A stretch of 55,626 nucleotides of DNA from a virus. Under the pieces are notes generated by a model. The model saw only the letters and a list, made by a program, of their open reading frames with translations, had not been told where the DNA came from and did no database searches. The stretch lies in the IMG/VR virus record IMGVR_UViG_3300021495_000006, positions 1-55,626 of that record; one strand, 5' to 3'. The translations under genes and the position numbers were made by a program. Every line of letters begins with the position of its first letter. The first letter of the stretch is position 1. Below, one piece after another: positions 1-55,626 of this stretch.

Positions 1-133
1 GATTGGTCGTCGGGTTCAGCACCGTCACCTTGCTGCCCGGCGGGATAGGCCGCGCCTGCCCAGGCGCACTTGACATCACAAAGGATTGGCCCTGAGGCGT
101 CTCTACTAGGATTTGGGGATAGTAGAAAAGCTC
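1..133. repeat. Terminal redundancy (circle closure)
   Basis: Bases 1-133 are repeated at 55494-55626. The only difference is base 7 (T here, G at 55500), leaving 126 identical bases. The copies lie inside one reading frame, the portal gene, which continues across the join. This is the signature of a circular assembly with a k-mer-sized overlap, pointing to a circular or circularly permuted genome, rather than a biological repeat flanking a mobile element. The non-redundant length is 55493 bases. Confidence 0.9.
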
Positions 134-1006
134 CGTGGCCGTGGCGACCTTGCTCATGAGAATGCATTGCTGCCGCAAGATGTTGTCTAATGGGTCAAGC
201 ACGCTTCGGCCAAGCCATTCGGCCTCCGCTAACGGCGTCTCTTCGCAGAAAGCAAAGGCATACGGGATTATGCCCTCCTCTTCATCGCCCAACTTGTAAT
301 GATGGGGCATCAGCCATACCCATTGCCCTGCTATACGAAGTCCCTTATTGGTCGTGTCCCAGTATTCCACCACTTCGACTTTATCGGTATCGGTGTACTC
401 TGTGAGGTCGGGCATCCGCCAGATCACAGCTTCGGGGTCTCGCTTCTTTTCCAACAGGCCGCGCAGCTCCCGCTTTATGTCGCCCACATAGCGGTCATAT
501 TTCTCCACGACATAGAGAGGGCCTGTGACACCAAACACCGGATACACGTTATACGGGTCGCGGTCGAGGATGCGGATGGGGAAGTAGTTGGTGTCCACGA
601 AGTGCGGAAAGAACAACGTCTTGAAGACGCCCCATCCCCGGAAGAGGAACCAGAACACGAAGTTGGCATAAGCGCTTCGCCCGGTCTCAAACTCGCTGGC
701 GGCCCGCACAGCATGGAGGTATCGCTCCAACTTGGTGCACCGCTCTTGCTCCTCATCACTTTCCTCCTGCGGGAGCACTTGAATGGTCAAGTCTGGGGCC
801 ACCGCCAGGAAGGATTGGAACATCTTGAGGATGGCTTGGGCCCTGGGTGAAGCCACCAGCTCCAAGTTCTGGTCTTCGACATCCTGCTCGATGTCGAATT
901 CCATCTTGAAAAGCTCCTCGACCGCGTCCATGCGGCTGTTGCGCTCGGTGTATTGATTTATCGCAAAGGTGATTTTGTCGTCAACATCACTCAGTAGGTT
1001 TGCCAT
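1..1006 (-). CDS. Portal protein, N-terminal part (runs off window start)
   Basis: This is the first 335 residues of the portal, the ring at the capsid vertex through which DNA enters and leaves. The frame is open from an ATG at 1004-1006 to base 1 and continues at the right end of the window; joined on the circle the protein is 618 residues. An in-frame TGA directly precedes the ATG, so this is the first possible start. The N-terminus begins MANLLSDVDDKITFAINQYT and the segment is rich in aromatic and acidic residues, as in portals of N4-gp56-type phages. It begins 31 bases after the large terminase, the normal terminase-portal order. Assignment rests on length, position and general portal-like composition rather than on a catalytic motif. 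Confidence 0.8.
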   Translation of the reverse strand, partial: MANLLSDVDDKITFAINQYTERNSRMDAVEELFKMEFDIEQDVEDQNLELVASPRAQAILKMFQSFLAVAPDLTIQVLPQEESDEEQERCTKLERYLHAVRAASEFETGRSAYANFVFWFLFRGWGVFKTLFFPHFVDTNYFPIRILDRDPYNVYPVFGVTGPLYVVEKYDRYVGDIKRELRGLLEKKRDPEAVIWRMPDLTEYTDTDKVEVVEYWDTTNKGLRIAGQWVWLMPHHYKLGDEEEGIIPYAFAFCEETPLAEAEWLGRSVLDPLDNILRQQCILMSKVATATELFYYPQILVETPQGQSFVMSSAPGQARPIPPGSKVTVLNPTTN

Positions 1007-1037
1007 TCATCATCGCCAACATCGTATTTTTGCTCCT

Positions 1038-2438
1038 TCACTTGCGCACCTTGAATATTTGCCCCCAAGGACGCGGCCCGACCGCAGGTATCTCCACTGG
1101 TGGGTGCTCGACGTAACCGAACCTATCCACAAGGCCATAGGTAAGAGCCTTTATCGCATCGTTGTGCTGGTTAATCGGCTTCTCCCCGGCCACTCTCTCT
1201 TCAGGCCGGCGCCGCCACTGATACTTTGCAAATTCCTGGATGGTCTTGGTGCACTTGGGCGAGAAGAATATCCGGGGCGCTCCCGTCAATGGGTCTTTGC
1301 GTAGAAAGCTCCGCAGCCGCTCTCTCCCCGCCTCCTCCGGCACCGGCTGGCTCCTGAGGTAAATCCCCGCCTTGGCTTGCCAAATCTCTATCTGCGACGT
1401 GTTGGCATGGTGCTGCCGCCCGGCAAAGTCAATCACGCCTCCCTCGACATTGCTCCACCAGGGCCGGTTCATCGCCATCTCTACAATCTCTTCGCCGGTC
1501 ATGCCATGCTCGTGAATCTCGTCAATCACAAAGACGACCTGGCCCATGACCTGCACAGCGAGGACTGCGTAAGCACTCTCCCCATACCCCGGGTCGACCC
1601 ATACCTCTACCGGCCACGATGGGTCGAACTCCACAAACTCGCGCACGTGGGTGGCCACATCGAACTCCGGGAATACCAGCGTCTCAGGCGGCTGTGGCTG
1701 GGCCCCGAACTTCCGCAAGAAATCGCGTTTGGTGTAAACCGCTTCCAGCGCTTTAATCTCTGGATCATCCCGCCCACCGGGGAACACAACCGTATTGCTC
1801 CACGTCGGCAGGCTGAAGCTCTCGCCGCCCTCCTCGTTGGCACCCTGCCAGCGCCGCCACAACTGAGCCTGCCACCCGGTATCATCTGGAAAGGTGCCCG
1901 ACAGAATGAGACGCCCCCGCTTCTCCGCCACACGGCCCCGCGCTGCTAAATACACATCATACGGCAACGCCTCAAACTCTGTCAGCAAAATCATGTCTGG
2001 GGCTTCGCCCCGCGCCGTCAATGCCCGTGGGCCCGTATTATGCACCGAGATGGTCAGGATACGCTTGAGATAAAACTTGCCCTTCCACTTAAAGGCCAGC
2101 TCCAACATGCACCGGCCTTGGCCCGATGCTGGCCGTGAACGCCGGGCAATGAGCTTGGCCCCGGTCTGTTGCTCTAGTAGCCGAAAATACAAATCAAGGT
2201 AGTCGAACTCGGCCAGCGTATTCTCATACTTCCAACCGACAATGTAGAGCAAATCCCAGGCGTGCCAGCAACCGAAGGCCTCCATCGCCGTGGACCGGCT
2301 CTTGCCCCCGCGCCAGCCGCCGCCGATGAGGATAAGCCGCGCCTGCGATTGGTGCACCGGCAACTGGGCCTCAGTGGGCGTGTACCCCACCTGTTGGAAC
2401 CATATCGCTTTCTTCTCGAATGTCGGCCACGTCGCCAT
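1038..2438 (-). CDS. terL: Terminase large subunit
   Basis: This 466-residue ATPase-nuclease pumps DNA into the procapsid and cuts the concatemer. A Walker A motif, GGGWRGGKS, lies at residues 39-47 and a Walker B, MILLTEFE, at 149-156, followed by the coupling motif LSGTF near 179-183. The C-terminal RNase H-like nuclease has its acidic residues in VDPG (Asp282), VIDFAG (Asp337) and QHNDAIKAL (Asp427). Length and motif order are normal for the family and no intron or intein interrupts it. The gene lies between the small terminase block and the portal and starts inside the preceding small gene. Confidence 0.95.
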   Translation of the reverse strand: MATWPTFEKKAIWFQQVGYTPTEAQLPVHQSQARLILIGGGWRGGKSRSTAMEAFGCWHAWDLLYIVGWKYENTLAEFDYLDLYFRLLEQQTGAKLIARRSRPASGQGRCMLELAFKWKGKFYLKRILTISVHNTGPRALTARGEAPDMILLTEFEALPYDVYLAARGRVAEKRGRLILSGTFPDDTGWQAQLWRRWQGANEEGGESFSLPTWSNTVVFPGGRDDPEIKALEAVYTKRDFLRKFGAQPQPPETLVFPEFDVATHVREFVEFDPSWPVEVWVDPGYGESAYAVLAVQVMGQVVFVIDEIHEHGMTGEEIVEMAMNRPWWSNVEGGVIDFAGRQHHANTSQIEIWQAKAGIYLRSQPVPEEAGRERLRSFLRKDPLTGAPRIFFSPKCTKTIQEFAKYQWRRRPEERVAGEKPINQHNDAIKALTYGLVDRFGYVEHPPVEIPAVGPRPWGQIFKVRK

Positions 2439-2598
2439 ACTCCAACACCCAATCGCCAGTTTTTACATCACGCCAAAGCCGCCAAGTCCCTTGGCGTGGA
2501 ACATCTAGGCCCAAGCAGAATAGCCGCCATTCCGCACGGGAAGATGGCAACTTGGGTAGTTGCATTAACTCATAGTCAGATATGCGCCTTGTGGCCAT
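2371..2598 (-). CDS. Small protein of unknown function ahead of terL
   Basis: A 75-residue protein rich in Trp and Arg. Its ATG overlaps the stop codon of the upstream gene (TAAATG), and its 3' end overlaps the first 68 bases of terL in another frame. I do not recognise a family. It is kept because it fills the only free space between two clear genes and its start is translationally coupled. The long overlap with terL is unusual and lowers confidence. Confidence 0.5.
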   Translation of the reverse strand: MATRRISDYELMQLPKLPSSRAEWRLFCLGLDVPRQGTWRLWRDVKTGDWVLEYGDVADIREESDMVPTGGVHAH

Positions 2599-2964
2599 TT
2601 AGCCACGCCTCTGCAACTGCTGGATAATCTCACGAAGTTCGTCAAGCAGGGCTATGGCACGGGCAAGCAACTCGGGCTGAATATGCTCCCCCAACCACAC
2701 GGGCGTTGTCGTTGTGGTGGTGGGTTGTGTCGTCGAATCCAAATAAGGCCACGTGGTCACATCCGGCGTGTAGTGCTCGATCTCATCATTCGGCGTCGGC
2801 ACCCCCCAAAGAAAGCGGCACACCTTCTGCCAACAGGCTTCACAGAGGTTGTGCCCTCCGGTCTCCCATGCTTGGGGGCCGACAGCAATGACGTGATAAT
2901 AACGCTCATCACACCCAAGGCGACGCTTGCATACGTCACACGTCACCTTTCCCTCCTTGCGCAT
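2599..2964 (-). CDS. Zinc-ribbon protein in the terminase block
   Basis: A protein of about 121 residues with two CxxC knuckles near the N-terminus (CDVC and, about 30 residues later, CEAC), a threonine-rich linker and a C-terminal helix ending in QQLQRRG. The cysteine pairs suggest one structural zinc site. ATG 2964 follows GGAGGGGGAAG; a GTG at 2946 follows an even better AAGGAGG and is a real alternative. The 5' end overlaps the small terminase. The short zinc proteins at 3362 and 3663 share the CxxC layout but not the rest. Function unknown. Confidence 0.65.
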   Translation of the reverse strand: MRKEGKVTCDVCKRRLGCDERYYHVIAVGPQAWETGGHNLCEACWQKVCRFLWGVPTPNDEIEHYTPDVTTWPYLDSTTQPTTTTTTPVWLGEHIQPELLARAIALLDELREIIQQLQRRG

Positions 2965-3334
2965 CTTCCCCCTCCACATTCCCCAATAGCTCCGCCAATT
3001 CCGGCGATACCTCCATCGCCACCGTTTGGCCCTTCACCAGCCCCGCCCTGTCCGCAATCTCCACCGCCGCCTTTAAGCGCCAGGGATAATGGCGAAGATC
3101 CAAGCCCTCCACAAATACCTGAGCCGCCCTCATAAGATGGGCCTCCAAAATCTTCCGCGCCATCTCCACCGGCTCCTGAAGGGCGCGCTCATAGGCAGCG
3201 CGGAATTCCGGGTTCTTGCGCTTCCAATCGCTCACCTGCTGTGGACGCACACCAGCCCGCCGCGCCGCCTCAATATCCGTTCTCACTAATGGCCTCTCGG
3301 CCAAAAACCGAAGCTGGAGCCCCGTTAGTGCCAT
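2936..3334 (-). CDS. terS: Probable terminase small subunit
   Basis: This 132-residue protein starts with a helix-turn-helix (residues about 15-50, containing ARRAGVRPQQVSDWKRKNPEF) like small terminases that bind the packaging site. The rest is helical and suited to oligomerisation. It lies one small gene upstream of terL in transcription order, the usual place. ATG 3334 is preceded by AGAAGGATT. A resident DNA-binding regulator is possible but fits the location less well. Confidence 0.75.
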   Translation of the reverse strand: MALTGLQLRFLAERPLVRTDIEAARRAGVRPQQVSDWKRKNPEFRAAYERALQEPVEMARKILEAHLMRAAQVFVEGLDLRHYPWRLKAAVEIADRAGLVKGQTVAMEVSPELAELLGNVEGEDAQGGKGDV

Positions 3335-3361
3335 AATCCTTCTGCTTTTTACCCAATATTA

Positions 3362-3670
3362 CTACACGCAATGGCCTTTCAGCCATTGGCCCAATAATTC
3401 GTATAATGCCCCCTCGGCCTCCTCAAGATCGGCCAACAAGCTGGGCAACTGGGGGAGATCGCCAGTATACACGCAATCATCCACAGCCTCGTGAGCCTTT
3501 CGGTATTGCTCCCACTCAGGCTTCCCACGAATCCACTTCTCCCATTGGGCCCAGCATTCCCCGCATAAAGTCACCCACGGGCCACCGACCTTAACTCCAA
3601 CCAAATGCCTAACCCCCGTGGGCTTCCCGCACCTCTCGCACACGAACACCGTTGACACCTTATTATCCAC
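3362..3670 (-). CDS. Zinc-ribbon protein, tandem paralogue A
   Basis: A protein of about 102 residues beginning with a CERC...CGEC zinc ribbon, followed by a Trp-rich segment (WAQWEKWIRGKPEWEQYR) and a helix ending in EGALYELLGQWLKG. The whole layout repeats in the adjacent gene at 3663-3932, so the two are tandem duplicates. The reading frame begins at GTG 3670 and overlaps the paralogue's stop; a GTG a few codons inside is a possible alternative. Function unknown; a nucleic-acid or protein adaptor role would be a guess. Confidence 0.65.
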   Translation of the reverse strand: MDNKVSTVFVCERCGKPTGVRHLVGVKVGGPWVTLCGECWAQWEKWIRGKPEWEQYRKAHEAVDDCVYTGDLPQLPSLLADLEEAEGALYELLGQWLKGHCV

Positions 3671-3932
3671 CCCTCAACCATTGGCCCGACAATTCGTAGA
3701 GTGCTTCCTCAGCCTTCTCAACCGCATCCAGCAAGTCGGGCAACTTCCGGAGATCACCAACATGCACACGCGCCTCAAGGGACATCGCGGCTCCCCGGTA
3801 TCGCCGCCATTCGGGTCTCGCACAGAGCCATTCTATCCATTTGTTGGCACACTCATTGCACAGCGTCACCACCCGGCCACCGGCCAACTGCCTAGCGCTG
3901 CCGGGCTTGCCGCATTTCTCGCAGACGAACAT
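3663..3932 (-). CDS. Zinc-ribbon protein, tandem paralogue B
   Basis: An 89-residue protein: MFVCEKCGKP, then TLCNEC, then WIEWLCARPEWRRYR and a C-terminal helix EEALYELSGQWLRGG. It matches its neighbour at 3362-3670 almost position for position. ATG 3932 is chosen because AAAGGAGG lies at ideal spacing; the frame is open further upstream but without a comparable site. Confidence 0.7.
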   Translation of the reverse strand: MFVCEKCGKPGSARQLAGGRVVTLCNECANKWIEWLCARPEWRRYRGAAMSLEARVHVGDLRKLPDLLDAVEKAEEALYELSGQWLRGG

Positions 3933-3961
3933 CGCTTTTCCTCCTTTTACCACTCGTGGCC

Positions 3962-4276
3962 CTAACGCCTCTTCCTCGCCCTTGTCCGAGCCGCCTTCCG
4001 AGCCGCCTTCTTCAGGATGCCCTTCCTCCGCTTGGTAGCCACGGCCTTTCTTGCCCCTCGCTTCCTCGCAGTCTTTGAGGGCTTGGGCAACTTCCGCAGG
4101 ACATTGACATAAAGGTTCGCCTGGCTCCACTTGACTTTGCCCGCTTTCTTCCGGCCCTGCCTCAAAATTTTCTTGGCATAAGCCAGTGTAGACATCCCCG
4201 CCCGCTTAGCAGCTTTGCTCAAAGCACCCGGCCTTTTAATAGCAGGCCGAATCCATTTCTTCTTCCGCTTTGCCAT
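3962..4276 (-). CDS. Very basic histone-H1-like protein
   Basis: A 104-residue protein with nearly a third Lys and Arg. The N-terminal half contains a helical SKAAKRAGMSTLAYAKKIL segment, and the C-terminal half is Ala-Lys-Arg repeats like histone H1 tails or nucleoid proteins. It probably binds nucleic acid, either condensing packaged DNA or coating phage DNA in the cell. ATG 4276 follows AGGAGG. It sits next to another basic protein at the promoter end of the packaging genes. No catalytic motif is visible. Confidence 0.7.
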   Translation of the reverse strand: MAKRKKKWIRPAIKRPGALSKAAKRAGMSTLAYAKKILRQGRKKAGKVKWSQANLYVNVLRKLPKPSKTARKRGARKAVATKRRKGILKKAARKAARTRARKRR

Positions 4277-4447
4277 TTACCTCCTACGCCTCCGTCTCTT
4301 CGATTTCTTCCTCCTTCTCACACGCTCTGGCAATGCACTGTATTTTACACCGCGCGTCCATTCCTTCCACTGCTTGCGGGTAAGCTTGCCCTGCTGCAAC
4401 AATAACCTTAGTTTTCTCCACTGCGCCTTTGACCTCACCGGCGACAT
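4277..4447 (-). CDS. Small arginine-rich protein
   Basis: A 56-residue protein beginning MSPVRSKAQWRKLRLLLQQG and ending in a run of arginines and lysines. The KAQ..K..LLxQGKLxxKxWxEW pattern recurs in small phage proteins of unknown role. ATG 4447 with GAAGGA upstream is preferred over a GTG 15 bases earlier. It is the first minus-strand gene left of the divergent intergenic region at 4448-4580 and so probably opens the packaging operon. Confidence 0.6.
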   Translation of the reverse strand: MSPVRSKAQWRKLRLLLQQGKLTRKQWKEWTRGVKYSALPERVRRRKKSKRRRRRR

Positions 4448-4467
4448 TGTGACATCCTTCACACAAA

Positions 4468-4510
4468 CCTTAAAATTTTGAGAATTTTACAAAAATCTTG
4501 TGCAAAACCC
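4468..4510 (+). promoter_or_regulatory. Upstream element shared with the 16.0 kb promoter
   Basis: The segment contains CCTTAAAATTTTGA at 4468 and TTGTGCAAAACCC just before the -35 hexamer. Both blocks recur in the same order upstream of the minus-strand promoter near 16018 (CCTTAAAATTTTGA at 16076-16063, TGTGCAAAGC before the -35). The distance from the first block to the -35 differs by 10 bases, one helical turn. This looks like an UP element or an operator for a common regulator. Confidence 0.55.
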
Positions 4511-4539
4511 TTGACAAGACGTTGATTTTGTTGTATAAT
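4511..4539 (+). promoter_or_regulatory. Consensus sigma-70 promoter
   Basis: A perfect TTGACA at 4511-4516 and a perfect TATAAT at 4534-4539 are separated by 17 bases. It drives the two plus-strand genes at 4581 and 4862, which end at a terminator at 5091-5116. Confidence 0.9.
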
Positions 4540-4580
4540 ATGACCAAAAATAATGGCCACGGCTTAGAAGGGAGGAAATC

Positions 4581-4790
4581 ATGGCTACTACATATTACGA
4601 AGTCCAGTGCTCATCGGGCGAGGAGCGGCTTTCGACCTTACCCCCTGATTGGCAGGCTGCGCTTGCAGAGGCACGCGAGCGCTGGCCGGACTACGACAAT
4701 TCTGAGTTGCTAGTGTATGAAGTAGATTGGACAAATCAGCGTCAACGGCCCATTTGGAACGATGGGCCAGGAGCATGGAGCGCATGGTGA
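4581..4790 (+). CDS. Small early protein of unknown function
   Basis: A 69-residue acidic, Trp-rich protein with no recognised domain. ATG 4581 is preceded by GGGAGGAAATC, and the gene is the first behind a perfect promoter. It is one of only three plus-strand genes. Strong isolated expression suggests an early host-directed or regulatory role; that is inference. Confidence 0.7.
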   Translation: MATTYYEVQCSSGEERLSTLPPDWQAALAEARERWPDYDNSELLVYEVDWTNQRQRPIWNDGPGAWSAW

Positions 4791-4861
4791 AAAGCCCAGC
4801 CAAGCAGAAGCCAACACAGCGAACACGCCGGGGTGAGAGGCCCGGCAAGGGAGGACACAAA

Positions 4862-5080
4862 ATGCTTATGAGCCAAAGACGTTTACGTGAATTCAGCGTG
4901 GACGGGCAAGTCGAATTCCGGGCTTGCTGCCCCGTATGTGGGCGGAACCTCCTCGGCGAGAAATTGGTCCGTATGTGGTATGTAGAGCCACAATACTCCA
5001 AAACCTTCTTTGAAACGGAATCCGGCCACGTTCTTGTCTACAACACTGTTGATTTACGCCGCATTGTGCACCCGGAATGA
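4862..5080 (+). CDS. Small zinc-knuckle protein, second gene of the plus-strand unit
   Basis: A 72-residue protein with a single CCPVCG knuckle near residue 22 and an aromatic C-terminal half. ATG 4862 follows GGGAGGACACAAA. The frame is open further upstream to ATGs at 4775 and 4784 that overlap the previous gene, so a longer form is possible. The terminator at 5091 follows immediately, making a compact bicistronic unit. Function unknown. Confidence 0.65.
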   Translation: MLMSQRRLREFSVDGQVEFRACCPVCGRNLLGEKLVRMWYVEPQYSKTFFETESGHVLVYNTVDLRRIVHPE

Positions 5081-5090
5081 CCACCCACCA

Positions 5091-5116
5091 GCCGCCCTTC
5101 GGGGCGGCTTTTTTAT
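5091..5116 (+). terminator. Rho-independent terminator of the plus-strand unit
   Basis: GCCGCCC, a TTCG-type loop and GGGCGGC form a strong stem followed by six T residues. It lies 11 bases after the stop codon of the second plus-strand gene. The 3' end of the small minus-strand gene at 5113-5235 overlaps its T tract. Confidence 0.9.
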
Positions 5117-5235
5117 TCGTCAAACACGCCCCATACCAAGCTCGACGAATCCAGGAACCACCGGCCCACCACAAACAGGTAATGCGCCAACTTCGCCCGC
5201 CACCGCTTGGGACAATGCCGCAATAAGCGCCTCAC
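5113..5235 (-). CDS. 40-residue hydrophobic peptide
   Basis: A GTG start at 5235 overlaps the stop of the HNH gene (GTGA). The product is rich in Arg, Trp and hydrophobic residues, with a segment LAHYLFVVGRWFLDSSSLVW that could sit at a membrane. It fills the space between the HNH gene and the plus-strand terminator. Function unknown; kept for coupling and position only. Confidence 0.45.
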   Translation of the reverse strand: MRRLLRHCPKRWRAKLAHYLFVVGRWFLDSSSLVWGVFDE

Positions 5236-5570
5236 GGCTCCTCCTTTAAATAGCTTGCCCACGGCTCCTCGCTATAATCATAATGATACCGGCGAGCCAT
5301 GATCTCTAATGCCCTCTGGCGCCACTTATAATTGTGAGCCTTCTCATGGCATTCCACGCAGATGCAGGCCATGTTCTTGGGCGCCCACAACTTGTCCTCT
5401 GGTAAGCCCCTAGAACGCGGGATGATGTGGTGCACAGCCCCGGCCCAGCGCCCGCAGTAAATGCACAGGCCGCGATCCCGCCAGATCACATCCGCCCGCG
5501 CCTGCTTCTTCTCTTTCTCGCTTAAACGACGGGAAACCGCCTTGGCCTTCGCCTGCCCCATCCCTCCCAT
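5232..5570 (-). CDS. HNH endonuclease
   Basis: A protein of about 112 residues with a zinc-bound HNH fold: CIYCGRW, then HHIIPRSRG, then LAPKN-like WAPKNMACICVECHEKAH. The paired CxxC motifs and HH-N-H spacing match small phage HNH nucleases, which can assist terminase or act as free-standing homing enzymes. ATG 5570 has AGGAGG a little upstream; ATG 5561 is an alternative behind GGGAGGG. Here it lies away from terL, in an operon of small genes, so a homing or host-DNA role is at least as likely as packaging. Confidence 0.85.
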   Translation of the reverse strand: MGGMGQAKAKAVSRRLSEKEKKQARADVIWRDRGLCIYCGRWAGAVHHIIPRSRGLPEDKLWAPKNMACICVECHEKAHNYKWRQRALEIMARRYHYDYSEEPWASYLKEEP

Positions 5571-5800
5571 TCGCGCAAAACCTCCTCCGCCAGCCCCACC
5601 CGCTCCGCCCGGCGGCGCTCCCATAACAGCGCTAACTCTCGCTCTATCGCACGCAAGCGCCGCACCTGCTTTGGCTCCTCGCTAATCCATAAACACCCAA
5701 AAGGACGCGAAGCTGCCGTAGCAGCAATGATGCCGCAAAGCTCGCTGTAAAGCTGGCGCTGCTCTTCTGCCAGCGCATTAATGGTGTCAAGCGTGCTCAT
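5522..5800 (-). CDS. Small helical protein, unknown
   Basis: A 92-residue helical protein, probably coiled-coil in its second half (VRRLRAIERELALLWERRRAER). Its ATG overlaps the stop of the gene upstream in transcription (ATGA), and its 3' end overlaps the HNH gene. No family recognised. Confidence 0.65.
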   Translation of the reverse strand: MSTLDTINALAEEQRQLYSELCGIIAATAASRPFGCLWISEEPKQVRRLRAIERELALLWERRRAERVGLAEEVLREWEGWGRRRPRRFPVV

Positions 5801-6015
5801 ATCACGTCCCGCTGGGCCCGGATGAGGCTTTGCAAGATGCTCTTGACATCAGATAGCACACGCTCCCTGGCCCGCAGCTCTCGGAATTTGGCCTCGGCCT
5901 CCGGCAATGCCTCTGCAATGTTCAACATCTCATCGCAGACATCGGCCAAGAGGCGGCAAAGCTCGTCATAGTTGAGCTCTAAGAGCTCTTCACGCGAGGG
6001 CCTATCCAGTTGCAT
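5797..6015 (-). CDS. Small acidic coiled-coil protein, unknown
   Basis: A 72-residue, Leu- and Glu-rich protein that is helical throughout. ATG 6015 follows AAAAGGAGCGG, and the next gene starts within its stop codon. It is the first gene downstream of the structured RNA region at 6113-6420 and may be transcribed from the same promoter if the hairpin at 6113-6149 is read through. Confidence 0.7.
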   Translation of the reverse strand: MQLDRPSREELLELNYDELCRLLADVCDEMLNIAEALPEAEAKFRELRARERVLSDVKSILQSLIRAQRDVI

Positions 6016-6112
6016 CGCTCCGCTCCTTTTAACAATTCACGCAAAAATTTTTTATTTTTAAGCGGCATTCTGACGCGCCCGCCCCACCCCGCCGCTCCAC
6101 CTACAAAGACAA

Positions 6113-6420
6113 AGCGCCCGGCATACCCCTAGAGGTATGGCCGGGCGCTCATCTCCGGCTAAGTTCCCCACCGTAAGCTGTGATGATTGCTGCAAGGGGA
6201 TTGCGCATTTATGATATTTTAGGATAAATGCCCCAGGCACTCCCCAGCCGCCGGGCCCCACAGCGTCCTGGGGCCACCACTAACCAACGGCGCTTCGATG
6301 GGGGAGCACATCGTCTTGGTCAGCTATGCGCACTCGCTGACCTGCGCCTATAGCCTGACATCCCCGAGGAAACGCCAGGGCGTATTAATGTTACTGCACA
6401 ACACGTTCAGGCCCTATAAT
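6113..6420 (-). ncRNA. Candidate structured noncoding RNA
   Basis: This 300-base gap has no convincing gene but strong nested pairing on the minus strand, directly behind a promoter at 6422-6450. In transcript order: a three-way junction at 6348-6289 closed by GGCGC/GCGCC, with a 7-bp GGTCAGC/GCTGACC hairpin (6342-6318) and a GATG/CATC hairpin (6312-6297). Next is a GGCCCC/GGGGCC hairpin that competes with an 8-bp GCCCCAGG/CCTGGGGC pairing. An 8-bp GCATTTAT/ATAAATGC hairpin (6231-6205) follows, then a 15-bp GC-rich hairpin (6149-6113) followed by TTTGTCTTTG, which resembles an imperfect terminator. It does not show 6S, tmRNA, RNase P or group I core sequences. A leader for the gene at 5797 is the alternative. 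Confidence 0.6.
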
Positions 6421-6421
6421 A

Positions 6422-6450
6422 TATATAGCATACTTTGGCGATCTTGTCAA
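6422..6450 (-). promoter_or_regulatory. Sigma-70-type promoter for the 6.1-6.4 kb RNA
   Basis: On the minus strand TTGACA (6450-6445) is followed after 17 bases by TATATA (6427-6422), with a second AT-rich hexamer overlapping it. Initiation would fall near 6415, at the start of the structured segment. Confidence 0.75.
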
Positions 6451-6458
6451 GTCTCAAT

Positions 6459-6668
6459 CTAACAGCTTTTGCGTTTAGCCCACAACGTCTCTATCGCTGC
6501 CTGAGCGAAGTAGAATTCGCGGGTTGCCCCGCATTTCGAGCACTTGATAATGCCCTGTGTGATAATGTCGCCCGTCTCCGCCCGCTCCAAGCGGTGATGT
6601 GGGTTGGTAATGATCCAGCCCAACACCGCTCCACAGTTGCGGCATCGCCAGGGTTTCTTTTCACTCAT
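6459..6668 (-). CDS. Zinc-ribbon protein
   Basis: A 69-residue protein with CRNCG at the N-terminus and CSKCG 34 residues later, a classic two-knuckle zinc ribbon. ATG 6668 follows GAGGAGAGCC and lies inside the end of the upstream membrane-protein gene. It ends just before the promoter of the structured RNA. Probably a nucleic-acid-binding or transcription accessory protein, but no partner is visible. Confidence 0.7.
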   Translation of the reverse strand: MSEKKPWRCRNCGAVLGWIITNPHHRLERAETGDIITQGIIKCSKCGATREFYFAQAAIETLWAKRKSC

Positions 6669-7317
6669 GGCTCTCCTCCTCTAAACCAGGCCAATGGAAG
6701 TGTTGGAGGATAACTTCCGGGTTGGCCGTTAATTTCCATTGACCTGCTTTTTCATCCACCCACTCCGCGTATCCGCTAGCCAGCAGCAGGTCGCGGAAGT
6801 GCTTATACTGCTCTAACAGCACCACATCCTGCATGGCCGCCCAAGATGGATTAATGGCCGCCATGCGAACGAAGCGGGCAAAAGCTCCCGCTTCTGCTTT
6901 TAAAGCCCCCGGTGGAGCCCCACGGGGCACCATCATCACCACGTGTGTACCCGTTCCCTCCGCCAGGAATTTCTCAGCCCAATGGTAGAAGGCACGTTCA
7001 CGTGGTGCCAATGGGCCCTTCGGGTTCCACAGGTCGTAGGCCACCCGGTACACGCCGAAACCTGTAGCTATGGTCACGCCCAAGCTCACAAAGAATAGCC
7101 ACGGCGCGTACCAAGGAGAATCCCCAAGGGGCTTGCCATACTTGATGAAGCTATACCACACAGCCAAGAATGCTGCAATCATGAAGGCCAACAGGCAGAA
7201 TTGGAGAAATGTGACAAGCACTTGGGTGCGCCAGTCATATTTGACTTGCTCCCGCCATTCAGGTTCTTGGCGAGAGCGCAGCAAGACGTAGGTAAGGATG
7301 CGGTCAAAGTCCATCAT
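6661..7317 (-). CDS. Membrane protein with two transmembrane segments, unknown
   Basis: A 218-residue protein. Residues about 33-57 (LVTFLQFCLLAFMIAAFLAV) and 71-92 (APWLFFVSLGVTIATGFGVY) are membrane helices. The C-terminal 125 residues are soluble and end with a winged-helix-like stretch (KHFRDLLLASGYAEWVDEKAGQW). It starts inside the end of the upstream gene. No family recognised; membrane anchoring of a phage DNA or host-interaction complex would be a guess. Confidence 0.7.
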   Translation of the reverse strand: MMDFDRILTYVLLRSRQEPEWREQVKYDWRTQVLVTFLQFCLLAFMIAAFLAVWYSFIKYGKPLGDSPWYAPWLFFVSLGVTIATGFGVYRVAYDLWNPKGPLAPRERAFYHWAEKFLAEGTGTHVVMMVPRGAPPGALKAEAGAFARFVRMAAINPSWAAMQDVVLLEQYKHFRDLLLASGYAEWVDEKAGQWKLTANPEVILQHFHWPGLEEESHE

Positions 7318-7507
7318 CGTCCCCTTGCGTGAGCAGCGCCTGGGTGTCGCACTTTCCCACTGCTATGCCCGTTGCCAATGCGACAGCGATTAAAGCGGCC
7401 TCAAAACCGCGACGGAACTCGCCGTCGCCACCTGCGTCCAACATCGCCTGGCGAGCAGCTAAGAGTATATGCTCTATGTCTTCCCTAAAGAAGATGTCTA
7501 AGCCCAT
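7304..7507 (-). CDS. Small protein, unknown
   Basis: A 67-residue helical protein with an alanine-rich core (GFEAALIAVALATGIAVG) that may be a weak membrane segment. Its ATG overlaps the preceding stop (TGATG), with GGAGGGCG upstream. No family recognised. Confidence 0.65.
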   Translation of the reverse strand: MGLDIFFREDIEHILLAARQAMLDAGGDGEFRRGFEAALIAVALATGIAVGKCDTQALLTQGDDDGL

Positions 7508-7899
7508 CACGCGCCCTCCTCCGGTGGCGGCTCCCCTGTCGCGGGGCGTATAATACCCACCACCTGGCCGCCAGAGTGCAATAGCCATTCGGAATCAACA
7601 CGCGAGGCAGCAGAGAAGCATACTACCAAATCATCATCCCACTCAAAGATTGAGCCATCGTACAAATTGAGAAATAATCCCGGCTTGAGGCGGCGGCATA
7701 GTATCATCGGAGTACACTTCGTGAAATCCTTATTATAACACTTGATAAGCATGGCCTCGCCGGGTTCTGGTTGCCGGAAAAGCCCATATACTGCTGGCGA
7801 GTCTAATCCGGCAGCAGCAAGCCATTCATGCTTGCTCGCGCCACCGACTCCCCTTAAATCCTCCATCCACTGCCGCTGTCTGGCATTAGGTAGCTTCAT
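7507..7899 (-). CDS. Conserved-looking protein, unknown
   Basis: A 130-residue protein with a helical N-terminus and a beta-rich centre (FLNLYDGSIFEWDDDLVVCF). ATG 7899 is chosen for the AGGAGGTGAGT site. It lies between the predicted resolvase-like nuclease and a small helical protein and overlaps both slightly. No motif identified. Confidence 0.65.
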   Translation of the reverse strand: MKLPNARQRQWMEDLRGVGGASKHEWLAAAGLDSPAVYGLFRQPEPGEAMLIKCYNKDFTKCTPMILCRRLKPGLFLNLYDGSIFEWDDDLVVCFSAASRVDSEWLLHSGGQVVGIIRPATGEPPPEEGA

Positions 7900-8200
7900 A
7901 CTCACCTCCTAAGCCATCCCCAAACCAATCCCGGAAGTCCCTACTGCGTAGAATAACTAAATCGTCATCGTATTCCTCACCCGGCTGGTGCCATACCACA
8001 ATGGCAAGCTGGCCGGGTTGAGCATTTGCGAGGGCCTGGCCCATCCATTCGCACAGATACTGAGGCATGGCGCGGCATTTAATCTCAATGGCCAGCCAGG
8101 GATGGACACAGTCGCTATCATCCCGCCCTGTGGGACCGCGCCTTTTGCCTCCGAAGAGAGCGCATATCTTGCGCTCGGCTTTCTTCCACAGCTTCTCCAT
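7886..8200 (-). CDS. PDDEXK nuclease, resolvase-like
   Basis: A 104-residue protein with the restriction-endonuclease-like core of phage and archaeal Holliday-junction-type nucleases: Glu9 in the first helix, a GGKRRGPTG loop, Asp30 in DDSDC, and AIEIKC (Glu39, Lys41). The C-terminal half has the usual helix-strand order (GQLAIVVWHQ). It would cut branched DNA during recombination or packaging. ATG 8200 follows GAGGAAG. Replication genes at 9.2-11.0 kb are nearby. Confidence 0.75.
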   Translation of the reverse strand: MEKLWKKAERKICALFGGKRRGPTGRDDSDCVHPWLAIEIKCRAMPQYLCEWMGQALANAQPGQLAIVVWHQPGEEYDDDLVILRSRDFRDWFGDGLGGEYEAT

Positions 8201-8318
8201 CGGCTTCCTCCGTCAGCGGCTTGGGGGTGTCATAAAGCTCCACCCATTCGCTACAATCCTCACAGCGGCCAGATTTAGGCCGCTTTTTCAGCCAACATTT
8301 GCCCCACCAGCAAGGCAT
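8118..8318 (-). CDS. Small cysteine-rich protein, unknown
   Basis: A 66-residue protein beginning MPCWWGKCWLKKRPKSGRCE with a further CxxC, so probably one zinc site. ATG 8318 follows AGGAGGCCTGAC. It overlaps the nuclease gene by 82 bases, which is long, but otherwise 8201-8334 would be empty. Moderate support. Confidence 0.5.
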   Translation of the reverse strand: MPCWWGKCWLKKRPKSGRCEDCSEWVELYDTPKPLTEEADGEAVEESRAQDMRSLRRQKARSHRAG

Positions 8319-8334
8319 GTCAGGCCTCCTGCCG

Positions 8335-8970
8335 TCAATGTGGATCAGCCCCCATCAGATGGGCCGGTATATCAGACACCACTATCATGTAAGCGGCGTA
8401 GTTATCACGCCACCTTGGCCAAGCCATGATAGCGTCATTTTGTGGCTCGACGAACACTATGCCCTGAGTGGTGGGGACGGCTACCAGCGCATGGCTCTCT
8501 TTATTGCCGTCGTCATAGTCCACCACCGCTATAAAGGCAGGTATACCGACAGTATTTAAGCGCCGCACCAACTCTTTAGAGAAGTGCCGACAATCGAATG
8601 TGCCATCCTGGAACTCGTAGCTGTCCAAGTTATCCGCCGCCAGCCAATATGCAAGCACTTCAACCGAAATGAGCGGGGGCTCAAAGTGCAAGACAGTGAT
8701 GTCCAAGCATTCCTCCAAGGTTGCCTTATCAGCCTCGCACAGGTAATAATCGTGGAGACATGTGTGCAATCGGGTTGAACAATGGTCGAATTCAGCTTGA
8801 CATGCATCCCGCTCCTGTAGCACGTCTTGTAGCTGGCGTGAGAGGACAAGCGCGTTGGCTTCGCTAGCTTCGTATGCGGCTTGCCAGCCCTCAAGTTGAG
8901 TATGTGCCTGCCATAGCGCCCCTGAGAGCGCAATCACCAAGAAGGCTAAAACTACTTCTCGCTTAGTCAT
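8335..8970 (-). CDS. Membrane-anchored transglutaminase-like protein
   Basis: A 211-residue protein. Residues 5-21 form a membrane anchor, 25-90 a coiled coil with several cysteines, and the C-terminal domain shows a papain/transglutaminase order: Cys127 in FDCRHFS, His160 in ESHALV, and an acidic residue in FVEPQND (175-179). This suggests a cell-envelope-bound cysteine peptidase or transglutaminase-fold protein. ATG 8970 follows AGGAGGCGCACA. Whether the triad is functional cannot be judged from sequence alone. Confidence 0.65.
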   Translation of the reverse strand: MTKREVVLAFLVIALSGALWQAHTQLEGWQAAYEASEANALVLSRQLQDVLQERDACQAEFDHCSTRLHTCLHDYYLCEADKATLEECLDITVLHFEPPLISVEVLAYWLAADNLDSYEFQDGTFDCRHFSKELVRRLNTVGIPAFIAVVDYDDGNKESHALVAVPTTQGIVFVEPQNDAIMAWPRWRDNYAAYMIVVSDIPAHLMGADPH

Positions 8971-9218
8971 TGTGCGCCTCCTGCGGTTCTATCCGCCACC
9001 AATTTGGCCAGCCCCGACAACACAAGATCAATATCAGCAGCACAGTTGGGCATAGTCTCCCGCATCGCATCGGCTAACGCGCCGATCTTGCGCACGACAA
9101 ATCGCCCCTCTCGTTTTAACTGCCGCACCTCTTCTTCTAGCACGTCTTGCTGGAGCCACAAGCGACGGATCTCAATAGCCATCTCCTCAAGGCGCTTTCG
9201 GCAATTTTGCTCAGCCAT
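8967..9218 (-). CDS. Coiled-coil protein, unknown
   Basis: An 83-residue protein, helical throughout, with heptad-like spacing (LWLQQDVLEEEVRQLKREG). ATG 9218 follows AGGAAGAGC. It overlaps the next gene by four bases and lies immediately downstream of the helicase loader. Function unknown. Confidence 0.65.
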   Translation of the reverse strand: MAEQNCRKRLEEMAIEIRRLWLQQDVLEEEVRQLKREGRFVVRKIGALADAMRETMPNCAADIDLVLSGLAKLVADRTAGGAQ

Positions 9219-9225
9219 GCTCTTC

Positions 9226-10032
9226 CTATGCCTCCTTTCGCAATAGTCCCCGCACATCCCCGCCCGAAAGCTCCACACATGGGAACTCCTTAATGCGACT
9301 TAGGATCGCTTGGAACCGCAAGGGAAACTGCGGGGGCACCGCCTTCCCCGCAGGGTCAAAGTGAAGTGCGATAACCGTCCCTAAACGATGGCGATAGCGA
9401 TAGTCCAAAAGCTGGAATAGCTTATCATTGGCCCAATCCGTGGCCTGCACTTGGCCTAGCTCATCTAGGGCCAGCACAGGTATATCCCGCACCTGTGCAA
9501 ACAGCTTGTTAAAGCCAATGGGGGTATCGGGTTCATACGTAGCCCGAAGCCTGTCCAAAAACTCAGGGGCCACGATGTACATCCCGGCGACTTGCTTCTC
9601 ACGTAATGCGTTGATGATGCAAGCCAAGATGTAGGTCTTGCCTCTCCCAAACCCGCCCCACACAGTCAGCCAGCCCACCGGTCGCTTGATGAATTGCCAA
9701 GCCGCCTCCGTTGCTTTCTGGAGGCCATCTTCAGCCACGATGTTCTCCAACCGCCAATTCAGCATGGTAGGAGATAGGCCGCTGATTTTGCGCAGGTACT
9801 CTGGTAAATAGCCGTTCCAACATGCGGGGCATCTGATGAGCACGCCGAAGAGGGGATGACCCACAGGCACATCGGCCACTAGGAATCCCGGCGTGCCTTG
9901 AGGATACCCACAGATAGGGCATTCCCCTGGCTTTTTAGGTCTGGGATTATATGGCGCTGGCCGAGCTAAAAACCACGCTGGCCTTTCCTGCAAGATACGT
10001 CGTGCTTCGTCAAAACTGATAATGTCACACAT
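9226..10032 (-). CDS. DnaC/IstB-like helicase loader ATPase
   Basis: A 268-residue AAA+ protein. A four-cysteine zinc site (CPIC 38-41, CPAC 68-71) precedes the ATPase core, with Walker A GGFGRGKT at 126-133 and Walker B VLALDE at 186-191. This arrangement is typical of phage loaders that place the host replicative helicase at the origin. ATG 10032 is chosen for AAAGGAGC upstream and overlaps the initiator gene. The pairing with an initiator is the classical lambda O-P or DnaD-DnaI type layout. Confidence 0.9.
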   Translation of the reverse strand: MCDIISFDEARRILQERPAWFLARPAPYNPRPKKPGECPICGYPQGTPGFLVADVPVGHPLFGVLIRCPACWNGYLPEYLRKISGLSPTMLNWRLENIVAEDGLQKATEAAWQFIKRPVGWLTVWGGFGRGKTYILACIINALREKQVAGMYIVAPEFLDRLRATYEPDTPIGFNKLFAQVRDIPVLALDELGQVQATDWANDKLFQLLDYRYRHRLGTVIALHFDPAGKAVPPQFPLRFQAILSRIKEFPCVELSGGDVRGLLRKEA

Positions 10033-11038
10033 GAGCTTGCTCCTTTTCTCGCTTACGCCTCGCAAAGTATTCGCGCCAGGCCGGTGTGCTTGGGTCGGCA
10101 TCCTCCCCTCGCGCTATCCCCTCCACGAACGTGGCCCACCGCTCTGGCGGATAATGCGTCATAATCCAGTTTTTCGCATACTCGAAGTCATACACTTTCC
10201 CCCGCAACAACTCCCAATTAGGCTTCCTTGGACCAGTCCGAGGGGGCGTTTGAGGACTGGCGCGGGGAGTTTCCAACTTCTTGTTGCGCAATAGAGCCGT
10301 GATATAGCTAAGCGGATCGCCGCGCGGACTTTTAGCCAGCACCTCTAAGCACAACTGGCAAAATCTTGCCGCGCCTCCTGCTTGTTTTATCAATCGCCCC
10401 ACACGGCCATAAGGGGCGTCAATCCCGAAGCAGTAATCACAGAAGCCTTTGGCAATCGCTATGACCTTTTTGCCATTCTCGCAATGGTGCAGACGATGTA
10501 CTGTGTCTTCAAAGTATTGTTGGAGCGAAGGCGGCTTTGCCGCTTTATCGTTAGATAAAGTATTATTTCTTTCTAAAGTATCTTTCTCTGTACGAGGGTA
10601 ACTGAGTTTCCCCCTGGGGGTAACTGAGTTACCCTCTGGGGTAACTGAGTTACCGCCGGGGGTAACTGAGTTACCCTCTACTTTCATGTGCAAGCGGTAA
10701 TATTTCTTAATGCGCGCTTTGTCCTGGCTGTCTATCTCGACATCTAGAAACCCCTCGGCCTCCAGCCACTGCAAGGCTTCACGAATAGCAGGGCGGGAAT
10801 ATCCCACGCCATTGTCAAGGCGGTCTCCATTTTGATCCTTGCGTCCATGTTGGATTTCATCTATCGTGATGTGTTTATAAACGCCGAATTCCTGATAGCC
10901 CCAAGTGTGTCGCAGAATGTATATGAGGACCGCCAGCGCGCAGGGCCGCTTGGCAAACATCGGCAGACATGCAATTAACGAATGGGGCAATTTACTCCAG
11001 TTTTGGGTTGGAACATCAAAACCATCGAAGGGCGACAT
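10025..11038 (-). CDS. Replication initiator with internal iterons
   Basis: A 337-residue protein. The first 100 residues form a winged-helix domain like phage replisome organisers (alanine- and leucine-rich core, then SRPAIREALQWLEAEGFLDV). A linker at residues 121-149 is made of repeats encoded by the DNA iterons at 10597-10675. The C-terminal part is helical with a CQLCLEV segment and a basic tail. Initiators carrying their own origin inside the gene are known (lambda O). The next gene encodes a helicase loader. ATG 11038 follows AAGGAGATAG. Confidence 0.85.
   Translation of the reverse strand: MSPFDGFDVPTQNWSKLPHSLIACLPMFAKRPCALAVLIYILRHTWGYQEFGVYKHITIDEIQHGRKDQNGDRLDNGVGYSRPAIREALQWLEAEGFLDVEIDSQDKARIKKYYRLHMKVEGNSVTPGGNSVTPEGNSVTPRGKLSYPRTEKDTLERNNTLSNDKAAKPPSLQQYFEDTVHRLHHCENGKKVIAIAKGFCDYCFGIDAPYGRVGRLIKQAGGAARFCQLCLEVLAKSPRGDPLSYITALLRNKKLETPRASPQTPPRTGPRKPNWELLRGKVYDFEYAKNWIMTHYPPERWATFVEGIARGEDADPSTPAWREYFARRKREKEQAHV
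10597..10675. repeat. Iterons: candidate replication origin
   Basis: Four copies of a near-palindrome, GGTAACTGAGTTACC, start at 10597 (diverged at its end), 10619, 10640 and 10661. Spacings are 22, 21 and 21 bases, about two helical turns, so a protein would contact one face of the DNA. The extra base in one interval shifts the coding frame, so one copy encodes KLSYP instead of NSVTP while the DNA motif is kept. That indicates selection on DNA, not peptide. AT-rich sequence (TATTATTTCTTTCTAAAG) adjoins at 10561. Confidence 0.8.
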
Positions 11039-11092
11039 AATTCACTATCTCCTTATACGGATAAAGTCACAGGGCCCTTGATTGCCTCTGTT

Positions 11093-11365
11093 TCACTGTG
11101 GCGGGATCCATCGCCTGCCATACAGCCCAAAAGCTAATATTGCCAGCACCAACAGCGTCAGTAAGAGGGCCCACCCTGTTACTCTTGCGACATGCTGCTG
11201 GGCTGCCCCCGGCTCCCCCTTATGAGGATTTTGTTCCCAAGATTGAGTACGGCGCACTGCACCAAAGAGCCATTCAAGTCCCAAGAACAGAATGCCAGCT
11301 GCAACAACGTGGGGATAGCCATAAACAATACCCGCGATTATCAGCAAAATGATTAAAATGACCAT
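11093..11365 (-). CDS. Small membrane protein, two transmembrane segments
   Basis: A 90-residue protein with a hydrophobic N-terminus (residues 1-37, one or two helices) and a second segment at about 65-83 (WALLLTLLVLAILAFGLYG). ATG 11365 follows AAGGAGTGCAGC. It sits upstream of the replication initiator. Could be a superinfection-exclusion, holin-type or replication-anchoring protein; no evidence decides. Confidence 0.6.
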   Translation of the reverse strand: MVILIILLIIAGIVYGYPHVVAAGILFLGLEWLFGAVRRTQSWEQNPHKGEPGAAQQHVARVTGWALLLTLLVLAILAFGLYGRRWIPPQ

Positions 11366-11430
11366 GCTGCACTCCTTTCTCCAATCACTTCCGCTCTCCC
11401 CGGAAGATAGGCATTGCTCCCATCCTCCGG

Positions 11431-11448
11431 GCAGGGCAGAAGCCCTGC
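11431..11448 (-). other. Perfect 7-bp hairpin between genes
   Basis: GCAGGGC and GCCCTGC flank a 4-base loop in the 97-base gap between the 22-residue ORF and the membrane protein at 11093. No T tract follows, so it is more likely an RNA-stability or attenuation element than a terminator. Confidence 0.4.
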
Positions 11449-11462
11449 TTGAGCCAACACCC

Positions 11463-11531
11463 TTAGCCCCTGCTTCCTGGCGGCTTCCAAGGTTTCGGTG
11501 GCTTCCTGGGTGTAGGGCGCTTACGTCCCAT
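11463..11531 (-). CDS. 22-residue proline/basic micro-ORF
   Basis: An ATG at 11531 with a strong GGAGG upstream opens a 22-codon frame rich in Pro, Lys, Arg and Trp (MGRKRPTPRKPPKPWKPPGS). It overlaps the 3' end of the upstream gene. The strong start signal is the reason for listing it; it may be a leader peptide or a small antimicrobial-like or RNA-binding peptide. Confidence 0.35.
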   Translation of the reverse strand: MGRKRPTPRKPPKPWKPPGSRG

Positions 11532-11778
11532 CGTGACCTCCCTGAGTTGGGCGTCGAAAGATGCTTTTCCAGCCCCTATCGGTTAGATGGGGGCCCCAAA
11601 TCTCCTCCCATCCCTGCGATTCCAGCCCTTTCTTGTTATCGGGGTACCACGGATCGCACCGAGGATGAGAGAAGTGATCATTGGAAAAGCAACAAGCGTC
11701 CACTTCGATATACTCGTACCCCGGCTCTGCCGTGAGCCCATATGGGTACATTGCAAGCTCTTCTGGGGTGAGTCGCAT
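11521..11778 (-). CDS. Small protein, unknown
   Basis: An 85-residue protein with conserved-looking aromatic, Cys and His residues (VDACCFSNDHFSHPRCDPWY) that might bind metal. ATG 11778 follows AAAGGAGAGAG. Its transcript would pass through the branched element at 11810-11917 first. No family recognised. Confidence 0.6.
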   Translation of the reverse strand: MRLTPEELAMYPYGLTAEPGYEYIEVDACCFSNDHFSHPRCDPWYPDNKKGLESQGWEEIWGPHLTDRGWKSIFRRPTQGGHDGT

Positions 11779-11809
11779 TTTACTCTCTCCTTTCTATGCT
11801 GGCTTCTAC

Positions 11810-11917
11810 CCTCCTGGCCGCCGAGGAGAGCCGCCCGTTCTCTCCAGCATAGGCCCTGGCCTGACGCCGGTTTTTAGTGCCGACTTGGCCTTACGGACTG
11901 GGCCAGCGGCCAGGAGG
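11810..11917 (-). ncRNA. Branched RNA element upstream of a small gene
   Basis: This 108-base segment is closed by a perfect 12-bp stem, CCTCCTGGCCGC with GCGGCCAGGAGG (11917-11906 and 11821-11810). Inside, GGCCC/GGGCC encloses a GGCC/GGCC stem and a GTCGG/CCGGC hairpin with an A-rich loop. A separate GGAGAG/CTCTCC hairpin (11845-11825) completes a three-way arrangement. It lies between two genes, 32 bases before the start codon at 11778. A leader riboswitch-like element or a processed small RNA are both possible; I cannot assign a known class. Confidence 0.55.
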
Positions 11918-11923
11918 ATAGAA

Positions 11924-12184
11924 TTATATGGCGGCTGCACACCCCTGCATCACCAAGAAGATTAAGGCGCAGACAATCACCACAACCGCCCCGTGCCATC
12001 CCTCTGAGTCCATAGCACAGTATAACACGCCACCGGCAAGGCTGCCCACGAGCATAGCATAGAGTTTATCTATCGTGTCACCGATCGCGTTGTGTACTGC
12101 GCTCTCGTCCACTTGGCTGATGACCCAAGTGGCCAGCCCATATATGACGCCAAAGAGGATACTCAGCAACGCTCGGATGAACAT
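11924..12184 (-). CDS. Small membrane protein
   Basis: An 86-residue protein with hydrophobic segments at about 3-23, 43-58 and 64-84, the last ending VCALIFLVMQGCAAAI. ATG 12184 follows AAGGAGGAGG. It is followed by the branched RNA element. Its size and topology would fit a holin, but the neighbours are not lysis genes. Confidence 0.6.
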   Translation of the reverse strand: MFIRALLSILFGVIYGLATWVISQVDESAVHNAIGDTIDKLYAMLVGSLAGGVLYCAMDSEGWHGAVVVIVCALIFLVMQGCAAAI

Positions 12185-12209
12185 GGCCTCCTCCTTACGC
12201 CACACCACG

Positions 12210-12524
12210 TTACTGTGGCGGCTCAGGCCCTAAATGGCAGGAGTATACATAGCCCTCCTGCCCATCAGAGAGCCGCACCCATGCGAATTCTCCGACTATG
12301 CCGATGACCAATACCTTATCGCCCTTACGGAGATGGGCAATGGGCTCGGCAGGCAATAATGCTTCGCCCGCCTTGTCGAGGCGCTTGAAGACTAACACGG
12401 GTGTGCCCTCGGTGTGGTCGGTTAAGGCATAGGCATAGACTGGCCCATCCTCGCACCCCGTCAGGAGTATGAGGGCGACACAGAGTAGGGCAAAGCCCAA
12501 CAATGCCCAATCTTTAGGACGCAT
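12210..12524 (-). CDS. SH3-domain lipoprotein
   Basis: A 104-residue protein with a lipoprotein signal: a basic N-terminus, hydrophobic core and lipobox LLTGC ending at Cys24. The C-terminal half is a bacterial SH3-like fold (KGDKVLVIGIVGEFAWVRLS followed by DGQEGYV). It is probably anchored on the outer side of the cytoplasmic membrane, where SH3 domains often bind cell wall. Phage lipoproteins commonly block superinfection, a likely but unproven role. ATG 12524 follows GGGAGG. Confidence 0.7.
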   Translation of the reverse strand: MRPKDWALLGFALLCVALILLTGCEDGPVYAYALTDHTEGTPVLVFKRLDKAGEALLPAEPIAHLRKGDKVLVIGIVGEFAWVRLSDGQEGYVYSCHLGPEPPQ

Positions 12525-12840
12525 CTTGACCTCCCTTATTTCTCAGAGCTTGAGCCACCTGGCGGAGCCATACGACCAACTCCGAGGCGTAGCCCAAGTC
12601 GCGCTCAACCCAATAGGCCCACTGTTCCAAAATGCGGGCCTTGGAATGTGGGGGTAAATCGCCACAGACGGCTCTTTCCAATCGCGCTAGCTTTCCCTCC
12701 GCACAGAGCGCATAAGCCTCTTGGACAAAGGCGGGGACGTCTATTGAGTCTATAACGAAATATCCCTCGCCGCCGTCATCAATCACGCTACCCCATTCTC
12801 TCATGAGAGCTTGGAGTTGTCGCTCGGTTTGCTTACGCAT
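12514..12840 (-). CDS. Helical protein, unknown
   Basis: A 108-residue, mainly helical acidic protein. ATG 12840 follows GAGAGAGGATTACC; the longer upstream frame has no site. It overlaps the lipoprotein gene by 11 bases. No family recognised. Confidence 0.6.
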   Translation of the reverse strand: MRKQTERQLQALMREWGSVIDDGGEGYFVIDSIDVPAFVQEAYALCAEGKLARLERAVCGDLPPHSKARILEQWAYWVERDLGYASELVVWLRQVAQALRNKGGQDAS

Positions 12841-12853
12841 GGTAATCCTCTCT

Positions 12854-13087
12854 CTATTCGCGGTAATAATCATAAATCTCCAAATGGAAAGGCCCGCCCG
12901 CCTTCGGGGGTGGGGCAATGATTATTCTCCCGTGTTTGCGAACAAGGGCGAGTAATTCGTCAAGCGATGCAATCTCAATTGCCCAACCCCACCGAGACCA
13001 CTCAAGGTCATCCCACTCCGCCCTCCGATATGCCCCCTCGCAGGGTCGGTGGCGGGTATCGCTCGTCCGCTCGATACGAAATTCCAC
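12854..13087 (-). CDS. Small protein, unknown
   Basis: A 77-residue protein with an alternating Trp/Arg/Glu middle region and a C-terminal beta-rich segment (GPFHLEIYDYYRE). It starts at GTG 13087 behind AAGGAGGAGC. No family recognised. Confidence 0.6.
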   Translation of the reverse strand: MEFRIERTSDTRHRPCEGAYRRAEWDDLEWSRWGWAIEIASLDELLALVRKHGRIIIAPPPKAGGPFHLEIYDYYRE

Positions 13088-13196
13088 AGTAAGCTCCTCC
13101 TTATAATCTCTGCCCCGCCGTCTAGCGGCAACCCGCAGGGCTTCTGGGCAATTTACGCCGATTAACCCATCACGAACGGGGCAGAGAATTTTAAAC

Positions 13197-13273
13197 GCGG
13201 GCGGACAGGATTTGAACCTGCGAACAGGGCTTTTGGAGAGCCCTGGTTTAGACCTGACTCACTCCACGCCCGC
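13197..13273 (-). tRNA. tRNA-Trp (CCA)
   Basis: The acceptor arms GCGGGCG and CGCCCGC pair fully. The anticodon arm GGGCT-CTCCAAA-AGCCC gives anticodon CCA, in the same loop sequence as bacterial tRNA-Trp. The T arm is GCAGG-TTCAAAT-CCTGT. The D arm is unusually long (20 bases) with only a weak stem, and there is one extra base between T stem and acceptor. CCA is not encoded. It reads UGG and may boost supply for this Trp-rich proteome, or it may be degenerate. Confidence 0.75.
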
Positions 13274-13281
13274 ACAAATCC

Positions 13282-13473
13282 CTATTCAGCATTACTTTCG
13301 ATCTCCTTAATGCTCACTACAATGGGTAAATAGGCCCCATAGCCATAGTCCACTACGACCCAATCATCTTCCACACCAACAACTTTACCAGTCATGCCTG
13401 CCAATGTGCCGTGCGCTTGCCACAAAATCAAGCACCACTTACCGATAAATGGACGAGCTTCTTCCTCAGTCAT
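13282..13473 (-). CDS. Small protein, unknown
   Basis: A 63-residue beta-rich protein (GMTGKVVGVEDDWVVVDYGYG), resembling KOW- or SH3-like small barrels. ATG 13473 has only a G-rich stretch upstream. It lies between the hairpin element at 13525-13594 and tRNA-Trp. Confidence 0.55.
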   Translation of the reverse strand: MTEEEARPFIGKWCLILWQAHGTLAGMTGKVVGVEDDWVVVDYGYGAYLPIVVSIKEIESNAE

Positions 13474-13524
13474 ACCGTTCTCGCCCCCCCGGATAATTCA
13501 GAACCTACTCCTATCTATCGGGAA

Positions 13525-13594
13525 GGGGGCCGCCCAATTCAAATATCAGATTGGCGATGGGCCCCGGCCAAACCCAACGCTAGGGGCGGCCCCC
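13525..13594 (-). other. GC-rich 11-bp inverted repeat with inner hairpin
   Basis: GGGGGCCGCCC (13525-13535) and its exact complement at 13584-13594 enclose a second TTGGC/GCCAA hairpin at 13551-13571. It lies between the stop of the annealing-type protein and the next small gene. No T tract follows, so it is either an RNA-stability hairpin or part of the next gene's leader. Confidence 0.5.
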
Positions 13595-13601
13595 ATTTCT
13601 T

Positions 13602-14582
13602 CTACTCTCCATACAACTCCTCAGCAGCCTCAGTCTCAATGATTTGCCGAAACTTCTCTGTCTCTTCGCCCTTCAGGACTTCCACCTTGCGAGACACCGG
13701 CTTGTGAATCACCACATCGGCCCGCTTCTCTTCTGCCAGCCGCCGGGTGATGAAGGTCAAGATGGCCTCTTTGGCATCTTGCATGGTGCCCGCAAAGTCC
13801 TTGACGCTCTCCACGCCCAGGGCTTCATGGATTTCATCGCTGCTAAGGCCCAGCTCCTCACGTGTCCAGCGCCAGAAGCGCTTGCGGACTTTGGGGTTTT
13901 CGATCCAATGGGGCGTCTTGGCCTCCTGCCTCCCCCCATTGCCGGGGACTACTCCAGCCTCCAGCGTTGCGTCGGGCAGATGTTCTACGATGTCCTCAAT
14001 GTCCTGTGTGAAGTACCCGCTGGCCCGTGTAGCATGGAGGGTAGCACCAATCAACGCCCGTTTCTGAGCCATCTTCTGCAAGGTGTTGACTAGGCTAAAG
14101 GGGTCGTCGTTCTCTAGCACGAGCATGATATACTCGTTACCAGCTTTACTCCGACGCCTCTCCTTGCGGATAGCCCGCGCCTTCTCCTCCTCAGTGGCCT
14201 TGAACTCCGGGACATAGCGCCAGCGATAGCGCTTTTCGAGGGAGTTAGCTGAACCCTCACATTGGGCAATCACCAGCCCCGTCCGCCGGTCACGAAGACT
14301 GCAGAGATATGTGTAGGCAAACCGGCCATTGTCCCAGTCCTCAAGGCGGCTTGTACACTCATATTCGATGGAGAGGCCGTGGAAGAAGCACAGCTTTTCC
14401 GCGCCAGGTTTGAAGAGGGTGGGCTTCGCAGTACCGGGGATGACGCCATAGTCCTCGCCCTTAATCATCTGGCGGGCCACGAAAGCCCGGAATGCCTCCA
14501 AGCGCCTCTCACTCTCCTCGATGGTGATTGCAGGAGCGAGAGCAAAATCCCCCGCCACCACCATGGCTTTTTTCTCGTTCAA
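13602..14582 (-). CDS. Conserved phage protein, candidate DNA-annealing function
   Basis: A 326-residue protein. Its first half carries a pattern seen in many phage early proteins: a KGEDYGVIPGTAKPTLFKPGAEKL core followed by alternating strands with EDWDNGRFAYTY. Next come a basic segment around KARAIRKERRRSK and a helical QKMAQKRALIGATLHATRASG stretch. The C-terminal region is helical and charged. Proteins of this type occur near recombination and replication genes, and I infer single-strand DNA binding or annealing with low certainty. ATG 14582 abuts the upstream small gene. No catalytic residues can be named. Confidence 0.6.
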   Translation of the reverse strand: MNEKKAMVVAGDFALAPAITIEESERRLEAFRAFVARQMIKGEDYGVIPGTAKPTLFKPGAEKLCFFHGLSIEYECTSRLEDWDNGRFAYTYLCSLRDRRTGLVIAQCEGSANSLEKRYRWRYVPEFKATEEEKARAIRKERRRSKAGNEYIMLVLENDDPFSLVNTLQKMAQKRALIGATLHATRASGYFTQDIEDIVEHLPDATLEAGVVPGNGGRQEAKTPHWIENPKVRKRFWRWTREELGLSSDEIHEALGVESVKDFAGTMQDAKEAILTFITRRLAEEKRADVVIHKPVSRKVEVLKGEETEKFRQIIETEAAEELYGE

Positions 14583-14583
14583 C

Positions 14584-14784
14584 TTACTCCTCCTTTGTGG
14601 GCCATATAATGCCCTTCCGCCGCATTTGGCATTGTGTCAGCTCATTGAGGAGATAGCCTAACCTCTTACGTGTTTTGAAAACCTTGGGAGAGAAGCTCGT
14701 TAGCTCCTCAATGAGCGTGTCCACCTCGGTCCTTCTAAGCACAACTAACACGTTGCCGTCTAATCCGTCTAAAAAGCAAAGCAT
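14584..14784 (-). CDS. Small protein, unknown
   Basis: A 66-residue helical protein (MLCFLDGLDGNVLVVLRRTE). ATG 14784 is preceded by AAGGAGGGGACT, and the longer frame has no site. It is the first gene after the structured element at 14830-14949. Confidence 0.6.
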   Translation of the reverse strand: MLCFLDGLDGNVLVVLRRTEVDTLIEELTSFSPKVFKTRKRLGYLLNELTQCQMRRKGIIWPTKEE

Positions 14785-14829
14785 AGTCCCCTCCTTAGTA
14801 GGAGGAATGCCGGGCCATTCCCCCGTCTC

Positions 14830-14949
14830 CAAGCCCACTCACGCCCCGTGCCCGGTCGGTGTAGCCTCTATTTCGGGCGGCTTCCCTGGGGCCCTCAGCG
14901 CTGAGGACTTACACACACCTTCCCACTAGGTAGGCGCATCGCGGGCTTG
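14830..14949 (-). ncRNA. Branched leader or small RNA candidate
   Basis: A 120-base intergenic segment is closed by a 7-bp stem, CAAGCCC/GGGCTTG (14949-14943 and 14836-14830), followed by an internal loop and CGCC/GGCG. A GGTGT/ACACC stem (14919-14915 and 14862-14858) encloses a perfect 14-base palindrome, CCTCAGCGCTGAGG (14893-14906), and an AGCC/GGCT hairpin. The start codon at 14784 is about 45 bases further on. Length and branching resemble riboswitch-type leaders, but no known class is recognised. Confidence 0.5.
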
Positions 14950-15333
14950 TCACTTATCCTGCCACAACGCCCTTGCCCTTTCAGCCGTCGTCACAGCCCA
15001 CGCACGCAACACCGTACAGAACGCTTTGCCTTCTACCCAAGGTAAATCGTTCAAGACCACGATGGGCTTGCCCAAGGCGAAGGCCATCCCTAAGTCAAAG
15101 TGCGTGCCCAAGCTGGTAGGCGTGTAATATACCAGAACGGCCCTGGCGTCCTTGATGGCCGCCAAGTTCGCCTGGCAGATGTCCCAGCCTACCCGGTCGT
15201 CCTGGGCGGTATCGCGCGGGGGAAAGTGAACAGTATAGCCCGCGCTTTCCAAGAGGGTGACCCAGCGGGTCAGGGTTTCCTTGTCCTCTTTCGTTGCCCC
15301 TCGCACGGGGCAGATGATAAAGAAGTCTATCAT
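14950..15333 (-). CDS. Nucleoside 2-deoxyribosyltransferase-like protein
   Basis: A 127-residue Rossmann-like protein: MIDFFIICPVRG (first strand and loop), a central WDICQANLAAIKDARAVLVY segment, and GTHFDLGMAFALGKPIVVLN near the C-terminus. This order matches the deoxyribosyltransferase/TIR-related fold, in which an acidic-rich loop and a helix-start Glu hold the nucleotide. The position usually occupied by the catalytic Glu reads FDLGMA here, so activity is uncertain. A role in nucleotide salvage or in NAD-linked host defence interplay is possible. Confidence 0.65.
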   Translation of the reverse strand: MIDFFIICPVRGATKEDKETLTRWVTLLESAGYTVHFPPRDTAQDDRVGWDICQANLAAIKDARAVLVYYTPTSLGTHFDLGMAFALGKPIVVLNDLPWVEGKAFCTVLRAWAVTTAERARALWQDK

Positions 15334-15342
15334 AACACCCCC

Positions 15343-15573
15343 CTAAGTCGCCAGATTCGCCGCACTCCATACTTGCCCCTTCCACTCTATCAAGAAGTCG
15401 CTCTGAAGGCCTTGCCGTACAATATCCGCGTGTTCCTCGCACAGTGGAATGGCAGCGAACCCCCGAATGTGATAACCAGGCCGGTAAAGTGCGGTGGAGT
15501 CCAGGCCAGGTTGCCACAGCTCATAAGCCTCATTGTTGCATCCTATGGCCGCACATTTTCTCTTCCTGGCCAT
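15343..15573 (-). CDS. Small zinc protein, unknown
   Basis: A 76-residue protein with MARKRKCAAIGCNNEAYELW and later LCEEHAD, giving a C-x4-C...C-x2-H metal site. ATG 15573 follows GAAGGAGGGAGCC. It sits in a run of zinc-ribbon genes. Function unknown. Confidence 0.6.
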   Translation of the reverse strand: MARKRKCAAIGCNNEAYELWQPGLDSTALYRPGYHIRGFAAIPLCEEHADIVRQGLQSDFLIEWKGQVWSAANLAT

Positions 15574-15586
15574 GGCTCCCTCCTTC

Positions 15587-15919
15587 TCAAAACAGAATAC
15601 CCACCCCGTTCGCAGCGGCGCGGGTCAGATGGGCCACAAGCCCCCGATCTTCGGGGCGGGGAGAGGCCCGGCGAATGCCAGGCCCCTCTGCAATCTTTGC
15701 CAAGAATTCCCGCGCTTCTCGCTCGGCTCGCTCAATGGGGCAAATCGCCACCCGCCCACCACCATAGTCTAGTACTGACAATGTGCCGCAGTACCAGCAA
15801 AACTGGTGGCCGCCAAGCTCAAAGCGCAGCCATACCGTGCTATCATTGCCACACACAGAGCAAGGCCCTGGATGGCTCACGCATCTTGTTGCCCCGCACC
15901 TTTCGCAACGCGCATACAT
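15587..15919 (-). CDS. Protein with three CxxC knuckles
   Basis: A 110-residue protein with CERC, CSVC and CWYC motifs plus further cysteines, so at least one and probably two zinc sites in the first 50 residues. The rest is helical and basic. ATG 15919 follows AAAGGAG. It is the first gene behind the consensus promoter at 15995-16023, so it is probably early and strongly expressed. Likely nucleic-acid-binding. Confidence 0.65.
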   Translation of the reverse strand: MYARCERCGATRCVSHPGPCSVCGNDSTVWLRFELGGHQFCWYCGTLSVLDYGGGRVAICPIERAEREAREFLAKIAEGPGIRRASPRPEDRGLVAHLTRAAANGVGILF

Positions 15920-15994
15920 CTTATTCCACTCCTTTCCTCGGTGCTCCCGCCTGCGTCATCAGCAGGTCAATCTTGTGCAGCTAACTTCGCGCAC

Positions 15995-16023
15995 ATTGTA
16001 TCATAGAAGTATATGCTTGTCAA
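15995..16023 (-). promoter_or_regulatory. Consensus-like promoter for the early operon
   Basis: Minus-strand TTGACA (16023-16018) and TACAAT (16000-15995) are 17 bases apart. It reads into the gene at 15919 and the genes beyond. Upstream it carries the same CCTTAAAATTTTGA (16076-16063) and TGTGCAAA (16033-16026) blocks as the plus-strand promoter at 4511. Confidence 0.85.
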
Positions 16024-16091
16024 GCTTTGCACACGTGTGTAATGTTAAAATTTTCGGGGAATTCAAAATTTTAAGGAAAGCGTGATAGATT

Positions 16092-16655
16092 TCACAAGCG
16101 GGATAGTAACCATTCGAGGAGAGAGCGGTTGCCCTTACTTGCATTGCAAGAGCGGCAGGCAACAACCAAGTTATCTTCGGAGTGTGTGCCCCCCTTGCTC
16201 AAGGGCACTATGTGGTCAAGTGTCAAATCTTCTTGGGCCCCGCAATAGACACAACGGTAGCCATCCCTTGCATAGATTGCGGCTTCGTTTACTGGGAGTA
16301 TTGTAGCCCCCACCTTGCGGGCACGATAGCGGCGGCTATATTCGCGGCATTTATCTCTGTTTTTGGCGCTCCATCTTTTTTGCCTTGGCCCGTGGCTATT
16401 GCGCTTGCGTTCTTGCTTGAGCCATTCATCCCACCGCCCAACCCAAGATCGGCGGCGCCGCCCACGCCTTTCCCATTCCTGGCGCCAATTGGGGTTACGC
16501 GCTCTCCATTGCTTAGCGATCGCCGCCTGATAGCCGGGGTGTTTCCGCCTCCAATCTTTAAAATAACACAGTTGGCATAATCCCTTTGCGTGGTGGGGAA
16601 TCTCAGTAGTGCCACATTCACGGCAACAATCCCAGTCTTTGGCCCATCTACCCAT
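16092..16655 (-). CDS. HNH endonuclease, homing type
   Basis: A 187-residue protein. The N-terminus has a four-cysteine zinc finger (CCRECG ... CQLCYFKDW). The middle is very basic and Trp/Arg-rich, probably DNA-binding. The C-terminus is a classical HNH: GYRCVYCG, then LTLDHIVPLSKGG, then NLVVACRSCNASKGN. Free-standing HNH enzymes of this form spread by cutting related phage genomes. ATG 16655 follows AAGGGAGAGCC, right after the structured RNA at 16665-16780. It has no RuvC domain, so it is not IscB. Confidence 0.85.
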   Translation of the reverse strand: MGRWAKDWDCCRECGTTEIPHHAKGLCQLCYFKDWRRKHPGYQAAIAKQWRARNPNWRQEWERRGRRRRSWVGRWDEWLKQERKRNSHGPRQKRWSAKNRDKCREYSRRYRARKVGATILPVNEAAIYARDGYRCVYCGAQEDLTLDHIVPLSKGGTHSEDNLVVACRSCNASKGNRSLLEWLLSRL

Positions 16656-16664
16656 AGGCTCTCC

Positions 16665-16780
16665 CTTAAAAAGAGGAGCCCCCTCCGACCCGGCGGTTCC
16701 CAGCTACGAGGCCACCGACTTTAGGTCGTTGGGGGCATAGAATACAAAATCCGCCCTGTCGGTTTTGGCCTCGTAGCTCT
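16665..16780 (-). ncRNA. Long-hairpin small RNA candidate with its own promoter
   Basis: Directly behind a perfect promoter, a 13-bp stem AGCTACGAGGCCA/TGGCCTCGTAGCT (16778-16766 and 16714-16702) continues after a 3-base bulge with CCGAC/GTCGG and GGGC/GCCC. The result is a single long, interrupted hairpin of about 77 bases. It is followed by GGAGGGGGCTCC and a T-rich tract at 16673-16667. The product would be about 110 bases, with a 6S-like outline but no matching sequence. It could also be a leader controlling the HNH gene, whose start lies 10 bases downstream. Confidence 0.65.
16667..16686 (-). terminator. Possible terminator or attenuator before the HNH gene
   Basis: GGAG-GGGG-CTCC followed by TCTTTTT on the minus strand. 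The stem is only 4-5 bp, but it is GC-only and the T tract is good. The same palindrome in the opposite orientation precedes the T tract at 16818-16824. Confidence 0.5.
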
Positions 16781-16786
16781 AAGAAC

Positions 16787-16815
16787 ATTATAGCATAATT
16801 TGGCCAATTTGTCAA
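16787..16815 (-). promoter_or_regulatory. Perfect sigma-70 promoter
   Basis: Minus-strand TTGACA (16815-16810) and TATAAT (16792-16787) are separated by 17 bases. Initiation would be near 16780, at the base of the long hairpin. Confidence 0.9.
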
Positions 16816-16816
16816 G

Positions 16817-16836
16817 TAAAAAAAGGAGGGGGCTCC
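16817..16836 (-). terminator. Terminator ending the upstream RNA region
   Basis: GGAG-CCCC-CTCC followed by seven T residues on the minus strand, immediately before the next promoter. It would end transcripts that cover the membrane-protein gene at 16973 and the hairpins behind it. The stem is short and may be extended by CGGCGGC upstream. Confidence 0.6.
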
Positions 16837-16965
16837 GCCGCCGAGCAAAGGAGGTGTGGGGGCGATGAACTCCCCACACGAGGAACTCTTGCATTGGAGC
16901 CCCCACGCCTCCCCCGATGGCTATCACATCAGGGGAGGTAACACCAAACGCCAGGCGTTGGTGGC
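16837..16965 (-). ncRNA. Three-hairpin RNA module
   Basis: The stretch between the stop at 16973 and the terminator holds three strong minus-strand hairpins. The first is CACCAA/TTGGTG with an inner CGC/GCG (16963-16942). The second is a 12-bp stem with a 7-base loop (16938-16908), one U-G pair otherwise perfect. The third is an 8-bp GTGGGGGC/GCCCCCAC stem (16906-16856). Part of the third (GGGGGCTCC) can pair instead with the terminator stem, so a switch is conceivable. No gene fits here. It may be a 3' regulatory region or a processed small RNA. Confidence 0.55.
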
Positions 16966-16972
16966 TTAACCA

Positions 16973-17305
16973 TTAGTAACCAGGTAGCACCAATCGCTGA
17001 GGCGGTGCAATCAACTCTTGCCAGTATTTCCAAGCCAATTCTTGGATATAATTCTTGGGGATGAGTATCTTGACCGCCGTGGCGATTGGCAGGGGCAAAT
17101 AGCCGATGATAGTGTCGTAGAAATACCCCGCTGCCGATTTGACATCATCCTCGGTGACTTTATCCAATTCACCGCTGGCCCATTGCACAAGCCACTCTAG
17201 CGCTTTGTCTATGATCTCGCGGATTTTGTTGTCGCGCCATATCTTAATGGCGTAGAACAGAGCCACTGCCACAATGGGCCAGTAAGTTTGTAACCATTCC
17301 CACAT
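16973..17305 (-). CDS. Membrane-anchored protein, holin candidate
   Basis: A 110-residue protein with one membrane helix near the N-terminus (residues 7-22, YWPIVAVALFYAIKIW) and amphipathic helices behind it. The size, single helix and position near SpoIID-type and XhlA-like genes suggest a holin or lysis accessory. ATG 17305 follows AGGGAGGAATAACT; a GTG at 17383 would add 26 charged residues and is possible. Confidence 0.55.
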   Translation of the reverse strand: MWEWLQTYWPIVAVALFYAIKIWRDNKIREIIDKALEWLVQWASGELDKVTEDDVKSAAGYFYDTIIGYLPLPIATAVKILIPKNYIQELAWKYWQELIAPPQRLVLPGY

Positions 17306-17462
17306 AGTTATTCCTCCCTCTTCTTCTCTCTCCGTATAAGTAGCCTCAATGTCAAACTCCCTTGGGCGTATTCCCGTACTCACTCCTTAAGGTGTGCCAA
17401 GCGTTCCTCACGCTGGCGCTCCCACCACCGCGTATACTAGCGCGGCGGCACTAAACTTATCC

Positions 17463-17576
17463 TTACCACCCCTGAACCACCCAATTGTAACCCAACTGCT
17501 GCAATGCTGGAAACTTGTAGAGCAACAATAAGCCCAGCACAAACAGCAGCCACCACAATAAGTCCCTCTTGCTCAT
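17463..17576 (-). CDS. 37-residue membrane peptide
   Basis: MSKRDLLWWLLFVLGLLLLY is a basic start followed by one transmembrane helix; the rest is polar. Its ATG overlaps the stop of the phosphoesterase gene (ATGA) with AGGAGGGAACG upstream. Phage peptides like this serve as small holins, spanin-like factors or host-membrane modulators; the neighbours favour lysis. Confidence 0.6.
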   Translation of the reverse strand: MSKRDLLWWLLFVLGLLLLYKFPALQQLGYNWVVQGW

Positions 17577-18667
17577 CGTTCCCTCCTTAAATACTCCAAG
17601 TAATTGGCCGCTTCTTGGACATCGTTCATGGGCCAAATGTAATCCTTATCAGGCCAAAAGAAAAGGCACACGGGGGCAATGTCCGCGCCGAAGAAGCCGT
17701 GTTGCCTGGCCCAAGTATCCATTGTCTTATACGTCCCCGGCCTAACCGCCCATCTCTGCTTGCCATGCCGCCAGAAGTTGCCAACGTGTGGCACATGCCG
17801 ATGCTCCACGATGACTACATCCGCAGGTGTTAGGCCAAAGTCGTAAAGCCTCTGGCAGGTGTGCCCCACATTGAGGCGGCTCTCGCCCCAAAACTTGTGT
17901 GTGGCCTCGATGGTGTACTCTTGGCTTCCCAAGTGAAGGTGCATGACGCCAATCTCTTGGACATTGACAACGTGGGCCCTTTCCATTATATTGGCAAACT
18001 GCGGGAGCATTGCCTTTTTCTTTGTCCAGAGTTCGTGATTCCCCACTCTGGCCCACAGGATTTTAGATCGCAGCCGCCCGATGGTATCTTCTAGGAGTTT
18101 CCATTGAGGCGAGGCCAAGATGACCTGCTCCTGCACTCCGCCCAAGAGGAATTCGTCTATGAAGTTGTCCACTTGGTCGCCGCCGATGCCGCAGTACATC
18201 CCATCGGTTTCGGCGATAATCTGAACGTCACGCCGTAGTTGGTCGTAGTCCACGCCGATGCCGCCGATGTGGGTGTCCGCCAGCTCCACAATGCAGATGG
18301 GCCTCTGCTCCCCCGTGAGATCAACCTCCACATTGTCCACGCGCTCGACTTGGTACTTGAGCGCGTTGGCCAATGCCTGGGTTGCTTCCCACACTGCTTC
18401 GGGGTCAAAGGTGCTCACCGTCTCGACAGGACGTATCTTTAGAGCGGCTTTGATAGCTTCCCGGTAGTTGTCGGCGCTGGTGCGCAGGCCAAGCTTTTGG
18501 CATTTACGGTGAATGGCGGCCATAGTCACAGGATGGCCCACAATTTCCTCAATCTCTGGCTTGAGTTGGCTCGGAGCCCGCCCCTGATGGTGGCTCAAAA
18601 GCCATTGCTCCAGCGATTGCTCCCCCAGCGCCTCGTACCTGCCGGGGGTCTTCCAATCGAGCTTCAT
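17573..18667 (-). CDS. Calcineurin-like metallophosphoesterase
   Basis: A 364-residue protein. Residues 1-110 look like a helical DNA-binding region with a winged-helix-like PVTMAAIHRKCQKLGL. The catalytic part has the full metal-binding set: DTHIG (Asp131, His133), GGDQVDN (Asp164, Asp167), GNHE (Asn210, His211), His257, and HRH (289-291). It would hydrolyse a phosphoester, DNA or a nucleotide. Its location beside lysis genes is unexpected for a DNA enzyme. ATG 18667 follows AAAGGAGTG. Confidence 0.85.
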   Translation of the reverse strand: MKLDWKTPGRYEALGEQSLEQWLLSHHQGRAPSQLKPEIEEIVGHPVTMAAIHRKCQKLGLRTSADNYREAIKAALKIRPVETVSTFDPEAVWEATQALANALKYQVERVDNVEVDLTGEQRPICIVELADTHIGGIGVDYDQLRRDVQIIAETDGMYCGIGGDQVDNFIDEFLLGGVQEQVILASPQWKLLEDTIGRLRSKILWARVGNHELWTKKKAMLPQFANIMERAHVVNVQEIGVMHLHLGSQEYTIEATHKFWGESRLNVGHTCQRLYDFGLTPADVVIVEHRHVPHVGNFWRHGKQRWAVRPGTYKTMDTWARQHGFFGADIAPVCLFFWPDKDYIWPMNDVQEAANYLEYLRRER

Positions 18668-18682
18668 CGTTTGTCACTCCTT

Positions 18683-18895
18683 TCAGCGGAACAGCCATAC
18701 TGCCAAAGCTGTCCCTACAATGGTGGCAAAGATTGCCCAAAGCATCTTCTTTTGCCATTCCATTTCCGTCTCGAAGCGCGCCTTAAGCGCCTCAAAACGT
18801 GCCTCCAATCGAGCCAGGCGCTCCCTCACCTCCCCCGTTTCATCGTTGAGCCGTGCAATGTGTTTTTCGATGTTAGCTAATCGCGTCTCCTCCAT
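18683..18895 (-). CDS. XhlA-like coiled-coil membrane protein
   Basis: A 70-residue protein with an N-terminal coiled coil (ARLEARFEALKARFETEMEW) and a C-terminal membrane helix (MLWAIFATIVGTALAVWLF). This is the layout of XhlA/hemolysin-type phage proteins that act with holins at the cytoplasmic membrane. ATG 18895 follows AGGAGCGGTC. Confidence 0.7.
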   Translation of the reverse strand: MEETRLANIEKHIARLNDETGEVRERLARLEARFEALKARFETEMEWQKKMLWAIFATIVGTALAVWLFR

Positions 18896-18903
18896 GACCG
18901 CTC

Positions 18904-19113
18904 CTAGCATTGTGATAGTATTGCCCTCTTGACTTCGGGCCTGCACCCTGCCGCAATATCCCGCAATGTGACCTCCGCCTCCACGCGCGGCATCCTGTGC
19001 ATCTCCACCTTGCCACCCTCCAAATACAGCGTCAATAAGCAAGGCGGCCCTAGGAAATCAATCAGCGCTTGCTCCGCAACGCTGATGTCCTCATTCTCCC
19101 ACCAAAGCTTCAT
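18904..19113 (-). CDS. Small protein, unknown
   Basis: A 69-residue protein with a beta-like LLTLYLEGGKVEMHRM segment. ATG 19113 lies inside the end of the upstream coiled-coil gene. No family recognised. Confidence 0.55.
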   Translation of the reverse strand: MKLWWENEDISVAEQALIDFLGPPCLLTLYLEGGKVEMHRMPRVEAEVTLRDIAAGCRPEVKRAILSQC

Positions 19114-19318
19114 AGTATTCAACCTTCCCCCGCAGCTCGTCCAACGCCCCCTCTAGCTCCGAGATGTATTCCCTCGCCGCTAATAGGGCCTCTTCAAGCT
19201 GCTGGATCCGCTCCCGCGCCTCCTGCAAGTCGCGTTCGAGATAGGCGTTGTCCTCCTCTAGCTGACGCACCCGAGGTATGTGCGCAACCACCTTATCGCC
19301 GTCCCATAAGGCCTCCAT
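19091..19318 (-). CDS. Coiled-coil protein
   Basis: A 75-residue protein that is almost wholly coiled coil (QLEEDNAYLERDLQEARERI). ATG 19318 follows AAGGAGGGTTAAG. Possibly a small structural or lysis accessory. Confidence 0.6.
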   Translation of the reverse strand: MEALWDGDKVVAHIPRVRQLEEDNAYLERDLQEARERIQQLEEALLAAREYISELEGALDELRGKVEYYEALVGE

Positions 19319-19332
19319 CTTAACCCTCCTTC

Positions 19333-20919
19333 TTACCAGCGCCACGCATGGATGTTATCCCAGTGGCCATCCTCACAGAACAGAAACCCCAATGCGAAAG
19401 CTTGGACTACTAACGGGTGCCCTTGAAATGATAGGTCTCTAATCTCTGGCGTCAAGGGCACGCCCCAGCCCAATGCCCTCGCCTTCTTGGGAAAGGCAAG
19501 AGTAGGATTATAGGGGATTGTCTGCCCGACATATTTGGACCAGTTGTTCCATAGCCAATTGCGGACATATTCCCCACATGCATTGGCATCCATTGCTCCC
19601 TCCGGTATATACGCCTTGGGATAATAGAAAGCCAAAATCTCTCTCCACGACTTGCCCAGTTCGGCCATCCTCTTGGCCCCGCGTTGACAAAGCCGCCCAT
19701 ACCAGCGTCTTCCCTGATACCCCCCTTGCCCTCGGCAATAAGGGCATTGAGGTAAGCCACAAGTTGAAACATATTGGGCAAAATATGCCAAGCCACGCCA
19801 ATCCCGAAGATAAATGCCTCGTGTAGCCGATATGGCCGCATCACTGCGCGGGTCTTTGGCCCAAGGCCGATAAACTTGGCAACATGTCTCTGTGCATAGA
19901 TCGGCCCCGTGGTCACGGTGCTTGCCCCCTCGTTGCACCCAAAACTTGGCATAACTCCGAGCGGCCACTGCTTGGGCCATGAGCGCTTGGGCAGGCCAGC
20001 TAGGATTGACCTCCGCAGGTACCACTCCCCGCAAATACTCCTCAATGTGTAGATTCTGCACTTGGCCATGACTGTCGCGTCGCCACAAGCGGATTGTCTC
20101 TGCGGTCGCTTGTGCATTGCCTTCAGCAGTAATGTAATCCCCCAACAGCATGGCGGCTCTGGAGGAGAGATTAAAACTCTGCCACTTGCTATCCCAAGTG
20201 CCATAGCAATAGACAATGGCACCTTCGACCCAATATTCATCTGTGCGGAGAATGTGGTCTAACTGTTGCAATTGGGCAATGTAACTGTCATCATCGGCGA
20301 AATGGCGGTACCCCCGCTGATTGCAGTCAATGCCACATTCTCCTAAGATGACGGGGATATGATAGCCCGCCGCGTCAAGGAGCTTGCGGTAGCGGAGGGC
20401 CAGCCATTCGGCGCTAGCCAATACCTCCTTGCACCCATACGAGTGATAGCCGAATAGGTCACCCGCCTCCAACGCAGGCCGGAAATAGGGCATCAACTCC
20501 GGCTCTGGATTGCCGACAGCAAAGTTGCCGACAATGGCCCGCAGGCCATACCTCTTAATCTCCTCCGCCCACACCCGTTCAAAGTGGGCCAAGCGCTTCA
20601 TGCTGGCTACGGATTTGGCCACCGGCTCGTTCACGCACTCCCAAGCGTCAATGATACCACCATGATTGTCGCTGAGCCGTTTTATCACCTTCGCCAGTGT
20701 CCGGGCGTTGGCTTCCGCCCAATCCCAGCTATCACCCGGTAACCAACGAGCCAGAATGAGCGTATCAGGTTTAAGCTTCTTAAGCTTGGGCACCCATTCC
20801 ACATAGTCGGCCTCGCCAATCATCACCAACTTGAAGGTGCGGGGCTTGACATCAAGAGCCCAGCTTAATGCCTTGCCGTCGGGGCAAAGCGTTTGTATCC
20901 CCAAGAGGCTTAATCTCAT
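19333..20919 (-). CDS. Glycoside hydrolase-like / SpoIID fusion, probable cell-wall enzyme
   Basis: A 528-residue protein. Residues 1-270 resemble a clan-A glycosidase barrel, with acidic residues in ECVNEP and ILGECGID spaced like an acid/base and nucleophile. Residues about 295-440 match SpoIID/LytB: IEEYLRGVVPAEVNPSWP, then ALMAQAVAARSYA, then AISATRGIYL, STCG and YCRGQGGYQGR. SpoIID cuts peptidoglycan glycan strands. The pair suggests the endolysin or a tail-borne wall enzyme. No signal peptide is evident, so release would need the neighbouring membrane proteins. The tail of the protein is Trp-rich and may bind carbohydrate. Confidence 0.8.
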   Translation of the reverse strand: MRLSLLGIQTLCPDGKALSWALDVKPRTFKLVMIGEADYVEWVPKLKKLKPDTLILARWLPGDSWDWAEANARTLAKVIKRLSDNHGGIIDAWECVNEPVAKSVASMKRLAHFERVWAEEIKRYGLRAIVGNFAVGNPEPELMPYFRPALEAGDLFGYHSYGCKEVLASAEWLALRYRKLLDAAGYHIPVILGECGIDCNQRGYRHFADDDSYIAQLQQLDHILRTDEYWVEGAIVYCYGTWDSKWQSFNLSSRAAMLLGDYITAEGNAQATAETIRLWRRDSHGQVQNLHIEEYLRGVVPAEVNPSWPAQALMAQAVAARSYAKFWVQRGGKHRDHGADLCTETCCQVYRPWAKDPRSDAAISATRGIYLRDWRGLAYFAQYVSTCGLPQCPYCRGQGGYQGRRWYGRLCQRGAKRMAELGKSWREILAFYYPKAYIPEGAMDANACGEYVRNWLWNNWSKYVGQTIPYNPTLAFPKKARALGWGVPLTPEIRDLSFQGHPLVVQAFALGFLFCEDGHWDNIHAWRW

Positions 20920-22757
20920 TGCTGTTCCCCGAACGGTGTAAGCTGATCCTTGCCTTCGTCCTCTTCAATGGAATCCTGGCAATGTCCAGGGTCAATCTTG
21001 TCCAACAACCAGCAGATAATGCGGTAAAGCTTCACCTTGCCCTTGAATTTCCCAAGCCGACTGGACATTGTTTCGTCAGGGTCGCCGAAGAACAAAGTAT
21101 TGAAGAATTGGTCAATGCTGATACAAAGATTGATGAAGTAGTGCCAGGCGAATGCCTTAACCTTGGCCCACCACGACTTCTTCCTGACCTGCCACTCAAC
21201 AATCACCAACACAATCGTTACCAGCGACAAGACCGGGAACACATTCACGCGAGGCTCTTCAGGCGGTTCATCAAAGACAAAGGGTACGATTTTATCATAG
21301 CCGTCTTCGGCGCTAGTTTGAGGCATCAGTTTGAGGTTCAGCAGCTTCCAAACAACAGGCCCAACATCCTCGAACTCCATCTCGGAAACTTGCGCTCCAA
21401 ACCCAAAATAGAAAACAAAGAATATCATCATATCGCCGCCTTCGAGGATGTCGTTGATGTCCATCGCCCAGGTGAGGTAGAGGCAAGGTACTCCTGCTGC
21501 CTTGGCCTCGATAATCTGAAGCGGCCCATAGAGGTATTCCCACCAGATAGGGGCGAAGTGTTCCGGGTCGTCTCTCATCTTGCGCTCGAATTCCGCCTTG
21601 TGCGTATGCTCCCCTTGGTAGATGGCTTCAATATAAACCTTGAGATAGTCGCGCTCGCCCGGCTTCAAAACCCAGTCAATGTGCCAATAATTGGGGCCAA
21701 AAAGCTGCCGCAAAGCCTGATAACTCACTCCCAGCTTGTGCAGAATATGAGCGGGCCGAATGTGAATACCGTTGACCCGAAGGTTATATTTCCACTGCAC
21801 AAATGCCTGGGTAAACTTAACAAACGGGTCGGTAAACAGCGGCTCGAAGTCCAGGAGTTTGGAATGGCCGGTGAAGAACCACCAAAGCGTATGAGGTATG
21901 GACGGTAAGGCATTATCGAAGTCATAAGTCATCCAGGACATAGGGAGGTGTTCATCTTCCTCCTCGTGATACCACCGAAGGGTATAGCCTATATGCCGCG
22001 CCATCCCCAAATTAACGGCCCGCCACCCGTGGTTGTAATACACCCTATACTTGGCGGCACAGAGGAACCAGCTGCGGAGTTCGTCCCAAAACGCGAAATT
22101 CGCGCCGGGGTAGCCACCCTCTGCCATATCATATAAAACCTGCAAGGTAAGCAACTGACAAAGGATTTCCCCTGTGCCGAAGTTGAGGGCGGAGTGATTC
22201 ATCTCGTGGATAAGGGTGGCCAGAAAGCTATCTTCCCCGCGCATATACTCGCGGAAGAACGACATATTGATGGTAATGCTGCGCTCCAGATAACAATAAT
22301 ATGCGATGGGGAGGTCATAACGCCCACTTCCCTTCTCCGGCCAGAAGAATTTTACCTCGTCCACAGCAACCGGGCGTCCGATAGCCTTCTCATAGGCATT
22401 GATGTATGGAATGATGTCCTCGACCATCTGGAGAATTTCAGCTTCATTCTTCGGGTTGTGTGACCCCTCTAGCTCATAATACATATCGCGCATTGCATCG
22501 GCATATAACGCTGCCTTAAGATAGTCTAACGTTGTGGGCCACTTGATTCCCATCTTGAATGACATCCGCTCCATAAACGGGTCAACGAGATAAACGCCCG
22601 GCTCGGTAATGTATCCGACCTCCGTGTTGTAGCCTTGAAGAGTGCGGTAAGTTAAAATTTCAACCTCGTTTGGCCCCACAACTGTAAGGCCCTGGGCTGT
22701 GAATGTCCCTATGGTCACCAGAAGAACGAGCAACACTCGTATAAATATCTCTTTCAC
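20916..22757 (-). CDS. Large membrane metalloprotease-like protein
   Basis: A 613-residue protein with an N-terminal signal or membrane segment (residues 4-23), a zincin motif HEMNH at 184-188 in a LATLIHEMNHSALNFGTGE context, and hydrophobic segments near 460-480 and 510-530. A cysteine-poor, aromatic middle region separates them. It could be an envelope-bound peptidase aiding lysis or remodelling. GTG 22757 has GGGAGGAGAAAG upstream; an ATG at 22778 lacks a site. The third zinc ligand cannot be fixed from sequence. Confidence 0.65.
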   Translation of the reverse strand: MKEIFIRVLLVLLVTIGTFTAQGLTVVGPNEVEILTYRTLQGYNTEVGYITEPGVYLVDPFMERMSFKMGIKWPTTLDYLKAALYADAMRDMYYELEGSHNPKNEAEILQMVEDIIPYINAYEKAIGRPVAVDEVKFFWPEKGSGRYDLPIAYYCYLERSITINMSFFREYMRGEDSFLATLIHEMNHSALNFGTGEILCQLLTLQVLYDMAEGGYPGANFAFWDELRSWFLCAAKYRVYYNHGWRAVNLGMARHIGYTLRWYHEEEDEHLPMSWMTYDFDNALPSIPHTLWWFFTGHSKLLDFEPLFTDPFVKFTQAFVQWKYNLRVNGIHIRPAHILHKLGVSYQALRQLFGPNYWHIDWVLKPGERDYLKVYIEAIYQGEHTHKAEFERKMRDDPEHFAPIWWEYLYGPLQIIEAKAAGVPCLYLTWAMDINDILEGGDMMIFFVFYFGFGAQVSEMEFEDVGPVVWKLLNLKLMPQTSAEDGYDKIVPFVFDEPPEEPRVNVFPVLSLVTIVLVIVEWQVRKKSWWAKVKAFAWHYFINLCISIDQFFNTLFFGDPDETMSSRLGKFKGKVKLYRIICWLLDKIDPGHCQDSIEEDEGKDQLTPFGEQQ

Positions 22758-22807
22758 CTTTCTCCTCCCAATACTCATGCCTGCTTATGCTCCCAAAGGC
22801 CCCAATC

Positions 22808-23026
22808 TCATTGGAATGGATCCCAGCGCACCAATTCCCCCCAAGCCGCTTGAAGATGGAATCGCCAAGGGTGGCTATAGGTTTGGCTCACGAGCAATGT
22901 CCGCTTCCCCTCCGCGCTCACAGCCCATACCTCAATGCTTTCGCCCGCTGCACAGAATCCATCTACATGATAGTGGTCTTCGTTCTTAAGCGTATTATGC
23001 CCCTGTTGGAAATTAAATAGCTCCAT
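22808..23026 (-). CDS. Small protein, unknown
   Basis: A 72-residue protein with His, Trp and Tyr spread along its length (NEDHYHVDGFCAAGE). ATG 23026 is close behind a tail-fibre-type gene. Function unknown, possibly a fibre tip or chaperone. Confidence 0.55.
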   Translation of the reverse strand: MELFNFQQGHNTLKNEDHYHVDGFCAAGESIEVWAVSAEGKRTLLVSQTYSHPWRFHLQAAWGELVRWDPFQ

Positions 23027-23027
23027 C

Positions 23028-23468
23028 TCATGCCCCTACAGCTACAACATGCACGGTAAACGTATACTCGCTACTACCAGGATTCTTGACATATATCGTG
23101 GCCGCCGTAGTGGAGCGAGAGACAAGCCGGTCGGCTGTCGGCTCTTGGTCGGCCTGCTCAATGCTATAAATCACCACTGGTGGGTTGCTGAAGGCTGTGC
23201 TCCAACTCACACCTATATAGCCCCCAGTACCGGCCCCCAATGTGATGGTCGTGGTCTTGGCGTCCACACGATAATCCGCCCCCAAGGGCGAACCCAAAGC
23301 GTAAATCCCGCTCCCAAGGCCATGCACTGCCGAATCATCCGCAATGTGGTCGCCCAATGAATACGTCAGGCTAGCAATGGCCGTCACATTGGAAATGACA
23401 TCGGCGCGTAGATTATTGTATTGACTAGCTTGAATTGGGTCGCTAACACTAACATCCGAAGATTGCAC
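23028..23468 (-). CDS. Tail fibre/receptor-type protein
   Basis: A 146-residue protein. The N-terminus is a fibre-like helical region (ASQYNNLRADVISNVTAIAS). The C-terminal domain is beta-rich, with FSNPPVVIYSIEQAD and a RSTTAATIYVKN strand pair, like H-type-lectin or gp53-like tips of tail fibres. It probably makes surface contact. It starts at GTG 23468. Confidence 0.65.
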   Translation of the reverse strand: MQSSDVSVSDPIQASQYNNLRADVISNVTAIASLTYSLGDHIADDSAVHGLGSGIYALGSPLGADYRVDAKTTTITLGAGTGGYIGVSWSTAFSNPPVVIYSIEQADQEPTADRLVSRSTTAATIYVKNPGSSEYTFTVHVVAVGA

Positions 23469-23469
23469 G

Positions 23470-23904
23470 CTATCTACCCCTCACTGGTACTCCTAATTTT
23501 TGCTCTAAGGCCCTGTCTAAGTTGGCAATATCCTCTTCATATAAGTCCACCACCGTATAACCCAAGGCTTGGAGGTATTGCCGCTGCAATTCATCCCTGG
23601 CCTGAGCCGCCGGGAATAAGTGCCAAGGCCCCTGCACCCTGATAATCACGGGGCGATCTTGGAGTACGAAATCTACCCTCATCCCCCCCAGTATCCCCAC
23701 ACCGCCCGCATAATTCACCTGCATTTGGAAGCTGATGCCCCGCCGCCTGAGCGCATAGTACACCTTGCGCTCCCAGGAGCTCAGCCGCGCTACCTCGAAG
23801 GGCACAGGCTCCGGCGGTGGCTTCCGCTGCAATGGCTTAGGGCGAATGGCAATTGTCTTGCGTTTTAACAGGCTTCGTCCTCGGCGACTTAAGCTTGACC
23901 TCAT
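23470..23904 (-). CDS. PDDEXK-fold (DUF559-like) protein lacking a key acid
   Basis: A 144-residue protein with the outline of Vsr/DUF559-type nucleases: SSWERKVYYALRRRGISFQ, MRVDFVL, then a strand RPVIIRVQGPWH and the C-terminal ARDELQRQYLQALGYTVVDL. In active relatives the second strand carries a Glu before VQG; here it is Arg. That suggests a catalytically dead nuclease fold, reused as a structural or binding protein in the tail region. Alternatively an atypical active site. Confidence 0.6.
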   Translation of the reverse strand: MRSSLSRRGRSLLKRKTIAIRPKPLQRKPPPEPVPFEVARLSSWERKVYYALRRRGISFQMQVNYAGGVGILGGMRVDFVLQDRPVIIRVQGPWHLFPAAQARDELQRQYLQALGYTVVDLYEEDIANLDRALEQKLGVPVRGR

Positions 23905-24359
23905 TAGCTCCTCGAGACTGTGTGGGTAATATCCACCAGCATTTCCTTAGCGGATGTTTTTGCTTTGGCCGGTGACACTGCAATATGGGCAATCATAGTC
24001 CCCCCGCTAGGAGCATCAAACAGACCTAGTTCGGAGATCGAACCGATGCTTTCAGCAGTAGTAAAATAGACACGATAAGTCAGCACATTCCCGCTCACAC
24101 TGGCTGCCGTCACAGCCTTGCGTGTGAGTTCATTCCACATGGCTGTGTCGGAGGCATCCACTGTCCCAGTCCCAGTGCCAGTAGCGAGATAGGCCACAGG
24201 ATTAACCCCTGCCGTGCCAATCCAGCGCTCCAACAGGTGATTGAGGCCAGTGTTCACCACCATGTTGGGGTAGACACTTGTTTCCTCCACCCCCGTCTCC
24301 GGGTCGCGTAGTGTGATAGTTGCTACACCTTTTATCCTTAAGCCACCCTCAAATTCCAT
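23904..24359 (-). CDS. Tail protein (fibre/baseplate type)
   Basis: A 151-residue protein that resembles phage tail proteins with a short N-terminal strand followed by YPNMVVNTGLNHLLERWIG and a beta-sandwich with ISELGLFDA. That pattern occurs in baseplate wedge and tail-fibre connector proteins. Its gene overlaps its neighbour by one base. Function inferred from pattern and location. Confidence 0.65.
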   Translation of the reverse strand: MEFEGGLRIKGVATITLRDPETGVEETSVYPNMVVNTGLNHLLERWIGTAGVNPVAYLATGTGTGTVDASDTAMWNELTRKAVTAASVSGNVLTYRVYFTTAESIGSISELGLFDAPSGGTMIAHIAVSPAKAKTSAKEMLVDITHTVSRS

Positions 24360-24378
24360 CTTGTGCCATCCCCCTCAG

Positions 24379-24449
24379 AGCGGGTAAGGGGATTTGAACC
24401 CCTACCAGCGGGCTGGCAGCCCGATATGCTACCATTACACCATACCCGC
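24379..24449 (-). tRNA. tRNA-Gly (GCC)
   Basis: A 71-base gene with a fully paired acceptor stem (GCGGGTA/TACCCGC), canonical D arm with TGGTAG, anticodon loop CTGCCAG giving GCC, and T arm GGGG-TTCAAAT-CCCC. CCA is not encoded. It lies between two tail genes and reads GGC/GGU, abundant in the glycine-rich tail and wall proteins. Confidence 0.9.
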
Positions 24450-24454
24450 TAATA

Positions 24455-24952
24455 TTATCCCCATTGCGCAAAATTCCATCGTGAGTTGCCATCCCAATAT
24501 GCCACCTGGCGATAGAGAGAAGCCGCTGCCGCTGTCGCAATCTTGGCCGCGTCTGCGTCTTGGATTTCAAAGCCCGCCCATGCATCCACCATCACCAACT
24601 GCCACACAGGTTGGTATCGCCCCTCGAATTTATAGGGCTGCGTCTGAATGGCCTTGGTGATGATAACCCTATGCCTCTCCCCGTGTCGGTCATGGTAAAT
24701 CACAGGCGTCAAGTCATTAGCACACTCCATAAGGAATTGCTCTTCAGCCGACGCGCCTGTAGCTGCGCTGGCTGTTTCCACCATGCGCAACTGATACACC
24801 GGCTCCTCGCGGCCTTCAAACTTGTATGGATTGAGCTTGCTGAGGCGTGTGACATAGACCGAATGCGTTAGCCCGCTGTGGACATAGATGACCGGCCGTG
24901 TGTCGTCAGCTACCGCCTCCAGAAAGCGCTCCTGCTCCTGTGTCGTCGCCAT
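24455..24952 (-). CDS. Duplicated-domain tail-region protein
   Basis: A 165-residue protein containing one unit repeated twice: residues about 4-60 and 68-124 share EQxFLxxxxxDxxPVIYxxxG, then V-x-I/V-T, then PYKFEGRxxPVxQLxMV. The last 40 residues are different and rich in Ala and aromatics. A paralogue with the same twofold repeat lies at 30827-31333. Each unit may be a small beta barrel; function in the tail is inferred only from location. Confidence 0.65.
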   Translation of the reverse strand: MATTQEQERFLEAVADDTRPVIYVHSGLTHSVYVTRLSKLNPYKFEGREEPVYQLRMVETASAATGASAEEQFLMECANDLTPVIYHDRHGERHRVIITKAIQTQPYKFEGRYQPVWQLVMVDAWAGFEIQDADAAKIATAAAASLYRQVAYWDGNSRWNFAQWG

Positions 24953-25142
24953 CGGTATCCCCTTCAGCTTTGCCCATCTCGGCCAGTAAGAATTCCACCT
25001 CCGCTATGCGTCCTTGCATAGCAGCCCAATTGTAAAATGCTTGTCGTTCGGCGTTGCGGAGCCGGGCCAGCCGCTTGCCAAGATCAGGCATGGGCTTAGC
25101 AGCGCCTGCTTCTGAATCCTTTATCTGCTTTTTCTTGGCCAT
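24906..25142 (-). CDS. Small helical protein, unknown
   Basis: A 78-residue protein beginning MAKKKQIKDSEAGAAKPMPD, with a coiled-coil middle and a Gly/Asp-rich tail. ATG 25142 follows GAGGAGAGC. It overlaps genes on both sides. Probably a tail-assembly helper; no family recognised. Confidence 0.55.
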   Translation of the reverse strand: MAKKKQIKDSEAGAAKPMPDLGKRLARLRNAERQAFYNWAAMQGRIAEVEFLLAEMGKAEGDTDGDDTGAGALSGGGS

Positions 25143-25257
25143 TTTGCTCTCCTCGTCCGCCACCCCCTGGTTGCTCAGCCTCTAACCCATATTGAAACTC
25201 CAAGCCCCGGATGGCTTCAATGATTCGGACAATCTTTGCCCTTTCTTCCTCATCCAT
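25096..25257 (-). CDS. Very small protein, unknown
   Basis: A 53-residue frame from ATG 25257 (behind GGAAGG) begins MDEEERAKIVRIIEAIRGLE, a charged helix, and turns Gly- and Lys/Arg-rich. It overlaps the next gene by 47 bases. Listed because it fills the gap after the fibre gene with a plausible start. Confidence 0.45.
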   Translation of the reverse strand: MDEEERAKIVRIIEAIRGLEFQYGLEAEQPGGGGRGEQNGQEKADKGFRSRRC

Positions 25258-25274
25258 TGTTGCCTTCCACGCAC

Positions 25275-27107
25275 CTAGAAGGTTAGGTAACTGCCGTCTA
25301 TATAGAGATTACCTGTGTCTGTGAGGTACATCCTGAGTGCACCCCCGATATAGAACTTATAGTAGTTGCTGGAGGCATCATATACAATATAATCGCCGCT
25401 GTCGAATTCGATGATACGGTCGCCTCGTATTTTGACTTGCCCCGCATCATCCAAGCGCACCATCACGTTGTCGCTTGCATCCAGCACGTCTAAATCGTCA
25501 TCATGGATAAAGACGCCTCCGTCGTTATGCACCAGAAACTTAGTAGCCCCCGATGCCTCCTTAATGTGGATAGCATAAGCATCGGGGTCGGTATCATCGT
25601 AGGGCTGGATGACCAGTGCCTCGTGATTAGGGCCATGAGGACACAACACCAACTGTGCACCCGAAGAGCCTATGTCTGTACTCCCAGTATAAATCTTGAT
25701 GCCCACACCAACCGTGCTGTCACACTGCTTGATTAGGACACCCCAGCCATTCTTGAACACATCAATGCCCAAGCCGCCAGGGTTTTCCCCTGCCGCCGAC
25801 TGGCTGCCGACATCACAATAGATGCTGTCCCCCTTACCTTTGTTTCTTACCCAAATGCCGGCGCCATAGTCGGTTTGGGCCTTTGTGGTGACAAAAAGGC
25901 CAGCCGAATACACGTCCTGATAAGTGGACCACTGATGGTCAATGTGGATGCCCTTATGAACATCAGTATCATTAGCTGTGTGGTCAGGAACGGTGACTAG
26001 AATGGCAGGTTGCATCTCGTTGGTAGTAGTATTTAAGCTGAGGACAGGCCCACCTGAGTTGTTAGCAGTACCGGAAATGGTGACCCCTGTTGCGATGGTA
26101 TCATCGGCATCCGAGCGCAAAAATTGCCCACTGGTTAAGCCCCCCAGCTTGGCGGCATTAAAGCCAATCCCTGTGGCGTCTATGTTGTGGGCCAGCTTAT
26201 CCACCGTCACCGCGTCGTCGGCCAACCCAGCAGTTGGGATGGGGTAGGCGTGATGGTCACTGGCCCCAACGCCACCTAAATCGCCATGTTGCAGTTGGGC
26301 GGCATCAAAGTTGGTGCCATCGGCTCTAAGAACATAGCCCGCCGTGTAGGATACCGAGCCCACATCGGATAAGCCCGAAAGTTGTGTAACCACTGGCCCC
26401 GGCTCCCATTGGGAAGCACCATCATTCCACTTTAATGCGTAGCCATCGGTGGGAGTTGCGGCGGATATGGCCCAGCCCTGTAACTTGTCGGCGTTCCATT
26501 GGGCTGTGTCCTTTCCAACTTGCGCAGCCGTCACGTTGTGGGGATTGTTAGTAAGTGATGAATGGCTCTCTCCTATTGTGATTTTGTTATTGGCATCATC
26601 GGGCGTTATAGTGATTGCGTTGCTGGCTACGAAGTCTATATCGCCCCCAGCGTTGCTCACACCATCTACTGAGACGAGGGCACCGACTTGCGCTGCGGTG
26701 ACCGAATGTGGGTTGTTGGTCAATGATGAGTGACTTTCCCCAATGGTGATTTTGTTCTCAGTATCATCGGGGGTAATGCTGATGGCGTCACTTGCCACTA
26801 AGTCAATGCCGCCCCCCGCATTGCTTACACCGTCTACCGAGACCAGCGCACCAATCTGCGCGGCGGTCACACTGTGGGGGTTGTTGGTGGCAGCAATATG
26901 ATTGTCAATGTCCGCATGAGTATTCGTCCCAATGTCCGCCAATAGGGTGTGGCTGACTAAGCTAGGCTCAAAGTTGAATATCCGGTTGGCGGATAAATCC
27001 CCGCCGCCCGACAGATATGAGCCAGCAGTTAGGGTCAACGTCGGGTCAAACTTGGGAAATTCTATCCACCCTGTATTTGTCTCATTACGAATTTTCAACG
27101 TGGTCAT
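25275..27107 (-). CDS. Long tail fibre with internal repeats
   Basis: A 610-residue protein. The N-terminal part contains two tandem copies of a 56-residue unit (with VSVDGVSNAGG, then NKITIGESHSSLTNNPH, then VTAAQVG), plus a third partial copy. The middle is beta-rich, with glycine- and asparagine-rich loops. The C-terminus (DSGDYIVYDASSNYYKFYIG) is like fibre tips of podo- and siphoviruses. ATG 27107 overlaps the previous stop (ATGA). It probably trimerises into a receptor-binding fibre. Confidence 0.8.
   Translation of the reverse strand: MTTLKIRNETNTGWIEFPKFDPTLTLTAGSYLSGGGDLSANRIFNFEPSLVSHTLLADIGTNTHADIDNHIAATNNPHSVTAAQIGALVSVDGVSNAGGGIDLVASDAISITPDDTENKITIGESHSSLTNNPHSVTAAQVGALVSVDGVSNAGGDIDFVASNAITITPDDANNKITIGESHSSLTNNPHNVTAAQVGKDTAQWNADKLQGWAISAATPTDGYALKWNDGASQWEPGPVVTQLSGLSDVGSVSYTAGYVLRADGTNFDAAQLQHGDLGGVGASDHHAYPIPTAGLADDAVTVDKLAHNIDATGIGFNAAKLGGLTSGQFLRSDADDTIATGVTISGTANNSGGPVLSLNTTTNEMQPAILVTVPDHTANDTDVHKGIHIDHQWSTYQDVYSAGLFVTTKAQTDYGAGIWVRNKGKGDSIYCDVGSQSAAGENPGGLGIDVFKNGWGVLIKQCDSTVGVGIKIYTGSTDIGSSGAQLVLCPHGPNHEALVIQPYDDTDPDAYAIHIKEASGATKFLVHNDGGVFIHDDDLDVLDASDNVMVRLDDAGQVKIRGDRIIEFDSGDYIVYDASSNYYKFYIGGALRMYLTDTGNLYIDGSYLTF
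26517..26855 (-). repeat. Two-copy 168-bp tandem repeat within the fibre gene
   Basis: Corresponding points of the two copies (for example ACACCATCT at 26659 and ACACCGTCT at 26827) are 168 bases apart, exactly 56 codons. The copies differ at scattered third positions, so the duplication is old enough to have diverged but is kept in frame. Confidence 0.7.
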
Positions 27108-27670
27108 GTTTCTACCCAAATCATCCCGCTGATTGGATTGGTCGGTTCATCAGGCCCCACATAAGCCGCCCCCGTGGGATACAACGGCACCCACACCGGG
27201 CCTACTTGCACTAATACCATCTGGTAAGGCGGCATTAAGGGCCCACGGAGGAAAGCACTGGCATGAGCAGTAGCAGGCCCTACACCGCGTGTATAGCCAG
27301 GGGCATTCCCTGTGGCCGTCCCATAAGGGCCCCGCACATAAGCTGCGCAATGGGTTGTACTGAGAAGGTGCCCGACAAGATAGGCGGCCAGATTATCACC
27401 TTGGCTGGCAAGGCCCCGCGCATAGCCAGCCTGCGAATCTGAAGCCTGCGCCAGGCCCCGGATATATGCCTCAAAAGTATCACTCGCACTGACATGGCCG
27501 CGCGCATAAGCCCCCTTATTCGTTTGGGCGCTAGCAAGGCCACGCAGATAGCCGGTAGCGCTGGCCGCTCCAATGGCCAAGCCTCGGAGATAAGCATCGG
27601 CGCTGGTGGAAGTTTGCGTTGCCCCCCAGCCGCCCCATTTCCGTTCACCCCAGCGATACCGGCCCCACAT
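27104..27670 (-). CDS. Protein made of 14-residue YxRG repeats
   Basis: A 188-residue protein. Residues about 20-135 form about eight repeats of 14 residues beginning Y-(L/A/I/V)-R-G, such as YLRGLASAQTNKGA and YIRGLAQASDSQAG, with one 15-residue unit. Small and polar residues fill the rest, which suggests a rod or solenoid. The C-terminus is Val/Pro-rich. It lies between two fibre genes and is probably a fibre connector or collar. Confidence 0.65.
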   Translation of the reverse strand: MWGRYRWGERKWGGWGATQTSTSADAYLRGLAIGAASATGYLRGLASAQTNKGAYARGHVSASDTFEAYIRGLAQASDSQAGYARGLASQGDNLAAYLVGHLLSTTHCAAYVRGPYGTATGNAPGYTRGVGPATAHASAFLRGPLMPPYQMVLVQVGPVWVPLYPTGAAYVGPDEPTNPISGMIWVET

Positions 27671-27673
27671 CTA

Positions 27674-29131
27674 TCAGGCTCCTTGCGCTGCTAATTTCGC
27701 CTCCAACTGTGCGACCTTCGCTTCCAGCTCGGCGATTCTTTGCCTTGCTGCCTCAGCCCAGAGCGCCACGCCCATAGCGATCTTCGTCGGATCGCGGCCC
27801 CAGCGCTCCTTCTCGTCGGCGCGGCCCTTGAGACCGTGTTGCTTGGCGACTTGCTCCCAGTGGTTGATGCACGCGAGGCGCTTGGTGAGGCGTTGCTTGT
27901 CCTGCTTACGGGCTTGCAGAGTCTCTTGTAGAGAGATAAGTCGCTCTTCCAGCTCGGCCTTACGCTCCGAATCAGGTTCTTTCGCTATTTCCTTCTCAAG
28001 TTGAGCAATCTCGCCCTCAATTTTCTCAATGCGCTGGGCAGTTTCTGCAAGTTGGGCCTGGGCTTCATTCTTCTTTACGGCTAATTCTGTCAAGTCGGCG
28101 AAGGGGAAAAGTCCTTTATAGGGCTTGTGCGGCTTTTTGGCACTCGCCAGCGCTTGGTCGAGTGCTTCGTCGGGATCGCCCGATAGCACCGGCGAGAAAG
28201 TCGTGAAGCCAATGTCGCTGAACGCTTCCCCGTCGGCTTCGACCCTGAATTTTACAGTATCAGCAGTAGTGACATCGCTTTCCACTTTAAGAACTACGTC
28301 AGTGGCTGTGGTGGTCTCTGTATCTATATGGAGTCTGCAATCTGGATTTGACTTTCCTATACCAATGTTGCCTCCATCATCAATGCATAGCGCTACTGAG
28401 GCGTCGCTCACTTCCACAATAATTTTCGACCAAGCTGCCCCCCCAAAATGGAGCTGCCAATCGCTCACTAGTGTGGCGAAGCTCCGAGCCACACCATCGC
28501 TTTGTAGTAAATAATACCCTTCATAATTCGTTCCCGACCCCGCCACGATATTACCATATACATGACATAGCCCCTTCGGTTGCAGCGTCTTTATGCCGAC
28601 AAGGCCGCCATCCTGGACAAAGATGCCGTTCCCGCCATCATCATAGAGCTTGAGGCCATCAGCATCCCGCGCCCGTATCTCGTCAGTTGCGATGTATTTG
28701 CCATCGCCTTGGGTGATGTTGCCGGTCACGGTCATGTCGTCGTGCGTGCCATCGGCGTTATGCTCGGACATGAGCTGTTTGATGTAGGCGGCGAGAAGGT
28801 CGTGGTAATAAGACGCATCCACGACCCACACAGCATCACCGGAAGACGCAGCCACAGCGCTGGTCGAGCCGAAGCCGCGCTCCTTGACGGTAACCCCAAC
28901 GGGCGAAGTACTGATACCTTCATATCGTATGATTTCTTCTGTGGTTTTGACCAGCAAAAATCCATTAGTGGGTAGATTGGTGGTAGAGGTCAGTTCCAAC
29001 ACTTCGCCCACGCCGGGGCTGGTGTCCGTGATGTCGGTAGCCAGCGTAGTTTCCGTCAAATCACCAGTACCCACCTCGTAAAGATCGGCATCAGTTGGAC
29101 TATCTTTGACATCACTAACAGGTAAACTCAT
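27674..29131 (-). CDS. Tail fibre with coiled-coil C-terminus
   Basis: A 485-residue protein. The N-terminal 300 residues are beta-rich with VTGNITQGDGKYIATDEIRA and GNIGIGKSNPDCRLHID segments typical of phage fibre shafts. Residues about 340-485 form a long coiled coil (AQRIEKIEGEIAQLEKEIAK) ending in RIAELEAKVAQLEAKLA. The coiled coil may be a trimerisation or chaperone region at the fibre end. Confidence 0.75.
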   Translation of the reverse strand: MSLPVSDVKDSPTDADLYEVGTGDLTETTLATDITDTSPGVGEVLELTSTTNLPTNGFLLVKTTEEIIRYEGISTSPVGVTVKERGFGSTSAVAASSGDAVWVVDASYYHDLLAAYIKQLMSEHNADGTHDDMTVTGNITQGDGKYIATDEIRARDADGLKLYDDGGNGIFVQDGGLVGIKTLQPKGLCHVYGNIVAGSGTNYEGYYLLQSDGVARSFATLVSDWQLHFGGAAWSKIIVEVSDASVALCIDDGGNIGIGKSNPDCRLHIDTETTTATDVVLKVESDVTTADTVKFRVEADGEAFSDIGFTTFSPVLSGDPDEALDQALASAKKPHKPYKGLFPFADLTELAVKKNEAQAQLAETAQRIEKIEGEIAQLEKEIAKEPDSERKAELEERLISLQETLQARKQDKQRLTKRLACINHWEQVAKQHGLKGRADEKERWGRDPTKIAMGVALWAEAARQRIAELEAKVAQLEAKLAAQGA

Positions 29132-29184
29132 TACAACCCCCTATTATTTGCAGTTTGATTCCTATGCCCAAGACGCGCCGCGCA

Positions 29185-29517
29185 TTAGGCCCTGCGGACT
29201 TCTTGCCAGCAATCGCCTTGTTCATTCACCCACAGGATATAGACAGTATCGCCCACTACCGAGCCTATGCCTCGCAGGAAGCCCCGTTGCTTGCCGTATA
29301 GTGACATACTTGTCCGATGGGCTTGGAAGTAGGCATCGGCGTGGGGGATGCAACAGTATGTGCGTCCCCGCACTTGCAAGCGGAGTTGTGTTACCGCCAG
29401 GCCCTCCTCCTCCAATCGCTGAAGTAGCCGCAACCAGGGGCTAGGCTGGCCCGGTATCCACTCCTCAAAGACCGTCTCTCCATTATCGAGACTGGCGATC
29501 CATCCCTCGAATGCCAT
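29185..29517 (-). CDS. Tail-region protein, unknown
   Basis: A 110-residue protein with beta strands (VTQLRLQVRGRTYCCIPHAD) and a compact core. ATG 29517 follows CTGGAG, just after the previous stop. No family recognised. Confidence 0.55.
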   Translation of the reverse strand: MAFEGWIASLDNGETVFEEWIPGQPSPWLRLLQRLEEEGLAVTQLRLQVRGRTYCCIPHADAYFQAHRTSMSLYGKQRGFLRGIGSVVGDTVYILWVNEQGDCWQEVRRA

Positions 29518-29519
29518 TA

Positions 29520-30128
29520 TTAGTAGTACTCCAGCGTGATACCCAAGTCGAAGTTGCCCTTGGCTCCTGCACTCTCTGGGGAAGCAGAAATGCCGATATA
29601 CCAATGATGGTGCGTGGTGGCCGAGCTATATGCCTGTAGCTCCAACCGGTCACTGGCATTGTTGCCCCCCACGTTGTCCGAATAGTCGTTGATTTTCTTC
29701 CACGTGGTGGCTCCAGTTTCAGTCTGGGTCTTGTAGAAGGCCCATACCTCCACACCTTCGGCAGGGCTGGCCGCCGTGGTGCCGTTGTAGGTGTAGAAGT
29801 AGACGTTTTGTGTGGCCACGTCCGAGGCGTGGTCGAATTCAATATGTATCGGCAGGTGACCTGTGTAAGGCGTGCCCGCCCCCATAGTCACCACGGAGCC
29901 GTCAAGAATGACCTTATTGGAGCCTTCCGAAGCAGCATACTTGGTGTTGTAAGGATGACTCGCCGTGCATACCTCGGAAACTCCATCGCCGGTGTCAATG
30001 TGAATGCTGTCTTGGAATGTCCCTGCCGTGATGGTGTCGCCATAGTTTGAGCCGAAGAAACCCAAGGTGTTGCTCCCTAAGTCATACGTGGTAGCAGATG
30101 CCTGAATGTGCCAAGTGAAATTCGCCAA
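29520..30128 (-). CDS. Beta-sandwich tail/appendage protein
   Basis: A 202-residue Thr-, Gly- and Asn-rich protein with alternating strands (QNVYFYTYNGTTAA) and no catalytic motif. It starts at TTG 30128 behind AGGAGGGAGGG. It is probably a virion decoration or fibre-base protein. Confidence 0.6.
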   Translation of the reverse strand: MANFTWHIQASATTYDLGSNTLGFFGSNYGDTITAGTFQDSIHIDTGDGVSEVCTASHPYNTKYAASEGSNKVILDGSVVTMGAGTPYTGHLPIHIEFDHASDVATQNVYFYTYNGTTAASPAEGVEVWAFYKTQTETGATTWKKINDYSDNVGGNNASDRLELQAYSSATTHHHWYIGISASPESAGAKGNFDLGITLEYY

Positions 30129-30140
30129 TTTCCCTCCCTC

Positions 30141-30824
30141 CTAACTGCGCGTCGCGCTTGTTATTCTATCCTGTGTATCCCGGCTCACCGTCCAAGTAAG
30201 GATGGTGTTACCGGTTGGATATTCTTCTGTGACTTTTGCCAGTAAATCGCCGCTGTAGGCGAAGGTCCGCTTGTGATAGTTGTTCCCCGCTATGTGTGTG
30301 GTGATCTCCGACACGCGGCCCTGGCCATCATAGCTAATCGAAGTAGTCCCCACTTGGGCCGTGGGATGTAGTTGCGCATCCCGACAGGGGAATATCCATG
30401 CCTGACATTCGGTAGTCCCTCCTACCGTTACCAGGCCAAAAGCCCCCGGCGGGGCAACGGCACCAGAGACAGGATGGGCCTTGCCCGCTGTGCTGGAGGT
30501 AATTAGCCAATCCCCCCGATTGGCTACACTGTCTACCTGCACTTTGGGGCATAGGCCGTTATAGCGAATCCAGCCCTGGTCGCCGTCGGCGATAGTTTGA
30601 GTGGCCGCCTCCCTAGGAGCGGCCACCACACCGCAAACCCCCAAGTCGCCCTCCGTGGTCGTGGTGGTGAAAGCATCATCCGCGCTGGTGTCCCACACCA
30701 CCACAGCACCCGTGGACAACGCCCCGCCGCTGTTATTGGTCAGCCAGTGGAACCGCGCCTCGTCCACATCATAGTGGTAAACAACTTGTGCTGTTTCTAC
30801 AAAGCCACTCTTGCCTTTAGCCAT
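30141..30824 (-). CDS. Tail protein with RHS-like C-terminal strands
   Basis: A 227-residue protein. The N-terminal domain is beta-rich (DEARFHWLTNNSGGALSTGA), like bacteriophage capsid-decoration or tail-spike heads. The last 70 residues contain SYDGQGRVSEI and RKxxAYSGDLLAKVTE-like hairpins that resemble RHS repeats, suggesting a small beta-helix or shell. ATG 30824 is chosen; a GTG at 30830 overlaps the previous stop. Confidence 0.55.
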   Translation of the reverse strand: MAKGKSGFVETAQVVYHYDVDEARFHWLTNNSGGALSTGAVVVWDTSADDAFTTTTTEGDLGVCGVVAAPREAATQTIADGDQGWIRYNGLCPKVQVDSVANRGDWLITSSTAGKAHPVSGAVAPPGAFGLVTVGGTTECQAWIFPCRDAQLHPTAQVGTTSISYDGQGRVSEITTHIAGNNYHKRTFAYSGDLLAKVTEEYPTGNTILTWTVSRDTQDRITSATRS

Positions 30825-30826
30825 AA

Positions 30827-31333
30827 TCACATATATTGCATCAACTCATAAGCCGAAACGTCATATCGCGGGTCGGGAGCCTGCGTCGTGATAGCATGTT
30901 TCTCCTCTATCTGACAATAATACAATGGGACGGCCAATAGCTGATCTCTCCACATCTCTATCATCCGCAGTTGCATGATGGGCTCCTGTCCCCTTGGCCC
31001 CCTGTGGGCAATATGCGTAGCAATGCGCTCGATGTAAACCCAATGCTTATTGCCATGCTGGTCATAGTAGAAGGCCGGTTCGATGTCTTCGCCGACGTTG
31101 TATAAGAATTCCGCTTGCTCCCGCCAGCCCGTGGGTGTACCCCAATCTTCGGGCTTGGCTTCCATGAACGTCAGCTCCGCAATGTCGCCTTCGCCCGGCC
31201 CTTTATGGGGCGATTCATACCGCACCCGCGCCAAGTAGACGACATGCGTCGCTGCGCCATCGGTGTATATCAGCGGTAAATTGTCCTCGGTGCAAGCCTT
31301 AAGAAAGTCAACTTGCTCTTTTACAGTCGTCAT
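30827..31333 (-). CDS. Duplicated-domain tail-region protein (paralogue)
   Basis: A 168-residue protein with a twofold repeat like the gene at 24455-24952: KEQVDFLKACTEDNLPLIYT and REQAEFLYNVGEDIEPAFYY begin the two units, ending in ELTFMEA and QLRMIEMW. The two genes lie 6 kb apart in the same tail module, so the family has duplicated within this genome. Its start overlaps the upstream stop (ATGA). Confidence 0.65.
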   Translation of the reverse strand: MTTVKEQVDFLKACTEDNLPLIYTDGAATHVVYLARVRYESPHKGPGEGDIAELTFMEAKPEDWGTPTGWREQAEFLYNVGEDIEPAFYYDQHGNKHWVYIERIATHIAHRGPRGQEPIMQLRMIEMWRDQLLAVPLYYCQIEEKHAITTQAPDPRYDVSAYELMQYM

Positions 31334-32886
31334 GATAGCGGTATCGGCTCACCAAGCCGAATGTTCACGACATAAGCATAGACAGCGCTCGGCCTTGGCA
31401 GCCACATACAGGTGAAGTGTCTGAGCATAGGCGTCAGCGAAGGCGTCGCCGTGGAGAGCACTAGCTTAAACTGGATGTCACTCTGTACCTCCAAAGCTCC
31501 TGCTAAGGGAGCCAGCGATAACTCCTCCTGTGGGCTGGATGTTACATCACCCACTTCCGTCCAGCTTGTCTCCCCGTCCTTGCGGTAGTAGATGGTTATC
31601 TTCTGAGCACTCGAACAGTCCCGCGTGTGCAGGATGACGCTCTTCACGGCCTTGGGCGTTTGCGGCATGTTGCCGTCAAAGCGGGGTGTGATGATATGCC
31701 CTGAACTCCCAAAGGTGGGATAGGGCATGTCGCTCATGCTCACCAGTTGCCTATAACGCGTATCACCGTCGTTGATAATCAGCCAATCCAACTCTGGACT
31801 GTATCCCAAGCCGTGGAAAGGCCTCCCCGAAGCCCCTTTCCAAATGGGATGCCAACCCACACCTGTATAGGCCAGCACACAGGGATAGTCGTTTTCGGCC
31901 AAGTCGAACCCCACATAGAGCGCCGATGGCGAAGCCACAAACGCCTTTGGGATGCCGTAACCGTAGCTCTCTTTGGTCAAGTCCCCATACATCTCTGGCG
32001 TGATGTCCACAATGGCCGTCTCGCTGAACTTGTAAATCCGCCGCAGGATGTTGAAATAGAGATAACCTTCCCATTCGGCCATTTGGGCAAAGTTGCCGCT
32101 CCACAGCCGATTGCGGCAGTCAATCATCTGCACGACATCGCTGCCATCGTAATAGTAAAGGCCATCCTCTTTGCCGATGTAGAGCTTCTGTGCAAACGGG
32201 TGCATACTGGTGATGGTCGTGGACGAATCGCCCACAGCAATGGCAGAGCTCCAGGTTGACCCCGCCGTCTCTGTGTAGAATATCTCGTGGCCTTTAGAGC
32301 CCCACAACTTTTCATCCCATACAGCCCAATGTGAGCGCGGCACAGTCACGTCAAACCACGACCCCGCAGTGTTGCATTTCCATGCACTAGTGCTATCGCC
32401 ATAGGCGACGAATAATTCATCGCCCCAGACTATCAGGTCGGTCGGTGCCACATTGCCACTTGACCCCGACCAACCAACACCATCCTCATACCAGCGCAAC
32501 TGCCCCGTCCCGACAGTGCGCATGTAAATCTTACCGGCAAAGTCCACCGGTTGCGCAGCGGCAATGTCTGGGTCGGTCACCGTCACAGCCGTCGCCAACA
32601 TCACTCGGCCGTCAATCCGCGTCTCAACCCCCTCGGCCTCATAAAAGCGCGTCTTCTCTGAGCTATCCCATATCTCCTGGCCTAAGCCACCCGACCAGTC
32701 GGATTGAGTCCATGGGCGCCATACCCCGCTGCTATATTGCGGTTCACCTGTGGTGCTGATCACAGGGGCCCAATCGTTCACACGTTCTTTTCGATCGCTA
32801 CCCTTAACGATCATAAAACCGAGTCGCTCGCCGTTGGCTCTCTCAATGGCTATATCATAGAGCTGCCCATCCACCCACACGCCCAT
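31330..32886 (-). CDS. Large tail protein, beta-propeller-like
   Basis: A 518-residue protein with repeated W- and Y-rich blades (VWGDELFVAYGDS, MAEWEGYLYFNILRR, YVGFDLAENDYP) typical of a beta-propeller or tail tube/nozzle component. No enzymatic motif is visible. ATG 32886 follows AGGTAGC. It lies just left of the plus-strand homing endonuclease and its promoter, in a long tail operon. A podovirus nozzle or stopper role is plausible from size and position. Confidence 0.6.
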   Translation of the reverse strand: MGVWVDGQLYDIAIERANGERLGFMIVKGSDRKERVNDWAPVISTTGEPQYSSGVWRPWTQSDWSGGLGQEIWDSSEKTRFYEAEGVETRIDGRVMLATAVTVTDPDIAAAQPVDFAGKIYMRTVGTGQLRWYEDGVGWSGSSGNVAPTDLIVWGDELFVAYGDSTSAWKCNTAGSWFDVTVPRSHWAVWDEKLWGSKGHEIFYTETAGSTWSSAIAVGDSSTTITSMHPFAQKLYIGKEDGLYYYDGSDVVQMIDCRNRLWSGNFAQMAEWEGYLYFNILRRIYKFSETAIVDITPEMYGDLTKESYGYGIPKAFVASPSALYVGFDLAENDYPCVLAYTGVGWHPIWKGASGRPFHGLGYSPELDWLIINDGDTRYRQLVSMSDMPYPTFGSSGHIITPRFDGNMPQTPKAVKSVILHTRDCSSAQKITIYYRKDGETSWTEVGDVTSSPQEELSLAPLAGALEVQSDIQFKLVLSTATPSLTPMLRHFTCMWLPRPSAVYAYVVNIRLGEPIPLS

Positions 32887-32902
32887 ATTCAGCTACCTCG
32901 AC

Positions 32903-32931
32903 TTGACATTTAGTTGATTATGTGATACAAT
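32903..32931 (+). promoter_or_regulatory. Promoter of the homing endonuclease
   Basis: TTGACA (32903-32908), 17 bases, TACAAT (32926-32931). It is followed by AAAGGAGG and the TTG start at 32955. It drives the endonuclease against the direction of the surrounding operon. Confidence 0.85.
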
Positions 32932-32954
32932 CATAGAGAAAGGAGGTTGCTATC

Positions 32955-33893
32955 TTGAGACGTAATCCATTAGACAAAGAATTATTGCAAAAGCTTTACC
33001 ACGAACAAGGTTTAACTCAGCAAGCCATTGCCAATCGCTTAGGCGTAAGCCCCTCGCATATCTCGCGTGAAATGAAGCGGCTTGGTATACCCATACGCAC
33101 TCCCTCTGAGTATCATAACCGATACCCCAAATATGATTTTGATGGCACAGACATGGATAAGGCTTACTTGATTGGTTTCCGCACTGGCGATTGGTATGTC
33201 AGGCAAGCCGCCGGTGGCACTAACTTTTGCATATCAGTCTGTAGCAACAAGCCAGCCCAACTCCAACACTTCTATGCCTGCTTCGCTGATTATGGACATA
33301 TCGCAGTCACACAGAACGTAGGGCCACGCCACGATGAAACACGACTACGAGCCTATCTCAATGCTTCTTGGGATTTCCTAGTGCCCAATCCCCACGCTAT
33401 CCCCGATTGGATATTGGCCGACGATGACTTATTCTTATCCTTTTGGGCGGGCTATACCGATGCTGATGGCACTATCGGCTATCGGACTTTTATATACAGA
33501 GGCGTTCCTAAAGTCTCGAAATGGGCACAGTGGAACACCAAGAAAGATAAACAACTACTCCAACAAGGCCGTCAGCGCTTGCATGAAATGGGCTTCCGCC
33601 CTTCCAATATCATGAGCGCGAAACGCCAACCCGATACGCGCCACTTTGGCATCTACAATTACACAGGCCTATACAAGTTTCTTACCGCTATCTTGCCTCT
33701 TCTCCGCCATGCCGACCGCCGCGCACAGGCTATCAAAACGCTAGAATTTGTCAAAGAGCACTATATTCCGCCCGATGCTTCGGGGCAGTATCCTTGCCCC
33801 TATTGCGACTTTGTAGGTACGTCGCCGGGCTCATTACAGGTACATTTATCCCGCTGGTGCCAATACAAGCCTACTCCCACCTCAGAGCAATAG
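32955..33893 (+). CDS. Free-standing LAGLIDADG homing endonuclease with HTH and zinc finger
   Basis: A 312-residue protein. Residues about 10-45 are a helix-turn-helix (LTQQAIANRLGVSPSHISRE). Two LAGLIDADG helices follow at about 70-80 (AYLIGFRTGDW) and 163-172 (FWAGYTDADG), so one chain folds as a pseudo-dimer. Near residue 285 is a C2H2 finger (CPYCDF...HLSRWC). The second helix ends in the catalytic acid; in the first it is changed to GDW, which still offers an Asp. It is not inside an intron. TTG 32955 has a strong site. The extra DNA-binding domains probably set target specificity. Confidence 0.85.
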   Translation: MRRNPLDKELLQKLYHEQGLTQQAIANRLGVSPSHISREMKRLGIPIRTPSEYHNRYPKYDFDGTDMDKAYLIGFRTGDWYVRQAAGGTNFCISVCSNKPAQLQHFYACFADYGHIAVTQNVGPRHDETRLRAYLNASWDFLVPNPHAIPDWILADDDLFLSFWAGYTDADGTIGYRTFIYRGVPKVSKWAQWNTKKDKQLLQQGRQRLHEMGFRPSNIMSAKRQPDTRHFGIYNYTGLYKFLTAILPLLRHADRRAQAIKTLEFVKEHYIPPDASGQYPCPYCDFVGTSPGSLQVHLSRWCQYKPTPTSEQ

Positions 33894-34479
33894 TGTCGGC
33901 CAATGGCAATGTCTGATGCTTGACTCGCTCACGCTCGGCCTGCTCGAAGAAGTCCGGCGCCTTCTGCCGGAATATCTGCACATCAGTATGGTGTCCTTGA
34001 AGACACTCCATATTTGCAAGTTCCCACAAGGCCCTCGGTAACAAAAACGCCTCCGGCACTTCCGTCTCATCCGAATCGCCGCTTAGCTCAGGATATTGTT
34101 GGTTGTAGTACACCTGGACGATGTAGCCGTCCCGGTTGTCCACAAAGGTCTTATCGAAACAGAGCTCCCAAGTGTCGCCCTCGCGTCGCTTGTACACGCT
34201 GCCACGCAACTGGCGATATACGGGCGTGGCGGTAGCGGAGGTAGCACACCACACCTGCTGCGGCCCCCAAGGAGCGCGGGTCAACGCCGTCAATGTGTAG
34301 ATATAGCTCCCTTCGGCGAGCGTGAACGAAGTCACGGCCACCGTCTTGATGTCTGGCCATGCAGCTTGGATTGCCAGGTTGATAGCGAGGTTCTTCTGCG
34401 CAGCCGTCCAGATATTGTTGCTATTATCGCCCGTAAACGTGTTGATGTCATCACGCAACGCGCTAAGAGTCTTTGCCAT
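33871..34479 (-). CDS. Head-tail adaptor or tail completion protein
   Basis: A 202-residue protein. The first 70 residues are helical, followed by beta strands (IYTLTALTRAPWGPQQVW) and a helical C-terminus rich in Arg and Gln. The arrangement recalls connector or completion proteins of podo- and siphoviruses. The 3' end overlaps the plus-strand endonuclease end by 23 bases, a sign that the endonuclease inserted between two phage genes. Confidence 0.55.
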   Translation of the reverse strand: MAKTLSALRDDINTFTGDNSNNIWTAAQKNLAINLAIQAAWPDIKTVAVTSFTLAEGSYIYTLTALTRAPWGPQQVWCATSATATPVYRQLRGSVYKRREGDTWELCFDKTFVDNRDGYIVQVYYNQQYPELSGDSDETEVPEAFLLPRALWELANMECLQGHHTDVQIFRQKAPDFFEQAERERVKHQTLPLADTIALRWE

Positions 34480-34594
34480 AATAGCGTCCCCAACTAATCT
34501 CCAGATATGTAGTGCTGAAATCCATCAAGCGGTAAAATCCAATTTCTATCCCCAACCAGTATCCGCCGAAGCGAATCCGCCACACCTTTTTCAT
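34463..34594 (-). CDS. 43-residue protein, unknown
   Basis: An ATG at 34594 overlaps the glycosyltransferase stop (ATGA) with GGAGAAAAAAGC upstream. The product MKKVWRIRFGGYWLGIEIGF is aromatic and basic. It overlaps the start of the adaptor gene. Support is the start signal and the otherwise empty space. Confidence 0.5.
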   Translation of the reverse strand: MKKVWRIRFGGYWLGIEIGFYRLMDFSTTYLEISWGRYYGKDS

Positions 34595-35703
34595 GCTTTT
34601 TTCTCCGCCAATTTCTCCCGGATGAACGCATCCCAACGCCGCACCACCCTCTCCCAGCTATAAGTCGGGGCTAGCTTTAGCCCCTTCCGGCTGTATTCCT
34701 TCCACAGTTTCTCGTCACGCAAAAACTGCACAATGGTGGCTACCCATTCATCATCATTGATGGGGCGAGGCAACATCGCCGCCGCTTGGCTCCATAGCTC
34801 TGGCAGGCAATCGGCATCGCTGATGATGGCAGGTGTGCCCGCCGCCAGGCATTCTAAAATCGTGATACAGAACCCCTCCGAGGGGATGGGCGGGTCGCAG
34901 GGATAAACTAGCAATTGCGCCTGCATTTGCTCCCTAGCCAAAGTTTTCTGTCCCACTCCGCCCCTAAAGGTAACGCCTGGCTGATTTAAGCGTGTCTTAA
35001 TAAACCACATGTTTTGGGCGGCATAATCCATCGCCCATTTCCGGCCCTCGAAGTTCTTTTCAAATTCATAGAAGATATGGAGCGTGGCTTCTGGCACCTG
35101 CTCCCGTATCCTAGGCCACATCCGTAGTAAATGATGCAATCCCCTATCCGGCGAGCTGCACCATACTATTCGCCCCGGTATACGCTTCTCCCGCTTGGCA
35201 TACCGCGCTAAGTCCACGCCGTTGGGCATGATATAACAACGTTCTGGGAGGATGTGCTCGTTGTATTGGCAAATGCGCCCCTTATGCCATTCGGACTTCG
35301 GCGTATACCAATCAATCTCATGCTGTGGCTTGACCTTGGGATGATTACACTGTAATTCCAGAATCTTGAGATGGGCGCAAGGATGATAGTCGAATATGTC
35401 GGCCCCATCCCAACTTATAAACACATCGTAGCATTCGTGTGGGTTGTATTGCTTGGCACTCACCCACTTCACGCCGTCGTATACGCCCGGTTTGTCCACG
35501 TGACTGTAGAATACGGTGACATTGTATCCCAGCCGCGCCAGGCCCCTGGAGACGTATATCATCGCCGTCTCCGCGCCGCCGAGCATCCTATCCTCATTGA
35601 GAATCTCCGGCGTGAAGGCTCCCCAATAGCCCAATTGCCCGCCCCAAATGGCGAGCTTAATACCCAATTCCGGCTTCTTTGAGGATTTTTTGCCGCGCCT
35701 CAT
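34591..35703 (-). CDS. GT4-type glycosyltransferase
   Basis: A 370-residue GT-B fold enzyme. The N-terminal domain has GGAETAMIYVSRGLARLGYN; the C-terminal donor domain has VWCSSPDRGLHHLL and SEGFCITILECLAAGTPAI, whose Glu is the family's donor-binding residue. It shares SSPDRGL and the ECLAAG/EAMAAG region with the second half of the 40.8 kb glycosyltransferase. Together with the methyltransferase and radical SAM enzyme it probably builds or modifies glycan on the virion or host surface. ATG 35703 follows AAAGGAGC. Confidence 0.85.
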   Translation of the reverse strand: MRRGKKSSKKPELGIKLAIWGGQLGYWGAFTPEILNEDRMLGGAETAMIYVSRGLARLGYNVTVFYSHVDKPGVYDGVKWVSAKQYNPHECYDVFISWDGADIFDYHPCAHLKILELQCNHPKVKPQHEIDWYTPKSEWHKGRICQYNEHILPERCYIMPNGVDLARYAKREKRIPGRIVWCSSPDRGLHHLLRMWPRIREQVPEATLHIFYEFEKNFEGRKWAMDYAAQNMWFIKTRLNQPGVTFRGGVGQKTLAREQMQAQLLVYPCDPPIPSEGFCITILECLAAGTPAIISDADCLPELWSQAAAMLPRPINDDEWVATIVQFLRDEKLWKEYSRKGLKLAPTYSWERVVRRWDAFIREKLAEKKA

Positions 35704-36853
35704 ATAGCTCCTTTCTCGTGATCCCCGATGTCCATGTCAAGGGCTTAAAGGCATCGGGATGGGTCTTGTAAATGCACTCTGTAAAGTCCTTGTATTGGAA
35801 GTGGATATCATACTCCTCTGGATGTAAGGTGATAGGCGTCTTGGGATAAGGCACATAAAACACCAAATCCATCTTGTCGGGGCGGTTCTCCAATATCCAG
35901 CGCCGCGTCTCTTCGATTGTCTGCTTGTCTTCCCCCGGCAGGCCCAATATCAAGAAGCACTTGGCAGCAATGCCCACCTGCTTGCACCATTGGACGACCT
36001 GCGTGTTTTGTTCCACAGTCGTCCCCTTGTTGATAATATCCAGAATCTTCTGGCTACCACTCTCAATGCCGATGCCGACCTCTACACAGCCCGCTTCCCT
36101 CATTGCCTTCAACATCGGCAAGTCCACCGTGTCCGCCCGGATGAAGCAGCGCCAATAAAGGCCTAAAGGCTTCAGGAGTTCACAAATGCGATATAGCCGC
36201 TTCTTGTTCAGCGTAAAAGTATCATCGAAGAACATCACGGCGCGGTAGCCCATATCATATAATCGGGCAACCTCTTCGTAGACGTTTTCGGCGCTGCGTT
36301 GGACACAGCGGTGGCCCCAGATTGCCGCGCAGCAAAAGCCGCAGTGGAACGGGCATCCCCGGCTGGTGAACATGGTGGTGGCATCGCGTCCCCCAACATC
36401 GAAATGATACCGATGGGCCTGGCTGCGATTGGGGAATGGTATATCGTCAATGTGCATCAAGCTCTGTCTTGTCCCTATGCGAGGCGTCTTAATGATGCGG
36501 CAATGTGTGTCTGCAAGCACAGCATTGATCCATTCCTCGCCCTCGCCCACCACAACCGTGTCGTAGCCCCACTCCAACATCTGTTCTGGAAAGAGCGTGG
36601 CATGAGGGCCGCCCACTATCTTGCGGCCATCCAGTAGCTTCGCCAGCTTTTTAATCTCCCCGGCCTGCGGCGTTGTTCCACTCACCAGGTAGGCATCAAA
36701 GCCCGTTGGAATTGGGTCGGCGTTGAGGTCGAAGTACTCCACTTCATGCCCCGCCCGCTCTAAGACGCTCCACAGATACCACAGGCCAAGCGGCGGGTGG
36801 ACGAAAGGGTCAATGAGAAAGGGCGTTGCGGGCCACACCAATGCGACCTTCAA
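35657..36853 (-). CDS. B12-binding radical SAM enzyme
   Basis: A 398-residue protein. The N-terminal Rossmann-like domain (residues 1-120, with LVSGTTPQAGEIKKLAKLL and GGPHATLFPEQMLEWGYD) has the look of a cobalamin-binding domain. The radical SAM core has C167-x3-C171-x2-C174 (RGCPFHCGFCC), the cluster-binding triad. Relatives methylate unactivated carbons or alter sugars and natural products. Within this cluster a glycan- or lipid-modifying role is likely. It starts at TTG 36853 behind GGAGGAAATCA, an unusual start. It overlaps the glycosyltransferase by 47 bases. Confidence 0.85.
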   Translation of the reverse strand: MKVALVWPATPFLIDPFVHPPLGLWYLWSVLERAGHEVEYFDLNADPIPTGFDAYLVSGTTPQAGEIKKLAKLLDGRKIVGGPHATLFPEQMLEWGYDTVVVGEGEEWINAVLADTHCRIIKTPRIGTRQSLMHIDDIPFPNRSQAHRYHFDVGGRDATTMFTSRGCPFHCGFCCAAIWGHRCVQRSAENVYEEVARLYDMGYRAVMFFDDTFTLNKKRLYRICELLKPLGLYWRCFIRADTVDLPMLKAMREAGCVEVGIGIESGSQKILDIINKGTTVEQNTQVVQWCKQVGIAAKCFLILGLPGEDKQTIEETRRWILENRPDKMDLVFYVPYPKTPITLHPEEYDIHFQYKDFTECIYKTHPDAFKPLTWTSGITRKELYEARQKILKEAGIGY

Positions 36854-36989
36854 TGATTTCCTCCGCTGCCTTATAGGCCTCTTCAGCGCGCCGCCACAAG
36901 ATCATGACGGAAACGACAAAGAGTATCGGCGTTAGCACCAACGCGCCAACGGTGGTAATGATAAAATGCTTGAGCAGTTCTCTAATCAC
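36810..36989 (-). CDS. Small membrane-anchored protein
   Basis: A 59-residue product with a transmembrane helix at about 9-30 (FIITTVGALVLTPILFVVSV) followed by a charged tail. Its GTG overlaps the methyltransferase stop (GTGA). It overlaps the start of the radical SAM gene. It might anchor the cluster's enzymes at the membrane. Confidence 0.5.
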   Translation of the reverse strand: MIRELLKHFIITTVGALVLTPILFVVSVMILWRRAEEAYKAAEEIIEGRIGVARNALSH

Positions 36990-37549
36990 TCCTTAATCGC
37001 CTCCACATAAAGCGATTGCTCTTGGTGGTAGTCCTGCGTTTCGGCCTGCATCACTGGTGAATGGCTTTCACCCGGTCGCATGGGCACAATCCGCTTGAAC
37101 CCAGCCATCTCTAGCGCCTGCTTCAAGCCATCCCAAGTATAGGCATGTTGGTGACCTGTATACTCTTCACGCCCCGAAAGCGCCCCGAACAATATGCAGG
37201 CCAGCTTATTGTCCTCGTTCAATTGCTGGTAGATGGGGGGCTGGCAATGGGCAAAGTCGCCCATCTCACGGCGCACCCATTTTTCCAGCAACAGCCCAAA
37301 GTCGGGAACAGCAAGCCGCATTACCGCCCCGCGCTTCATCACCCGATGGCATTCCCGTAAGAAACGCAAGGCCTCAATGATGTTCAAATGCTCCAAGAAA
37401 TGAGAGGCATAGATAAGGTCCACACTGTTGTCGGGATAGGGCAATCCCCAGCGCACATCCCGCAGGATGATGCCGGGCCCCGGCTCTTTATCTATGTTGT
37501 GCCACCCTGGGAAGGTGTAGGGCCCACAGCCAATGTTAAGCTTTATCAT
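36986..37549 (-). CDS. SAM-dependent methyltransferase (class I)
   Basis: A 187-residue protein. LNIGCGPYTFPGWHNID is the SAM-binding motif I and following loop, with LPYPDNSVDLIYASHFLEHL at motif IV. It belongs to the glycan/FkbM-like small-molecule methyltransferase style rather than to DNA methylases. It starts inside the glycosyltransferase end, so the two are translated together. ATG 37549 follows GGGAAG. Confidence 0.85.
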   Translation of the reverse strand: MIKLNIGCGPYTFPGWHNIDKEPGPGIILRDVRWGLPYPDNSVDLIYASHFLEHLNIIEALRFLRECHRVMKRGAVMRLAVPDFGLLLEKWVRREMGDFAHCQPPIYQQLNEDNKLACILFGALSGREEYTGHQHAYTWDGLKQALEMAGFKRIVPMRPGESHSPVMQAETQDYHQEQSLYVEAIKE

Positions 37550-40500
37550 AATCTTCCCACTCTCTTAACCACTCCTCGGCCACACCCTCCCAACTGAAGT
37601 TGGGAGCATAAGCTTTGCCCTTGGCCGCCCACTTCTTGCGGAAAGCCGCATTGGCCAGCAGGCTTACAGCAAAGCCGATAAACATCTGCTGATACCGCCC
37701 GCTGGCCACATAGCCCGGCACCAGGATACCCCTATCCCCCACCGTCTCCGGCAAAGCCCCGCAGGTTGACGTAAGAATCGCCAAGCCCGCCGCCATTGCC
37801 TCCATTGCGGTGATACAGTTGTGGATGACCACACCACCGGCCACAAAGTTGTGTGTGCCCTCGACTTCCATGTTGTAAACGTCTTCATACCCATAAAAGG
37901 ACACAGAAGCCACGCGGTGATTGGCTTGTTGGATTTTCCTACGGGCCAGGCGCGCACATTCCCGCGAACAATATTTGGCCGTTTCCAATCTGTACAGTTG
38001 TACTTCAAACTCTTTGCCACAATATTGGCAATGCAATTTAACTCTTTTGCGGCGAGTCCGCCCCCTACGAAAGACAAACTCCCGCCGCTCCTCCTCGGTC
38101 ATGGAATTCCACAGCGCATGGCCCGCTATCGAGGCACGGCGGCGTTTCTCTTCAGGTGTCAGGCTAGCCCACCATTGTTCAAACCTCGCCTTTCGTTGCT
38201 TCACGCTGATTTTGCTTGGCGGGCGTTGATTGGCAAACGTTTTCTTGGCATGGGCCGAGGGGCTAAGTGCTTGTAGGTTCCCAACCTCATTATTGAAAGC
38301 ATTGCCATCAATGTGGTCTATGTGATAACCCTTAGGTATTGTCCCGTGCGCCCACTCGTACACTAAACGATGCTCATGCTTCCAAGGGCCCTCACCCGTT
38401 CCTACCTCTACGGATATACGTTTTTTAAGACTAACAACTCGGTCGCCAACAGCCAATTGGCTAATAGGCACCCATCCCCGCTCATAAGTCAAAACAAGGT
38501 GATCGGGTGTAGCCTTGAGGCAAGTGCCATCATCCCATTCAACCTTCCAAACTTCGGCTCGGCTACGGGTTTTCTTGACCCATTTGACCGTGCTCAATAC
38601 AAAGGTGCCTGTCTGTTCGTCATAAGACCACACGGGGAATTCGCTGCGCCCCACCAACTCCTTAATAGGCACGCCAAGAGGATATTTGCTGTAGTCTCGC
38701 GGCATGTCAATGAGAGTATCACCTGTGCAACATGATACCTCCAGGAAGGCAGTCGGATAGAACCAGCACCCTGCCGATAGGAATTCGAGAGCTAGTTCGT
38801 CCTGATTCACCCGCCCATGCCAGACGACATTGGGCGTTGCCTCAATCTGTTTCTCCACTTTCTGCTTAAACTCACGCAGTTGGGGCACTTTTTCGATGTT
38901 TTGCCAGCCATAGTAAAGGTGCAGTTCGGCGTCTGGCACAGCCCTTAAGATGACCGGCCACATTGCCAAAAGGTAATCCAACCCCCGGTCGGGGCTTGAG
39001 GCATAGACCACTTTATGCGGATTGCGCTTTACATCCCGGTCAAAACGGGAGAGGTCAATGCCGTTGCGCGTGGGCTTGAGATTGTTCAAGAAACCATAAC
39101 ACATCTGTAAATAATCCGAGTGCCACTGGGAAACGCCCATGATCCGGTCGAAGAAGTGCCCGCGCTCTGGCGTCATGTTGCCGCCCAGGTGCAAATCATG
39201 CACCCATAGCCACTTGACCTTGCCTCCCGCTTGGGCATCGGCCAGCAGCAATCCAGGAAGCCGCCAGCCTACCAGAAGGTCGGGCTGCATATCCGGCTTA
39301 TACCAGGTGTACGGCCAATAGCCCACCCCTTCGTATTCGCCCGCATATTTACCGCAGTCGTTGAAGACATCCACGTGCCAGCCCGCCTTAGCCAACAGTC
39401 GGGCCATGTGGATAACCGCCGTCTCGCTACCTCCAATGCCGCCCTTATGTAGCGAAGGCGGCCCCCATTCCTCCAAACTCTTCCCGCAATAGAAGACGGC
39501 CCACGGGCTATCGGTTGACCGTTGGCGGAAGGCAGCTTTTGTTACCCTTTTGCGAACTTCTGGCACGTCCATTAACTCTGGCGGGATAGGCGTTTGGAGC
39601 ACCGCTGCATCCGGCGCGCCTTCCCAAAATTTCAGCAGCCCCGCCGCTTTGGTGCGTAACTCCAAGATGTAATCGTAAATCTCCAACTTCTTCTTAAGGT
39701 GCTCCGAGTTGGGCGACACCTTCAAGGCGTCTATCACAATCTGTCTGGCCGTCTCCAAATCGCCAATGTGATAGTAGGCGATGTTGGCGAATAGTGCGGG
39801 ATTATACGTGTAATCCAGGGGATTGGTGAAGATAGCCGCGTCGGGCACTTTGGCCATGCGTCCCAGCTTGTCCCACCAAACGGCCTTCTCATATCGCCCC
39901 ATCCTGGTATAGGCTTCGCTGATCCCGAAGTAAGGATCGGCCCAGTCGGGAAAAAGGACGATGGCCTCTAGGTTTTTTTCAATGCATCTTCGGTAGTCCC
40001 CCAAGAGGCAGTAGCAGTCCGCCAGGAAATGAAGGGCTTGCCATCTCTCCTCCAGCGCGGATTCCAAGCGCAGGTAACGCTCATACCACAAAGCCGCGTT
40101 CTCCCAATCGCGGAGCGCATAATACTGATGCGCAATATAACACAGTGTACGCTTATCGTTAGGATTCTCTTCATAATCCATCTCCAGAAGCTTGAGATTG
40201 CGCTCCGGGTATCCGCGTCCAGTGGGGCTACGATGTAGCACCACAATGTCGGCACTACGGGCGAATTTGGTCGGCCCCAAGGCCTTTAACCCCTCATGCA
40301 CCCGCCGAATCCACGTCCACCCTATGCTCCGTTTAACGGCCCTCTCCCTGGTGAGGATGGTGATACAATTGCCGTTGTCGTCGAAACCATAGAAATAGGC
40401 CAGAAGCAAGCAGCCATAGCCTTGCTTGTCCAGCTTTTCAATAAGCGGTCGCAGCTCTTCGGCATTGTCCAATACGTCGTCAGCGTCCAGCCAGAAAGCC

Positions 40501-40781
40501 CAATCGGTGGTCAGTTTTTTGTAGACTTCATTGCGTGCTTGAGCGAAGCTGGCAATGCATTCGCCATAGTCCTCGAATTGGAATTTAGGCAGCCATGTCA
40601 GGTCAACGGCTTCGCCGCCGAATTCCTCCACTATTTGGCGTGTCTCGCCTTCCCAGCCCTCTTTGCTGGTGATGCCGACAACAATCTGGTCAAACTTGAC
40701 TGGCTTAACGCTCTCCAAACAAGCTCGCAAACTCTCGGTCTCGTTGCGGCAAATAAGATGTAGCCCGATTGTAACAGACAT
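37536..40781 (-). CDS. Bifunctional glycosyltransferase interrupted by an intein
   Basis: The 1081-residue precursor has three mature parts and one intein. Residues 1-115 form a GT2 domain with the DxD-type DADD at 99-102. Residues about 195-370 are TPR-like helices (YYALRDWENAALWYERYL). From about 430 a GT4 domain follows (GGIGGSETAVIHMARLLAKA, ASSPDRGLDYLLAMWP). The intein occupies 684-988, splitting the conserved GT4 stretch EVS/CITAMEAMAAG. After splicing the enzyme is 776 residues. It probably adds sugars to phage or host glycans, with its methyltransferase, radical SAM and glycosyltransferase neighbours. ATG 40781 follows AAAAGGAGG. Confidence 0.9.
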   Translation of the reverse strand: MSVTIGLHLICRNETESLRACLESVKPVKFDQIVVGITSKEGWEGETRQIVEEFGGEAVDLTWLPKFQFEDYGECIASFAQARNEVYKKLTTDWAFWLDADDVLDNAEELRPLIEKLDKQGYGCLLLAYFYGFDDNGNCITILTRERAVKRSIGWTWIRRVHEGLKALGPTKFARSADIVVLHRSPTGRGYPERNLKLLEMDYEENPNDKRTLCYIAHQYYALRDWENAALWYERYLRLESALEERWQALHFLADCYCLLGDYRRCIEKNLEAIVLFPDWADPYFGISEAYTRMGRYEKAVWWDKLGRMAKVPDAAIFTNPLDYTYNPALFANIAYYHIGDLETARQIVIDALKVSPNSEHLKKKLEIYDYILELRTKAAGLLKFWEGAPDAAVLQTPIPPELMDVPEVRKRVTKAAFRQRSTDSPWAVFYCGKSLEEWGPPSLHKGGIGGSETAVIHMARLLAKAGWHVDVFNDCGKYAGEYEGVGYWPYTWYKPDMQPDLLVGWRLPGLLLADAQAGGKVKWLWVHDLHLGGNMTPERGHFFDRIMGVSQWHSDYLQMCYGFLNNLKPTRNGIDLSRFDRDVKRNPHKVVYASSPDRGLDYLLAMWPVILRAVPDAELHLYYGWQNIEKVPQLREFKQKVEKQIEATPNVVWHGRVNQDELALEFLSAGCWFYPTAFLEVSCCTGDTLIDMPRDYSKYPLGVPIKELVGRSEFPVWSYDEQTGTFVLSTVKWVKKTRSRAEVWKVEWDDGTCLKATPDHLVLTYERGWVPISQLAVGDRVVSLKKRISVEVGTGEGPWKHEHRLVYEWAHGTIPKGYHIDHIDGNAFNNEVGNLQALSPSAHAKKTFANQRPPSKISVKQRKARFEQWWASLTPEEKRRRASIAGHALWNSMTEEERREFVFRRGRTRRKRVKLHCQYCGKEFEVQLYRLETAKYCSRECARLARRKIQQANHRVASVSFYGYEDVYNMEVEGTHNFVAGGVVIHNCITAMEAMAAGLAILTSTCGALPETVGDRGILVPGYVASGRYQQMFIGFAVSLLANAAFRKKWAAKGKAYAPNFSWEGVAEEWLREWEDYDKA
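37818..38732 (-). other. Intein with HNH homing nuclease
   Basis: A 305-residue intein. It starts with CCTGDT (block A, nucleophile Cys684), has a TxxH-like block B (ATPDHLVL), and ends in GTHNFVAGGVVIHN followed by the +1 Cys (blocks F/G, penultimate His and terminal Asn). The HNH nuclease sits in the middle (HRLVYEWAHGTIPKGYHIDH, then IDGNAFNNEVGNLQ), followed by a four-cysteine finger (CQYC...CSREC). Removal rejoins EVS with CITAMEAMAAG, a conserved GT4 sequence, which places both splice points exactly. Confidence 0.9.
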
Positions 40782-40792
40782 ATTCCTCCTTT

Positions 40793-41296
40793 TCAGAATA
40801 GCGCCCCCGTTGCTCCCCGGCTGTAATATTGGATAACGCGGTCACGCTCCTGCCGGGCCTTCTTGATTTCCTCCAACATCCCAGCAATGATGCCCGGCAC
40901 TTCCGTGGGGGTATTGGCTGGGATGTGAAAGTGAAAGCCCTGCCAGCCGATGTCCTCATCCCGGTCACTCGTCACTACCACCGTCCCGCTCTCTTTCAGG
41001 AGCTTGCGGAAATACGTTTCGCGGTCGGCAATTTCCTTCTCAATCTCTGCCTCCCGCCTTTTGCGCTCCGCCTCAAGCCTGGCCTGATACTTGGCCTCAT
41101 ATTCAGCCTCAAGCTCGGCCCTAAGCTCCTGCTTGATGCGCTCGATTAGACTACGCTCGATTAGACTACGCCCCTCCAACTTCTTATCCCAGCGGGTGAC
41201 GGTGCTGGGATGGACACCCAACTGCTCGGCAAACCACTTCTTGGGCTTGTCAGGATGCTTCTCTCTCAGCTCCAGATATTGCTGGAACTTGTCCAT
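40793..41296 (-). CDS. HTH protein with coiled coil
   Basis: A 167-residue protein. The first 45 residues are a helix-turn-helix (KKWFAEQLGVHPSTVTRWDK). A long charged coiled coil and a beta segment (VVTSDRDEDIGWQGFHFHI) follow. It contains a 15-base tandem duplication (41141-41170) that gives RSLIERSLIER. It could be a packaging or transcription regulator. ATG 41296 follows GGAGTAGACG. Confidence 0.6.
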   Translation of the reverse strand: MDKFQQYLELREKHPDKPKKWFAEQLGVHPSTVTRWDKKLEGRSLIERSLIERIKQELRAELEAEYEAKYQARLEAERKRREAEIEKEIADRETYFRKLLKESGTVVVTSDRDEDIGWQGFHFHIPANTPTEVPGIIAGMLEEIKKARQERDRVIQYYSRGATGALF

Positions 41297-41453
41297 CGTC
41301 TACTCCTTGTCGTTCCTCTTGCCACTCCATCAGCCGCCTACAGGCCATGACCAAATCGGCCAATGCGTGAAGAAACGTCAGGCCACTCGAATAGGCCCCA
41401 TATACCGTTTCGTTACCGTATCTGATTTTGACTTCGATAGAAAATTTATCCAT
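41250..41453 (-). CDS. Small protein, unknown
   Basis: A 67-residue protein (MDKFSIEVKIRYGNETVYGA) with a helical second half. It begins 57 bases after the MCP stop, behind a strong hairpin. It overlaps the HTH gene by 47 bases. No family recognised. Confidence 0.5.
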   Translation of the reverse strand: MDKFSIEVKIRYGNETVYGAYSSGLTFLHALADLVMACRRLMEWQEERQGVDDGQVPAISGAEREAS

Positions 41454-41464
41454 AAGTCCAGGAA

Positions 41465-41496
41465 GGGGAGCCCCTGAGAGCCCCCAAGGGCTCCCC
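41465..41496 (-). other. 9-bp hairpin after the capsid gene
   Basis: GGGGAGCCC and GGGCTCCCC enclose a 14-base loop, 14 bases after the MCP stop. No T tract follows on the minus strand. It may protect the abundant capsid mRNA from 3' exonucleases or lower readthrough. Confidence 0.5.
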
Positions 41497-41509
41497 ACTA
41501 CCCTCACGC

Positions 41510-44500
41510 TTAGGCAGCCTGCTTCTGGGTGGTGACGTGCTCCAGACGCACGATCGCGTTCTGATCCAAGATGACACAGGCGTGAGCCAATCTGTTACTT
41601 TTGTGACCATCCCTGCGGGATGGCGGGTGGTCATTTCTGCCACCTCTGCACGTTCATTTCCGTGCAGTTCGGACTATGCCATCACTCTTACGAGTGCGCC
41701 GTCTCTAGTCTCTACACACGCCCACACTCCCCCACAGGAGTGCTGCTTGGCTCGGCGTCGCCATCTCAGGTTTCCGCCGAATTTACGGCGTTTTACAAGG
41801 CCAACTCCGTCAGCCTTCCATCCATGCACCCAATACTGTGCCAACGGATCAGTCTTCGTCGGCGTCGCGGGCACGAAGTACGTCTGAGCCGCCATAGCAT
41901 CCAACTCGGTAATTCCGTAGGCATTCTTGCCGATGAAGAGGGTGCCGTATACGTCCGCTCCCGAAAGGCCCAAGCTGGCGTAAATCTTGGCGTTGGAGGT
42001 CACGACAAATTTGACCCCCAAGTAGTCTCCGATTTCGCCAGTGAACAAGGGGTTGTTGGGCCCACGCGGAGCAGCCCGCTGGAACGCCTCGTTGATGTCA
42101 TCATCGGCAAACATATCCGCCTCGGTGTCGGGATGGATGCAATCTGTTACTTGCATGACCCCATCATTACCCTACCATTACGATGGGGCGGGCAGGCATG
42201 TCTGCCTACCTCTGCGCCTTCCACATTAGGTTATACGCGCAGTTCGGACTGTCGCACCATCTCCGCAATGGAGAGCCCCTCGCTCAGTCTCTACACCCCG
42301 GCCCATGCGGGCCGTTGGCTCGCGGTAACCCACCTCTGGGTGTCCCCCGAATTCAGAGAGGTTTTTCATGCAACCTCACGGCTGCATGGCACCATGCCGA
42401 TGCAAATATACTTCCCATCCACTACCGGCTGGATGTTGTTCCTCTTCAAGGTCTTGACGGCTCGACGGATTTCGGCTGCCGTCAGGAGCATGCCGCTGCC
42501 CACCTGGCCACGCGAACCGGCTGTGGAGGCATACAAGACGTTAGAGCCCGATTGAAGGACCTCACGGTCAATAATATCCAGGGTGAGGCCCATCTGTTCT
42601 GATCTGTTACTTGATGACCTTGGAACATTAATGTTCCAAGGCGGGCGGTCATTTCTGCCGCCTCTGCATGTCGCCATGCAGTCCGGACTCTCCCTTCATT
42701 GCGCCCTATAGGGCGCAATGCCCCCCGTCGAGTCTCTACACCTTCCCGATACGAATACCGGGCTTGGCTCGCGGTTGTCTCAAAGAGACTTTCCCCGAAT
42801 TTGAGGGGTTTACCCTGGGCGAACAGTTCACCCATGAGCTCCGCAGTCTCGGCCAGCACGTTGTCAATCGCCTGCGTCTCCACAAGGTCGCTACCACGGA
42901 TGTAATCCAATCTGTTACTTTGGTGACCACACTATTAGAGTGTGGCGGGTGGTCATTTCTGCCACCTCTGCATGTTTCCATGCAGTTCAGGCCGTCGCTT
43001 CATCCTCTCGGATGCCGTCTCGCTCGGTCGTTGCGGCTGCTCCTACGGCGTTGAGCTTCCGCATCTTATGATACAGCTCCTCACGCCGTAGTAGCTCCCT
43101 CTGTTTTACCTCCTCGGATTGATTACGCCTGTCCACATAGTTGAGAATAAAATCCAGGAGGATTTCGGCTTGGGGCCTTTTCACTCGTAAGTAGGGCAAC
43201 ACCAAACACAACGCCCGGAATACACACCTACGCCCACTTACGACCCAGCGGTAAATTGGCCTTCGGCCATCAGAGGGAGCGCGCTCTATGCGGACACTAC
43301 CGCCCAAGTGTTTGGCCAACAAGTCTATTGGCTCTTTGTCCACCATGCCCACGCTTATGTAAGTAGTGTATCGAGTATCCTTAACGTGGAACTTGGGGTT
43401 GGGCTTCATCTTACAGATTCTAAGCGTGCCTTCGCCGTCTAGAATCCCCGCCAAGTATCCGTATAGAGCCGCTTGCCTCGGGTCATCATGCAGGATTGCC
43501 ATTGCAATCTCCTGTTTAGACTTTCCCGGTATTCAGAGACGGTTTTACTACGGCAATTCCCATTACCGTACTGGCTGATCGTCACAGTGACAGCGGTCAT
43601 GCTCAAGTTGCTGCCTGAAGGGGGCGTGCCCTCAGTCAGGGCAGTCGTCGCAGCAGCAAGAGACTTGAACTTCCTGAACTCAATGCTCTTGCCCGCGCCT
43701 TTTGGGATATTGCGCTTCTGCGCAAACTGCCCGTGAACCAGATTCATGTTTGTTACTCTACCCCCCCCGCTAGTGTGGGGGATAGGGCCTGGTCATTTCT
43801 GCCAGGCTCTGCATGTCGCCATGCAGATCAGACTATTTCATGCTCTCCGCCTTTAATCGTATCGGCTGAGAGCCTCGCCGTATAGTCGTTGAGAGCGCGA
43901 TCTTGGGTTGCTTGGCAGGCAATTGCCGGAATCGCTCCAAAAAGCTCATTTCCTTGGCGATTTCTTCCTCGGTTCGTGCCTTGTGGGGCAAGCGGCGACC
44001 ATGCCAATCACGCTCCCAGTCTCTATCATTGAACCGGCTGGCCTGCTTCCACTCCGCAAATTCGAGGATTAATTCAGCTCGCGGCTTCTTGCAGGTCAAG
44101 TATGGCAAAACAATCCTCAGCAATCGCACAACAGAGTTAATGCGACACACTGTGATTGCCACGGAATCATGCCAATGTTCCCGGCCCTTTTTCCCTTGGT
44201 GGCGGTTGAGCGTGTAGTAATAATGCACTCCCCACCGGGAATAAATCTCACTTAGGCGGCGTAACAGGCTAAACTCCGTGCTTGTCACAGAGATTTTAAT
44301 GCCAAGCGATTGTGTGCCATTGCCCTTATTCCTGACCTCATATAAGCCGCATGAGCCTTCGCCATCCAAAATGCCTGCCACCCATCCGACCTCGATTGGG
44401 TCGGGATCGCGTCTGCTAGTTGTCTCCACCATGGGTCTTTTCCTCCTTTGGGGCCAACGGATACACGAGACTTTCTAGCATAAGGCGAGTTTGCAATTAG

Positions 44501-44899
44501 CGGTCACCCGCTAATGGCCCTATATAGCTAAGGCAAGGCACGCTCAAGCAGCTTTTTGTCGTAATCCTGCTGTTACCCCATCCTGAAGGATGTGGCTTGG
44601 TCATTTCTGCCAAGCTCTGCAACTTCACTTCGTTGCAGTACGGACTGTGGCTTACCCCTATGCCGTCGCACAGGGCCCCCCGCTCAGTCTCTACCGCTGC
44701 CCGCCACATTCTGTGTAACGATAGTGCCCTTTCCGGTAATCATCGTGACACAAAATGTGCTGCTTGCCTCGGCGTGACCATCTCAGGCTTCCGCCGAATT
44801 CAGGGGGGTTTGACGCCTGCATTACTGCAAGCGGACGCATCACGTATACGTCTTCGCTTCTAGCGTGAGGGTAGACGCCAAAGTCTCGATATTAGCCAT
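41510..44899 (-). CDS. Major capsid protein, N4-gp56 family, seven exons
   Basis: Exons, in transcript order, are 44899-44846, 44566-44531, 43744-43565, 42907-42830, 42599-42400, 42139-41812 and 41587-41510. Spliced, they give 954 bases and 317 residues, normal for the N4-gp56 capsid family. Family motifs cross the junctions: KKLLERALP|NLVHG, ISQYG|DYIRGSDL, ELMG|EQMGLTLDII, GKYIC-I|IHPDTEADMF, VHGWKA|AHACVILDQN. Each exon ends in T, and the sequence after it can pair with the exon end, as in group I introns. At intron 4 the bases GAAC occur on both sides, so the exact cut is ambiguous but the product is the same. The scaffold gene lies just upstream. ATG 44899 has GAGGTGAGGG upstream. Confidence 0.93.
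41588..41811 (-). mobile_element. Group I intron 6 (no ORF)
   Basis: A 224-base intron between Lys-Ala (AAGGCT) and GCTCAC. The exon end AAGGCT pairs with GGCCTT, with U-G at the cut. The core has GAGACTA and TAGTCC, a canonical P7 pair. The end is GTAACAGATTG. It shares about 40 bases of 5' core with intron 1 (AATTCGGCGGAA, CTGAGATGG, ACGCCGAG). Confidence 0.9.
42140..42399 (-). mobile_element. Group I intron 5 (no ORF)
   Basis: A 260-base intron, inserted within a codon (AT|C). The exon end GCAT pairs with GTGC, with U-G at the splice. GAGACTG and CAGTCC form P7. The 3' end is GTAACAGATTG. The P9 region is longer than in its relatives. Confidence 0.9.
42600..42829 (-). mobile_element. Group I intron 4 (no ORF)
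   Basis: An intron of about 230 bases. The exon end TGGGT pairs with GCCCA, U-G at the cut. GAGACTC and GAGTCC form P7. The 3' segment has CTGCATG/CATGCAG, then a CAGAAATGA loop, then a P9-type hairpin. A 4-base repeat GAAC at both ends leaves the exact boundary uncertain by up to four bases. Confidence 0.88.
42908..43564 (-). mobile_element. Group I intron 3 with LAGLIDADG ORF
   Basis: A 657-base intron. The exon end TACGGT pairs perfectly with GCCGTA, U-G at the splice. The ORF begins soon after the 5' core; its last codons overlap the 3' core (ACGACC ... CGGCC, P8 CATCC-GAGA-GGATG). The P7 pairing has one mismatch, the weakest of the six. The 3' end is GTAACAGATTG. Confidence 0.85.
42987..43502 (-). 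CDS. LAGLIDADG endonuclease of intron 3
   Basis: A 171-residue protein with one LAGLIDADG helix, LYGYLAGILDGEG, near residue 13, so it works as a homodimer. The family pattern VLPYLRVKRPQAEILLDFI is shared with the intron 2 enzyme (PYLTCKKPRAELILEFA). It should cut intronless capsid genes at the insertion point; some relatives also act as maturases. ATG 43502 follows GGAGATTGC. The ORF end is part of the ribozyme core. Confidence 0.88.
   Translation of the reverse strand: MAILHDDPRQAALYGYLAGILDGEGTLRICKMKPNPKFHVKDTRYTTYISVGMVDKEPIDLLAKHLGGSVRIERAPSDGRRPIYRWVVSGRRCVFRALCLVLPYLRVKRPQAEILLDFILNYVDRRNQSEEVKQRELLRREELYHKMRKLNAVGAAATTERDGIREDEATA
43745..44530 (-). mobile_element. Group I intron 2 with LAGLIDADG ORF
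   Basis: A 786-base intron inserted after TTGCCT; exon end GCCT pairs with GGGC, U-G at the cut. The core at its 3' part has ACGACTA and TAGTC (P7) with GCTCTC/GAGAGC (P8). The ORF's final codons run through this core. It ends AACATG before AATCTG. Its 5' part differs more from the other introns. Confidence 0.87.
43833..44432 (-). CDS. LAGLIDADG endonuclease of intron 2
   Basis: A 199-residue protein with one motif helix (VGWVAGILDGEG, near residue 17) and the conserved strand and helix pattern of phage intron enzymes. It is homologous to the intron 3 enzyme. ATG 44432 follows AAAGGAGGAAAAG, so it is set up for its own translation. It probably promotes homing of intron 2 into intronless capsid genes. 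Confidence 0.88.
   Translation of the reverse strand: MVETTSRRDPDPIEVGWVAGILDGEGSCGLYEVRNKGNGTQSLGIKISVTSTEFSLLRRLSEIYSRWGVHYYYTLNRHQGKKGREHWHDSVAITVCRINSVVRLLRIVLPYLTCKKPRAELILEFAEWKQASRFNDRDWERDWHGRRLPHKARTEEEIAKEMSFLERFRQLPAKQPKIALSTTIRRGSQPIRLKAESMK
44567..44845 (-). mobile_element. Group I intron 1 (no ORF)
   Basis: A 279-base intron after exon TAT. Exon GACGTAT can pair with ATGCGTC. GAGACTG and CAGTCC give P7. A CTGCAAC/GTTGCAG hairpin and GCTTGG/CCAAGC with the shared CAGAAATGA loop follow. It ends GTAACAGCAG before GATTAC. It is closest to intron 6. Confidence 0.88.
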
Positions 44900-44923
44900 C
44901 TTCCCTCACCTCATATTTAATTG

Positions 44924-45781
44924 TTAAATGCGCCCCAATTCCATCATTGCGATCCGCTGGGCGGCCTCTTTCGCCGGAAGTTTGTGCTTCTTCATGTACT
45001 GCTTTGTCTTCTCGATGAGACGCCCCAACTCATCCGGCTTGACCTTCTCCAGCTTCCGCAACAACTCCTCGGCTATGATTGACTCGTCACTGAAGGGCCG
45101 CAGCGTAGCCCAATCGAAGGGCGCTGCTGCCATGCCCTGCGTGCCGCCAACCACATCGAGGGCGCCCGCTTCTTTGAGGCGCGTTAACTGCTCGCGCTTT
45201 TCTGCGCGTTTCTTGGCCGTGGTCGCCTTCGCTAAATCTTCTCTCACAATGCGCGCAACAGAGGATAGGAAGGCTTCCGGGCTGGATTCGTCCAAGCGGG
45301 GATCGTAGCGGTTCACTCCGAATTCTTTGCAAACGCTCTTGATATACTCTTCCCGCTGCCTCTCCGCTTCCATTTGCGCCCGGTACGCGCGCAACTCCTC
45401 CAACTCCTGCATTAAGGTCGCACGCTCCGAAACCTCCCGCGTCTGTCGCCGCACAGCCTCCAACTCCTCCGGTTCGAGGTGCTCGGCCAACAGCGCCTCG
45501 TAGTATTGCTGAAGGCTCTCTAGTTGGCTCTTCACGGCCTGTTGGGTGCGGGCAACATCTCGGTCTATCTTGGCCTGGGCGCGCCGGAAGGCTCTCTCTT
45601 CAGCCTCCCTAATCGCCGCCGCTTTTGCCTCCTCGATTAGACGCAAGATGTCTTCGGGTAACTCTTTCTTCTCCTCTTCTTGTGCCTCCTCGCTCGGTGC
45701 TAGCTCTTCCTGCTTTGGCTCCTCGACAACCTCATCAGGATTGTCTTGGTTCGCGTCCAAGCGGGTCTTCTCCTCATCCAT
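44924..45781 (-). CDS. Capsid scaffolding protein
   Basis: A 285-residue protein that is very acidic at the N-terminus, then a long helical coiled-coil region (EEAKAAAIREAEERAFRRAQ), and a basic C-terminus (KTKQYMKKHKLPAKEAAQRI), where scaffolds bind capsid protein. It lies directly upstream of the MCP. ATG 45781 follows GAGGAGG. No protease domain is seen. Confidence 0.85.
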   Translation of the reverse strand: MDEEKTRLDANQDNPDEVVEEPKQEELAPSEEAQEEEKKELPEDILRLIEEAKAAAIREAEERAFRRAQAKIDRDVARTQQAVKSQLESLQQYYEALLAEHLEPEELEAVRRQTREVSERATLMQELEELRAYRAQMEAERQREEYIKSVCKEFGVNRYDPRLDESSPEAFLSSVARIVREDLAKATTAKKRAEKREQLTRLKEAGALDVVGGTQGMAAAPFDWATLRPFSDESIIAEELLRKLEKVKPDELGRLIEKTKQYMKKHKLPAKEAAQRIAMMELGRI

Positions 45782-45815
45782 TATCTGTAACCTCCTCGGT
45801 TAGTTTTTTGCTCCT

Positions 45816-48800
45816 TTACCATCGCCTATACCAGCGCAACTTAGGCGCTCTCCGCACCCGCCTGCGCTTGGGCTCTGTAAGCGCCAGGTGCGCCGCCAGG
45901 CTTTGGGCTAATGCCGCAAGCCATTCCGGTGATTTGTCTTGTAGCCAGGCCGCCAAATCGGGATACCGCCGCAAGAACCATCCTCTCTGCGCTTCGGGCA
46001 AAAGAAGATAGCTCTGTATCAGCTCCAAAAGCCCCTTATCCTCCATGCCCTCGGCGAATTTCCACCAATCGGTGGCCATATCCTCCAATGTCTCACGCTT
46101 CGTCTTGCGGCGTCTGCGGCCCCGCCTCCGCTTTGGCTTCGGTGTATACGGCTGCCATGTCGGGTAGAGCCACTTGACCATCACCGGATGACTGGCTTTC
46201 CATTCGTCCATGAAGCGCCAGGCCGGTTCCAATTGCTCACGCAGGGCCTTGCGTTTGTTGAACTCCCACCATTTCAGCTTAGAATAGGCGTCCATCAACT
46301 CGGAGTAATTGGGGACGATGGAACGCACGGCCTCCCACATTTCGGCCCGTTCACGCAAGGCCTGGTCGTATTCCGCCGCCAGCTCCGGTGATACGCGCTG
46401 GAACCGTCCACTTGGGGCTTGCAACCCCGCTTCCGTCAAGGCCGCGCCCGGCCAGGGCTTGGGTTCATAAGCGCCCCATTCCTTCAGGAATTCCGCCTCC
46501 GCAGCCTTGACTGCCGCGCCCCTGGCCTCTGCCATCTCAGGCAATAAGCCAGGGTCAAGCCCGGCATAGTTGAGCCAGTATATCAGCTCTTCATCGGTGA
46601 TGGCGTCGTAATCCCGCGTCTTCTTGTTGACAAAGAGCCTCTGGAAGCGGTCGCCCAGCGCCTTCTTCAAGCGCCTCTTATCCAGCGCGGGCAAGGCCAT
46701 GTAGAACTCCCACAGGTCGCTGATGGCCCTATCCCTTGGGCTCATGCCCCGGCGCCGGACTTCTTTAAGCCCCGGCAGGGTGATGTCCCGATAAATCTCC
46801 GCAAGCTGGTCGTATGTCCAGCCCTTCTCTGGATACATCGCCAGCACACGGGTGATGAATTCGGTGGCGGGCCGAGCCGGATAATTTGAATAATATTTAT
46901 CAAATAACTCGGCCCGCTCCGCCCCGCTCAAGCCCTCGGCCTCCGCAAACATGGCCTTCTGAGCAGGGTTGATGACCGTCTCTTTGTAAACTCGCCACAG
47001 GGCCTCTTTGGGGTCATCGTTGCGGCGCAGATAACGCTCCAAGCGCGCACGGGTGAGCCAGGATAGTTGCGGTATCTTGCCCTTAATGCCCATTTCCCGC
47101 AACGCGCTCTTATCGAGATAGGGCAGCCACTTCTTGGGATTGTTCAGGAACTCATCGCGCGCCCGGTAGAAGGCATCCCAATCAATCTTGCCCTCTTTGT
47201 CCTTAAATTGCTCTGGCTGAATGGCATAGTAGGCTTCAGCAACCGGCCGCAATGCTTTGTCTTCATAGTAGGTTTCGATCTCGCTGGGCGTCCAGCCCCA
47301 GAACGAGGGCGTGCGCACTATGTCTTTGTATTCATCATCAAGTGCATCTAACTCTTCCTGCCGCTTGCGGTATATCGTCTGCCGAGCACGCCAATCGCCC
47401 AATGGGACTTTATCCAAGTCTTTGGCATAGCGGTCATAAATGGCCCTGCGCTTGTCGTAGTATTCGCGCTCCCTGAATTGCACCACCCGTTCGGGGCCAG
47501 GCGTCCAGAGCAAGCCCCGGCTTGTATACCACGGATTGGCCTCATACCACTTCCGCCTGGCCTCTCGAATCTCCGGCCCCTTTTCCCCGGCTCGCTCTCG
47601 CTCGTAAATCTCCGCCAAGCCCTCTGCACGCCGGATGCGCATTTCGCCCTTCGGTAGCAACCTGGGCCGAATGCCTAGAAAATAGGATACCGCCGTTGGG
47701 AGTTGTTTTAAGATAGCCGCCCGATTAACCGCCTCCTCCCATATTGGCCCCTGGTGATACATTGGACTGGCCGGGTTCAAGACGGCATCGCGCTCCTCCG
47801 GTGTGATCTCCTCATTGGCCGCCATGTCCAATACCATGCTCTCCGGCCAGTATTCTGCTTCATAGCCCGCCGCTTCCGGCAGGCCCAAGCCCACACGGAA
47901 GGGCTTTTCGATGTTCAATCCGCCGGGCGGGATCCAACCGAAGCGCTCCGGCCACTTCTCCCGCATGTAAGCGGTCATGCCCTTCAACACGCCCGTCTGT
48001 GGGAGAATATACCAAATATTCTCCCGCTTGCCCCGCGCCATATCCAAGGCCACCTGTAGCGGCCAATGCGGAGCCATGCCGAAGATGTGTTGCAAGTCAG
48101 CCAGCCTGTCCAAAGCAGTCTTGGCCTCATTGTTATCGTCCCAATCCACTTTGGCCAAGTAATTGAACGGCCAGACTCCCACGTGGGGAAAGATGAAGGG
48201 CATGATGTCAATAGGGACGCGCTTCTCTGCCCATTCCGGTAAAGCTTCGGCCACACCCTCAGGCGCAGGCACAAAGAGGGCCGTCGGCCCGTAGCGCCTG
48301 GGGAAGCCCATCTCCTCATTGATGCGCTCGATAGCCTTGCGCATACGGTAATAGCTTGTGACCGTCCAGGGCTTGGTAATCATACGCATGGCCGCCTGAT
48401 AGCCGGTGCGTGTAGGCCAGAAATGGAACGGGAAGAATAAAGCGATTAGACGGTCAAGCTCATAGCGCTTGTCATAATCGTAAAGAGCCCGGTTGACGAC
48501 CTCATAGGCCCATTGCAATTTAGCCATGTTCGCGTCTTCCCTGGCAGGCACAAGCACCTGCTTCACCCTATCCAGGAAGACACGCTTTAGCTCTTCGACC
48601 ACCGGCTCTGCTTTATCGCGGGTGATGCCCTTCTTCAGGCGTTCGATAAGCTTTAGCTCTGCCTCACTTGCCGACCGCACGCCCTTGGCATAGCTGGGCA
48701 TCCCACTGGTCATGGCAGCCGCGCGGGATAGCGCTCGTGTGGCAATGCGCTCATAATCCTTCGCCGTGCTGCCTTTGAACCGCTTGGCCTGCTTCCGAGC

Positions 48801-51800
48801 CCATTCTGCAAAGTCGCCCAGCCACTTGACGTATTCATCCGGCGGCTCTGCCTTGCTGATGTCGGTGACCGGAACACTGAACGCCCGGCCCTTCTCTGGG
48901 TCGTATACCCATGTGAGCACAGCGCCCGAACGAACGCGCGCTGTCCTAGCTGCAATGCCATCCCCTTTCGGCGTATGCACCCAATCAGCCGGCTGCACGC
49001 CGCCAGGTAGAATCTTGGGCGGGGCCTTGGGCTTGGCTACTTTCGGTGCCTTCGGCTTCGGCGCTTTCTCTATTGCCTTGGCCGCCTCCGCCTCTGCCTT
49101 GAGCACTTCATCAAATTCCTCAAGCGGCGCTTCAGCAATCGGCTTCAGTTCATCCCACCAACCCTGGGCCTTTGCCAACTTCTCGATGTCATCTAATTCC
49201 GCTTGGACAGCAGCCCGCCTAATGGGGGAGGCGTTCACCCGTGTGAGACCGGCCAATAGCTTTTTCCGGCTCTTATAGCGGTTAAGATCGCCCTCCCACC
49301 TCTTCGGCTTAGTGACCTTCGGCGGCGCAGCGGCTTCCTCTACAAGTTTCGGCTCCCCCACAATCTCCCAGCCGGACGGCCTGGCGAATTCACGCAGTTC
49401 ATCCCACCAGCCCTCGGCCCTAGCCCTTTCAGCAATTTCGTCCAGCCTTGCACGGATACGCCCCGTCTCGCTCTCAGGATAGCCCCGGTCAATGTAGTCT
49501 CGTAACTGGCGTATCAGCCGCTTATACTCCGCCACCTCATCGGCGTGGACGACCTCCATCGCCTTCTTCATGCCCAGCTTAGCACGCAAGGCATTGGCCT
49601 CGGCGCGTAAGTCCTTCTCTAGCTTGGGGGCTATGGCACGGCCCAATCGCTTCTGCTCATCCAGGAAATTCTCGATGGTCTCCAGCCGCTTGCGAGCCTC
49701 GTTCTTGGTCATCTTAGCCACACGTTCGGCCATAGTGGTGGGCTTCTCCGCTACCTTGGCGACTTCTGGAACCGCCTCAACTGCGGCCTCCTCCACCCTC
49801 GCCGCTTCAACGGCCTCGGCCACTTCTTCGGCCTTGGGGATAATCTTCTCACCTTCCTCCACCGCTTCCTTCGGCAATGAGGCCAACTCCGCCTTCAGCG
49901 CCTTGATGCGGCCCTTGAGCTCTTTGACCTTCTTGTGGGCGTCTACATAATCCCGAACGGCCTGGAGCAAATCCTCTTGGGAACGGAAGCCCAGCTCGGT
50001 GGCCATATCATCGGTAACCGCATACTCCCACGAGACTAACTTGCCCGTGGCCCTGTCACGCACACGCTTGAAGGTGCCCGTGTGATAGTCCCACAGCTTG
50101 AAGACCGTCTTCTGATCCAAGGGCTGGGCCTTGAGGTAATCCTGCAACGATTCCAGATATTGCTCCGTCTGGTAAAGTTCGGCCTGGAGATCCGCCGCCT
50201 TCTCCGCCGCCGTCTCGACCTCTTTGATGGCCTTCGGCGCTTTTTCGACCACGCCCTCAAGGGCAGGATGACCGCTCAATAGCTGATAGGTGGGCGTATT
50301 GGCTTCGGCCATCTTTGCCCATAGGTAATCCTGCCACTTCTTGGCCAATTCCGGCTGCTCCTCGATGAACCGCCGTAGCTCCGTGAGTTTCGTTGGGAAG
50401 GGAATGTCGGGGCTGACGTGCTTGGCCCAAGCGCGCCGGGCATATTCGCCCTTCTTCCACATATCGAGCTCATAGGCGGCCTTCGCCATCTCGTCGGCGC
50501 TCATCCACAAGCCTTCAGCCGTCGCCCCGCGTTCGGTCATCTCGCGCACCATCGTGGCGTAGGTGCGCTTGACAATCTCCTCTGGCTTGCCTTTACGGAA
50601 TTCCTCCGCCGCCTCGATGCCCGGAAGCAACGCCGCCTCTTTGGGCTTCACCGTGACGGGCAGGTTCTCCAGTTGCTCAGCCCGAGCCAGTCGCTTCTCA
50701 ATCTCCGCCGCGACTTCATCCACGCCTTTGGCCAACTTCTCGGCATCATCCCCGGCTTCATCCACGACTTCCTGAATGGCCTTGACGAAGCCAGGCGAAA
50801 CCTCCTCGGCATCGTCAATATAGCGAGCCACCAAGGTGAGGCCACTTAAGGCCTTCTCGGTGTTCTCGATAAGCTCCTCGCCATTGAGGGATTGTCTCCA
50901 CGCTGCAATCAGGTTGGCCTTAGTGTTGGGATCAATATAAGGCCACAGGTCATCAAAGGCCGAGAGGTCAATCAGCCCACCCGGGCGCCAATAGAGATCG
51001 TCGAATTTCTGGCAGGCCCGATAGGATGCCCCATACCGCGCCCAGGCCTCGCCCAGCAGCGGTATGTTGCCGCTGTAAAGGCGTCGGCCCAGGTCGGCCA
51101 ATTCCCGGATGATGGGCAATCCCCGCTTAGGCCCTCTATACTCCCGCGTCAAGCCCAAGCCGCGCTGAAACTGCGCCGGGCTGAAGCCAAACGAGCGAAT
51201 CATGTAATCGTCAATATGATTATGCGAAGCGAAGGACAGCAACCCGTCATACGTCAGAAAACTCACATTGCCCGCCGCATTCCTGATAAGGGCCCTGGGA
51301 GAGATGCCCATGTAGAAGTCGGCCATAAAGCTCTTAAAGCCCTGGGCATACTTCTCCGCCGTGCTGGGCGGCTTCACACCATAAAGCTCGTTAGTCACCT
51401 TGATGGACTTGTCATAAAGCTCGCTCAGAAAGTCCATCAGCTTGAACTCACGGTCGGGCTTCAGCGTGCGGAAGCTGTCAATGTCCATCATCTTGAGCGC
51501 CTTCCGCACCTCATTGGCCGCCGGGGATTTGACGAACGAGCCGAATTCGGGTGGCAAGCTCTCCGGGGCCTCCACAAAGCTCTTGAGCAAAATCTTGGCT
51601 TCATCCGGTGTCTTGGCACGCCGCAGCACCAATCCTGTGAAACTGTTAAGGTGCCTATCCAACGCCCTGGCCTTGCTGTGTGCAGTGATGCGGAAGGGGT
51701 TAAGCTGCTCGATCTTGCCCCCGATCTGCTGCCATGCCCGCTTGAACCAGGGCATTTGCTCCACCGTCTCTTGGACGATAGGCTCTGCCTTGCGAACGAA

Positions 51801-52883
51801 CTGATTGCGCACCCGATTCAACAGGCGCACATCGCGGAGCTTGCCCAGCCAACTGCCTGCTATGTCGAGCGGGTCGAGCACAATCTGGCCAATGGCTTCG
51901 ACAATTGGGTCTTCATACTTCCGCACTACTTCGTCAATGGACGCGCCCTGTTTAATTTCATCGAGTGCCTTCTCCAACCGTTCGGGATGGGCGCCCCAGG
52001 TGTAGTAGGTGCGCGCCAGCTCCGCCGTCTCCTTGGGTGGCAGATTAAGCTCCCGCAGCTTTTCATCGGCCCGACGCCAGGCTTCAACTTGTTCGGGCTT
52101 TATCTCCACGCCGCCCAATAGGGCTGCCGCCTCCAGATGTGTCATCGGGTGCTCAGGCACCACGCGCTCATAGGCGGCTTTTGGACGGCGCTTCATAGCC
52201 TCCAATGCATAGGTGCCAATGCCGCGCTCTAACCAATAGGCCGGTTGCTGCAATGCTTTGACAGCTCCCTTAACGGCCTCCTCCGCCGTGCGGGGGATGA
52301 TACCAGCTATCGGTTGGCGCTTCCAGGCCCGCCAAGCCTCCAATGCTCCAGCCAAAGGCGCAGTCACAACCTCGGGTGCAGGCTTCCCGATGGCCTCCAC
52401 TGTGGTAGGCGGCAAGAAAGGCCGCTCCGCGAGTTGCTGCTTAATGGTCTCCACCGCCTCGCGTGTGCCTTCCGGCTTCTCCACCGTCGGCGGTGGAACC
52501 TCAATCCTAGGCGGTGCAGCTTTCACGGCCACGGGAGGAGGAGGCGTCACCACTTCCGGTTTAGGCCATTCCTTAAGCGGCATGGGGAAATATGGACGAC
52601 GCCTTTTGCGCTCGAATTCCTCTTCGGCCCTCTCCACGCCACGCTCTACCTTGGGGGCTTCCGCCGCCCTTCGCCAGGCCTCCATCCCTGCAATCTGCCG
52701 CTGCCATGCTTCGGCGGGCACTTCTTCCGGTGGTGTCCAACCCTTGGCACGCAGGGCCGAACCCTCAACGCCCGGCTTCCACACCACCTTATAACCCGCC
52801 CGCCGCCATTGCTCCTCAACAGGCAGGTTGAACCAATCCTCTCTATTCCCTTGTCCTGTCCCGATGTTAATGGTGACCGCCAA
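45816..52883 (-). CDS. Giant virion or injected protein (2355 residues)
   Basis: A 2355-residue protein. The N-terminal 250 residues are Pro/Ala-rich and basic. A middle part has helical domains with ISPRALIRNAAGNVSFLTYD, like large phage polyvalent or internal virion proteins. About residues 900-1300 hold Ala-, Lys- and Glu-rich coiled coils, and the last 1000 residues are aromatic and charged (FFPFHFWPTRTGYQAAMRMI). Position between portal and scaffold, with no tape-measure pattern, suits an internal or DNA-ejected protein. I see no polymerase or lysozyme signature. The start is TTG 52883. Confidence 0.7.
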   Translation of the reverse strand: MAVTINIGTGQGNREDWFNLPVEEQWRRAGYKVVWKPGVEGSALRAKGWTPPEEVPAEAWQRQIAGMEAWRRAAEAPKVERGVERAEEEFERKRRRPYFPMPLKEWPKPEVVTPPPPVAVKAAPPRIEVPPPTVEKPEGTREAVETIKQQLAERPFLPPTTVEAIGKPAPEVVTAPLAGALEAWRAWKRQPIAGIIPRTAEEAVKGAVKALQQPAYWLERGIGTYALEAMKRRPKAAYERVVPEHPMTHLEAAALLGGVEIKPEQVEAWRRADEKLRELNLPPKETAELARTYYTWGAHPERLEKALDEIKQGASIDEVVRKYEDPIVEAIGQIVLDPLDIAGSWLGKLRDVRLLNRVRNQFVRKAEPIVQETVEQMPWFKRAWQQIGGKIEQLNPFRITAHSKARALDRHLNSFTGLVLRRAKTPDEAKILLKSFVEAPESLPPEFGSFVKSPAANEVRKALKMMDIDSFRTLKPDREFKLMDFLSELYDKSIKVTNELYGVKPPSTAEKYAQGFKSFMADFYMGISPRALIRNAAGNVSFLTYDGLLSFASHNHIDDYMIRSFGFSPAQFQRGLGLTREYRGPKRGLPIIRELADLGRRLYSGNIPLLGEAWARYGASYRACQKFDDLYWRPGGLIDLSAFDDLWPYIDPNTKANLIAAWRQSLNGEELIENTEKALSGLTLVARYIDDAEEVSPGFVKAIQEVVDEAGDDAEKLAKGVDEVAAEIEKRLARAEQLENLPVTVKPKEAALLPGIEAAEEFRKGKPEEIVKRTYATMVREMTERGATAEGLWMSADEMAKAAYELDMWKKGEYARRAWAKHVSPDIPFPTKLTELRRFIEEQPELAKKWQDYLWAKMAEANTPTYQLLSGHPALEGVVEKAPKAIKEVETAAEKAADLQAELYQTEQYLESLQDYLKAQPLDQKTVFKLWDYHTGTFKRVRDRATGKLVSWEYAVTDDMATELGFRSQEDLLQAVRDYVDAHKKVKELKGRIKALKAELASLPKEAVEEGEKIIPKAEEVAEAVEAARVEEAAVEAVPEVAKVAEKPTTMAERVAKMTKNEARKRLETIENFLDEQKRLGRAIAPKLEKDLRAEANALRAKLGMKKAMEVVHADEVAEYKRLIRQLRDYIDRGYPESETGRIRARLDEIAERARAEGWWDELREFARPSGWEIVGEPKLVEEAAAPPKVTKPKRWEGDLNRYKSRKKLLAGLTRVNASPIRRAAVQAELDDIEKLAKAQGWWDELKPIAEAPLEEFDEVLKAEAEAAKAIEKAPKPKAPKVAKPKAPPKILPGGVQPADWVHTPKGDGIAARTARVRSGAVLTWVYDPEKGRAFSVPVTDISKAEPPDEYVKWLGDFAEWARKQAKRFKGSTAKDYERIATRALSRAAAMTSGMPSYAKGVRSASEAELKLIERLKKGITRDKAEPVVEELKRVFLDRVKQVLVPAREDANMAKLQWAYEVVNRALYDYDKRYELDRLIALFFPFHFWPTRTGYQAAMRMITKPWTVTSYYRMRKAIERINEEMGFPRRYGPTALFVPAPEGVAEALPEWAEKRVPIDIMPFIFPHVGVWPFNYLAKVDWDDNNEAKTALDRLADLQHIFGMAPHWPLQVALDMARGKRENIWYILPQTGVLKGMTAYMREKWPERFGWIPPGGLNIEKPFRVGLGLPEAAGYEAEYWPESMVLDMAANEEITPEERDAVLNPASPMYHQGPIWEEAVNRAAILKQLPTAVSYFLGIRPRLLPKGEMRIRRAEGLAEIYERERAGEKGPEIREARRKWYEANPWYTSRGLLWTPGPERVVQFREREYYDKRRAIYDRYAKDLDKVPLGDWRARQTIYRKRQEELDALDDEYKDIVRTPSFWGWTPSEIETYYEDKALRPVAEAYYAIQPEQFKDKEGKIDWDAFYRARDEFLNNPKKWLPYLDKSALREMGIKGKIPQLSWLTRARLERYLRRNDDPKEALWRVYKETVINPAQKAMFAEAEGLSGAERAELFDKYYSNYPARPATEFITRVLAMYPEKGWTYDQLAEIYRDITLPGLKEVRRRGMSPRDRAISDLWEFYMALPALDKRRLKKALGDRFQRLFVNKKTRDYDAITDEELIYWLNYAGLDPGLLPEMAEARGAAVKAAEAEFLKEWGAYEPKPWPGAALTEAGLQAPSGRFQRVSPELAAEYDQALRERAEMWEAVRSIVPNYSELMDAYSKLKWWEFNKRKALREQLEPAWRFMDEWKASHPVMVKWLYPTWQPYTPKPKRRRGRRRRKTKRETLEDMATDWWKFAEGMEDKGLLELIQSYLLLPEAQRGWFLRRYPDLAAWLQDKSPEWLAALAQSLAAHLALTEPKRRRVRRAPKLRWYRRW

Positions 52884-53774
52884 TTATGGTCTCTCCTCTG
52901 GGAAGAGCCCGGCATAATATTGTCGGAGCCACGCCGGTAATTGCCAGGTCTGCCCCATCAAACCACTAGCCATCCCAGCATACATCTCGTGTTGGGCCAG
53001 CCAACGTGCCCAATCTGGTGAATATTGTTCAGCAGCAGCATATATACCTGGCCATTCGGGTGTGCCATAGATATACTCTAGCGCCAATTGGCGAGCCCGT
53101 GGCAACCGCCACCCACGGGCCGCCGCTTCCCCTGCCTGACGCCCATAGCGGTTGAAGGCTTCCTCAAACTGCTCACGCCACCAGGGTAAATGGGTTTGGA
53201 ACCAAGCATGGCTATATTCATGTATCGCCGCCTCTGGCTGCGGGCTATAAAGCTCCACCCACCCGCCAGGGGTATATGCCCCAGTGGGATGAAAGAAACC
53301 CCCGCCGGTCATACGCGGCTGCCGGATGACAACGGGTAAGGTGCGCAGGTATGCGCGCGCTTCTGGCGATATGCCCGCCTGTTCAAATATTTCCTCCCGT
53401 AATCCAATGGCCCTTGCCAATGGCACCTTGAACTCTGTGATGGGCGGTGCGGGAGGACGTATAAGCGGATGCTCTGCAATCCAAGCCGGTCGAATCTCCC
53501 GGTCGCCCCAATATGCCGTAGGCCTACCAGTGAGGCTGGCCACGGCTGGGCCCTCCCACCGGCCAGCCGCCGCTTCCAACCGTCGTCGCTCGGCCATTCG
53601 CTGTTGAGCCTCACGTTGCACCGCCGCAGCCGCCCGCGCCGTCCAGCGCCTGGCCTCTATCTCCGCCCGGCGTGGCTCAGGTATCGCCCAACCCCACGCC
53701 TGCCTCATTCCCCAACGATAATCACGGGGCGCTGTCCCACTCCCACCGCCCGTTGCTCCACTAATTAATGCCAT
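52884..53774 (-). CDS. HEXXH protein, peptidase-like
   Basis: A 296-residue protein with HEYSH in AAIHEYSHAWFQTHLPWW, a zincin-type motif near residue 201. The N-terminal half is basic and helical. Encoded between the portal region and the giant protein, it could be a head-maturation protease or part of the injected complex. ATG 53774 overlaps the upstream stop (TGATG). A third metal ligand is not fixed. Overlap with neighbouring genes suggests coordinated translation. Confidence 0.65.
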   Translation of the reverse strand: MALISGATGGGSGTAPRDYRWGMRQAWGWAIPEPRRAEIEARRWTARAAAAVQREAQQRMAERRRLEAAAGRWEGPAVASLTGRPTAYWGDREIRPAWIAEHPLIRPPAPPITEFKVPLARAIGLREEIFEQAGISPEARAYLRTLPVVIRQPRMTGGGFFHPTGAYTPGGWVELYSPQPEAAIHEYSHAWFQTHLPWWREQFEEAFNRYGRQAGEAAARGWRLPRARQLALEYIYGTPEWPGIYAAAEQYSPDWARWLAQHEMYAGMASGLMGQTWQLPAWLRQYYAGLFPEERP

Positions 53775-54643
53775 CACCAACTCCATCCCGTAGTTTGTGG
53801 CCGTTCCGCTCCCGGTGTCGCCCAGCCCTTCTGCGAAAACAGCCAGTACAGCCAAGCCTTATGCCGCTCGGGTAGGCTGGCGAAAGCCTCCTCGCCCCAG
53901 TAGGGCTTGGTGGGCGTGGCTCTCACCCAGCGGATGGCTCCATACCTCCCCCAAATACCGCCGGGCCGCCAGCCCCATTTGCGCAACCATTTCTCAAGCT
54001 CGCTCCGCACTTCTTTAGGGATAGCGCGCCAGTCCTGAGGCCGGATGTATATTTCCCGCGTCCATTCCATCGGCTCCCACAAGGGCCGGAAAAGTGCGCC
54101 CCAATCAAACGAGGGCTGTGGCATGGGCATAGGCATAGGAGCCGGTGCAGGCTGCCCGCCTCCACCTCCCCATGTGGGGGGTGACCATGTCGGAGCAATC
54201 GCTTGGGGCTGTGGAGTTACCGCCCCTTCCCCACCAATATTGATGGTCACCTGCCGCTCCGTTTGCCCCGCAGGAGGACCTAGTGGAGGCGGCCCACTGG
54301 GCGGTTGATAAGCAGGCTCTTCCGCCAATGTGATAGCCCGCCCGGGCATACGCTCCAATTCTTCGGGAGTGTACCACTCATATAGTGTAGAGCCCCGTTC
54401 CCCCCAGCCAGGCATAGCATACAGGCGTGCCCCTGTCGGTGATACGTAGCGCTCAGGCTTCGCCACCGGTATAGCCCGCCCCGGCAAATGGGCCAAATCT
54501 TCAGGCCGATACCATTCATACAGCGTAGAACCCCCTGGCCCCCAGCCAGGCATGGCATACAGATGGGCTCCCCCCCGTGGTGCGCGGGGAACAGTTGGCG
54601 TACGACGCTCATATAAATCTTCAGGAATCGCTAATTTCCGCAT
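53774..54643 (-). CDS. Repeat protein of the portal region
   Basis: A 289-residue protein. Two copies of a 40-residue unit at about 25-60 and 70-105 share LYAMPGWG...GSTLYEWY.PE.L..(L/M)PGRAI. A Pro/Gly-rich linker and a mixed C-terminal domain with WSPPTWGGGGGQ follow. Such Trp/Tyr-rich repeats may be binding modules. Its start overlaps the portal stop (TAATG). Function unknown. Confidence 0.65.
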   Translation of the reverse strand: MRKLAIPEDLYERRTPTVPRAPRGGAHLYAMPGWGPGGSTLYEWYRPEDLAHLPGRAIPVAKPERYVSPTGARLYAMPGWGERGSTLYEWYTPEELERMPGRAITLAEEPAYQPPSGPPPLGPPAGQTERQVTINIGGEGAVTPQPQAIAPTWSPPTWGGGGGQPAPAPMPMPMPQPSFDWGALFRPLWEPMEWTREIYIRPQDWRAIPKEVRSELEKWLRKWGWRPGGIWGRYGAIRWVRATPTKPYWGEEAFASLPERHKAWLYWLFSQKGWATPGAERPQTTGWSW

Positions 54644-55626
54644 TATCCCTCCATCGGCGGCAACTCGGTCATCTTTTCAGTCACGCGCTCTGGCACTTCC
54701 TCTGGCAGTGCTGGCTGCGGCCCTTGCCCCATGAAACTCGGCGGCAATTCCTCTGGCCGCATCTTCCCCTCCTGCGGCATTAGCGGCGCTGGGACCTCGC
54801 CCCGCCTCACCGCCTCCCGATATGCCGCCAATACCTTCTTCTCCATCTCCGCTTCGGCTTTCTTACGCTCCTTCGCCTCCATCTTCTCCAACTCGCGGCG
54901 CATCTTCTCTAGCTCCGCCCTATGCTCTTTCATCCACTCATGCACAAAGAGCGCCGCCCGCGCCTCCATAATCTCAGGGCGCGTCTCTAAGAGCTCGTTT
55001 AACGCCCGCTGCTCTTCTACATCCGGGTGCTTGATGTTGACAATGTGCTCTCGGATGTAAGCGTCCGAGACAAGCGGGAGCTTCGTCTGTGGATCGCGCT
55101 TGCGAGCCATGAGCGCTATCCGCCACTTCAACGCCTCGTCCGTTGGCAGGTCAGGCGAAATCTTCACCCGGTTGCGGTAATGGCCACTTACGTCCTCTGG
55201 CGTCACAATGAGAGGCACCGCCGCGTCGCCTGCCGGATAAATCTCAAATCCGCCCTTTTCTGACGTGGCCGCGAATATCTCCGTCAGTCGCAACACATGC
55301 TCATGGGCCCGCGCCATTGCCATCTCAATCTTGTTCGCCTTCTCCGCCAGCTTTGTCTTGACGCCTGATAGGAGTTGCGCAATGGCAAAGCCCGCCTGTA
55401 CTCGCCCCGGCTGCAGGCCCCAAACCGCCTCTGGTAATCCAAACAAGGTGATGTCTCGGTCATACCAAGCCATAAGCTCCCTAATCAATCCCTGATTGGG
55501 CGTCGGGTTCAGCACCGTCACCTTGCTGCCCGGCGGGATAGGCCGCGCCTGCCCAGGCGCACTTGACATCACAAAGGATTGGCCCTGAGGCGTCTCTACT
55601 AGGATTTGGGGATAGTAGAAAAGCTC
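54643..55626 (-). CDS. Portal protein, C-terminal part (runs off window end)
   Basis: This holds the C-terminal 326 residues, continuing the frame of the piece at 1-1006. The N-terminal residues here (about FYYPQILVETPQGQSFVMSS) also occur at the other end. LFGLPEAVWGLQPGRVQAGFAIAQLLSGVK is the aromatic/glycine wing region of portals. A long Lys/Glu-rich coiled coil (MRRELEKMEAKERKKAEAE) and a Pro-rich tail follow. It ends where the repeat protein begins. The one mismatch in the overlap changes one residue (Thr in place of Pro). Confidence 0.8.
   Translation of the reverse strand, partial: ELFYYPQILVETPQGQSFVMSSAPGQARPIPPGSKVTVLNPTPNQGLIRELMAWYDRDITLFGLPEAVWGLQPGRVQAGFAIAQLLSGVKTKLAEKANKIEMAMARAHEHVLRLTEIFAATSEKGGFEIYPAGDAAVPLIVTPEDVSGHYRNRVKISPDLPTDEALKWRIALMARKRDPQTKLPLVSDAYIREHIVNIKHPDVEEQRALNELLETRPEIMEARAALFVHEWMKEHRAELEKMRRELEKMEAKERKKAEAEMEKKVLAAYREAVRRGEVPAPLMPQEGKMRPEELPPSFMGQGPQPALPEEVPERVTEKMTELPPMEG
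55494..55626. repeat. Terminal redundancy, second copy
   Basis: Repeat of bases 1-133 with one mismatch (55500 versus 7). See the entry for 1-133. Confidence 0.9.

Follow-up and report, generated by a model that had tools for sequence, protein, structure and literature searches.

Up to three group I introns have been described in a single phage gene, in one gene of the Staphylococcus phage Twort and in polymerase and terminase genes of the Bastillevirinae (PMC11878797). The capsid gene of mycobacteriophage LittleE contains one probable group I intron, the splicing of which was demonstrated by RT-PCR (PMC3706429). In the Zeta group of crAss-like phages, the major capsid gene of the cMAG OLRF01000054 is divided into five fragments (Yutin et al. 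2021, PMC7886860), and the density of introns and inteins was termed unprecedented by the authors of that study. Introns may also be distributed over many genes, as in the Jug phages, which carry a mean of 18.5 introns per genome (PMC12363816).

The locus described here, an N4-gp56-type major capsid gene interrupted by six predicted introns, shares features with several of these systems. Like the genes of Twort and the Bastillevirinae, it holds several group I introns within one phage gene, but there are six instead of three and the gene is that of the capsid. Like the LittleE gene, it is a major capsid gene containing an intron with a LAGLIDADG-like open reading frame (ORF), although LittleE has only one intron and its ORF lies on the opposite strand. 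The Zeta capsid gene is likewise a major capsid gene in many pieces, mostly owing to group I introns; however, it has four insertions, three of them recognised by their endonuclease domains, whereas the six insertions here all have resolved RNA cores and borders and the capsid is of the N4-gp56 type. Intron-rich phage capsid genes are thus already known as a kind, and the count in this gene lies above the published cases. In the open-access literature, no phage gene with more than four group I introns was found, nor any paper on six introns in one phage gene. An initial reading made from the sequence alone had called six introns in a capsid gene exceptional. This holds against the published phage cases (three introns; four insertions) but not against other capsid genes in IMG/VR, which have four to seven introns and of which no description was found in the open-access literature.

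The window, that is, the whole stretch of DNA analysed, is a 55,626-base IMG/VR virus record, a metagenome-derived virus contig. It encodes a terminase large subunit at positions 1038-2438 (PHROG, E 4e-20), and this uncultivated virus is therefore a tailed phage of bacteria. The major capsid gene occupies positions 41510-44899 on the minus strand, the strand of all features given below, and comprises seven exons and six introns. Exon 1 (44848-44899; 52 nt) starts with ATG and has the 3' end GACGT, and exon 7 (41510-41587; 78 nt) terminates with the stop codon TAA. Between them lie exon 2 (44531-44565; 35 nt), exon 3 (43565-43744; 180 nt), exon 4 (42830-42907; 78 nt), exon 5 (42400-42599; 200 nt) and exon 6 (41812-42139; 328 nt). 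Introns 1 to 6 are 282 nt (44566-44847), 786 nt (43745-44530), 657 nt (42908-43564), 230 nt (42600-42829), 260 nt (42140-42399) and 224 nt (41588-41811) in length, respectively, and together make up 2439 of the 3390 bases of the gene (72%). The spliced coding sequence of 951 nt specifies a protein of 316 aa, and the earlier figure of 317 residues was wrong. Against TIGR04387, the NCBI equivalog model for the major capsid protein of N4-gp56 type, this protein scores 243.8 bits (E 2.8e-72; cut-off 60 bits), with the match covering residues 8-309 of the protein and positions 3-323 of the profile. Without splicing, recognition of this family is confined to three separate stretches, which score 60, 57 and 32 bits. 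The match bears out the proposed N4-gp56 type and, along with a spliced alignment to an independent profile, the claim that the frame is broken six times and restored as one.

The intron borders were placed by three rules, namely continuity of the protein, a U that precedes the cut and pairs with a guide-sequence G, and a terminal G in the intron. The spliced alignment was carried out with a purpose-written program, using a capsid profile from other phages from which this protein was excluded, and with small bonuses for a T preceding the intron and a G ending it. Six introns with identical borders were returned. The alignment score was 199 for these six, fell to 81 when introns were disallowed and lay at 81-99 when their positions were displaced. 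When the bonuses were removed, the borders of introns 2, 3, 4 and 6 moved by one base and those of intron 5 were unchanged, while intron 1, which bounds a first exon of 17 residues, was no longer called. A length of 279 nt for intron 1, as originally suggested, was rejected; at 282 nt (44847-44566), the intron fits a U.G pair in P1 (GACGU/GCGUC) and a terminal G, as well as a 6-bp P10 and the KTYYxK stretch of the homologues. The remaining five lengths (786, 657, 230, 260 and 224) stood as first given. With these borders, the exons upstream of the introns all end in T, and all six introns can form a U.G pair at their 5' splice site, in agreement with the proposal that each exon end pairs with a sequence in the following intron, usually with U-G at the cut. 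In intron 4, the cut could equally well lie one base downstream, at a G-C pair. The terminal base is G in five of the six introns, and in intron 4 it is A with the U.G cut and G with the alternative cut.

A search of IMG/VR with a three-sequence capsid profile gave 427 relatives, of which the best 80 were fetched. None of these 80 best-matching homologues, of which 79-80 span each junction, has an insertion within 3 residues of any spanned junction; all 80 are uninterrupted, in a sample that was ranked by match and is so biased to uninterrupted genes. R1, a covariance model for P7 to P9.1 that was built from the six introns of the window, likewise detected no intron in 581 kb of sequence from these homologues. 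Capsid homologues with the intervening peptides, which would have spoken against the initial reading, were not seen among these 80.

All six introns contain the core helices P3, P4, P7, P8, P9 and P9.1 in the correct order, as assigned by hand, and pairing is kept although the helix sequences differ between introns. P5 and P6 were resolved in introns 2-5 and, by folding, in introns 1 and 6; a P2 was additionally assigned in intron 1. The interval between P7 and P3 is too short to accommodate P7.1/P7.2, helices that characterise IA introns such as those of T4 or Twort. The P7 partners originally seen in the six introns are present in every one, as GACUG/CAGUC in introns 1 and 5, GACUA/UAGUC in introns 2 and 6, GACUC/GAGUC in intron 4 and GACCG/CGGCC in intron 3, the last with one A.C mismatch. 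Every 5' exon finds its best pairing in the guide sequence of its own intron. Among the cross-pairings, the closest are those of exon 6 to the intron 2 guide (-6.1 vs -7.3 kcal/mol) and of exon 2 to the intron 6 guide (-4.6 vs -5.3 kcal/mol). P1 of intron 5 is weak, at only 4 bp. Introns 1 and 4 each have a P10, formed between the guide region and the 3' exon, of 6 bp; intron 3 has one of 4 bp and intron 5 one of 3 bp. In intron 6, P10 comprises 4 bp with one bulged base, as judged by eye, and in intron 2 no clear P10 was found. Accordingly, five of the six 3' splice sites are supported by P10, that of intron 6 by eye.

The mismatch in P7 of intron 3, the weak P1 of intron 5, the unusual terminal base of intron 4 and the lack of a clear P10 in intron 2 are features that a decayed capsid gene might show, with at least one ribozyme dead and the phage either using another capsid or being defective. 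Against such decay, no exon has lost its conservation or its open frame once the gene is spliced, the whole protein scores 243.8 bits against TIGR04387, and the helices are retained in all six cores. Moreover, non-standard pairs are found at the mismatched P7 position of intron 3 in 7 of 105 distinct members of the intron family defined below, and no second capsid gene of the N4-gp56 family was found in the window. Decay of the gene is therefore improbable, and functional introns in an intact capsid gene are the preferred reading.

A search with the Rfam group I model RF00028, the gathering score of which is 50, had been expected to give six matches. Only intron 4 passes, at 65.4 bits; introns 6 (31.5 bits) and 2 (27.1 bits) fall below the gathering score, and introns 1, 3 and 5 were not listed, such that the expectation failed for five of the six. 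Because only intron 4 passes Rfam, models of the family itself were built. Five of the six introns have in common the motif GCAGAG-N1-3-GGCAGAAATGACC, which is found five times in the window, where zero occurrences are expected. Elsewhere, this motif is present in at least 120 stretches in IMG/VR and 82 in GTDB genomes. R1 gives at least one member in nearly all of the motif-bearing IMG/VR loci. The covariation score, calculated over 105 distinct members, is 0.516, in an alignment that is fitted to the structure and so favours this value, compared with 0.142 for shuffled and at most 0.077 for slid partners; changes on both sides are seen in 23 of 23 pairs, including the five pairs of P7. As R1 is circular with respect to the window, a second covariance model (R2) was made without the window introns, from 71 introns of other contigs. 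Its training set contains no sequence from the window, its members having first been picked with R1, and its matches in the window are exactly these six introns (E 9.9e-21 to 9.9e-14), with nothing elsewhere in the window at E<=1. RF00028 matches the family above its gathering score 28 times, the matches being spread over 16 other loci, and the family is thus group I by Rfam. The six introns belong to this one family, which is widespread in uncultivated phages. That all six are group I introns, as first proposed, is supported by their predicted core structure, the covariation of the family and the matches to the independent covariance model.

The same data bear on whether the inserts might be inteins, or be passed over by programmed frameshifts or bypassing, rather than being removed as RNA. 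Such mechanisms would be compatible with intron 4, which has no stop in the exon frame over its whole length, and with introns 3 and 6, where this frame stays open for more than 40 codons. However, introns 1, 2 and 5 have in-frame stops within 12 codons, the lengths of introns 4-6 are not divisible by 3, no intein family was seen, and a covarying RNA structure is common to the inserts. Inteins and frameshifts were rejected on the early stops, the lengths and the covarying structure, and the chance that any such mechanism operates here is negligible.

Introns 2 and 3 each contain an ORF for a putative LAGLIDADG-like homing endonuclease, of 199 aa (43833-44432) and 171 aa (42987-43502), respectively, while introns 1, 4, 5 and 6 have no ORF. 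The motif AGILDGEG is present in both. The ORF of intron 2 matches Pfam LAGLIDADG_3 at 16.8 bits (E 0.008), below the cut-off of 22.5, and that of intron 3 has no such match, which leaves both below the LAGLIDADG cut-offs of Pfam. Both match phrog_5046, which is labelled HNH endonuclease (E 2e-13 for intron 2 and 5e-24 for intron 3). The two are related in sequence, sharing 27% identity across 114 residues (E 1e-7), and related ORFs also occur in other loci that harbour the intron family. Endonuclease activity is predicted for both. Both start in the P5 loop, extend across P5 and P4 on the 3' strand, are looped out of P6 and have their stop codon inside the 3' strand of P7. The ribosome site and start codon of the intron 3 ORF are situated in a predicted hairpin in P5.

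In a tree of 110 family members, the six introns are scattered and form no group, in an aligned part of about 100 nt in which the sequences are short and branch support was not assessed. This scatter suggests that each of the six arrived separately, rather than that a single intron was copied within the gene, and recent copying of one intron along the gene was rejected because the six are spread over the tree. Introns 1 and 6 are 85% identical over 55 nt of their 5' halves, which makes a part-exchange between them possible.

Six introns in a capsid gene are not unique to this phage, as other IMG/VR capsid genes have up to about seven, in two protein families. An N4-type capsid gene is present in 19 of 41 records with the intron family, and spliced alignment places four introns in those of loci L121 and L104, three in L063, L051 and L054, and one or two in several others. 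The insertions in N4-type genes fall at about 20 different sites, of which one in L053 coincides with that of intron 4. The second head-protein family with these introns is phrog_9953, with seven in L296 and L304 (eight and nine raw model matches, respectively), five in L287 and L297 and four in L306; uninterrupted relatives are genes of 322-361 codons. Some borders in these loci are approximate, because several predicted ends break the splice rules. In L011, one gene has about nine intron matches, and the PHROGs there are endonucleases and a methyltransferase only. The capsid genes of L121, L104, L063, L296, L304, L287 and L297 resemble the present gene in intron family and in their many insertions, but differ from it in that the insertion sites are mostly others. 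These loci also bear on the integrity of the contig. In a metagenome-derived record, intron-bearing and intron-free pieces of different phages could in principle have been joined by assembly, but each of the six insertions is placed so that the frame is exactly restored, and the same arrangement is found in many independent contigs of other samples. An assembly artefact is thus very improbable, more so than decay of the gene.

Taken together, we place at roughly 95% the probability that members of one widespread phage group I family entered the capsid gene at six separate sites, and that six splicings yield a normal capsid mRNA. Every intron would fold as a group I ribozyme in the transcript, an outside guanosine bound by P7 would cut after the U of the P1 U.G pair, and the freed exon end would then attack the 3' splice site and join the exons. 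Six such reactions would generate the mRNA for the normal 316-aa N4-gp56 capsid protein. Both splicing in the cell and its dependence on guanosine are predicted by this model for all six introns. The two putative LAGLIDADG-like endonucleases probably drive, or formerly drove, the movement of the introns into capsid genes that lack them, and the four short introns have probably lost their endonucleases or spread by recombination.

Few phage products are usually made in larger amounts than the capsid protein. Were every message to require the action of six ribozymes, each step would have to be near complete, as an efficiency of 90% per intron would leave about half of the messages. The gene is accordingly a natural test of many ribozymes cooperating in one transcript with ribosomes following behind, of the means by which exons escape being skipped, every guide fitting its own exon best, and of why head genes accumulate introns. 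Such genes are easily missed, with one of six introns passing Rfam and the unspliced capsid appearing only as three pieces. More tentatively, and with appreciable doubt, the capsid genes of unrelated uncultivated phages may be a repeated target of one group I family, carrying six, seven or more introns in genes with approximately 1 kb of coding sequence, a density that would surpass all those known from protein genes of bacteria or phages. Beyond parasitism, introns in such numbers may serve, for example, to delay or gate capsid synthesis or, through the endonucleases, to attack the capsid genes of competitors.

The 3' end of intron 4 of the capsid gene, which reads ATCA/GAAC at positions 42599-42602 of the window, accommodates either of two boundaries: a cut at a U.G wobble pair, with A as the last base of the intron, or a cut at a G-C pair, shifted downstream by one base. 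An identical message results from both. A group I intron of the same family, found in the distant capsid gene of another IMG/VR locus (L053, 3113-3400), occupies the same capsid position, and in the same phase, as intron 4, and the two introns possibly share a common homing site.

Genes with many predicted introns are also found at other loci carrying this family. On contig 3300020122_000089 (L011), 4 kb of one gene (3784-7796, minus strand) contains approximately nine family hits, a count that includes one hit truncated at the end of the stretch. Genes of a second head-protein family, phrog_9953, on IMG/VR contigs 3300005434_000025 (L296, 1901-5654) and 3300037840_000553 (L304, 2493-5599) each contain approximately seven predicted group I introns, with eight and nine model hits, respectively; uninterrupted phrog_9953 genes occur in close relatives.

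Directly upstream of the capsid region of the window lies a 2355-aa ORF (45816-52883, minus strand) with zero Pfam matches and only weak PHROG matches. A 1081-aa ORF (37536-40781, minus strand) matches glycosyltransferases over its first two thirds and an HNH endonuclease over its last third. Genes for tRNA-Trp (cca) and tRNA-Gly (gcc) are located at 13196-13271 and at 24378-24449 (minus strand), respectively.

A predicted hairpin at 43490-43514, CAGGAGAUUGC AAUG GCAAUCCUG, located in P5 of intron 3, encloses both the ribosome site and the ATG start codon of the endonuclease ORF in this intron. The hairpin may limit translation of the endonuclease.
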